A DNA stretch of 64,000 nucleotides, taken from NCBI GenBank assembly GCA_013350335.1, contig CM023532.1:35713708-35777707 (forward strand), read 5' to 3'. A program made the position numbers and the translations under genes. Positions 1 through 64,000 of this stretch are shown in pieces. The notes below the pieces were generated by a model. That model worked only from the letters and a program-made list of their open reading frames with translations. It had not been told where the DNA came from and searched no databases. This DNA comes from Chimonanthus salicifolius. Its lineage: Eukaryota > Streptophyta > Magnoliopsida > Laurales > Calycanthaceae. The number at the start of each line of letters is the position of its first letter. Within the stretch, counting starts at the first letter, position 1.

Positions 1-1530
1 AAATGAGGTTTAAATTGGGCATCAATGCCATAATAGTCAAAGGTGTACCTAATAAGGTGAGGAAGGCTAGGGGTACCTTGATATGCCTTTTAATTTTTAG
101 TATTAAAATGCAAATATAAAAGCAGTAAAGAATAATTTGATAATATCGATAAGTGTGATAATTATTTAACCGGTGACTATTCTGTGTGGGTACGGGAACG
201 TCATCGTGGAAGTTTTAGAAGAATTAACCTAACCTCAGGAGTTTCAATGAGACTTTTCCCCTTTCGTACTAAAAAAAAGAAGTGGTAATTTTTTTACAAT
301 AATGATGTATCTTATTATACAAACACTTTTGTTTATGATTTTAATTTTTATTATTTACTTATATGCACTAGTGTTTTGTTATTAAACTTCTTATATTATA
401 CACTAGTGTCTACATTTTATGCATTTGTTTTTGGCATATATATTGTATTGTTTAATCTTACTGTGTATTAAAAAGGTAAAACATTTGTCATTAATATTCT
501 AAAAATAGTTGTATACAATTATATTATATTTATATTAGTGCAAAAAATAGACATAATTAAATAAATTCATATATTTAAAAATATAAAAAAAAGTTTTTAA
601 GGAAAAACCTGCGCCGTAGTCTCTACTCTCTAGAATCCTTTTGCCCCTTGAGTATACTTCGTGCCTTGATACTTCGATAGATACAATTGAGAGAGGTAGA
701 TGGAAATGTGAAGGAGATGAAATGAATTTGGACTCCAATAGGCATTATATAAGGGCCCAATAAGGGCCCAAGATAGATCGTGACTTCTGACCATATTTAT
801 TTTCGTGAAATTCTTCTAGACTATCCAAAAGTTAAAATTTAAGATCAAAGGCTATTTTTAACAATTAAATTTAAATAAATAACAATTAATAATAAAATAT
901 TTTTTAAATAGATTTTTTTATACGTTATGGTCTATTTGGATCATATAAAATATTCAATTAAAAATAACTTCTGTTACCTTGCTAAAGTAACATAGTTATG
1001 TTACTCTAGCATTTGCCGAGTTTTGGTGGAGTCGAGTCTACCAAATCATTTAATTGATAAAGAGACAAAAGCAACGTTTTTAATGGACGACTCATATCAT
1101 ATTCAGACGTCTTTAATATCACGGCTTCCTCGGTCAAAGAGTCAAACAAGAGAGAACCAATCAACGGATGCCACGCCGACCACGTTAATGGATCCTTTTG
1201 GTCAATCCATTGACCAGAACCGACAATTTTGTACTCTCTCACCAATGCCCTTATCTCCTTTGTCTCGTCTCGTCTCGTCTCGTCTCATCTCGTCTTCTCG
1301 TTTCCCCCAATTTCGCGTATGAGGTAAATAAATCAAGGAAGTCGTTTGGCTCAAGTGAATTTTGTTGAAATCTAGTTCATGCACTCATCAATATTATAGA
1401 TAAATAGCTTATAATAATTTTTAAACATAATAAAAAGTATTTAATTTTTTTGAGTTGTATTTTGAAAATGTCAACATGCAGTTTTTTCTTTAATTTTATC
1501 AAAATTAAAAGTATCAATTTCTTAACTAAA
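1..1530. other. Gene-free AT-rich stretch
   Basis: No coding region that I can support. The only structured piece is a CGTCT pentanucleotide run at about 1260-1296. A minus-strand open frame near 535-738 has no ATG start and resembles nothing I know, although two TGGGCCC boxes and a TATATAA lie just above it on that strand (about 745-770). Confidence 0.5.
1260..1296. repeat. CGTCT pentanucleotide microsatellite
   Basis: About six copies of TCTCG/CGTCT in a row with one substitution (a C-to-A change giving TCATC). It is a simple repeat and any open frames across it are artefacts. Confidence 0.8.
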
Positions 1531-1538
1531 GTTTGAGT

Positions 1539-1890
1539 CAGGGTTATAGATATCAACGTATCGGCCGATGTGATTCGAATTTTAACAGGCATATAAATAC
1601 TGCCGATACGTATTGTATCAGCCGTACAATAATCATATCGGCCGATATGGCCAATATATCACTAAATCATATCGGTCTGATATCGGCTGATATTATTAAT
1701 ATCGGTATTTAAAAAAAAAAAAACGATGATGGACCCGGGCCCTGATATCGGCCGATATTCAAAATATCGGCCGATAGCAACTGATATTTACATTGTCAAT
1801 TTTTTTTTTAAAAAACAGTTTCTTTTTAGGTTTTTTATATTTTTTAATGAAGAAAAAATAAAATAATAAAATAATACCGATATTTAAAAA
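1539..1890. mobile_element. Degraded TATCGGCCGATA-family hAT-like element
   Basis: Begins with CAGGGTTATAGATATC, like the CAGGGGT termini of intact members elsewhere in the window. It carries at least five TATCGGCCGATA-type palindromes plus the family's internal A-tract. The 3' terminus and target duplication could not be placed, so the right boundary is approximate. Confidence 0.5.
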
Positions 1891-2486
1891 AAAAAAAACA
1901 AAAAGAAGTTATATTTAAAATGTTTAGGGTACAGGACTGTGATCCCTTTAGAAAATAAAAGATAACCCTACGCGAGCAAGGCACACCGGTGCGTCTAACA
2001 CTTTCCTTTTTGCCCTTTTTTATTTTAATTTTCAAATATTTATGAATTGGCAAGCTTGCCCTCAGTCGTCCTCTCTAATCAACATACAAAGTTTGAGGGG
2101 TACAATTGTAATTTGCGAGGGGATAGCGAGAGACAACTATCGTCGTTTCCTTAAGCATGCTGTCAGTGTCCATGAAGGAAGGTTTGTAAATGGCATAGTG
2201 TTAAAAACCAGGTTATCTGATCGGCAATGTGAGTCGGTGGGTCCCAATGAATAATTTAAAAATTGTATATAGGAGTAGTTCAGGATACGAACTAATCAAT
2301 TATGAAAACAGGACTTATTAAATTATTATTAATCTTGATTCTTTTAAATATAAAATGAATCATTTGAATAAATACTTTTACCTATTGTTATTAATTCAAA
2401 AGTGAAGAAGTAATGATTCAACATGAAATTTGAAAATTTTAACCATTTGTATTTACCATGAAATAGGCATCATGGGTACTTGTACT

Positions 2487-2622
2487 CAGCGGTAATTTTA
2501 TCGGTCAATATCTGATATATATCGTCGATATATACCGATAGGAGAGAAATTTCTCGATTGAGATATCGGCCGATATCCGAATATCGGTAGATATCTCACC
2601 GATACTGAGATTTGTACCCCTA
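2487..2622. mobile_element. hAT-like MITE, TATCGGCCGATA family (136 bp)
   Basis: The ends are CAGCGGTAATTTTATCGG and, on the other strand, TAGGGGTACAAATCTCAG. Flanking 8-bp direct repeats are CTTGTACT (2479-2486) and CTTGTACC (2623-2630), 7 of 8 matching. An 8-bp target duplication with YAGGG ends is the hAT signature. The interior is mainly variants of TATCGGCCGATA. There is no coding capacity, so it is non-autonomous. Confidence 0.7.
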
Positions 2623-3027
2623 CTTGTACCTAAGCATAAAAAATGCCCAAATGCATAATAGATATTCCAATTTATCCAATTTATTATAATGCCCTTCATT
2701 TTAAATGTGTACTATTTTTAGGCCTACTTTGGGTCAATTTGATGAGTCTATTAGAGCGGGCTCAACAAGAATATAAAATAGAAAAGAATACTATTGATTT
2801 AATTATTAAAGTCATAGTTTTTAAATTTTCAAAAATGAAAGAAAAGGACAAAAGTCTCAAGTATTAGTCACGTACTCTAAGAGACCTACATACCTTGATC
2901 TTAATAAAAAAAATTGTTTTGTGATTACACTCTAGCATACTTAGCAATTTAGTGCAGGACAAAGCAAAGAACACAAATAGTTTTTTTTTTTTAAATAGAA
3001 GTTTTACCTAATGCCCTCGTCATAAAT

Positions 3028-3055
3028 AATAATATCGGCCTATATATATTGTATC

Positions 3056-3095
<40 letters not shown>
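3028..3095. repeat. TATCGGCC remnant plus (TA)n microsatellite
   Basis: A short stretch with ATATCGGCCTATATA and TATCGACGGATA runs into about 17 TA units. It is probably a decayed family member whose AT end expanded. Confidence 0.45.
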
Positions 3096-3099
<4 letters not shown>

Positions 3100-3222
3100 G
3101 TTTTTAATTTAGAAAGTCAGAAACTGATACGTATAGATAATGACACACTAAAATGAGTAATTATCTCATTTGATAACAAGAATCGGTACATTTGCTAATG
3201 AGAGATCATGTGAATAAAAATA

Positions 3223-4410
3223 GGCGCGACTTATAAATACTCGGATTTTCTGCCTCTACACATCCGATTTCAGATTTTCGAGTGAAATTATCATTATACT
3301 CCTGCGTTTTTACTTATCCGAATGAACTGTCAATTCATTCACATACGTTAGAATGAATGAAGTCATCCGAACGAATCAATGAATAGGCAAAACATTCGTT
3401 CATAATGAAATTGATACTACAATAATGCATAGTTTATTATTTAAATAATAAAATCTTCGTTAAAACTTTAAAGTTATTTTTTAAGCACTGTGTATTTTCA
3501 AAAATTCTCAAATTGAATATCCGAACTAATTACGATAACCTCATAAAAATACTTTAAGACTTCAAGGTCTTTTGACACTCCTAAATTCTTAAAACACAGT
3601 ATTTTACAAATAAAGGTATCATCGGCTGTGCCGAAAACACATTTGGGAGTGTCAAAAGACCTTGAAGTCTTAAAGTATTTTTATCAGTTTATTGTAATTA
3701 ATCCGGATATGTAATTTGAGAAATTTTAGAAATACACAGTACTTAAAAATAACAATCTACGTTGCAAATGCTACAGTAATGCATAGTGCATTAATTTAAT
3801 AATAAAATCTTCTTTAACACTTTAAAGTTATTTTTTAAGCAGTGTGTATTTCCAAAATTTCTCAAATTGAATACCCGGACTAATTAAAATAACTTGATAA
3901 AAATACTTTAACACTTCAAGGTCTTTTGACACTCCCAAATGTGTTTTCGGCACAGACGAGAGATACTCTTATTTGTAAAACACTATGTTTTAAGCATTTG
4001 GGAGTGTCAAAAGACCGTAAAGTCTTAAAGTATTTTTATCAGGTTATTACAATTAGTCCATATATTCAATTTGAGAAATTTTGGAAATACACAGTGCTTA
4101 AAAAATAACTTTAAAATTTTAAAGGAGATTCTATTATTTAAAAAATGCACAATGCATTAGTCTAGCATCAATTCATTCGAGTGAATGTTCTGCGCATTCG
4201 TTCATTCATTCGAATGAAGTCAGTTCATTCGAACGAATGTTCTGCCCATTCGATCATTCGTTCGAATGATTTCATTCATTCGAACGAATGTCGAATGAAA
4301 TGACAGTTCGTTCGTATGACTAAAAACGCAGGGGTATAATGATAATTTCATCTGAAAATCTGAAATCGAGTGTGTAGAGGCAGAAAATCCAAGTGTCTAT
4401 AAGTTGCGCC
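3223..4410. mobile_element. 1.19-kb fold-back transposon with nested inverted repeats
   Basis: The two ends are long inverted repeats: GGCGCGACTTATA at 3223 matches GGCGCAACTTATA on the opposite strand at 4410, and the similarity continues for more than 150 bp through a stretch of GAATGAAC/CATTCG-rich repeats. An 8-bp direct repeat TAAAAATA flanks the element at 3215-3222 and 4411-4418. The interior holds two tandem copies of a smaller palindromic unit (about 3420-3760 and 3770-4160), each itself an inverted repeat built around a CTTTTGACACTCC arm. No transposase frame is present. The superfamily is uncertain (MULE- or hAT-like by TSD length). Confidence 0.75.
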
Positions 4411-4543
4411 TAAAAATACAAATCTAATTGTATCTTTTTATGTGCCTAGTATTTTCGATGAATTAATCCAAAGAACATCCATGGAATAACTACTTGGTGG
4501 AATATATTGGCAAAATACATATCAAATTTTTAACTTTCTTTAT

Positions 4544-5039
4544 GGGAGTCATATAGACACTTGAGAAATCTTTTCCTACACACCCGTTTTCCAAAAGTTA
4601 ATGGAAATTACCCTTTTATCGTACGAACGAATTTAACGAAGTGGGCTGTGAAGTGAGATTTTCAAACGAAGTCGTTTCTCGACCGATTTCTACAAATAAG
4701 TATCAAAATTCATCTAATCTGAATTTTATGAAATCCGAAACTGATTTTAAGTGAAAATGGTATAGTTTTGGACTTCAAAATTCGTACTCAAAGAATTAAG
4801 GAACTTCTCTCTTAATTCTTTGGGTACGATTTTTTAAGCCCAAAACTATACAATTTTCACTTAAAATCATTTCTGGAGTTCATAAAATTCAGACTAGATG
4901 AATTTTGATACCTTATTTTTAGAAATCGGTCGAAAAGCAACTTCGTTTGAAAATCTCACTCCACAACTCACTTAATTTGCATAGACTTTTAGAAAATGGA
5001 TATGTAGGGAAAGATTTTCTGGATGTCTATATGATCATC
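4544..5039. mobile_element. 496-bp fold-back MITE
   Basis: Almost the whole length folds on itself: GAGTCATATAGACACTTGAG at the left end pairs with the inverted copy ending at GTCTATATGATCATC. The arms continue through the CGTTTGAAAATCTCAC and TTTTAAGTGAAAAT segments to a centre near 4800. The terminal ATAGACACTTG resembles the elements at 3223 and 6218, suggesting one extended family. No clear target duplication was found. Confidence 0.65.
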
Positions 5040-5499
5040 TATTTCATTCCACAAGCGTTAGGATTCTTCACCTTTTCACCTTTTCACCTTTTCAACTTTT
5101 TTATTTGTATCTATCTAAAACTTGGAAACTTAGGGCGAAGATTTGTAATCCATGCCAATATTTCTATGTATTTTTAATTTTTTTAATAAGACTTCAAATG
5201 AGACTTGATAGTTGATATTGAGACCGCCTCTTATAGAACTTGGACTTAATATGGTTGGTGTGAAGTTAAGGGGACCATCTTAATAAGAAGCATGTACTGG
5301 TCTTTATCTTTTGATTTTAAATTTTTAAAAATGAATCACCTATATTTATCGAAACTTTCAAGAGCAAAGTTAAATGTCTGGAATGGTCATTGTGAATAAA
5401 GCTTTAAATACTATAGGTACATGTAATCACCTATCTAATAAACTATATTTTTTAGTGCACATAATTCATTTGATTCAAAAACTTATTCTAAAGTTGTCC

Positions 5500-5668
5500 A
5501 TATAGGTATAGCCTCAACTGATTAATCTCCCACTTTAAGAAACGGGAGGTATCAAGTTTGAGCCCCCGTAATCTAACTTGATATATCCTAAGAGCAATAG
5601 GTATCACCTGTGGAAATTTTACATGCGATTTCTCACAGTTTTTCACAAGGAAATTCAAAAAAAAAGTT
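5500..5668 (+). mobile_element. tRNA-derived SINE
   Basis: An A-box-like TAGCCTCAACTGAT is followed, about 35 bp on, by a B-box-like AGTTTGAGCCC, then a non-tRNA body and an A-rich tail (TTCAAAAAAAAAG). The same body occurs in reverse at 8431 and 14050. Boundaries are approximate. Confidence 0.55.
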
Positions 5669-6217
5669 TATTATTGGAAAAGTCTCTATAGGTGCAGACG
5701 CATTTTATCATGTGAAAGAGTTTGGACATGCTTTCTTTGCACAATTAAAATTATAAACTAAACTCTAGAATTTATAATTCATGTATTCCCTGTCCCAAAT
5801 TAGTTGTCTTATATGGATTTTGGAATTATCCCAAAATAGTTGTCTTATTTACATTGGAGTAGTATAAAGTTGGTTGAAAATGGATGAGATCAATGGAATG
5901 CTAGTCTTATATATAAAGTTCCTTAAAAAATACAAATATTTTAAATGAGACAACTAAAATGAGACTGAGGGAGTATTAGCTTACTCAAAGTAGATTATCA
6001 CATTACATATGTTCCAAAGATTAATTGAGTGAGACGCCTGAATACCTTGATCGAAAATAAAAAGTAGAGTACCACTGATTAAAACACCTAAACAGAAGCG
6101 AGACATAATTTAAGACAAATATAAAACCAATCATAAAAATAAAACCTCTCGCTAGAGTACTGTATTGATTGATTGGCTATATTTACTACAATAAATAAAC
6201 AAAATATGATAAGTATA

Positions 6218-6655
6218 GGTGGGGCATACAGACACTCGAATTTCCTGTCTCTACACATCCGTTTTCAATTTTTTACGTGAAATTATCATTCTATTCCCGT
6301 GTTTTAACTCATCCGAACGAATTACGAGTTCATTCTCACTTCGTTCGGATGAATACAGTTGTCCAAACGAATACCTCAGTGTATTTTTAGTTGATTCAAA
6401 CGAATATTTATTCGTTCAAATGAACATATATATGTCAATCCTTCATAAAATACTACTTATTCATTCGAATGAATCAAGCTGTTTGTTCGAAGAAACGCAA
6501 ATTATACTAAGGTATTTGCTCGGATGAATATATTCATTCGAACGAACTGAGAATTCGTTCGAATGAATTTATACATGGGGGTATAATGGTAATTTTACCA
6601 AAAAATTTCAAAAACAGATATGTAAAGACAGAAAATTCGAGTGTCTATATAACTT
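6218..6655. mobile_element. Fold-back MITE related to the 3223 element
   Basis: The left end, GGGGCATACAGACACTCGAA, pairs with the right end on the other strand (AAGTTATATAGACACTCGAA). Both arms continue with CTGTCTCTACACATCCG-like sequence, a TGGTAATTTTACC-like block and CATTCGAACGAA repeats, as in the 3223-4410 element. No target duplication could be fixed, so the ends are good to a few bases only. Confidence 0.6.
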
Positions 6656-6839
6656 ATTTATATACAATTTTTTTTTAAATAAAATATATATAAATTTTGA
6701 CTAAGAACATGATAATGATGATATCCCTAATGACCCAAAAAGGACAAAAGTTGTTTGGATCAAGTGACAACGGCCCCCACATGCAATTGATTTGAGAAAA
6801 TTAGCTCCGCTGACTCCATTCATTATTAAGCATAAGCTA

Positions 6840-7074
6840 CTTGCCTGTCTCTTACAAATTTCATCACGTTTCTTCTAACTCATTTCACGAGATCTTGGAC
6901 CGTTCTACTCGTACTTTAGCCCTATATCCACAAAGATCTCTCTCTCTCTCTCTAAGAGAGTCCATCTTCTCCTTCACTACCTTCTCCTCCTCAAAGGAGT
7001 CTCGTAAAACTTCCTCTCTTTCTTCTTCTTCTTCTTCTTCTTCTTTGCTACTATTGTTGTTCTTCTTTCCTTTC
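6840..7074 (+). promoter_or_regulatory. Pyrimidine-rich 5' leader of the cupin gene
   Basis: Upstream of the cupin ATG lie a (CT)n run at 6936-6953 and a (TTC)n run at 7018-7044. CT-rich leaders of this kind are common just downstream of plant transcription starts. A CTATATCC at about 6920 is a weak TATA candidate. The transcription start itself cannot be read from sequence. Confidence 0.4.
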
Positions 7075-7558
7075 ATGGCGATGGAGTCAAAACCGAGCAC
7101 CCAACAAGAGAATCTTACCATCCTTGTGGAAAGAAATCCGCCAGAATCACGCTTATCTGAGTTGGGTATCAAATCATGGCCCAAGTAAGCAGTCCTTTAC
7201 CCTGTTTTTTTTTTTTTTTTCTCAATTACCCTGTTTTGAACCCTCATTACTTGCAAACTCAACTGGGTTTTTTCACACTTTCCGGTTTCCCAATCATCAA
7301 CAAGTGGTCAATACTAATATTTGCTGTTATTTGGTCAGGTGGGGGTGTCCCCCAGGAAAGTTCCCTCTCAAATTCGATGCTGAAGAGACATGTTACCTCC
7401 TCAAAGGGAAAGTGAAGGCCTACACCAAAGGCTCTTCTGACTTCGTCGAATTTGGCGCGGGAGATCTTGTTGTCATTCCTAAAGGACTGAGTTGCACTTG
7501 GGATGTTTCAGTAGCCGTTGACAAGCACTATAAGTTCGATTCTCCCTCTTCTTCCTAG
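7075..7558 (+). CDS. Small single-domain cupin protein (DUF861/Cupin_3, RmlC-like)
   Basis: Two exons, 7075-7184 and 7339-7558, with a 154-bp GT-AG intron; together 330 nt, 109 residues. The start is ATGGCGATGG after a TTC-rich leader; an in-frame second ATG follows two codons later. Exon 1 gives the conserved N-terminal block ERNPPESRLSELGIKSWPK. The intron splits the codon before WGCPPGKFPLKFDAEETCYL. The rest is a single beta-barrel cupin: YLLKGKVKAYT, then FGAGDLVVIPKGLSCTWDV and a closing VDKHYKFD. Length and motifs fit the short plant Cupin_3 family related to ureidoglycine aminohydrolase domains. Family members are mostly uncharacterised and the metal-ligand set is incomplete, so no reaction is assigned. 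There is no obvious organelle signal. AATAAA at 7658-7663 is a plausible poly(A) signal. The gene looks intact. Confidence 0.9.
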
Positions 7559-7561
7559 TAA

Positions 7562-7594
7562 TCCTCCTTCTCCTTCTCCTTCTCCTTCTCCTTT
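7562..7594. repeat. TTCTCC hexanucleotide repeat in the cupin 3' UTR
   Basis: About five copies of CCTTCT directly after the stop codon. Confidence 0.75.
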
Positions 7595-7699
7595 TTAGAG
7601 TACCTGTTCTTTGTAATGGTTATCATTTAGAAGGTGGTTAGTATTTAGTTTTCAGTCAATAAAATCACACTAGTCAACATACGTCACATTCAAAGTACT

Positions 7700-8430
7700 G
7701 TTATTTATTTTGCCCTTCAATTTAGCATTGAATGCTTCTTTGACCGGGTGGCAGGAGATTCTATCCAAAATCCCACCATTTGGTGACATGTAAAATTGCA
7801 GATGGGTGATTTGTTGGGGTGCCTAAAGTCATCTATCATCTTTATCTTTCGGATTAGAAGCCAGTCCCATGTACAAGGAAAAGAAACATGTGAACTTAGG
7901 GATTTTTTAGCTAAATGAGATGGTTGACAACGTTCTATTCCTTATAGAACCTCATGGGGTGATTGTTGAAGTGCGAACGAGAAATCCCACATCCCTTGTG
8001 AGGGAAATGAGACTGGGATAACTCCACTTGTCGAGTTTTAAGTGGAAGCCGAGTCCCAATATGATGGGTTTCTTTCATGTTGGGTTCTTTGTGATTTTTA
8101 TGCAACGATTGGTGCTTTTCTAGGGTTATGCTCATCCCCAACACTTGGGTAGTTGACTGTCTGGATAGATTTTTCAGTGCCCTGATCAGGGGTTTGGATG
8201 GTCTAGATTGATTGAAAAGTTTAAGTAATGGCATGTGAGAGAGAGAGGAATATCCCTAGGGAAAGATCGTGGGTTTCTTTTCTTGGTAAAAAAGATGATC
8301 TGATTATCTTTGTCTGGATGTTAATGGCGTGGGGCATCTCCTTTTTATCTCTTCAATATGTGTGATAGGTGTGACTGAATTATTGCATTGATGATATGGT
8401 GACTTGTATTTTTTTATTAAAAATAAGGTT
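7700..8430. other. Intergenic, no gene seen
   Basis: The open frames here lack start context, codon structure and similarity to anything I know. The sequence is unique-looking and slightly less AT-rich than the neighbouring intergenic DNA. Confidence 0.45.
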
Positions 8431-8596
8431 TTTTTTTTTAATTTACTTGTGGGAAACTGCAAGATACCCAATGTAAAACCTTAGAGATGAATTCACTATC
8501 TTTAGGACACACTAAGATTAGGCTATGGGAGGTTGAACCCGCAATCTTCCGCTTCTTGAGATGGGAGGCAACCAGTTGAGCTACAACTATGTAGGT
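8431..8596 (-). mobile_element. tRNA-derived SINE (minus strand)
   Basis: Read on the minus strand, GTAGCTCAACTGGTTG (A box) is followed by GCGGGTTCAACC (B box), a body ending TGGGTATCTTGCAGTTTCCC, and a poly-A tail (the T-run at about 8430 on the plus strand). It matches the SINE at 14050 closely over the tRNA-like head. Confidence 0.65.
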
Positions 8597-8599
8597 TTA

Positions 8600-10980
8600 A
8601 AAAGAAGGTTTCGATACACAAAATTTACAGATAGTTTTGTACATTGTGAGGATTAATTTCACCTATATTATAAAGTGTGGATATCTCATACTAATCTGAA
8701 AAAAAAGAAGAATTATCTCTATCATATAACAAAGAAGCATAATTCTCTCTTTTTTTACAAAGAAATATGAATGTCTAAACATAGAATATTAAGAGTATGC
8801 TGTTGCCCTTTATCTTCCCATCTACCTCTTTATTTAAGGAGCGTTTGGTGAGGAACATTTAGTAAGGTAGGATTCCTTTCTGAGCCATTAATTGGGAGTG
8901 GGCATGTTGGTTGTTCTTTAAACAGGTGGGTAAATATGAATTAATGCCATCTTATAATCTAATTGCTATTTAAATCAGGAGTTGGCTTGCTTCATGAAGT
9001 AGGGATCTTGTCGCAAATGCCCGTTCTTTGAAGTTTTACTCGATGTGTGTGTGGATTGAGAGGTTTTCACATGATCCGAGGGATTAGTCGGGTGAGACAC
9101 TTGGACACCTTCGGTTATAAAAAAAATGATCTAATTGCTACTAGTACATCATCTCTCTGAGATATGGGGGCCGTAATAAATTGATAGATGAGAATTATTA
9201 TAGAGAATAAGCACAAATGGGAACTAGAGTTTATTTTAATGGTGCAATGTGGAGATGTTTTAAGAGATCACCCATTTTAAACATTGCTCTTATAAGAATG
9301 TATAATACGATTTTCATTCACTTCAAAGTAGGGAACATTCTCATGTTATATAATATTATTCAATATTTACCTTTAAAATATTGATATTCAAACTGCTGAA
9401 AAAAGGTATTTAATACTTATATCTATAAAATTTGTATCAATGTGAATATTGCTGCAATTTTTATCTTTAAGATGGTGAATTCATTACAGATTTGTTGAAT
9501 CAAGCTATATTCTGTAGAGGGTACTTGACACTACCATTGGACTTGTGATTGTAACAACAATCCAATAGAACTCTTGTGGCCTTTCCTCCAATTTTGTCGT
9601 CCAAATAATTGGAAAGTGGATCTAATATCGCTTTTTAAATTTTGTATTTTCATTCTATTCTATCAAAAATTATATTTTCGATCACTTTATATTCACTTTC
9701 GCAATTCAAATATTTAAAGACCTCTCTTCTTGTAATCTTTGCCACTTTGTAACTTTTCAACTCTTTGTATTAGGCCTATTTATGGTTGCACATGCACACT
9801 AATATAGTAATTATAGTCATTCCTGATTCTCCTCAGTTGTCACTCATCCATATTGTCATAAGCATCTTTGTTATCTTCAGTTGTTTATTTCTCATTTTCT
9901 TATTTTCTTATGGAGGTAGCTATGTATATGTAGGAATTAGTATCACGTCTAATGTAGAACGGAAATATCCCACAATAATTTTAAAAACTTATAGAACAAA
10001 ACTCGAAAAAGATGAATACATTGAAGGTGACAGAAAAGTTATCTATAAAGAGTTACAGACACAACATCGAACAAGAAATGTTTTCTCCATGAACTCGGTC
10101 TTAAATTACTTTCTGATGTTGATATGATATTACTAAATATGCTTTGATAAGAATCTGATCTAGCAAGGTATTTCTTTGTCAGGTCTAGAACTTAAACTAG
10201 ATTGCTGACCAATTGAACCTGAACCAAATTATTAGCCTCCGAGAAGTTCAGAGAGAGAGAGAGATGAAACTATCATAGATGCTATTTTGTTTCGATTTAA
10301 AAAACACGATTGCCGAGTTACGATTCATGGATACTTCAAAATGTGTGAGATACTCATACTTGTATCCATGCAACTTAATTGTCAATAAACAATCGATTAA
10401 TTGAAAAAGTAGAGCTTAAAAAACAACTATATCATTTGTAATTATGATGATATCGAATATTTATTATAAGTTGAATTCATTTCTTAGAATAAGCCTGCAG
10501 AAATTTGATGTTAGGGTTCTATCATCAATCTGCTTGTAAGGCATTTGTTGCAGAATTTTCAACTTGGTGGCTTCCTCCCATTGCCAATATCTACATCATT
10601 ATCCATCATCATCGCCACTACCATCACTGTATATATTATCTTATTTACCTGGCCGACTTTTTAAGTCTTATTTTTCACTCCACTATAAAAAGTAAAATAA
10701 TATATTCTTGTTACCTCAACATCTAATCAAATTATACTATTAATTCAACAAAGTAATTGTCATATCTCTCTCAACCCATAATAAATAATGATGGAGAAAG
10801 ATATCTTGCCACTTTTAACATGCCAAATGTACACGCTTGTGATGAGGCAAGTAATATCTTATTGTTAATCATTTGTGTAAGCAAGCTCTTCCTCTCTCTA
10901 AATGGAAAATCTTTGATCTTCCTATGCACGCGGAACCTGTTCTGATACCATGTTAAAAAATCATAACATGATAACTTTTT
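8600..10980. other. Intergenic, AT-rich
   Basis: No supportable gene. A tail-like SINE remnant lies at about 9040-9130 (TGTGTGGATTGAGAGG followed by TTATAAAAAAAA). An open frame of about 110 codons at 9786-10127 begins at TTG, has a hydrophobic stretch and is not recognisable. TGGTATCAGAACAGG occurs on the minus strand at about 10930, matching an initiator-tRNA-Met primer binding site, but no LTRs could be paired with it. Confidence 0.45.
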
Positions 10981-10986
10981 TGATAA

Positions 10987-11160
10987 CATGAGTATCTCCA
11001 TCTCATATTGGAGCTGAAACTAATTTCACGAGCATATGTAAATCTCTCAATCCATACACACTGGGTAAGTCAATAAAGAGTCCTTGAGAGATTGAGAGTG
11101 AATTGAACTCAAGATCTCGTTTAATAAAGCGAGTGTCTTAACCGTCAAGCTGACTCTTTC
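10987..11160 (-). mobile_element. tRNA-derived SINE, second family (minus strand)
   Basis: On the minus strand, TCAGCTTGACGGTTAAG (A box) and TGAGTTCAATTC (B box) are followed by a body containing TGTGTATGGATTGAGAG and TTCAGCTCCAATATGAGATG. The same body recurs at 44118, 62953 and, cut by the window end, at 63925. Confidence 0.6.
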
Positions 11161-11691
11161 AAGACATTCAAGACATACTTGAAATAGAATTCATTCTCAA
11201 AAGTTAATTATTAAAAGAAGAGTCTCTTGAATATTATATAGAGTCTTTGATTATTGACTGTTTTCTAATATTCATCATTCGTTTGCAGGCCACGAATGAG
11301 ATTGACAGTGTGCTGTCCAAACCTTAGTTGGTCTTTAATCTTTATACCTAAAATTCGAAGGTATCAAGAGTTCAGTCCACTGAAACTACAAAAAGATTGA
11401 TTCAGAATCTGTATTATAAATTATGCATGTACAATTAACATCTTGCTAATTTTTTTTATATGGAATCACTGTGTCACATACGCAATGCTTTTTTTTTTTT
11501 TAATTCAAACAAAGCATTATTATGAAATAGAGGCTCTTTTAAGAAAATTGATATTTTTATAATAAAAAATATTAAATGATAACAAATAAATAAAAAAATA
11601 AATTCAATATTTCTTATTAGAAAAACACTTATATCCTAATGTTGAAAATATATTAAATTTCAAACATGAGAACCCCTTCATCATCTAAGAG

Positions 11692-12046
11692 TAGGGGTGA
11701 AACTTGGGTCGGGTTTTAACTTGACTCGTATGATCTGAGGGTTTGGATTATATATCTGTATATTTCAGGTCGACTCAAGTTGGGAAGAAAAATACCTATA
11801 TAAAATTTAAGTCGAGTTGAGTTGATAAATTTAAAATCAATGTGACCTGATCTAATGCAACCCGTCCTGTGTACCAAATTATAAAATAACATTTATGTTG
11901 AGTCAAGTCAAAAATTCAAATTAAATCTGGTTGAATAATTTTGAATAGCATTTCAAATCAAATTGGAACGAATTTAATAAATTTTGATATAAATTAGATT
12001 AGATTTATTAAAACTCAACTCAACTCAGATCTCAGTTTCAGCTCTA
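11692..12046. mobile_element. hAT-like MITE, GGGTCGGGTT family (355 bp)
   Basis: The ends TAGGGGTGAAACTTGGG and (other strand) TAGAGCTGAAACTGAG are imperfect inverted repeats. Flanking 8-mers TCTAAGAG and TTTAAAAG agree at 6 of 8 positions. The interior is rich in CAACTCGACCC-like subterminal repeats. Relatives lie at 48069, 59105 and 60342. Non-coding. Confidence 0.6.
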
Positions 12047-12049
12047 TTT

Positions 12050-13819
12050 AAAAGGTACCTTCCAGGAAGGATCCAGGGTGGTGTCATTTGTGGACAATCT
12101 AAGCTCACTGTCAGTTTCACTTTGGGAATAATATTTGGATATTAGGATTGAATTGTTTTTTTTTTTGGATAACCATTGATGATGAGGATTCCAATTTAAA
12201 CTGGGTCCCATGAGTTATAAAAGATAGAAATGGAAAAGACAAGACCCAAGACCCAAGAGCTGTGTTCATGCGCCTCACTTGCTGGAATTCTTCCAATATT
12301 CAAACATATTAATATATTATATGCAGACCTTTTGTAGTCAACATGCTCAGAGCTTCAGAGTGCAATAAAGAAACATTAGAACCAGACAGGAGAAGAGACC
12401 AAGCAAGAAAAGTACAATAGGGATAACTGGGCTCTTCAGTATCTTATAAAATAAAAGGTTACAAGATAAGGATCAACAAAGAAACATGGAGAAATGGAAT
12501 GCAGAAATTTTTAGTTCTATCTTTTATTCTTTTATCTTGGGACTGGAACCTTGACTGAATTGCCAAAAGTCTTGGAAAATTAGGAAAGAAATTTCCTACT
12601 TGTACTTTGAAGTAGATTTTGCAATGGGCTGGATTGAGTTTTATTTAGTTTGGATTTATTTTGAATCGGGTCTATTTTAAGGTTTTTTTTTTTGAATTTA
12701 TGTCTGAGAAATTGTGGGATATTTAACGTAAAATTTTTACGGGTGGACTCTTATTTCTAAGGCACACCAAAATTAAGCTATAGAGGTTCAAACCCATAGA
12801 GTCTTTTAAGTTTTATTATATGGGTCATTTATTAAATAAGTCAAGTCGAATCATTTATTAAAATAGACTGATTTTAGATAATTTTAGATAATTGAGTCTA
12901 ATCAAATTTTGCATGGTCTAGTTTGAATATATTGCTTTTTCTTCTATGGATTTGATATACCTATATCCTAGGTCAAAATAATTATTGTCAATATCAGCGT
13001 CATTACACGCTTTTTCTTTTCTCTGATTTTTTTTTCCAAAAAATATATAAAAATAAAAACTTAGGGTGGGCATATTTTTTTTTTTAAAGTAACTGTCATT
13101 TTTGTGAAGTTTTGGGCCCTTTCTAGTCTAGATTTCAGTTTGTTCTAAAATTTTGAAAAATATTCTAAAATTTTGAATAATTTTTTAAAATTTTATAAAG
13201 AAGAATGAGGAAATACTTAATATGAACTTCATGTTCTCAAATATCTGCTAATGAGACGTATCTTCTATTACAATTCATAAAAAAATTAATTATAAACTTT
13301 TTTAAATTTCATAAAAATATTAAAATGTTAAAAAATTACAGAAAAATCCTAAACACTCTACTTCAAATTTATTTATCCCAAACCATTTAGTAATACTCTT
13401 TATCCATTCATTGAACGTTGCGCTGTTAAGCATTTGAATGACATAATGGCCCCATATATCAGTATGTGTCATGTCATGATGGGCCCATGCAATGGCCTGT
13501 GCTATTAGAAAATGACACGTAAATTAAATTGCTTATTTTAATAATTTATTTTGGCCACTATTTTAAACACTTCTTGTTTAGTCAATACGTATTAAAACCT
13601 AGACCTTAGTTTCCTTTGGTTCGGGTCGAGTTTTATTAAGGTCGGGTTTATTTAAGTTGGGTTTATTTTAAGTCTTATTAAACAAGTTAAGTCCATTGGA
13701 GTTTATGTAAGTTATGAATTAAATTTACTCATTTACTAAACTATGAACACTTTTCTAATAAGATATAAATCATGACTACTATTTAAATAGGTATAGACTT
13801 AATATGATTAAATGTATCT
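12050..13819. other. Intergenic, AT-rich
   Basis: No gene seen. 12682-12801 holds the 3' half of a minus-strand SINE of the 8431 family (AGGTTCAAACCCATAG against a T-run). The rest is low-complexity AT-rich sequence. Confidence 0.45.
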
Positions 13820-14049
13820 CAGTCAATATTTGTCCATATCGGACGAATATCGGCCCATATTTGAAATATCGAACGATATTATATTTTTTTATTTTTTTAA
13901 AAAGCAACCTTTTTGTTTTTTTAAATGAATTTTTTCAAAAATAAAAAAGCCATCGAGATTTCAAGAAAAAAAAATTGAAGAGAGAAAAATATCTCGCCTG
14001 AGATCTCGGCCGAACCGAGGTCTCAGCAAGGCCGATTTTTCCATCCCTG
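13820..14049. mobile_element. Decayed TATCGGCCGATA-family element
   Basis: The 3' terminus reads, on the minus strand, CAGGGATGGAAAAATCGGCC, a good hAT-type end. The interior has CATATCGGACGAATATCGG and a T/A-tract. The 5' end (CAGTCAATATTTG) is only a guess and the flanking 8-mers do not match. Confidence 0.5.
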
Positions 14050-14143
14050 GGCACCCAAGGTTAGATTATGGGGGCTCGAACCCGCAACCTCCCGCTTCTT
14101 GAAGTGGGAGACAACCAGTTGAACTACACCCCACGTGGGTTTG
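14050..14143 (-). mobile_element. SINE head fragment (minus strand)
   Basis: On the minus strand, GTAGTTCAACTGGTTGTC then GCGGGTTCGAGCCCCC form the tRNA-like A and B boxes of the 8431-type SINE. It ends abruptly at the hAT-like terminus at 14049, so the body is missing. Confidence 0.6.
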
Positions 14144-14627
14144 AGTTAGATTTAGGTAATCCAGTCGAATCAATTTTTGCTATATATATAGATACTGTAC
14201 ATTAGGCTTTAATATATGTATATATGTTGACTATTAAACAAATACCAATCAATATATGGTGATACTAGTTCGAACTTCAAAATTGGAAAATTAAAATCCC
14301 GGTATATGCTAATACTAGCTTCAAACTTCAAAATTTGAAAATTAAAACCATGGTCTCAAGGGTCCCATTGGTAATTTAAAATGTGTATAAAGTCGACGTG
14401 GTTTGAATCTCCTTAAGAAATCTCAAGACGTGAATAGCTCATGCTGCGTTTGGATGTGTTGCAAGATTTGTTCACAATGGGGCTACAAGTCCAAAACAAC
14501 ATTAGCTATTAGATGCAGGTATAATTGGACGTGATCAAGCTTTTAATTTTGATTCAGGCGAGTGTGTTAGTGATTTAGCAACTTCGATCTCAAGTCGAAA
14601 GATGAAAACTTTATTTTCAATCTCAAC

Positions 14628-15129
14628 TAGGGGGTGAAAAATTCACCCGGGCCGAGATTTCGGTCGATATGCAAATATCGGCCGATAAATTTCTCTCACC
14701 TCTTTTATGTGTTTTTTTTTTAAATATCAGTATTTTTTATTATTTTACTTTTTCTGAATTAAAAAATAAATAAATAATCCAACAAAAAGCTGATTTTTTT
14801 TTTAAAAAAAATTGAAAACGATAATATCGGCCAATATCTGGGCCGACATTGGTCCGATATGGGCCGAGAAATCAACTCGGGCCCACCACCGTTTTGGTTT
14901 TTTTTTTTTAAAAAAAGGCCGATATTATGAATATCGGCCGAGATATCAACTCGAGCCCACCACCGTTTTGAACTTTTTTTTTAAAAAAGGCCGATATTAT
15001 GAATATCGGACCGATATATCTCGCCGATATATTGGCCGAGAACTATTGCGTACGGCCGATACAATCCGTATATGATAAGGATCTGAAAATCGTATCATAT
15101 CGGCCGATACGCCGATGTCTTCGCCCCTT
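14628..15129. mobile_element. hAT-like element, TATCGGCCGATA family (502 bp)
   Basis: The left end TAGGGGGTGAAAAATTC and right end (other strand) AAGGGGCGAAGACATCGG are imperfect inverted repeats. Flanking 8-mers are ATCTCAAC (14620-14627) and ATCTCAGC (15130-15137), 7 of 8 matching. The interior has about ten TATCGGCCGATA-type palindromes, with an internally repeated GGGCCCACCACCGTTTT segment. Open frames across it are by-products of the repeats. Confidence 0.7.
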
Positions 15130-15139
15130 ATCTCAGCAA

Positions 15140-17258
15140 GTGCATGAACAAATTAACAATGCAAGCTCCGAGTCAGTGCATCTGACCCTAATATTGGCCA
15201 AATCCCAATGGAGATCAAATGGACCCAATACGAAGCCACACGTGTAGGATGCATGCTTGAGGCGTGACCCACCATGGACGATCCAACTTGAATAAATTAA
15301 TCCCAGCCAAGGTTGGGAATTCCTAATGTCCTAAGTCCATTAACATTGACATTGGGATAATGCAGTAACAACACCGACCTTAGTTATTTAGGAATTAATT
15401 AGGAGTTCTGGTTTACTTACGAGTTTTTGAATTTTGAATTTCAAACCATGTGTAATGGTTAGTTTAGGAAAGGGATGAAGGGTCGGCTCATCCTTTGTAT
15501 CGTTCGGTTTTTTTTTTCTTCTTTTTAAAGGTTGTAATCTACAGAATTAAGGGAGATAATTATGAAATAAAATATTTGGTTTTTATATAAAAAATTCATT
15601 GAAGACTTACACAACTAAGGTTGCAGCCGAGGCGTCTCGAGGACAAACAGAAAATTCTCTCTTCAAGAGCCAGGTAATCCACACCTCTTTTTAGTGTTTT
15701 GGATTGATTGGGTCCAATTCCGTGTTAATTAAACCCGTGAACTCAGCGTGATCGCTGATGGTTTAATTAATTGAGTTATATTAACTCATCATAAAAACCC
15801 AGATACACCTTGAGTCTGAACTTGTGGGAGTGTTTGATTTCTAAAATCTGTTTGGACTTAAATCAGTTATGTGGGGCTATGGCTGAATTTTGAGGATTAA
15901 ATCCAGAGTTAATGTGGGTTGTGGCAGACTTAAACATTAAAAGGCCAGTTTATCTTTTAATACTGTTGGAAATATTGTGAACTCAGGAACTGTGAACTCG
16001 TTGTGTGTGGGATTTGAGATTGAAATTTGTGACCAATTTAAGTGGTTTAAAACTATTTTAAAATCTGATTTGGAATTTTTTTTTAAACCTAAGTCACATA
16101 CAGTTTGGTGAATACATACAGACCATCCAATTAGTGGGCCATTAATGTCTACAACTCTACAATGTGATAATTTGTATGGAAAGTGCATGGGTAGTAAATT
16201 TGGATCTTTAATTGGTATTCAAAACTAAGTTTTGAAAATTGGAGGATTATTGTAGTCCTTTCGGTTTTTAACTAAAACCCATTAGTTTATTTCTCAAAAC
16301 AACTTAAATAATTTTATTTAAGAGATTGGATACAAATTAAGTTGGGTGTGTTTTGATGAAAAAAAAACCTATCAGATTTGAAGTAATTGAAGTTGTGGAA
16401 GGTTTTTTTTATAAAAGTAATCAGATTTTTGAAAACCCATTCGCTTAGTGTTTTGAATTAATTGATTCAATTAATCTCTATTACTTAAGTAAGTTGGGTT
16501 TTACTGTTTAAGACTCGCAGGTTGCATTAAACCCGTGTTGGTTCTTACTAAACTTCCACGACGACAGATTGAATGGGGTATTATATCCTACCCACATGAC
16601 TGATATGACTACCAAATCATAATAAAATCAGTGTGATGTTTTTCAAATAGTGCATACTCCATCTTATGGTGTATACTACTCCAATTAATTTGAAAATTGA
16701 TTGAATGATTTGAATCGATGAAGAGTTGGAGCTTATCCATCAAGAGATAAGAGACCCAAAAACAGAAAGTTACTGGTGTGCAAGACCAGCGAATCCAGAG
16801 TCCAAAAAAAGCAGAAAACTTCAAATTAGGAAGAAAAAAGGGAAAGAAATCTTTATATAATTTTATGTAGATTATTATATTTTTTTTGGCTTTTTAGCAA
16901 GTTTTCCTCAGACCCTAATTGTATTTTGTCTCCATTGTTTGTGTGCCAGTTTCCCTCTAAATAATTCCTCTCGCCATCGGAATTGGATTGCCCAGTGTTT
17001 GGATCTTTGGATGCTTCAGGTACACATGATTTGTTCATTATACTGATGGAATATGTAATTTTTTTTGTTTGTAAAATAAGATAATTTGAATTTCTTTTCA
17101 ATGTATTTATCTTGAAGGAGAAAGGTTCTCTTTCTGAAGAAAGTTCATAAAACCATCTGGCATTTTGATGTTGGATGGAAGTAAAAGTGGAGATCTTTTA
17201 TTATATTTAATATTCATTCATTAAGAGATCTATTTCTTCAAGAAAATCAATTTTGCAA

Positions 17259-17320
<62 letters not shown>

Positions 17321-18127
17321 GGTTTGATCTATGATTCCAACTGTTGTGAAATTTGGACTTGTGTCAGGCCATGGTAATCGATTGTTTGAATTAAAAATTT
17401 TATTTCCATTGAAAATGAACAAAACATTGTCTATGCAAGCAGAGAAAAATCTCTCAATTTTCCTCATTAAGTGGAAATGAATTCATTGTCAAAAGAGGAA
17501 AATGCCATATCTTTCGTGTTCTTTGCCTAGAGCCCCTTTATATAAGTGAAGGAAAAAAATCTTATTTTTTATCCTTTTCTTTTTTATCAATTGAGAGGTG
17601 TCTAGATTTCTTAGAACACACCACTAATTCTTGAGACATATGCAAACCTTCTAACCCACATAAATTAGATAACTTTATGGAGAGTGACCCTTTGGAATAG
17701 AGTAGGAATCAAACTCAGAATTCCTACTTTCTGAGGGTTCTTTCGAGTTCCTAATCATGACTCTAACCTTTTAGCTATGTTTGGATGAGGGGAGCGTAAG
17801 GGTAATGGGGTTACCCCTCATTACCCTTGTTTATAACCAAGAGGTAAGGGTAAAAGTTCAAATTTTTCTCTCTCCTTTTTCACTTTCACAGAGATTTTCA
17901 TATTATCTTAAATAACCCCTAGTCAAAGGTAATCCGAATAATCACACGTAGCCTTTGTGTTTCAAAGGCCATGTGAAGATAGAAAAAGGGACTTTTACTC
18001 CTCTGTTTTCCATCAAAACAGGTTGAGATTTTTTTATTTTAATATTATTGCTGACATCGCATGTATACAGGGGGGGCTGTACTGTTTTCAATTGGTAGAA
18101 GAGAGGTGAATTACAAAAATATTCATT
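15140..18127. other. Intergenic, no gene supported
   Basis: Contains an (AT)n microsatellite at 17262-17318 and a SINE-like piece at about 17580-17775 (minus strand). A minus-strand frame at 16853-17101 has an unusual polar composition but no clear gene structure. A GTTTGGATGAGGGG...GGTAATCC stretch at 17783-17945 resembles the MITE at 21276. Confidence 0.4.
17262..17318. repeat. (AT)n microsatellite
   Basis: About 28 uninterrupted AT dinucleotides. Confidence 0.9.
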
Positions 18128-18448
18128 ATGTCCTTCAAACCTAATATTATGGTAGCAAAGTGGAGTACAAAAAGAGGAGCAGGAGGGCAAATTGAAAAAG
18201 AATATGTTGTTAGAACAGGGAAAAAATATGAAAATCCTTACTTTGTGAATGAGCGCAGCAAGTACAGAAGATTTCAAAACAAACGGAAACGCCACACTCT
18301 ACTTCCTAAAAGTTACAGTGTGAAATCAACATCAGATCTTGGAAAAAAGGTTGATGGAGTGGGCCAGGCCCAAGTGAGAGGTCAGATCGAAGAAGACCTC
18401 AAGAGCCCAGATACGACGGGCCCAGATATGATATCATTGGAGGAGTGA
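18128..18448 (+). CDS. Unrecognised small basic protein, divergent copy
   Basis: A single open frame of 106 codons from ATGTCCTTCAAACC. It is clearly homologous to the frames at 24800 and 30936: shared positions include the start F-x-P, A-x-W-[ST]-TKRG-x-GGQ, EKEYV-x-RTG, ENPYFV, then a Lys/Arg-rich block and LPKSYS-x-xST. After residue 85 it lacks the acidic WDWPEDE repeats of its relatives and ends with SPDTTGPDMISLEE. The protein is strongly basic in the middle and has no signal peptide or membrane segment. The family was not recognised. It could be a transposon-borne accessory or gag-like protein, or a lineage-specific gene. Conservation of reading frame against the other two copies, despite sequence drift, argues that it is or recently was coding. 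Confidence 0.55.
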   Translation: MSFKPNIMVAKWSTKRGAGGQIEKEYVVRTGKKYENPYFVNERSKYRRFQNKRKRHTLLPKSYSVKSTSDLGKKVDGVGQAQVRGQIEEDLKSPDTTGPDMISLEE

Positions 18449-18449
18449 C

Positions 18450-21275
18450 GGCATTTTGCGGCCCCCATTGATGAAATCTCCTTCTGAAGTTATCATCATG
18501 CATTCGGGCATATTATTGTCAATTTGGATTTGTGCTCTGGTCTAGTTACTATATGGGCCTTGGCCCAGTTAGTGGATTGTCGTTACTGTCGACTGTAGTC
18601 ATGGGCTTAAGGCTCACTTTTATATATATATTATGCATTTGTCAATATAATAATTACTTTTTCTGATTGAGTATCGACGTTATGTAAATATCCGGGTCCA
18701 GCCCAGTGAGTGAGTTGGAGACTAATTTCAGTAACAGGTCCAGCCATCTCTTTATCCATGTTCATACTCACTTAAATCAGGCCTGGGTATAGGACCACAT
18801 TCTAAAAATCCAAACTGGGCTTTTATTTGTATTTTTATATTTACGTCGACGATGGCTAATTATGAATGTAAATTGGATTGACTATATTATTTTTTAATAT
18901 AAAAGAAATAGTTTTGAGAGTCTGACAAATAAACTTTAGCCGTCACTTCGATTAATGGATAATTTTTAGTCTGCTCTTTTTATGGAGAAGTTATAGAATA
19001 GTATCTAAAAAAGTGGAAATATTGATCCATGCATGGTTTGATTGATAATTAGGATTTGAATTCAATTGCTAAATTATAGGTTTGTTTGATAATTAGGATT
19101 AGGATTTGGATTCAATTGCTTAATTATTTTTAGGTCTCTGTAGTTCTATACTCATAGACATGGTTGAAGAGGTGCGTATATGCATATGGGTTTTGGCTTT
19201 CAACATCATTGGATGTGTTAGAGGTTGTAATTTTTTACCCGATTTAAAAAAGAATTTAAATGGAGTCAACTTGAAATGGATTATGATCGGGTTGGATATA
19301 AGGGCCCCGAACTCAAATTTGATCTGAATTGAATTAAAAATTAATATTTCAATCATTTATTTATTTTTTACCTGTTAATTTTTGTCTATACATCTCATCA
19401 AATTAAAAAATCATATTATGTTGCCTCAATTTGCTCATGTGAAGCCTGTCTCTCATTTGTTGAACTTTAAGAGAGATTATCTATATCTTTTCTTCCCCAT
19501 TTGTGTTATAATAGGATTGAAACTTGTGTCAGATTTAATAACTCAGTTCAATTCATGTCAAAATTTATTGAACTCGACTCAATCTGACCTGAATTGATGA
19601 TCCAAATTATTCAACCTGACCTTATTCGAATTTTGACCCAAGTCAACTCGAGCGTTGTTTTGTAACTTGGTGCAGTTAGTTACGTCAGGTCGAATTGGAT
19701 CGAGTTGATTTTAAATTTCTCAACCCTATTCAACTCGAATTTTATATGGATTTTTATTTTCCTAATTCGACCCAACCTTAAATATACAAATACAAAATCC
19801 AAATCTAGTGATTTCTCGGAGTCATGTGATTTGTGGGAGTCGTTTGGGTAGAGGAGTGGCTTTAGGAAGAGAAACGTCCGTGATCGTGGCTGAGGGCAAT
19901 GGAGAGAAACGATCGGGATAGAAGAGGAAACGTGGGTTGTTGCCGTTGAGCGAGAGAGGGATGTGGGTTGGGTCGGGTAATCGGGTTTTTTTTTATCTTA
20001 TTTCATTTTCTTTTATTTTTTCATCTGTTCAATTATAATTTAAGTCATTTGTTTAATTATTATTGTTTAAATTCATAAATTTCTAGGATAATTTAGTGTT
20101 TGAGTGGAGTGAGTTGAGGCCGAGTAGAGCAAGTGAGAGAGGTTCGAGTGGCAATCAGAGTTGGGTCGAGGAAAGTTTTATTTATTTAATTATTATTTCC
20201 ATTAATTTTTATTTTTAATGTGTAAAATATGTTTTTTAAAGAGATAATTTAAGATGATCATTGAATAAATGTTTGATCTTTTATTCATTAAATGTCTGTG
20301 ATTTAATTCCATATTGGTAAACAAAAAGATTAACTTATAAAAAAAATCTAAAAATAGAAAAAGAATTTTTAGATGATTTGTGTCTTATCATATTAGAATT
20401 AAAATAGATAAAATTATATAAAAACTACTAAAAATAGAAAAACATATTTTAAAATAAGATTTTGTAAGTTAAAAAGATTTGATCTATTTTTATCACATTA
20501 TTATCTGACATAGAGAGACTTTATAAAAAAAAATGACTAAAAATAAGAAAATAGATTTTATAATTAAATTTAGTGACTTTGAAGAAGTTGACATATATTT
20601 TTACATTAATATCTAAAAATAGAAAATTTTAGACAGACATGTATTAAAGTCACTATTTCACTAGATTTCATACCCTCACCACATGGAAGAAGATTGGACG
20701 GTCATTTGGCTTGAATAAATTCGATTAAGATTCACTATATATAATTTTCTACAATTAAAAAAAGATATTTACAACATTTTTTATATTAAATGCCATTAAT
20801 TAAACATGTTAAAGATTTTGTTTAGATGCTTGAATTGTACTTTTAGGAAAATTCTAAAAAACTGTTTGAATGTAATTTCCTAAAAAATGACTAATAAAAC
20901 TTTGTAGAGCCTTTTTATAAACTTATTAGAGCATAAAATAATTATTCAATAAGCTTTTGATCTAAAATTATATTAGTTGTTTAAAATTAGATTTTATAAT
21001 TTGAAATTATAATATGATTCTTAAGGTTACACTTAATGTATAAAATTAAACTCGAGAAAAAAATTAGTGGTATCAATTAGATTAATAGTTAATCATTAGA
21101 ATGATTTACTTAAAAGGGTTAGAATGAGCCAAGAACCTGCCTTAGAAATCAAGGGTCTTAAAGTTAAATTCCTATTCTATCTTAAAGTTCACTCCTCGTT
21201 GAATTTGAATTCGACTCCCACTCCATTTTAAAGTACACTCCTAATAAAATTATTTACTGTGTTATTAGAATGTCT
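18450..21275. other. Intergenic, very AT-rich
   Basis: No gene supported. 19560-19800 has scattered GACTCGACTTGA-type sequence resembling the interior of the hAT-like family at 11692, without definable ends. 20190-21270 is low-complexity AT-rich DNA in which I see no structure. Confidence 0.45.
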
Positions 21276-21838
21276 AAGGTTGTATTTGGATGAGAGGTAA
21301 ATTTTATAGGGGTTATCAGAAGTTACTCTTGAGCAGGGGTTACCCTTATCTTGTTTGGTATTTATAGGGGGAAAGTAAAACTTATCTTGAGAGAAAAAAA
21401 TATTGTTTGGTAACTATTAGTTGGAGTTCATTTCCAAAAAAAGGGTTAGTCGGAGTAACATGACATATTAACAATTTTATGAGAATTAATAATTTTTATT
21501 AAATTAAAGATAATATAAAAAATAAAAATAAAATTTTATGAAATATTTTAAATAATATTCATCAATTAAAAAATATTTTTGCACCATAGATGTAAAGAGG
21601 GGTAAAGATGGACAAATGTTTCATGAAAACCTCCATGCTCTACAGGGTTTTCAAAACGGAAATGAAAACAATAAAAATTTAAATTTTTATCTTCACCCCT
21701 TTATTACCAAACTAGGGTAACTAGAGGTTACTCCAACTTTCTTTTTTCTGAGGTCTGGAGGTGTCCAGGTATCACACCTTACAGGAGATTACTCCAATTA
21801 CCCCTTTACCCTTATCCAAAAGCAGCTCAAGAGACTCG
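21276..21838. mobile_element. Probable MITE with TTTGGAT(G/A)AGGGTAA ends
   Basis: The left end GTTGTATTTGGATGAGAGG and the right end on the other strand (CTGCTTTTGGATAAGGG) are imperfect inverted repeats followed by GGTTACCCC/GGGGTAAT blocks. A shorter relative is at about 17783-17945. No target duplication was found. Confidence 0.45.
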
Positions 21839-22193
21839 AATACTTTGGTCATAGAATCATTTTGAAGTTTATTATTGTATTAAATAAATATAAAACTGGA
21901 TTTGTTAAAATAGAAGTTTTACCCACCGCCTCTCTTGAAATATCAAAGACGCTTTTTTTAATACAGATTTAGATTCATCAATTAATGTAGGGTATGCGTA
22001 AAGATGACGATGAAAATGCTTGAAATTTTAAGATGAAATCTGAAGAAACCCATTTATTTTATTTTTATTTTTCTTATTTGTAGCACTCTTTTTTAATTTA
22101 TTTTATAAGATTAAAGTTTTTCTATAAATATCCAATGTATTCAAGATTTCAAGAAGATTTGATGAATGTCATCCGTCCCTGCTGCCTCTTCGT

Positions 22194-23375
22194 CAGGGGT
22201 CAAAATATCAGTTGATACTGTGCGTATCGGCCATACCGAAAAAATTTCGGCCGATATGATCGAATTTCTGACCAATAATTCGGTCATGATATCGGCCGAA
22301 TTTAAAAATTCGGTTGTTTGTTATTTTTTTTTTAAAAAAGTCCTTTTTTTTTTAGAAATATCGGACGAGAAAGAATGGAAAGAGAAAAAAGAAAATATGG
22401 AGAAAAGATTGAAGAAAAAAAATCGCTACACTTTTCACAGCTTTTCTTACTCTTTTTTTTCTTCTTCGTTGATGGGAAAAATACAGAGAGCGGCGGCGGT
22501 ATCTAGGGTTTAATAGAGAGAGTGAAAGAGAAGAAGGGTTTTTAAGTGAAAACCCATCTTTATCTTTACGAAAAGAAGTAAAGAGCTCACTTGGAAGCTC
22601 ATGTGTGTACTCTTATATTTTATCAAAAAGTTATTTTTAATGTGAAAGTAATAATTTTTTTATTTTAAATACAATATTTACTTATGTTCAAAGTAAAAAG
22701 TATAATGTTTTCTTTTATTTATCTTATTGTAATAATTTAATATTATGTTTACCATTGTCATTATTATTAGAAGGTATTATTTATTTTTATTATATCAATT
22801 TAACATAATTAACTATAGCTCATAATTTTATGTAATAATTTTATTTATCTAATTATTATTAATAAAAATAAAATCTATTTTCTCAAATGAAAGAAAATAT
22901 TATAGTATTATGTATGACATTTATGTGGTTATTAGTTCAAGTGATTAGGACTCCATTAGTTTCATTTTCTAATATTTTTTCTACATTATTACGTAATTTT
23001 CAATCATTTTATTATATATATTTTTTTATTTCTATAATTCATAACTTAAAATAACACTTATTGACTAAGAAAATAAATTATGAAATTATTTCTACAAATT
23101 TTCCTCATTTATCTATTTTTCCTTGTAATTTTCATCGTTTTATTACTAATTATATAATTTCCTGATATCATACCTTCAAAAATATATTAGAAGTTGTAAA
23201 TACCCGATATTTTATGAAAAAACTATATATTCAATAAGTCCATAATTATCTCTATTTATTGTAATTTTTTTAAATTTTTTAATTAAAAAAAGCAAGAGAG
23301 AGAACGAGTGCAGACGATATATCAGCCAAACAAGGATATCGGCCGATATCTAGGTACGCCCGATTTTTCTACCCG
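22194..23375. mobile_element. Long hAT-like non-autonomous element (about 1.2 kb)
   Basis: It begins CAGGGGTCAAAATATCAG, nearly identical to the terminus at 26199, and ends (other strand) CGGGTAGAAAAATCGG. TATCGGCCGATA-type palindromes crowd both ends (22210-22350 and 23310-23360), while the middle 900 bp is AT-rich filler with no transposase. Flanking 8-mers CTCTTCGT and CTATTTGT agree at only 6 positions, so the right end is tentative. Confidence 0.5.
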
Positions 23376-23631
23376 CTATTTGTGCAGCCACGGTCCCTAA
23401 ATGCCTAAATGGGTATAGGGATTAAAACCCGGTCCGCCAGTTCGTTGTCCTTTCCCAAAAGGAAACTTCCATTCCGAGTTAAGCCAATCCCGACTATCTG
23501 TGTGCAGACTCTCTCTCCCCGGCCGCAGCAGACTATCTCTCTCCCCGCTCGCCGACTCTTGTTGAGTATAAGATGGGTGTTTCTTTCTTTCCTCTTCTAA
23601 ACAGGCAGCACCTACCACTGTTCCCACCCGT

Positions 23632-24799
23632 ATTCTTCTTCTTTCTTCTCTACTTTCTCTTTTTCTCTTTTCCTCTTTTTCTCTCTCTTCTCCTCTGCCT
23701 GAGTGTTGCCCAGACCATTGCTACAACCAGACTGTTGCTGCAGCCCCTCTATTAGTTTGCAGCCACGGTTTACTTCCTTATTACCAGTCTAGCAGAGTCT
23801 CCACTGTCTTCAGGTTCTCAAGAGAAACCCAGATCCCCAAGCTTCTCTGCTGCAACTGTTGCTGCCTCTGTTTACTGCCGTCCAACCAGATCTACTTGCA
23901 GGTCGCCTCCCAATCTGTTGCTGCCTTCGTTTGGTTCCCTACAGCGACCCCAAACCATCAGCTTGCACCCTCCTTCTCCACCGTCTTTTACCCCAATTTC
24001 TCAGCCTGTCCTGTCAACCAGCAGCCACCACGCCTTCACCCACAGTCAAGCGCCCAAGTTCCAGATCCCTACTGCCTCACCCCCATCGCTGCAAGCCATT
24101 CAGAACTCAGCTCTTCATCGTCGACGCATGCCAAGCCAAGAGGTTCACACCTCCACTGTCCAGGTCTCTGTTTTTTTTTCTTTTTCGACAGAGACAATAC
24201 GACCCTGCCTCCTTTGCTGATTAACCCCTTTGATTCCCCCTTTGGACCCTCACCACCTTTAACCAAGCCCACATCACTCTGACCCATTTTACATCAGCCG
24301 TCAACCGTGGGAACCCATCATTCACCCATTGTCTCTTCCATTCAGCCACTGCGGATTCAGGCCTCCTACTAGTCGTCTGATCATCAAGCCTAATTGAAGC
24401 TCGCCTTGGAGACGGCGCGACACATTCGATCCTGCTCCGCGCTGCCTCACACCGCCTCCCACTCTCGCTGGTTCTGATTTCCAGTTTCCAAAACCGTCCC
24501 TTTCCCCTTTGACCTTTCTTTCATATTTTATTAATTACTCTAAGACACATTGACCCTGGATTGACCGTTCCCTTTACCACTACATTCCCATTTAATTTCA
24601 TTTATTTATCAATTCGAACGAGTCACACGTCTCTTTTAAGGTACTTTTCAAAAACTAAAGTGATGCAGGTCCCAGTCGGATAGGCAAAGGTGAGATTTTG
24701 TTATCTATGATCAATTAATTTATGATTAATATTGGGTTGATCTCTTTATTTTAGGTCATTAACGATTGGTATCCGAGATTGGAAAAGAAGATCATTATT
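23632..24799 (+). other. C/T-rich leader upstream of the small-protein gene (unit A)
   Basis: About 1.15 kb with C/T-rich sequence and proline-rich shadow frames. Near its 3' end is a 65-bp GT-AG interval (24690-24754), then TGGTATCCGAGATTGG at 24767-24782. The latter resembles the initiator-tRNA-Met primer binding site of LTR retrotransposons (12 of 16 positions by eye). The stretch is therefore either a spliced 5' UTR or an LTR-like end. No second LTR was seen downstream within the unit. Confidence 0.4.
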
Positions 24800-25288
24800 A
24801 TGGGTTTTAGACCTGATGTGAGGATTGCAGCATGGACTACAAAGAGAGGATCAGGTGGTCAAAAGGAGAAAGAATATGTTACAAGAACAGGTCGAATGTC
24901 GGAAAATCCCTATTTTGTAAAGCAGTGCAATAGGTTTAAGAGATTCCGAAAGAAATACAAACATAGCAAAGTTCTTCCCAAAAGTTACAGTTTGCAATCA
25001 ACAATCAATTCTGCACGGAGAGTTGATGGATTAATTCAGAATGAGTTGGGAGGTAAGGGGAATGGCCAATGCAACCAAGCCCTCACTAGCCCAGATGGAA
25101 GAGACCCAGATACGGCGACATTGGCCTGGGACTGGCCGGAAGATGAGCGTGAGAAGGGTGAACCAGATACGACGTCATTACTCTGGGACTGGCCGGAAGA
25201 TGAGTTTGAGGAGGGTGAACTAGATACGGCGACATTGCCCCGGGACTGGCCGGAAGATGAGCGTGAGGAGGGTGAAATCTCACCGTGA
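24800..25288 (+). CDS. Unrecognised basic protein with three acidic 19-residue repeats (unit A)
   Basis: Open frame of 162 residues from ATGGGTTTTAG; the frame is also open upstream but has no ATG there. Residues 1-85 are basic: AAWTTKRGSGGQ, EKEYVTRTGRMSENPYFV, then an FKRFRKKYKH cluster and LPKSYSLQSTINSA. The C-terminal half switches to an acidic tandem repeat of 19 residues with core DWPEDE, three copies, each starting [PL]DT and ending GE. The last copy is followed by ISP and stop. No signal peptide or membrane segment. Homologous to the frames at 18128 and 30936. I do not recognise the family and assign no function. The charge-polarised architecture would suit nucleic-acid or protein binding, which is inference only. 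Confidence 0.6.
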   Translation: MGFRPDVRIAAWTTKRGSGGQKEKEYVTRTGRMSENPYFVKQCNRFKRFRKKYKHSKVLPKSYSLQSTINSARRVDGLIQNELGGKGNGQCNQALTSPDGRDPDTATLAWDWPEDEREKGEPDTTSLLWDWPEDEFEEGELDTATLPRDWPEDEREEGEISP

Positions 25289-25289
25289 A

Positions 25290-26190
25290 GTTTTTTTTAT
25301 TTTGTCAATTTGAGGGTTTTTTTTTTTCGTTTTTACCGGTCTTATCATACTTTGAATCTTGTATGGTTCACATGTATGATAGAAGAAAGATGCAATTTAC
25401 TGTATCATCTTGTACATTGCTGTTTACCTTACTGTTTGGTCACTCAAGTTTTCATAGAAACTCTCATGTATATTTTTGTATATACGGTTTTATCTCTGTT
25501 GTTGAATAGGGAGAAAGAGTTTGAATAAGATTGTGACTCTTAATTTAATTAGTACTCTTCTCTTTGTTCTCTCCCTTTTCCATATAAATTTCTGGCTCTT
25601 GTTGGGATAGCCTCTTAGGTTTATTAGTTTTAATTCTAAAAATAACTCTACTGACCTTTCAAAACGTAACTCCAATTGACCCAATGTTGACCTATCTTAC
25701 ACTCCAATTTGGCTCAAATTTGACTTTTATTGCATTTAAATTTAACTCACAACTAATTTACCCAAATTTCACTTTGACTCGACTTGATCCAAGCTTAGAC
25801 TTGTCAATTGAGTGTTACGATTAATCTCAAATCAATGCAAGAAAACAAGTAAAGCAATCATCTAAGAGACTATGTGGTTCGGCCAAAGGTCTATGTCTAC
25901 ATGCAACAAGGGAAAAATTACTAATTTGAGGAGGAGACACAATTTCACTCACTTCCCACTTTTCTCTCACAATATATATAGCTTTCCTATAATAAGGGAG
26001 ATATAAGTCGGGTCAAGCCAAATCAAATAATCAACAAATCTCTACTTTAGCGAGATTTACAAGCCACCTCTCAAGCGAGATTTACAAGCCACCTCTCAGA
26101 TATCTCCACCTTAACATGAAAATCTAACACAAACAAACAAAGTGAACAAACCACACTCCAAGATGTCTAATATCTCTAACTTGAACTTCT
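25290..26190. other. 3' flank and spacer of unit A
   Basis: T-rich 3' flank of the small-protein gene, then AT-rich spacer with direct counterparts at 31540-32470. A short tandem repeat of GAGATTTACAAGCCACCTCTCA occurs at about 26050-26098 in this unit only. Confidence 0.5.
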
Positions 26191-26198
26191 AATAGATG

Positions 26199-26529
26199 CA
26201 GGGGTCAAAAATTCAGCTGATATTGTGCATATCGGCAGATATATATTGGGATTTCGAACACCGATATCTCTTGGCTCGTATCAGCCAGAGAGAAAAGTTT
26301 GGTCGAATATCGACCGGTTTTTATTTTTTATTTAAAAAAAAAATATCGGCTTGGGCCCAGTCGATATCTCGGCCGATATTTATATTTTTAATTATTTTTA
26401 AAAACAGCCTTTTTATTTTTTTAATATTTTTTTTTAAAAAAACCACTGAGATTTTCAAAAAAAAAAATGAGGAGAGAGAAAAAATTCGGCCGAGACCAAA
26501 ATTCGGCTGGGCCGAATTTTCGACCCCTG
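26199..26529. mobile_element. hAT-like MITE, TATCGGCCGATA family (331 bp), intact ends
   Basis: The best-preserved family member. The ends are CAGGGGTCAAAAATTC and, on the other strand, CAGGGGTCGAAAATTC, a 16-bp inverted repeat with one mismatch. The target duplication AATAGATG is perfect (26191-26198 and 26530-26537). The sister unit at about 32470-32490 has the uninterrupted site, so the element was gained after the duplication (or cleanly lost from the sister). There is no open frame of note. Confidence 0.85.
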
Positions 26530-26539
26530 AATAGATGAT

Positions 26540-27870
26540 TAATTAAGGGCTGTAAATGGAGCTGGATCCGGCCTGACTAGGTATTATCTGGCCCAGCCCA
26601 ATATTCTTACTGGATTAGCTGCGGTCCAGCCCAGTAACACAGGATCTAATATGACTTGGATGTGGCCTGGCCTGATAGACTTAACGGGTCGTCTGCTGCC
26701 CATTAAAGGTCCAATTGTCTGCTTGACCCATCTAATGGCCCTAGAGTGGATGATGCTATCATTATCATTCACAGTGAAATAAATGGTTTAAGATTTACTT
26801 GTGTTTTCTATTTTTACAATTTTTTGGTGTACATTAGACATTGAAACTTTGAGTAGTAGGTACTGAGATTTAAATCCAATTTTATACCAGTATTCACTAT
26901 TTTTTCTGTTTTTTATTTTTTATTTTAATTTGACAACTTTTTTTTAAAAAAATAGGCAAGTTGGTCATACATTAGACTATATTGACCAAAATGCTTACAA
27001 AGACCGTCTCAACCATCACTATGAGATGTAAATCCCTAAATTCAAGTCTGCTTTAATCTGAGGATTTTAGGCCATCACTTGAACTACAGAAATTTTTACT
27101 TGAGTCCAATTGGGTATTTAAATTTTATTTCACCACCATCACCATCATCTTCGTCATCAAAACCATTAATTCTATTCATCTATATAGTTAACCATTTAAA
27201 TTCTTGTCTGACTTTGGGTGTGACAGAATAAAATTTAAATCTGTTAATAGTTCATCCATGATAGAACAAGAATTATTCTCATTTTTAATGGAAATAATAT
27301 TTTTTTCAAAGGGTTTAAAGGGATTAAAAAACAAAACTCAAAGTTATTTTAATCAATTTTTTTGAATAATTCTTTCTACAGACATGAATCGCCCACTTGA
27401 ACCACTTTTCACCCTATGGAAATCACCTTTAGCTAAGGGTGAAACCATCTTTTACCTGAATATTTTCACTTGGGTGCACAATTGTCTGATCAAAATCGAG
27501 TGGCAATTCACAGCATATTATCCCCCAATCCAAGCATATATCCAAAGTAGGATGGTTGTTGCATGATTTCATTTGCTTTGCATTCATTTGAAATAATCAT
27601 CACTATAATTAGAATGAAATCATTAGCATACCATTCCATCAAAATGTGCAAAAAATACTTCTTTGATCCAATATAAATATCTAATACAGCAGAAAAAACC
27701 TACTAAATTATTCAGATCATCTTTCCCTCTACCAACCAAAAAAGGAATAAGAAGGAAAAAAAAAATCAAATCCAAATCGCAATTATGCAGAGACCGATAT
27801 GCCGATTAGATGTGGCAGTGACTAGCATCTGCATGTCCAATAATGAAGTTACAGCTACTGAACCAAATAA
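26540..27870. other. Unit A spacer downstream of the CTPA pseudogene
   Basis: AT-rich spacer shared with 32490-33950 in unit B. An AAGGGCTGTAAATGGAGC...GGCCCTA stretch (26547-26743) looks like another hAT-type MITE, present in both units; its target duplication was not found. Compared with unit B, about 177 bp are absent near 27385. Confidence 0.45.
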
Positions 27871-28788
27871 TCATCTTGAGAAGAGCTTAACATCGTTGAG
27901 ACTACCAGACGTCGGATCTTTGAGACAACTGCAGAATCCGTCTTCATCCAATGGAAATGATGTTGGTAGAGGATGGTCTGGGATCATACCAACCTTGTGC
28001 ATGGCAAAGCAATGAAGAGCAGGATTAGTTGCACATCAAGCTCTACTGTTTTGATGATGAATAAGACCGGTAACATTTGATTCGTTAAAAGGGCAAATGC
28101 ACATTCATGGTTTAGAACTAAAATTAATTCAACAAACATGATAGGATTGATTGAAAAGGATGAAAACAGGTAGATATTTTTTTATAATTTTGCCCTTTTT
28201 TCCTGGAATGATGAGAACAAGTTGATATTTCCAAAGACACAACACAGGTAATGGACGTACAGAAATCAGTCATGCAACCTAATTCAAGTAGCAGGAAAAC
28301 AAAGCACAAAGTTGTGCAGTCATCTTGTAAGAAGATGCTCAAAAAAGCAGTGACAAACCTTCTCAATGTCAGTGTGAGCAGGAGTCTCATAACGGGCCAC
28401 TGTAACAGCCAAACCAGAGCCATCTGATAGCTCAAAAACTGACTGGATCTTCCTGCACATGGGGCATTGTAAACACCATTATGGCTAAAACATGCAATAC
28501 AATCTGGTTCCAAGGATTGACTCACCACTGGAACTGGTGCAACTTGAGTAAGAAGCAATTCTTTCGAGTCAGTGACTTGGTTCAGTCGTTGTTAATGCCA
28601 GTACCATGTTGCGTTGTCCAAAATAACTCGTCACCAACCGGCAACAGACATAATGAGCTAAAGCCACTTCAATAAGAAATAACTGTTACCCTTTTCCAAA
28701 CGTGCGCTCTCCAAACACCATTGCTCGCTTGTTGTCTTTCAGGGCTCCTGCTTAAGATCTCACTTGCACTAGCGGTTCCTCTATTTAC
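27871..28788 (-). pseudogene. 3'-end pseudogene of CTPA (last three exons, unit A)
   Basis: Copies of the final three CTPA exons are at 28788-28690, 28452-28359 and 27993-27871. The first has an extra base in the catalytic-serine segment (99 nt against 98), shifting the frame, and its splice acceptor has changed from AG to TG. The middle exon is open and identical in protein to its functional sister. In the last exon a small deletion shifts the frame after CLKDPT, extending the tail until a TGA at 27873. Exons 1-10 are absent, because the duplication breakpoint lies within intron 10. It cannot make a working protease. Confidence 0.85.
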
Positions 28789-28789
28789 C

Positions 28790-29792
28790 AATAGGAAACT
28801 CGGAACAAATATGATTACTTTTTGCTTTTATCAAAAATAGATTTCCCCTTTGCAGGTATAGTAAAGTCTCTATAGTATTCTATAAAGTTATAACTTGTCT
28901 AAAATAGTATCAACAACCGATACAGATTGTATCACTTTAGAAAGAAAATAGCCTCTTTTATGTAATAATCTCCCTAATGTAATATTTACATGTAGTCCCA
29001 ACCATATTCTTTATAGAGTTTTACTGTAATAAGCTCCTCGGAGGTAAAACAAAAACTAGTGACCATATCCGAATTAACAACAAGATATCTGGAGTGGTAA
29101 TGAAAGGTGCAGTACTGACAGTGCCAACATAACAAGTAACAAGTCTCCTGACCCAGCAAATCATGGAGTCTATGCATACATGAACAAGCAGAACAAGATT
29201 TAAATTAGAACTTAGAGACTCGATAATGATCATACTGATGATTCTGCCGAATTAGTCTAAATTGATTTTTGTCCCATTAGCATATAAATTTTCTTAACAA
29301 TGTTCAAACTAACTACACTCAGCTTTAATCATCCAAGTCTCTTGACTTAGTAGGTCACCTTGTCGAGCAAGTTTGCCAAGCTTGCTCACACTCAACTGAA
29401 TTACTTGGTTAAATTACAGTTCAGAAGTACTCTCTAATCCAATTTTTAAAGTAAGATACCATTACAATTCAGAATCCATAAAACTTGAAGAACCAAAGGT
29501 CTATAATTATTGAGGGAATTTTCAGCTTTTTATGAAAAAAAAAATTAGTAGATTTTGCTAGATTCCCTCTTACACCTTACACCCCTATACCCTAGAAGCA
29601 AATAGGTAGATCAAATATTGAATATGTAAGCATCTCACTTCTCTAGTCTCTCCCTCTTTATTGTTTTTTTTAGAGTTGGGGTATAAGATAACGTATCCTT
29701 TGAGAGGCCAATTGGCCCTTTCTATTGTGTAATGCCCATTTAGGGTTCACTTTAGCCTATGCTTGAATATGGGGCCTATCAAGAATCAACTT
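28790..29792. other. Duplicated CTPA intron-10 sequence (unit A)
   Basis: Non-coding sequence equivalent to 35365-36190 in unit B, ending at the duplication junction TATGGGGCCTATCAAG followed directly by the C/T-rich leader of unit B. Confidence 0.6.
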
Positions 29793-30935
29793 AATCTTCT
29801 TCTTTCTTCTCGACTCTCTTTTCCTCTTTTTCTCTCTCTCTTCTCCTCTGCCAGAGTGTTGTCCAGGCCATTACTACAGCCAGACTGTTGCTGCAGCTCC
29901 TCTATTCGTTTGCAGCCACGGTTTACTTCCTTATTACCAGTCTAGCAGAGTCTCCACTGTCTTCAGGTTCCCAAGAGAAACCCAGATCCCCAAGCTTCTG
30001 TGCTGCAACGGTTGCTGCCTCTGTTTACTGCCGTCCAACAAGATCTACTTGCAGGTCGCCTCCTAATCTGTTGCTGCCTTCTTTGGTTCCCTACAGCGAC
30101 CCCAAACCATCAGCCTGCACCCTCCTTCTCCACCGTCTTTTACCCCAACTTCTCAGCCTGACCCGTCAACCAGCAGCCACCACGCCTTCACCCACAGTCA
30201 AGCGCCCAAGTTAAAGATCCCTACTGCCTCACCCCCATCGCTGCAAGCCATTCAGAACCCAGCTCTCCATCCTCAACGCCAGCCAAGCCAAGAGGTTCAC
30301 ACCTCCACTGTCCAGGTCTCTGTTTTTTATTTTTTCGACAGAGACAACACGACCCTGCCTCCTTGGCTGATTAACCCCTTTGATTCCCCTTTTGGACCCT
30401 CACCACCTTTAACCAAGCCCACATCACTCTGACCCACTTTACATCAGCCGTCAACCGTGGGACCCCATCATTCACCAATTGTCTCTTCCATTCAGCCACT
30501 GCGGATTCAGGCCTCCTACTAGTCATCTGATCATCAAGCCTAATTGAAGCTCGCCTTGGAGACGGCCCGACGCATTCGATCCTGATCCGCGCTGCCTCAC
30601 TCTCGCTGGTTCTGATTTCCAGTTTCCAGAACCGTCCCTTTCCCCTTTGACCTTTCTTTCATATTTTATTAATTACTCTAAGACCCATTGACCCTTGATT
30701 GACCGTTCCCTTTACCACTAAATTCCATTTAATTTCATTTATTTATCATTTCGAACGAGTCACACGTCTCTTTAAAGATACTTTTCAAAAATAAAGTGAT
30801 GCAGGTCCCAGTCGGATAGGCAAAGGTGAGATTTTGTTATCTATGATCAATTAATTTATGATTAATGTTGTGTTGATCTCTTTATTTTAGGTCATTAACG
30901 ATTGGTATCCGAGATTGGGAAAGAAGATCACGATT
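29793..30935 (+). other. C/T-rich leader upstream of the small-protein gene (unit B)
   Basis: Same organisation as in unit A: C/T-rich start, proline-rich shadow frames, a 65-bp GT-AG interval at 30826-30890, then TGGTATCCGAGATTGG at 30903-30918. Conservation of the GT and AG in both copies is compatible with a real 5' UTR intron. Confidence 0.4.
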
Positions 30936-31538
30936 ATGGGTTTTAGACCTGATGTGAGGATTGCAGCATGGACTACAAAGAGAGGATCAGGTGGTCAAAT
31001 GGAGAAAGAATATGTTACAAGAACAGGTGGAATGTCGGAAAATCCCTATTTTGTAAAGCAGTGCAACAGGTTTAAGAGATTCCGTAAGAAATACAAACAT
31101 AGGAAAGTTCTTCCCAAAAGTTACAGTTTGATATCAACGATCAATTCTGCAAGGACTGTTGATGGATTAATTCAGAATGAGTTGGAAGGTAAGGGGAATG
31201 GCCAATGCAACCAAGCCCTCGCTAGCCCAGATGGAAGAGACCCAGATACGACGACATCGCCCCGGGACTGGCCGGAAGATGAGCGTGAGAAGGGTGAACC
31301 AGATAAGACGTCATTGCTCTGGGACTGGCCGGAAGATGAGCTTGAGGCGGGTGAACTAGATACGGCGACATTGCCCCGGGACTGGCCTGAAGATGAGCGT
31401 GAGAAGGGTGAACCAGATACGACGTCATTACTCTGGGACTGGCCAGACGATGAGCTTGAGGAGGGTGAACTAGATACGGCGACATTGCCCCGGGACTGGC
31501 CGGAAGATGAGCGTGAGGAGGGTGAAATCTCACCGTGA
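30936..31538 (+). CDS. Unrecognised basic protein with five acidic 19-residue repeats (unit B)
   Basis: Open frame of 200 residues from ATGGGTTTTAG. The first 85 residues match the unit A protein with a few substitutions (for example GGM for GRM after RTG, and ISTINSARTV). The acidic tail has five DWPEDE/DWPDDE repeats against three in unit A; the length difference between the two frames is exactly 114 bp, that is two 57-bp repeats. Alternate repeats begin PDT and LDT, suggesting that a two-repeat block was added or lost as a unit. No family recognised. It is the longest of the three homologues in the window. Confidence 0.6.
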   Translation: MGFRPDVRIAAWTTKRGSGGQMEKEYVTRTGGMSENPYFVKQCNRFKRFRKKYKHRKVLPKSYSLISTINSARTVDGLIQNELEGKGNGQCNQALASPDGRDPDTTTSPRDWPEDEREKGEPDKTSLLWDWPEDELEAGELDTATLPRDWPEDEREKGEPDTTSLLWDWPDDELEEGELDTATLPRDWPEDEREEGEISP

Positions 31539-31539
31539 A

Positions 31540-33950
31540 GTTTTTTTTATTTTGTCAATTTGAGGGTTTTTTTTTTTCGTTTTACCGGTCTTATCATACT
31601 TTGAATCTTGTATGGTTCACATGTATGATAAGAAGAAAGATGCAATTTACTGTATCATCTTGTACATCGCTGTTTGGTCACTCAAGTTTTCATAGAAAAT
31701 TCAAATTTTCTATGAAAATTGTCTCTCATGTATATTTTTGTATATATGGTTGTCTCCCCTGTTGAATAGTGAGAAAGAGTTTGAATAGTATCGCGACTCT
31801 TAATATAATTAGGACTTCTGTTTGTTTTCCTGTGATTTTTATCTTAAGGTTTTCCATATATTGTTGGGATAGCTTTTGGGTTTATTAGTTTTAATTCTAA
31901 AAATAATTCTACTGCACATTTCAACGTACCTCCAATTGACCCAATGTTGACCTATCTCCCATATCCGGTACTGATGTACACTCCAATTTGGCCCAAATTT
32001 GACCAGCATTGCATTTAAATTTAAATCACAATCTAATTTACCCAAATTTCACTTTGACTCGACTTGATCCAAACTTAGACTTGTGAATTGAGTGTTGCGA
32101 TTAATCTCAAATCAATGCAAGAAAACAAGTAAAACAATCTATCCAATAAACTATGTGGTTCGGCCAAAGGTCTGTCTGCATACAATAAAGGGGAAAATCA
32201 CTAATTTGAGGAGAAGACACAATTTCACTCACTTGCTCTCTCCCACTCTCACAATATAGATAGCTTTCCTATAATAAAGGAGATATAAGTGGGGTCAAGC
32301 CAAATCGAATAATCAACAAATCTCTACTTTATCGAAATTTACAAGCCACCTCTCAGATATCTCCACTTTAAGATTGAAAATCTCACTCAAGCAAACAATA
32401 ACAAAGTAAACAAAACCATGTTGTCATCAAATGCACTCCAAGGTGTCTAATATCTCTAACTTGAGCTTCTAAGGGATGATTTATTAAGGGCTGTAAATGG
32501 AGCTGGATCTGGCCTGACTCGGTATGATCGGCCAGCCCAATATTCTTACTGGATTAGCTGCGGTCCAGCCCAGTAACACAGGATCTAATATGACTTGAAC
32601 TGGCCCGGTCTGATAAACTTAATGGGTCACCTGCGGCCCATTAAAGGTCCAATTGTCTGTTAGACCCATCTAATGGCCCTAGAGTGGATGATGCTATCTT
32701 TATCATTCACAGTGAAACAAATGATTTAAAATTTAGTTGTGTTTTCTATTTTTACAATTTTTTGGTGTACATTAGACATTGAAACTTTGACTAGTAGGTA
32801 CCGAGATTTAAATGCAATTTTATACCAGATTACCAGTATTCACTGTTTTTTTTTTTTAATTTGACTATTTTTTTAAAAAAAAAAATCATTAGACTGCATT
32901 GACCAAAATGCTGACAAAGACCGTCTCAACCATCACTATGAGATGTAAATCCCTAAATTCAAGTCTACTTTAATCTGAGGATGTTAGGCCATCACTCGAA
33001 CTATAGATATTTTGACTCGAGTCCAATTAGGTATTTAAATTTTATTTCACCACCATCAAAACCATTTAAATTCTTGTCTGACTTTGGGTGTGACAGAATA
33101 AAATTTAAATCTGTTCATAGTTCATCCATGATAGAACAAGAATTATTCTCATTTTTAATGGAAATAATATTTTTTTCAAAGGGTTTAAAGGGATTAAAAA
33201 ACAAAATTCAAAGTTATTTTTAACCAACTTTTTTTGAATAATTCTTTCTACAGACATGATCTGTTTGGTGGCTAATTTCGAATGAAAACAATACCTTCTT
33301 TTTGAAGAGAATGAAAAGAGAAAAAAAAAAAAATCAAGAATCAAAAAGTAATTTTCAATGATTCTATGTACCAAGGTGTGACAAAAATGCCTTCCCAGAA
33401 GGAGAAAGACCAAAAACAACTGTTGGTTGGTGATGGAATCGCCCACTTGAACCACTTTTCACCCTGTGGAAATCACCTTTAGCTAAGGGTGAAACCATCT
33501 TTTACCTGAATATTTTCACTTGGGTGCACAATTGTCTGATCAAAATCGAGTGGCAATTCACAGCATATTATCCCCCAATCCAAGCATGTATCCAAAGTAA
33601 GATGGTTGTTGCATGATTTCATTTGCTTTACATTCATTTGAAATAATCATCACTATAATTAGAATGAAATCATTAGCATACCATTCCATAAAAATGTGCA
33701 AAAAATACTTCTTTGATCCAATCTAAATATCTAATACAGCAGAAAAAACCTACTAAATTATTCAGATCATCTTTCCCTCTACCAACCAAAAAGGAATAAG
33801 AAGGACAAAAAAAATCAAATCCAAATTGCAATTATGCAGAGACCGATATGCCAATTAGAAGTGGCAGTGACTAGCATCTGCATGTCCAATAATGAAGTTA
33901 CAGCTACTGAACCAAATAATCATCTTGAGAAGAGCTTAACATCGTTGAGA
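31540..33950. other. 3' flank and spacer of unit B
   Basis: Counterpart of 25290-27870. Notable: a short perfect hairpin at 31686-31722 that unit A lacks, and an intact empty site for the 26199 MITE at about 32470-32490. No gene seen. Confidence 0.5.
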
Positions 33951-47708
<13,758 letters not shown>

Positions 47709-47960
47709 GGATTGACACTGCAAACATTGGAGTAGTCACCGGAAGGGTTGAGTGGAGGTCGTCCCAACATCTGACATTGATGAAATTGCTAAAATTCAAA
47801 TAAGAGAAAGAAAAAAAAGGATGAGAATCGTGGAATTTTAGGATTCGAGCAGACGGACACAAAATCATAAGTATTGATAGGTTATACAGAGGATCTTACT
47901 CTGAGATTGCTCATCGATTGCAGTCTCTCTCTCTCTCAAAAATGAGAAGAGGAGGAGTGG
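47709..47960 (-). promoter_or_regulatory. CTPA 5' leader with a possible UTR intron and uORF
   Basis: Above the start codon the minus strand has a GA/CT-rich run near 47930, an ATG at 47915 in frame with 33 bases then stop, and a GTAAGA...TTTTAG pair (about 47900-47787) that could be a 5' UTR intron. If that intron is removed, the upstream ATG opens a 47-codon frame that overlaps the main ATG and stops early in exon 2. Confidence 0.35.
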
Positions 47961-48068
47961 CAGGAGACGGAATTCCAAGTTCTTATTAGCCTCGCTCCTG
48001 CATTCTCGTCCTCAATATTTTGGATGAACTTATGAGTAAGTTCGCAAGTCTGAATTTCGAGAGCCAGG

Positions 48069-48396
48069 TTGGGCTGAAACCGAGAAATCAGTGGGTTTGA
48101 TTATATTTGTATTTTTGAACTCAGGTTGGGTTGAGAAGAAATCCATGAAATTCGAGTAGAGTAGAGTAGAGTACAAAATTTTAAAATTAATTCAACTTGA
48201 CTTAACATAATTCGAATCGATACAATTCCATCAAGTTATAAAATAATAGCAATTAAAGTTGAAACTTGGGTCGAATAAAAAATTCAAATCGGGTTGAGTT
48301 GAGTAGTTTAGATTAGCAATTGGGTCGGGTTAGATTGATTTAAATAAGTTTTGACATGGATAAATCCCAATCCGACTAGCCTGAGTTTCAACTCTA
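48069..48396. mobile_element. hAT-like MITE, GGGTCGGGTT family (328 bp)
   Basis: Flanked by GAGCCAGG (48061-48068) and GAGCCAAG (48397-48404), 7 of 8 matching. The ends TTGGGCTGAAACCGAG and (other strand) TAGAGTTGAAACTCAGG are inverted repeats like those at 11692 and 60342. It sits just upstream of the CTPA gene. Confidence 0.7.
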
Positions 48397-49774
48397 GAGC
48401 CAAGACCATTGAATCTGAATTATTTAATTGAAAAAAAATTAGGGTAGCATCTGGCAATAGTTTATATTCGATCAATTTTGAATCCATTTCTAGTTCGAGT
48501 TTGGAAAACAATCTTCAAGTCATTATTACTTGTTTATTAAACATGTTAGTCTATCATGTTAGTCTATCCGAATCTATTGTTAGTTCTGATCACAAAATTT
48601 TAAACATGTATTCATCTAAATTGCTCGATTTTGGTTCGGATAATCGGATCAGTCAATCAAATTTTTCTAAGTCTAATTTAAGATAATTTGGCAATAGGTC
48701 AGTCAGGGTCCGATCAATTTCGAGTTTGGGCCAACAACTCTCAGTCAATTACTTATTTATTTATTAAATAGGTTAGTCAATTTGGATCACAAAACTTTAA
48801 ATAAATACCTCATTTAAAGTGTTCAAGTTCAATTCAGATAATTAGGTCTGATTAAAGTTTTGCTAGGCCTAATTAGAGATTTTCTAATAGACAAAAAAGA
48901 TTGATCATTAGATTGTTTTTATTATTAATTTTTATTTTCATTAAATTATTAAATAAATGTTTACAATGACCATAAGAAAATAATTAAACAGTAAGTAAGC
49001 GATATCTTACAAGTTTAACTTTAAAATGAGTGTACCATTTCATATTTTCATCTCAACAATTAAACAGCTTGATACTCGCTTCAAACTTATTCAAATTCAT
49101 TTATCCATTTGTTAAAGCTAAATCTATTTAAATCCATTTATCAAGGAAAATCTAAATTCACTTTTTATTAAAAAATACTCTTAGATCTCAACATTTCCTT
49201 ATAATTGTTAATAAACTCTAATATCAACCATCCACAATAAGTAATCACCATTAAATTAAAAATATATAATAATGTAAATTCAATAGAAACTGGATTATTG
49301 AGTAACTGATTATAAGATGATTATCTCTCATGATGGCATATTGAGATTAAATAATCTCTTAATAAAAAATAAACTTCATATATAAATTTGCTCAATCTGA
49401 TCACAATTTATAATAAACTTATTACATTAAATCTGACTCAAAAATGCTGGTAGAGCTAAAATTGTGTTGGGCCTAAATTATGAGTATTAAGAAGTGTAAA
49501 TAAATCCATATATGTTAAAATGATAATAGAGCTAAAAATTTGCAGACTGATAAGAGAAACAGAGAATAATAGACGGAAATTAGAATTGTGAAACAGGAAG
49601 ATAGAAAAAAAATATAAATGTATAAGTATAAATAAAAAAATTAATGTAGAATTATTAAGAATATAAATGTATAAGTATTAAGAAGTATAAATAAAAAAAT
49701 ATAAATGTATAAGTATAAATAAAAAAATGTATAAACTGTGAAAACAGGGAAACTAGAAAAATAAAAAATAAAAT

Positions 49775-49798
49775 GCGGTGAGCGTGGATCGAACACGC

Positions 49799-49841
<43 letters not shown>

Positions 49842-49847
49842 CCCGCG
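49775..49847 (-). tRNA. tRNA-Phe (GAA)
   Basis: 73 nt on the minus strand beginning GCGGGGATAGCTCAGTTGGG, anticodon GAA in the loop CTGAAGA, T-arm GCGTGTTCGATCCACGC, acceptor closed by CACCGC plus discriminator A. No intron and no encoded CCA, as expected for a plant nuclear gene. The downstream minus strand has TTTTATTTTTTA, suitable for Pol III termination. A box TAGCTCAGTTGG and B box GTTCGATCC are intact. It is identical to the second copy at 52382. Confidence 0.97.
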
Positions 49848-50352
49848 AGATAAACGATTGTCTATATTTTATTTATTAACTTAGTTTCGGAAAAGCCGTA
49901 CATGTTATGAATCCTTTAAATGTGTATCTATTTTGAAGAAAATTATGTGCCATGGCCCTACTTAGGTCAATGTGGCTATATCATTCTATTTTTTGGTCCT
50001 ATAACACTATTAAATCATAGTCATTTATCCAATACATCTATTTTAATGACTAACTGATTAAAGTTAAAAAAATTCAAGTGGATATTCTTTAATTTTTATT
50101 TTTTTTCATATTAGTTTCCTTGTTTACAAAATTTTTAAACACTTTTCAAAGTTTTAGAATATTTTTTAAGATGTCATGAAATTTCAACTTTCAAAAGCTC
50201 TTTACTCATCTCATAAATTGATCTCATCAACTCAGCTCTTTTAGACCTCATTGGATTTGACTCTAAAATGCTGTCTAATGTTTAATAAAACCTTTGGGTG
50301 GAAATTCTGCCTAATCTAAGGTCTCTACGTGGAATTCATGTGATAATTCTAT

Positions 50353-50430
50353 TTAGGGGTTTAAATAGAAAAATAGGAGAGAGAAATTTTGCAGCCTCGA
50401 TATCGGTCGATATCAAGATTTTAATCCCTG
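50353..50430. mobile_element. Small decayed hAT-like insertion in tRNA copy 1
   Basis: TAGGGGTTTAAATAG at the left and (other strand) CAGGGATTAAAATC at the right enclose a GATATCGGTCGATATC core. The matching place in copy 2 (about 52917) lacks it. Target repeats are too diverged to call. Confidence 0.5.
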
Positions 50431-50756
50431 ATTAATTAATAGGGTTATAAAACATAAACACATGCACATCTAAATTTCATAAAGTTTCATGTGCAAAAAT
50501 TTCTAAAGTTAGTTGATTAATTATGTATTGTAGATTTGGAGGAGGTTCACTACATATCATTTCATTTCCACATTCCAGATTTTGATTGATCAAACACATA
50601 CTTGCAGACTTTGATTATGTTTCACTCTCTTGACGCCACTTATGATATCATGTAAAATGGAATGAGTTTCATAATATTTTTGTTATTAATTTGTGATCTC
50701 ATATATGTGTTATATATATATATATATATATATATAAACCAAATTGTTGTTAGGAC

Positions 50757-50936
50757 CAGGGGTTAAAAAATCGTTATCGGCCGATATATCGGCCGATTTT
50801 TCTCTCTCTCCAACCGATATTTCAGCCGATATTGTGAATATCGGCCGATAATGATATATATCGGTCGATATTCACTACTTCAAAACCGATACATATCGGC
50901 CGATACGATATGTATCGGCCGATATTTGTACCCCTA
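50757..50936. mobile_element. TATCGGCCGATA-family MITE (180 bp) with empty sister site
   Basis: CAGGGGTTAAAAAATCG and (other strand) TAGGGGTACAAATATCGG ends. Target duplication GTTAGGAC (50749-50756) and GCTAGGAC (50937-50944), 7 of 8. The sister sequence at 53400-53425 reads straight through (GTTAGAACTCGGTATC). The interior has seven TATCGGCCGATA-type palindromes. It landed in the edge of a TRIM LTR remnant. Confidence 0.85.
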
Positions 50937-52029
50937 GCTAGGACTAGGTATCCAGCACAAAAAAGTAGCCATAGGCGATGGGGGACTGGCTTATCCACAT
51001 CAATTCCCACTTTTGGTCCTCATGAGGTAAGGTTGTGATAGCTAGACCGCTTAATATTAGACATCACCAGCGCTAGATTCCCGGCCTCAGCCCAACACTG
51101 CTTATCAGATTGCAGGTCAAATTTTTTCAAGTCTAATTCAAGATAGACTTGACAACGGGTCATTCGGGTCAAATCAGTTTCGAGTTTGATCCAACAAATC
51201 TCAATTTTATTAAATAGGTTGGTTGGTTTGAATTTATTTTAAATTTGGATCACAAAACTTTAAATTCATATTCATTTAAAATGTTAGGGTTCATTTTAGA
51301 TACAAGCCTGGTCAAAATTAACTATGTCTAATTAGGAATTTTCTGTAAAATGGACAAAAATGATTGATCAATTGATTGTTTTTGTTATTAATTTTTATTT
51401 TCATTAATTATTGAATAAATGTTTAGTTTGACCATAAGAAAATAATTAACCATTAACTGAGCGAAATCTTACAAATTAAACTTTAAAATGAGTGCATCGT
51501 TTCATTTCAGCACTTAAATAGCTCGAAACTCAGGTCAAACTTATTCAAATTTATTTATCCATTTGTTAAAGCTAAATCTATTTAAATCCGTTTATTCAAA
51601 CAAACTTAAATTCACTTTTTATTTAAAAAGTACTTTTAGATCTCAACGTCTCCCTATGATTATTAATAGACTCAAATATCAAACATTTATAATAAATATT
51701 CACCATTAAATTAAAAATATATGATGATTTAAATTAAAAAAAAAAAAACTGACTTGTTGAGTAACTGATTATAAGATTACTATCTACCGTGCTGGCATAT
51801 TGAGATTAAATAATCTCTTAATAAAAATAAACTTCATATTATAAAATTTGCTTAATCTCATAATTTAATCTCATTTAACCATAAATTTATTACATTAAAT
51901 CTGACTTTAAATTGCTGGTACAACTAAATTTGTGTTGGGCCTAAATATTAAAATTTGTCTTCCTCGCTGCAATTCAGTAGATCATATGAATCATATAAAT
52001 GTATAGGTATTAAGAAGTATAAATAAATC

Positions 52030-52375
52030 CATATAAGCTAAAATGATAATAGAGCCAAAAAAATAGCAGACTGATAAGAGAAATAGAGAATAAAACAAAT
52101 AAAATAGCAAAAAAAAAATTAAGCCAGAAAATAGTAGACTGATAAGAGAAATAGAGAATAAAACAAAGAAAATAGGGGAAAAAAAACAAAGAAAGTAAAA
52201 AAAAAAAACGTAAATAGAGAATAGAGAATAAAACAAGCCAAAAAAAATAGCAGATAAGAGAAATAGAGAATAAAACGAATAAATAGAAAAATAAAAGATC
52301 AAAGAAAATAGCTAAAAAAAATAATGCCAGAAAATAGTGGACTGATAAGAGAAATAGAGAATAAAACAAAAAATA
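52030..52375. repeat. Tandem AGACTGATAAGAGAAATAGAGAATAAAAC-type repeat
   Basis: About five imperfect copies of a unit with core GAGAAATAGAGAATAAAAC separated by A-rich linkers. Copy 1 of the duplication has only one recognisable unit (about 49548-49572). Confidence 0.7.
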
Positions 52376-52381
52376 TATAAA

Positions 52382-52406
52382 TGCGGTGAGCGTGGATCGA
52401 ACACGC

Positions 52407-52449
<43 letters not shown>

Positions 52450-52454
52450 CCCGC
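52382..52454 (-). tRNA. tRNA-Phe (GAA), second copy
   Basis: Identical over all 73 nt to the gene at 49775, including anticodon GAA and both internal promoter boxes, although the flanking DNA of the duplication has diverged. The downstream minus strand begins TTTATATATTTTTTG, giving a terminator. Likely functional. Confidence 0.97.
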
Positions 52455-52928
52455 GAGATGTTAAGCAACTATAATTATATATTATATATATTATATCTGT
52501 ACATATTCGCTCAACAGAGTTCTACTGCCGTACTTGGGTCAACGTGGCTATATCCCTCTATTTTTGGACCTCTAGCACTAAAATATCATAGTCATTTATC
52601 CGATACATCTATTTTAATGACTGATTGATAAAAGGAAAAAATACAAGAGGATATTTTTCAACTTTTAATTTTTTCATATTGGTTTCCTTCTTTATAGTTT
52701 TTTAATATTTACATAGTTTTAAAATATTTTTAATTTTTTAAGATGTATTAAAATTTTGAAACTAATCTCATCTAATCGGATCTTTTGGACCTCATTGTAA
52801 AGTCTATTACATATTTACATTGGATCTGACTCTAAAATGCTGTCTAATATTTATAAAACCTTTGGGTGGAAATTCTGCCTAATGTACGGCTCTCTGTGGG
52901 ATTCATGTGATAATTCCATTAATTAGAA

Positions 52929-53114
52929 GGGTAATGATTTTCACACCAGCCATTTTGATAGTTGCACACCATAACAAAAGGAAATTTTATTATTACTCTT
53001 TTTCTTCTCCTCCTTTGAAAGCAAGTTATAGCTTAAATAACAAAGGGTAATAATGAGATTTCTTTTTGTTATGGTGTGCAACTATCAAAATTGTTGGTGT
53101 GAAAATCATTACCC
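52929..53114. mobile_element. 186-bp near-palindromic MITE, MULE-like
   Basis: The left arm GGGTAATGATTTTCACACC and the right arm ending GGTGTGAAAATCATTACCC are perfect inverted repeats over the first 19 bp and continue, with few mismatches, for about 70 bp. The target duplication TAATTAGAA (9 bp) is perfect at 52920-52928 and 53115-53123. A 9-bp duplication favours the Mutator superfamily. Copy 1 of the tRNA duplication lacks the element. Confidence 0.85.
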
Positions 53115-53406
53115 TAATTAGAATATGGTCATAAAACATAAACACATGCACATCTAAGTTTCATGTGGAGAAATTTCTAAAATTAGTTGATTAATTATGT
53201 ATTGTAGATTTGATGGAGGTTCGCTAAAGATCATTTCATTTCCAACTTCCAGACTTTGATTGATCAATACATACTTGCACATTTTCATTATGTTTCACTC
53301 TCTTGATGCCACTTATGATATCATGTAAAATGGAATGAGCTTCATAATATTTTTGTTATTAATTTATGATCTCATATATGTGTCAGATATATCTAAACCA
53401 TATTGT

Positions 53407-53758
53407 TGTTAGAACTCGGTATCAAGCACAAAAGACTAGCCCATTAGGTAAAGTGACCGAAGTTCTATATAAAGTCCTTAGGTATCCCCCTTCACAATCG
53501 ATGTGGGACTCTTTCAACTGCCCAACAATCCCTCCGCAAACGAGGCTCTCCAGTGGATATAATGTCGCCAACCATCCCGTCTGACTAGGGGATCCCTGAG
53601 TCCACATGCGGTAGCTTGGGACGTAGCTCTGATATCACTTATTATGACTGGGTATCCAGTCCAAAAGATTAGCTCATTAGGTGGAGTGACCCAAATCCTA
53701 TATAAGTCCCTAGATACCCCGTTCACAACCGATGTGGGACTCATTCAACTGTCCAACA
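53407..53758 (-). mobile_element. TRIM-type miniature LTR retrotransposon (352 bp)
   Basis: Two direct repeats of about 120 bp (53407-53527 and 53640-53758) share TAGGTATCC/TAGATACCCC, CACAA[TC]CGATGTGGGACTC and end in CCAACA. On the minus strand the LTR runs from TGTTGG; the upstream LTR is followed at once by AGTGATATCAGAGC, a primer binding site for initiator tRNA-Met. The internal part is only 112 bp and non-coding. TRIMs are non-autonomous and depend on other LTR elements. Orientation minus. Confidence 0.75.
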
Positions 53759-53759
53759 A

Positions 53760-54280
53760 TTACAGTGGCTTTCACAAACATAGTGCAAGTGTAGCTTTCT
53801 GAGAGAATTGGGCTATTTTTCCATTTCTTGCAGAGGCAAGGGCTCAAGTACTTGACATTGTTGCGTATAACTTTCCCAGTTGATGAACTAGAAATTTACT
53901 GTCAGGAAATGGTGCATTTAGATGTCATACAAAGAGCAAGTGGTTGGAATTTTTAGCAGAATTCCTTATTTAAGTGTACATCCTACTTGCTCAGAGGATT
54001 TTCGGAGAATCTCGAAACTCCAATGTGAATCTGCCTGGGTTGTGGAGGGAGTAGTTGCTTGAGTGAAATTGAATTCTGAACCTGTTCAGTTGCAATGCTA
54101 CTTGAAGGAAAAAACCAGCAATCAGAAAAAATTTGTGCACACACATTTGAACATAGTAATAGACTCGTATATTAACAGAAGAAAATGTACTTCATAATTC
54201 AATATGACACTCTTACAAAAATACTAATACAGTAAACTTCTTATTAATTGCCTCCCTTCTAACCCAGTACTAATTTTTCA
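53760..54280. other. Spacer below the receptor kinase gene
   Basis: No gene seen. Includes the presumptive 3' UTR of the minus-strand kinase gene. Confidence 0.45.
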
Positions 54281-54283
54281 TTA

Positions 54284-57200
54284 TTATTCATCTGCGCAAT
54301 GCATCTTCAAATCCAATAATTCAGCCAACACGAGTGTATCAAAAGGTTTGCTAAACGGTGACCTATAATTCGATAGCTCCCGAGACACGTCCAGCATTGT
54401 CGGTCGAGATTGTGGATCAGCACATAAGCATGAAAGTGCCACCTTCACTGACAGAATGATTTCTGTTCTCTCCTGTTCAATGGGAGGTGCAAGTCGTTGG
54501 TCTAGTACATCCTTTAGCAGTATGTTTTTACCACTTTCTATTGACAAATGAGAGATGAGATCCCCTGGATGTCTTCCCATTATAACTTCTAACACTATAA
54601 TCCCAAAGCTGTAAACATCACACTTTTCTGTCACATTCATTCTGTAAGCAAGTTCTGCACAAAAGAAGTGAAATTGTGTCATGCAACTATGTAGCAAGAT
54701 CCCATTAAAAAAAAGTATGTTCAGCAATTTTATTATGGATTCATCCAAGGGTATTCATTGATTTCTTCTTGTATGCTAAAAATGAAGTTTAACTATGCAT
54801 CGCCTTAAGCTATCGTTTAGTTTTTACTTTAAAAAACCCTGCCCTGTAAATTTGGACTCTTTACATTCAGACATTGCAATGCCTAATTTGAAGGACAATC
54901 CAAGACCATGATGGGTTGAACTTTCAGCTCAAAACCACCATCTTTGGACTCCGGGTTCATGAAATTAGTTAAGAAATTATCAGTCAGACATAGGTTTGTA
55001 ATGGAAATGAAATTTAGGGTGGTTTTCTAAGTCATTCTTGGGAGGAAAAGGTGAGTTAAATTAATAGTGTATTAGGTTCTGTTGAGAGAGGAGTGGGAAA
55101 TTTTAATTCAAAGTGGTCATCTTGTCCTGTTTTGGTGCAATCTTTCAAAATTTTGCTTCTCTCAGTTTTAGTTCTCAAATTCTTGTGCCTCAGTTACATT
55201 CGTAGTTTACCACTGAAAAATTTAGCTTGGTAAGTAGGGAATACATTTAATGTAATACATATTGTACAAAATAATCTGAAATTTAAATATCTGCTGCATC
55301 TTTTCCTTTGTGTAACATTAATAAAACATTAAAAATATGATGATAATCAAGTCTTTAAAACACTAGAGCAATAGTAAGATTGCAATGAGTGAAAATTGTG
55401 AGTCAGATTCATCCTCAGTGATTGTTCTTTTAGTGTTTTATTAAGGTTTTATCCAAACAAATTCACAGGTATTTAAGCAAAATATGAGTGAAGAACATAC
55501 AACTGAGTAATGTACTGAAACATACCTGGAGCTACATAACCATAAGTGCCGGCAATTGCAGACCAATTAGACAAGTCAGACTGTCGAAGTCTAGCTGTGC
55601 CAAAGTCAGAGAGACGAGCCCCAAGTTCTGAATCTAATAGAATGTTGTTGCTTGATATGTCGCGATGAATTATTGGAGGGGCACAATCATGGTGCATGTA
55701 TGATAAAGCATGGGCAACTCCCTTAATGACATTCACCCTCAGTGTCCAATCCAATTCTATGGCGCTTGTCTCATTGCCAAGGATACCGGCTAAGCTTCCT
55801 CTTTCCATGTACTCATAAACTAGAAATGTGCAGTGTGAATGGGAACAAAAACCATAAAGCTTCACAATGTTGCGATGACGAATTTCTGTTAATGCTTGAA
55901 TCTCATTTCTAAAGCTTCTCTCATCAGCTAGTTCACCATCTTCTAGTGAGTAGAGTTTCTTTACTGCTACTACCTGGCCAGTTGGTAGGTCTGCTTTATA
56001 AACTTTCCCACATCCTCCCACTCCGATGCAGTACTTATCGGAGAAGTCTTCCGTTGCTTCTATGATATCTTCATACACAATTTTACCATCATAATTCCAT
56101 ACTGAGAATAGATTTCCATTGTTTGTTTCTCTATTCTTTTTCTCTCTGTTTCTTTTCCTCCTGTGGGAAATCAAATGAAAGCAGACACATCCCAATACAA
56201 GAAGCAACACTCCAATCACAAGTGGAGGAAGAACAGCAACCAAATATTTGTGTCTGTTATTTCCAACACCACGGGTTTTCGAGGAAGCATTGCAGGGTGA
56301 AAAACCTTGCACTTCACCACATAAACCTTTGTTTTCAAGGAATGCTCCCGGTGGGGCCTCTTGGAAAGCTCTGCTTTTAGGTAGGGGACCTTCCAATTCA
56401 TTGTAGGATAAATCAACAGAAGTTAAGCTGGACATATCTTCGAATGAAGATGGAATAGAACCTGAGAGCTTGTTGTGGGAGAGATTTAGTTTCTCAAGTT
56501 TCTGCAATTTTCCAAGTTGTGGGGATATCTCTCCAGTGAGCGAGTTATGACTGAAATCTAGTAGATACTGTAGGTTTAGAAGGTTACCTATTTGAAATGG
56601 AATGCTTCCATTGAAATGATTTTTGCTTATTTTCAGAGTGTGTAGTTTAATGCAATCACCAAGCTGCTGTGGTATTGGCCCGGTCAGGTTGTTGTTTGAA
56701 AGATCAAGAGTCTCCAGATTGGAGAGTATTCCAAATTCTTGTGGCAACAAACCAGAAAGATGGTTATCATTTAAGGACAAGATCAATAGCAAAGATAACT
56801 TCCCCAATTCGATCGGGATCTCACCTTCTAGCTGGTTTGAAGACAGGTCGAGTTGCTGTAGTTTTGTTAATTGGCCAAGCTGAGGTGGTATTCTACCTGT
56901 AACCTTGTTTCCAGATGCCCTTAGTGTCATCAAATTTCGACACTCTGCCCAATTCGTAGATATCTCACCACGCAATCCAATGTTACTCAGATTAATGAAT
57001 TCTAAATCAGGATATACTCCAAAGTCTTCTGATATATCACCCGAGAGCTGGTTTCCTTCAAGACGAACTCTTCGTAAGGCTGTGCAGTTTTTCAAGCTTC
57101 TGGGGATGGGACCAGTGAACTTGTTTAGACCTGCTGTAAACCTTATAAGTAGCCCACTCCGGCATATCTGTTGAGGTAGGTGACCAGAGAAGTTGTTGTC

Positions 57201-58283
57201 ACTCAAGCCGAGCACAACCAAGCTTGATAGATTTGTCAGTTCTTCAGGTATTGAACCGGATAACAGATTCTTAGATATTGAGATATCAATCAACCTTGTC
57301 AAATTACCTACAGATGGAGGGATTGTACCAGTGAGATTGTTCTCGAACAGGCGCAGCTCTGTCAAATTCTTTAGATTCCCAAGTTGGGGAGGAATTGAAC
57401 CAGAAAGCTGATTCCGAAAGAGTAAAAGATGTTCAAGTTTGGTCAGGTTACCCAGCGTGGAAGGAATCGACCCAGAGAGATCATTTTCGTTGAGTTCCAA
57501 CTCAACTAGGTTTCTCAAATTTCCTATTTGTGGAGGAATTGGACCAGATAATTGGTTTTGGGAAAGTACCAGATTAGCAATACTGGTCAGGTTTGCAAGA
57601 GTAGAAGGAATGGAACCTGTCAGAAGGTTGGTGGACAAATTAAGTTGATTGAGGTTCTTGAGATTGCCAATTTCCTGAGATATTGATCCTGAAATCTCAT
57701 TCTTCTGCAGGTTTAATGACACAAGTTCAGTCCATCCCATGATCAAATTAGATGATATCCCTCCAGTTAACATGTTATCAGAAACATCGAGGACGGAAAT
57801 ACGAGTAAGATTAGCCAGTGAAAGTGGTAAGATACCTGAGAACTGATTTGAAGATAGATTGAGAAAGCTGATATGAGAAAGATTACCAAAATGGGTTGGG
57901 ATTGTTCCATGGAGTGAGTTGCTGTTGAGGTCTAGACGGCGAAGATCGGGAAATGATGATGAGCTGAAATTGTCAAGCTGACCTTGCAAACCCGAATCGG
58001 GTAAGTTTATTTCTGCGACTTTTCCAGCACTGTTGCATTTGATTCCAGTCCACTGGCATGGAGAGATTCTTGGAGTGCTAGTATTGGAGCTGGGGGGCAA
58101 CCATGATTCAAGAGCTGGACTTTGGTGATCACTTAAACTGGCTTTCCATTTGAGTAGAGCCTCTGCTTCTTTGGAATTGGAATTCAAGATTGTTTCAGAA
58201 TTGGAGAAAACCAACATATCCAACACCAATACTAATACTGATAGTAAGAGTAGAGAGATTGAATTCTCATCAGAAGAGGCCAT
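54284..58283 (-). CDS. LRR receptor-like kinase, subfamily XII/MIK2-like (LRR-RLK)
   Basis: Two exons, 58283-55526 and 54654-54284, separated by an 871-bp GT-AG intron at the position encoding YVAP/ELAY; 1042 residues. The order is signal peptide (about 1-28, [16 protein letters not shown]), LRRNT cap ([22 protein letters not shown]), 22-23 leucine-rich repeats of the plant type with many N-x-[ST] sites, a membrane helix at about 680-705 ([17 protein letters not shown]) with an RRKR stop, and a Ser/Thr kinase. The kinase has the Gly loop [12 protein letters not shown] at 753, Lys 775, HRD (Asp 875) with Arg so RD type, and SDFGTAR (Asp 893). All catalytic residues are present, so an active enzyme is expected. 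By family knowledge, such receptors (MIK2, MDIS1-interacting) sense extracellular peptides at the plasma membrane in growth or immunity. The ligand is unknown here. The start is ATGGCC after AACAAAC. The LRR exon is uninterrupted and intact. Confidence 0.95.
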
Positions 58284-58399
58284 GTTTGTTTGTGTTTTTT
58301 GGTTTCTCTAATGTCTGTGAAGTGTGCTCTCTTGTTGCTCAATATTTGTAGTCTCTGCTCTCAGTTTGTGAGGGAAAATGGGAGGAATAATCGGCAAGG

Positions 58400-58680
58400 C
58401 GTAAGCAAGTCAAGTCAAGATTTCATTTTTTAAGTGTTGGCGTGCCTCCTCATCCAGGTAGGGCGCATAAGTTAAAAAAATTAAAAAAAGAAAAGAAAAA
58501 GAGAAAAGATAGGAAGAGAGAGCCGTCCATTACACAACACAGCAACTTCTTTGGCCCCGTGTATCGCATTGGCCGCTAACATGTGTTCGGATTTCTGGAT
58601 TTCGGGTCTGTTTCGTTTCAAATTCGGATTGGTTTGCGTTTGGACTTTGGATGTTGACTTGTTGACTTTAGTTGCAGATG
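58400..58680. promoter_or_regulatory. W-box cluster upstream of the receptor kinase
   Basis: Four TTGACT cores: two overlapping on the minus strand at about 58407-58420 (CTTGACTTGACTT) and two on the plus strand at 58653-58668 (TTGACTTGTTGACTTT), 120-390 bp above the start codon. TTGAC[CT] is the WRKY binding core. Closely spaced pairs are typical of defence-regulated plant promoters. Function is inferred. Confidence 0.45.
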
Positions 58681-59103
58681 TTTTCATTATGTCAAAGATC
58701 AAAGACATAACATTCATAAATTAAGGGCTTTCATTGTCAGCAGAAAATTCTTGCTGACATCATGCTGACATCATTGCTAAAGGAGTGAAACTTCAGACGG
58801 GCTGGACCCGACTTCGTTAACCGGAGAAAAGTGGGTCCTGCAGATCCATAAACGGCCATGGCTGCTCGTGATTTTTCTGTTTAATTTGATTGAATTAATT
58901 AAGTTATACTTGTTAAGCTTTAATCATTTTTTAGCTATAAACTAATTGAGTTAAATAAATCAAAATAAATTCTGTAGACCCATAATTAAATATAGACATT
59001 TACAGTGAACCTACTGGTTCACTGTATATGGGAGCCAAAATAGAAAATGTAGAAAAAACCCCTACACCTGGTGCAAGAGGATTTTGACTATCAATATGGA
59101 TAG

Positions 59104-59360
59104 GGCTGCAACTTGGGTCGGGTTTTGACTCGAACTGAGAAATCATGAGGGTCAGGTTGAGAATTTCGAGCAGCGGGTCGAGTTGAGAAGACAAAAACCA
59201 GCATGGAATTCAAAGTAGGGTCGGGTTGAGAATTTTACAAGTTAACTCGACCCGACTAGGCTAAAATTAGGCTAAAATGGATTCAAAATACGGATCGAGT
59301 TGATTTGTGTTAGAATTCGAGTCGGATTAGGTCAAAATTTTCATTTTGATAATTCGAGTC
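59104..59360. mobile_element. hAT-like MITE, GGGTCGGGTT family, 3'-truncated
   Basis: Starts TAGGGCTGCAACTTGGG after AATATGGA, just as the complete copy at 60342 does, but the right terminus is missing after about 59360. The insertion therefore predates the local duplication. Confidence 0.6.
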
Positions 59361-60341
59361 AAGTCGGGTTGGAAAGGAGAAAAAAGTGAGATTTAGTCAT
59401 CATTTTGCTCTGTTTTAGTTAAGAATTTGAGGCTCCAGACATCATGGGGAACACATCCACCGGTTCAGATCATGGATTTAACATCTTCCCAGGCTACTCT
59501 GATATTCTTCTTTTGTGAGATATCTATATTTTATTTTTTTATTGTTGTTAGAATCCATTTTTACGTGAAGAAATGTTGTTTTTATGACCTTCTAATTTGA
59601 TTAGAAAAAAACCTTTGTAATTTCATTATTTTATAGTGAAAGATTTATTTGGAGTTTGACCGACAGGCACATTGCCTGACCGACCGTAAATTTGGTGTCT
59701 TATGTGATTGCTACCATTATTATTATTATTATTATGGTTGGGTAGGTGGGATATGGAATTTTGTCTTTTTCCCGACATTAAGAATGAAGAAAACCCTGCT
59801 AACAGGTGTTCGGATTTCTGCCTTTCAATGGTCGCTTTGAAATTTTGGATCTGTTTCGTTTCAAATTCGGATTGATTTGATTTTGGACTTTGGATGTTGA
59901 CTTGTTGACTTTAGTTGCAGATGTTTTTATTATGTCAAAGATCAAAGACATAACATTCATAAATTAAGGGCTTTCATTGTCAGCAGAAAATTCTGGCTGA
60001 CATCATGCTGACATCATGCTAGGGAGTGCAACTTCAGACGGGCTTGACCCGACTTCGTTAACCCGAGAAAAGTGGGTCCTTCAGATCCATAAACGGCCAT
60101 GGCTGCTCGTGATTTTTCTGTTTAATTTGATTGAATTAATTAAGTTATATTTGTTAAGCCTTTATAATTTTTTAGCTATAAACTAATTGAGTTAAATAAA
60201 TCAAAATAAATTCTGTAGATCCATAATTAAATATAGACATTTACAGTGAACCTACTGGTTCACTATATATGGGAGCCAAAATAGAAAATGTAGAAAAAAC
60301 CCCTACACCTGGTGCAAGAGGATTTTGACTATCAATATGGA

Positions 60342-60673
60342 TAGGGCTGCAACTCGGGTCAGGTTTTGACTTGACCTGAGAAATCATGCATGTCAGATTG
60401 AGAATTTCGAGCAGCAAGTCGAGTTGAGAAGACAAAAATTCGCATGAAATTTAGGTCGAGTTGAGTTGAAAATTTTACAAGTTAACTCGACCCGACTAGA
60501 CTAAAATTGGGCTAAAATGGGTTCAAAATGCGGATCGAGTTGATTTGTGTTAGAATTCAAGTCGGGTCCGGTAAAAAATTTCATGTTGATAATTATGGTC
60601 GAGTCGGGTTAGATTCCATTAAGGCATAAATATTAACTCGCGTCAACCCGACCCAGCCCGAGTTGCAGCCCTA
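60342..60673. mobile_element. hAT-like MITE, GGGTCGGGTT family, complete (332 bp)
   Basis: TAGGGCTGCAACTCGGG at both ends in inverted orientation (17 bp identical). Target duplication AATATGGA (60334-60341) and AATATGGT (60674-60681), 7 of 8. The interior is rich in AACTCGACCCGAC subterminal repeats on both strands. Non-coding. Confidence 0.8.
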
Positions 60674-61000
60674 AATATGGTCCTTAATGTAGTTCCAATC
60701 TAATGATGAAATCTGCCCTTATTTAAACAAAAACTTTAGGGAGACTCTAGATAAAGAGACTCTTTATTATAATTTTAAGTGGGCCCTCACGTGATACATC
60801 TGTAGTATGTAAAAAATTATGGAAGCAGTAGATAGGAAAATGACCTATTAAGTGTGCCTCACACTTGTGATTTAGATATGTAGAAGACTATAAGAGAAAT
60901 AGGTAGGAAAATATGGACATCCATTTTGCTATTTTCGCTTTGTGATTTTAGACTTTAAAAATTTAATATGGAAATAGGAGCTTTTTTTGAATTTTATTAT

Positions 61001-61200
61001 GGCTAGTCATTTAGCACCTCATTTTTTCTTTTAAGAGACACATGATTTCAAAATTTAATGTAAAATTACCATTTTGTCCTTTAATTTTGCTTGAAAGAAT
61101 AATGTTTTTTAAAAATTGAGAGGCAAAATAGTAATTTTCACACAAAATTTTGAAATTGGGTGTCTCCTAAAAGAAAAGTAGAGTATTTAAATGGCCACCC
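61001..61200. mobile_element. 200-bp MITE with 50-bp inverted repeats
   Basis: A perfect TTTATTAT duplication at 60993-61000 and 61201-61208. The arms share TTTTCTTTTA[AG]GAGACAC and AAAATTACCATTTTG-type blocks. The terminal GGCTAGTCATTTAG resembles the fold-back elements at 3223 and 6218. Confidence 0.75.
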
Positions 61201-61209
61201 TTTATTATC

Positions 61210-62530
61210 TATTAAGTTTTCTACCAATTCCATCCAACCATGTGTGGCCGGCCCAGTCTATGATAAATGTGCAATCTCGTATTGAAAATCAGAACCTTAC
61301 TCCCCCGAGAGCTGCTCTTATTTGAATGCACTGAATGAAGAAACCGGCCCAGGCAAGAATATTAGGCCCAATAAGTAAATAAGACATTATTGACCACCTC
61401 AATTTGTTAAATTGGGAACCACAATTTCCCACGATAAAAAACCAATGATATCTCATGTTAATAGGGTCCAACACCCTGTACTCTATTTGATGAAGATGGA
61501 CCTATTGAAATATTGGGCAACACGGCTTATTTGAGACGAAAAGAACCAAAAGGATCTTCGACCAAATTCAATCTCCATTAATTTTATTTAAAATGATTCA
61601 TATATTAATAGACAGACAGAGCCCTAACAATCTGATATCTCGACTCGGTTGCATCTAAAGGCATTGGTTATTCATAATTCTAAGAGGGTCTGCCTTTGGT
61701 AGAAGTTCTAAACAAAGACTATGAGTTATTGTTGAAAAGTTGTTAACAAATATTTTACAAGACTCATATACATTTTTACTACTTAGGTGATGACACGTAG
61801 ACGAAGGGACAAACTCAATTTATTCATTATCAAAAGCATCAATGTCCCTATCAATTCCCCATTTCTAAAATAGAAGTTCGAATATGTTTGTTATTAATAA
61901 TTCACACTTCATATTAAACAAAGTTGTCATCATTATCTAATGTCAAAATCTCATCTTTCTGAATTGATTTTTCAAGTTCTACTTCTCCATTTAACTCTAC
62001 CATAAATCATCCAGTCACTCTTATCATCTATCATCTTTTTATTTTATCTCTTCATCCTTGTTGGACCTCTCCTCCTTGTGCTTGAAATATCTAACTCTCC
62101 AACTCCCTATATTGGAGTCATGTTTAGTCTTCTACTTATATAATCAAACCACATCAAATGAGTTTCTCACAAATTACTATTCATTAGAGCTATTTTTAAA
62201 TTGTCCATGATACAGTAATTTCTAAATCTAATCATTTAGAATTAATTCACTTCACATCAAATAAAGTAATAAATTATATTCTACTGAGCTTATTTGGGAC
62301 ATTTCCAACTATCTTTCAAAAACACTAGAGGCTCAAAAGATCATACTCAATACACAAAATCTTTTTCATTTAAATGCAATCTCTTTGGTCATTCCATTAT
62401 GGAAGCCACTATTTACTTAGTGATATTTTACAGTAAATCTAAATAAAAACTCACAGATGAGATAAATGACTTAAATAATAATAATGATGATGTTGTGCAG
62501 CAAAACCGATGACAAACCGCTTTGAAAAAT
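61210..62530. other. Intergenic, AT-rich
   Basis: No gene seen. It may hold the 3' UTR of the minus-strand kinase exon at its upper end. Confidence 0.45.
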
Positions 62531-62532
62531 AA

Positions 62533-62891
62533 TTACACAGGGAATAGATCCATTAGCTGAGACAATGTAAGTGTGTGAAGGGGCTGAAGAAGAGGTATCC
62601 TCACAGTAGATAGTCCTTTGGAAACATGATCCATGGTAGGTCGAGCTTGAGGATTGGAACGCAAGCATGCAAGTGCCAGCACCAGTAGCAAGACCATTTC
62701 TTGCAAGTTATGATCTGGAGGAGGTAGGAGACGTGGGTCTAACACCTCCTCCAATACCATGTTTTTGCCCTCTGATGATGATAATGATGCAATCACCTCT
62801 CCTGGATGCATACCCATCATCACTTCTAAAGCCACCACGCCGAAACTATAAACATCACATTTTTCAGTCACTCTCATTGTATAAGCAGATT
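62533..62891 (-). CDS. Last exon of a second MIK2-like LRR receptor kinase (partial)
   Basis: Begins after a TTTTTTTCCTTCTCGCAG acceptor and encodes 118 residues to a TAA stop, homologous to exon 2 of the neighbouring kinase: it opens [18 protein letters not shown], continues with [10 protein letters not shown] and ends with kinase subdomain XI ([19 protein letters not shown]). The acceptor phase is the same as in the neighbour (2 bases complete a split codon). No kinase exon 1 follows in the 1.1 kb up to the window end. It is either the end of a complete gene with an intron of more than 1.1 kb whose first exon lies beyond 64000, or an orphan fragment. The frame is intact. Confidence 0.75.
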
Positions 62892-62952
62892 CTGCGAGAA
62901 GGAAAAAAAGAAGTAAAATCATTACTTATCGATCAAAAGATAAAGAAAAAAG

Positions 62953-63125
62953 GTTTTTTTTTTTTTTTGAGATGACACATGTATCTCCACCTCTAACATT
63001 GGAGGTGAGACCAATTCCACAGATATACGAAATCACCCACAAGTCTCTTGTATTAGGTAAGTCTAAGAGGAGTCGAATCCAAGACCTCCAGTCTAATTCT
63101 AGACATTATAGACAAACTAAGCTAT
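62953..63125 (-). mobile_element. tRNA-derived SINE (minus strand)
   Basis: On the minus strand, ATAGCTTAGTTTGTC (A box) and TTGGATTCGACTCC (B box), then a body with TTACCTAATACAAGAGAC and GGTCTCACCTCCAATG, and an A-tail (T18 on the plus strand at 62953). Confidence 0.7.
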
Positions 63126-63924
63126 CTATAATTTGAGAATCGAGAAACTCCAAGTATGAGTAGAGTAGCTTTTAGAATGAGCTAGGAACAATCCAAGTGG
63201 TGAAGTTTGACATTTAGAATGTGGCATGTTTTGTTGTCGTCAGCATATTAAAAGTTAGTTTTGAAGACATTACTAATCATCTGATTTAAAGAAATGACAA
63301 AGTTGATGACTGGACTTTATTATGATCATAGAATTTAATTCTTATAATGAAGAGTTGAAGTGAGCAACAGCCTTATTTTTGATATCTAACTAATCTAGAA
63401 CACTCGAAAAGCCATGAGCAAAATATTAAATTAAGCTAATGAGATTTTTGCAGAATTGAGAGGGTTACTAGTTCAGCCAACTTTAGTAGAAGACAAAGAT
63501 CTTGTTTATCCCCTTCTACTGTTACATAGACTGAAAGAGAAGTCAAATAAATTAAGATAATATAACAAAAACTAATTTTAAAATAATCGTTTGAATATAA
63601 AAGTAGACTCCTACAATAAAGCTCCACAAACACTCTTCTCCTCTTTCTCATTACCACCCATCTATCTCTCTCGTGAATTAGATCCCTATTGAGTTTGAGT
63701 CTACTGAGTTCATCTCACTGTTGGATTGAAATTCTATTCAAAATTAACTCCACTTTGACAGTTACAAAACTGGTGACTTTTCAAATCCATTTATTTAATT
63801 TTTATGAAAAGCATTTGTTAGAGTTTGGCTTCGATTCGGAGTCTTTCTGGAATTAGATATTTCTATTTTTTTCTTCTCTCATACTTCTTCCCTACATCCT
63901 TTTTTCGTTGGAATTGTTTTTTAT
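63126..63924. other. Intergenic or intronic AT-rich DNA
   Basis: No gene seen. It would be intron of the second kinase if its first exon lies outside the window. Confidence 0.4.
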
Positions 63925-64000
63925 AACTGGTGTGTGTGGATTGGGAGATTTACACATGCCCGTGAGATTAGTCTCACCTCTAATGTGGGATGGAGATACC
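63925..64000 (+). mobile_element. SINE body fragment at window end
   Basis: GTGTGTGTGGATTGGGAG followed by GATTAGTCTCACCTCTAATG matches the body of the 62953 and 10987 SINEs, in plus orientation and cut by the window edge. The tRNA-like head is not evident upstream. Confidence 0.5.

Follow-up and report, generated by a model that had tools for sequence, protein, structure and literature searches.

Orphan gene families are well known as a kind. In plants, QQS of Arabidopsis and TaFROG of the Pooideae are taxonomically restricted genes for which transcription-factor partners are reported, NF-YC4 for QQS and a NAC protein for TaFROG (PMC10084940, PMC6330549, PMC6737021). We report a gene family of Chimonanthus salicifolius which resembles these two, by description, in consisting of genes without detectable relatives beyond their lineage. 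The stretch of DNA that was analysed, referred to as the window, comprises 64,000 nucleotides of contig CM023532.1 (positions 35,713,708 to 35,777,707, assembly GCA_013350335.1) and holds three copies of the gene, A, B and C (Table 1). We conclude that they are a real, constrained three-gene orphan family, ordinary in kind and unusual in layout. With moderate confidence we favour the view that these are host genes of a lineage-restricted family, arrayed locally in tandem, the head of the protein perhaps working on nucleic acid and the tail on partners, and the gene-family part of this view we regard as very probable.

Table 1 Features of the orphan gene array and its surroundings, in positions of the window
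Feature	Position	Strand	Basis
Copy A, 106 aa: basic head, short acidic end, early stop in presumed remnant tail	18128..18448	+	
Probable remnant of the tail end of A, degraded, in the frame of A past the stop	18449..18487	+	16/22 match, shuffle-tested alignment
Copy B, 162 aa: basic head and three acidic repeats	24800..25288	+	
Three 57-bp (19-residue) tail repeats of B	25106..25276	+	
Copy C, 200 aa: basic head and five acidic repeats	30936..31538	+	
Tail of C: five 57-bp repeats of alternating type, higher-order period of 114 bp	31242..31526	+	
Candidate 65-bp GT..AG intron, 5' leader of B	24690..24754	+	sequence; same place and length in duplicate C
Candidate 65-bp GT..AG intron, 5' leader of C	30826..30890	+	sequence
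Piece like sequence upstream of copia-gag-like ORF at genome match G000:C2	23829..24054	+	
LTR-end-like piece upstream of B (BLAST part 24337-24449)	24252..24449	+	match to C8
Tandem duplication unit 1: copy B and 3' piece of CtpA gene	23631..29791	.	
Tandem duplication unit 2: copy C and 3' part of CtpA gene	29792..36191	.	

An earlier note on this DNA had proposed three homologous frames, beginning at 18128, 24800 and 30936, and all three lie at these places on the plus strand, within a span of 13.4 kb and without internal stops. A basic head of about 77 residues is common to them. In a tblastn search of the window, the head of A finds B at E = 9.5e-27 and C at E = 3.6e-26, with 53% of residues identical over 77 aa. 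Between B and C there are 11 base differences within the first 76 codons, and all three copies retain the motifs that had been named as conserved (A-x-W-[ST]-TKRG-x-GGQ, ENPYFV and LPKSYS). The first 76 residues carry a net charge of +14 in A, +15 in B and +13 in C. At the DNA level, the similarity of A to B and C sets in 3 bases ahead of the ATG and extends as far as 18331 (versus B) or 18358 (versus C), and a weaker colinear stretch of A at 18393-18440 was matched by 2/500 shuffles against B and 16/500 against C; alignments of the flanks further out, matched by 17, 161 and 121 of 500 shuffles, were set aside.

The frame of A had been described as kept although its DNA has drifted, and the selection analysis (Nei-Gojobori dN/dS over 77 head codons, 2000 bootstraps) agrees with this. 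The head dN/dS is 0.310 for A-B (dS 1.02, bootstrap 95% interval 0.12-0.56) and 0.322 for A-C (bootstrap interval 0.13-0.58), with no bootstrap of the 2000 at or above 1 for either pair. Despite 74/231 changed bases, 41/77 residues are kept between A and B; neutral simulations (n = 2000) started from B and run to the same number of differences remained free of stops in 49/2000 runs, gave a dN/dS of 0.32 or less in 2/2000 and kept at least 41 residues in 2/2000. Because dN/dS is low in the A-B and A-C comparisons and such outcomes are rare among the neutral simulations, we conclude from the sequences that the head has been constrained as a protein, either until now or for a long time in the past; the continued use of every copy is a separate matter. 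Judged by its head dS of about 1, copy A is an old paralogue of B and C. For B-C, dN/dS is 0.370, with a wide bootstrap interval (0.10-0.68) and a fraction of 0.0715 of 2000 bootstraps at or above 1, and this pair taken alone appears compatible with neutrality. The dN/dS comparison proposed in the earlier note, run here on the three window copies, thus points to purifying selection in A-B and A-C and leaves B-C open to neutrality. The width of the B-C interval, together with the failure to find any homologue in our searches, is what a non-coding origin could draw upon, in which the frame would have arisen by chance and the 57-bp array would be a minisatellite; but the residues kept between A and B and the scarcity of stop-free simulations make such an origin scarcely credible.

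The acidic tail is built of 57-bp (19-residue) units, with 3.0 copies in B and 5.0 in C, and has a net charge of -19 in B and -28 in C. The pattern.D......DWP.DE.E.GE is common to 8/8 repeats, including D-W-P-x-D-E in all 8. Because the repeats roughly alternate between two types, seen in C as a 114-bp higher-order period, C can be described as B with one 114-bp pair more. The tails had been given earlier as none, three and five; the counts of three and five stand, whereas copy A is probably not simply tail-less and probably once carried a tail, to judge from a short stretch behind its stop. Downstream of the TGA of A, the same frame reads RHFAAPIDEISF and then a stop, colinear with the EREEGEISP and stop that end the tails of B and C. 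The 22-nt terminus of the B tail finds its best window match outside B and C at 18469 (16/22), the next best score of 14/22 being shared by nine of the 12 places listed, and in a global alignment of this stretch of A with the last repeat the score was reached by 10/2000 shuffles. On the plainest reading, the common ancestor would have had at least one repeat, which A lost through an early stop.

A decayed tail in A might also suggest that the three genes descend from a larger known gene and are incomplete or in decay, its other exons having been lost or gone unrecognised, and the frame of B is indeed open for 15 codons upstream of its ATG, up to a candidate intron acceptor (open frame of 177 aa). 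In A, however, an in-frame TGA stands 7 codons upstream of the ATG (open frame of 112 aa), the similarity between A and B/C begins at the ATG, no profile matches the ORFs or the three frames of 23600-24850, and the genome yielded no further copy, which together leave a descent of this kind quite improbable. The acceptor belongs to a candidate leader intron, a 65-bp GT..AG stretch present in both B and C, with a doubtful counterpart in A; the shared stretch is weak evidence for an intron, because B and C are duplicates.

Protein searches of the own genome (852.6 Mb, 591 contigs), with B at E<=1e-3 and with A at E<=10, found only the three window loci, 5 first-look candidates being scored in each search. 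A profile search had been suggested in the earlier note. At E<=10, Pfam listed 0 families for A, B and C (HMMER filters drop most matches above about 0.1), and no relative was found in a protein database rich in angiosperms, from which records near the own genome may be left out and in which candidates needed shared short words (only 32 in one search). Small genes often go unannotated in protein sets. An A-B dS of about 1 would indicate an old family, so that orthologues would be expected in related plants; none was found in these searches. The family, which had been claimed as an orphan one with a head and tail layout, appears undescribed within the Pfam and protein database searches made.

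In the self-comparison of the window, 23631-29792 and 29792-36191 form a tandem duplication of 6.2-6.4 kb. Most 150-column blocks of the alignment between the two units show 90-99% identity when gaps are left aside; a few blocks fall lower, and some gaps are large. Since both sit in this duplication, B and C are treated as one pair and not as independent copies. Each unit bears the 3' end of a minus-strand CtpA gene, with which the orphan gene is arranged tail to tail. The CtpA exons of unit 1 match Peptidase_S41 in the profile search, and their sequence also matches a protein of solved structure, the photosystem II D1 protease (1fc6, E 5.9e-08); at 42281-42463 there is a PDZ exon of this kind as well. 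The 3' flank of B contains dispersed repeats, with at least 41 genome matches, B and C included, when 40/80 candidates were scored. In the matches of the LRR kinase, long proteins of Kingdonia, Escallonia and Papaver score highest, but the best identities among the 120 matches listed, up to 65%, are those of Magnolia and Asimina, from which the plant would probably belong in or close to the magnoliids.

The earlier note had also linked the frames to retroelements, suggesting a possible primer site ahead of them and either a gag-like protein of a non-autonomous element or a captured host gene. As a gag-like ORF of an LTR element, the arrangement would be an LTR upstream, a primer site at 24767 and the ORF directly behind it. 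The sequence ahead of B at 24767, TGGTATC-GAG, agrees in 12/16 bases with an initiator-tRNA primer site, and the LTR-like end lies at 24449. Matches of at least 12/16 occur at 5 sites of the window (both strands), B and C among them and one other reaching 13, and the counterpart in copy A has 10 matching bases; by these counts the match in B and C appears near chance. Compared with the own genome, 23631-24799 gave 11 matches, two of which are B and C and nine of which are partial. In the genome stretch C8, the LTR-end-like piece of B aligns through its ..TCA end, and the primer-site-like TGGTATCAG comes next; beyond TCA, C8 reads AG, TGGTATCAGTAGCC and then an ORF of 138 aa. An 86-bp piece of this stretch recurs 3.4 kb further along in equal orientation, as expected of an LTR. 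Pfam gives no match at E<=0.01 for the ORFs of C8, which would therefore be an LTR element by anatomy only. The ORF at genome match C2 has copia gag as its best Pfam match, under the Pfam cut-off (22.5 versus 24.1 bits), and at genome match C7 the LTR-end piece is followed by a coding sequence recognised by eye as LRR-like. On the strength of these alignments, the 5' flank of B and C is considered to hold old LTR-retroelement pieces.

An LTR-end-like piece about 350 bp upstream of B and C, TGGTATC-GAG at the place of a primer site and a small basic head are all features that a gag-like ORF could show. Yet the LTR-like piece stops about 320 bp ahead of the primer-site match, the window self-comparison finds no similarity between A and the retroelement-like flank of B and C, Pfam gives no gag profile, and the three loci found genome-wide are clustered on one strand. 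BLAST comparisons at E<=1e-3 for direct repeats in the surroundings of each copy (A, 15000-22000; B, 23400-29700; C, 29900-36300) returned tail units only, and no LTR pair, hence no second LTR, around any of the copies. Because there are three loci only, no LTR pair and a primer-site match near chance, the ORFs do not look like part of a dispersed element. They are hardly the gag of a mobile element, and this proposal is largely refuted and very unlikely; of the retroelement link, the pieces in the 5' flank of B and C remain. Those two pieces (Table 1), and the arrangement at C7, could alternatively reflect capture or exaptation, in which a host ORF was relocated, or supplied with a new promoter, by an old LTR element and the expression of B and C now depends on an LTR-derived promoter or leader. 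We consider this unlikely, though less so than a gag origin, since A has the same head but the window self-comparison shows no flank of this sort for it, remnants of retroelements often lie next to genes in plant genomes, and the candidate leader intron, if real, speaks against retro-capture. The re-promotion part of this alternative overlaps with the explanation that we favour.

Structure prediction had also been proposed earlier. Two AlphaFold models, both from the same three sequences, share a predicted beta-hairpin (residues 7-16 and 22-31) followed by a basic helix (37-54/56). Only the head model has a further helix, at 65-76, and the acidic tail is unstructured in the model. The pLDDT is low (means of 63.0 and 50.7, with block means of 73-83 for residues 1-50 of the head model), and fold comparison of these low-confidence models gave no significant match. 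Work in the nucleus is suggested because the head has a K/R-rich basic helix and the acidic tail has W at regular places; nuclear location and activation are read here from composition only. We put forward tentatively, at well under even confidence, that the basic head may act on nucleic acid and the acidic W tail on partners. A bolder version, which seems decidedly unlikely, would see a new lineage-confined nucleic-acid-binding module (beta-hairpin and basic helix) joined to a length-tunable acidic W-repeat tail, such that the members of the local array would share a head and differ in an effector tail that is absent, medium or long, and A would compete with B and C.

Under the host gene family explanation, an old duplication gave rise to A and the ancestor of B and C, as shown by a head dS of about 1 and dN/dS of about 0.3, and the later 6.2-6.4 kb tandem duplication produced B and C. 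Slippage or unequal crossing-over may then account for three units in B and five in C, a difference of one 114-bp pair, and the tail of A was probably cut by an early stop that left a degraded in-frame remnant. The protein may be nuclear; its basic head (net +13 to +15 over 76 residues) would bind nucleic acid or another acidic partner, and its acidic tail would either act like an acidic activation domain, recruiting partners proportionally to the number of its repeats, or neutralise the head. The promoter or leader of B and C could derive in part from old LTR sequence. Since it combines an old paralogue with a fresh tandem pair and with a length-changing tail, probably lost in one copy, the array is a compact test case for the origin of lineage-restricted proteins and for the effect of a coding minisatellite on the function of a protein.

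Set beside known systems, the locus recalls LTR-retrotransposon gag and leader sequences in the LTR-end-like and copia-leader-like pieces of the B/C 5' flank, but differs from them in that the orphan loci are three, clustered and without an LTR pair or gag profile. Acidic, tryptophan-bearing activation domains are a further class for comparison. The tails of B and C are, like these, unstructured (in the model) and strongly acidic, with W and L among D/E, whereas Pfam yields no family for the orphan proteins, their 19-residue repeats included, and the likeness is one of composition. Finally, unlike QQS and TaFROG, the A/B/C family comprises three genes arrayed in tandem, with a layout of charged head and tail and a coding tandem repeat of variable number.

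The 3' end of the CtpA gene was duplicated together with copies B and C of the orphan gene family, and the first unit of this tandem duplication (23631-29791) therefore seems to carry this gene as a 3' piece only. In a genome search, pieces of the repeats beside copy B were found again at many places.

Other features annotated in the window
Feature	Position	Strand	Remark
Cupin_3 domain protein	7124-7555	+	Pfam E 4.6e-24
Dispersed repeats	25812-26151		3' flank of copy B
CtpA exon	28359-28448	-	photosystem II D1 processing protease
CtpA exon	28750-28815	-	same gene type
CtpA exon	42281-42463	-	same gene type
tRNA-Phe gene	49774-49846	-	
tRNA-Phe gene	52382-52454	-	
LRR receptor-like kinase, MDIS1-interacting type	54287-58283	-	Pfam LRR and kinase

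At two loci elsewhere in the plant's own genome (G000), C7:30584677 (L012) and C483:345383 (L011), the LTR-end-like piece known from the upstream flank of copies B and C is followed by what appears, by eye, to be LRR-like coding sequence. These loci are perhaps a further case of an LTR adjoining a piece of a host gene.

The window holds another local duplication, with units at roughly 48657-50722 and 51117-53395, and both tRNA-Phe genes lie inside it. Among the matches listed for the LRR receptor-like kinase, the highest identities are to Magnolia and Asimina.
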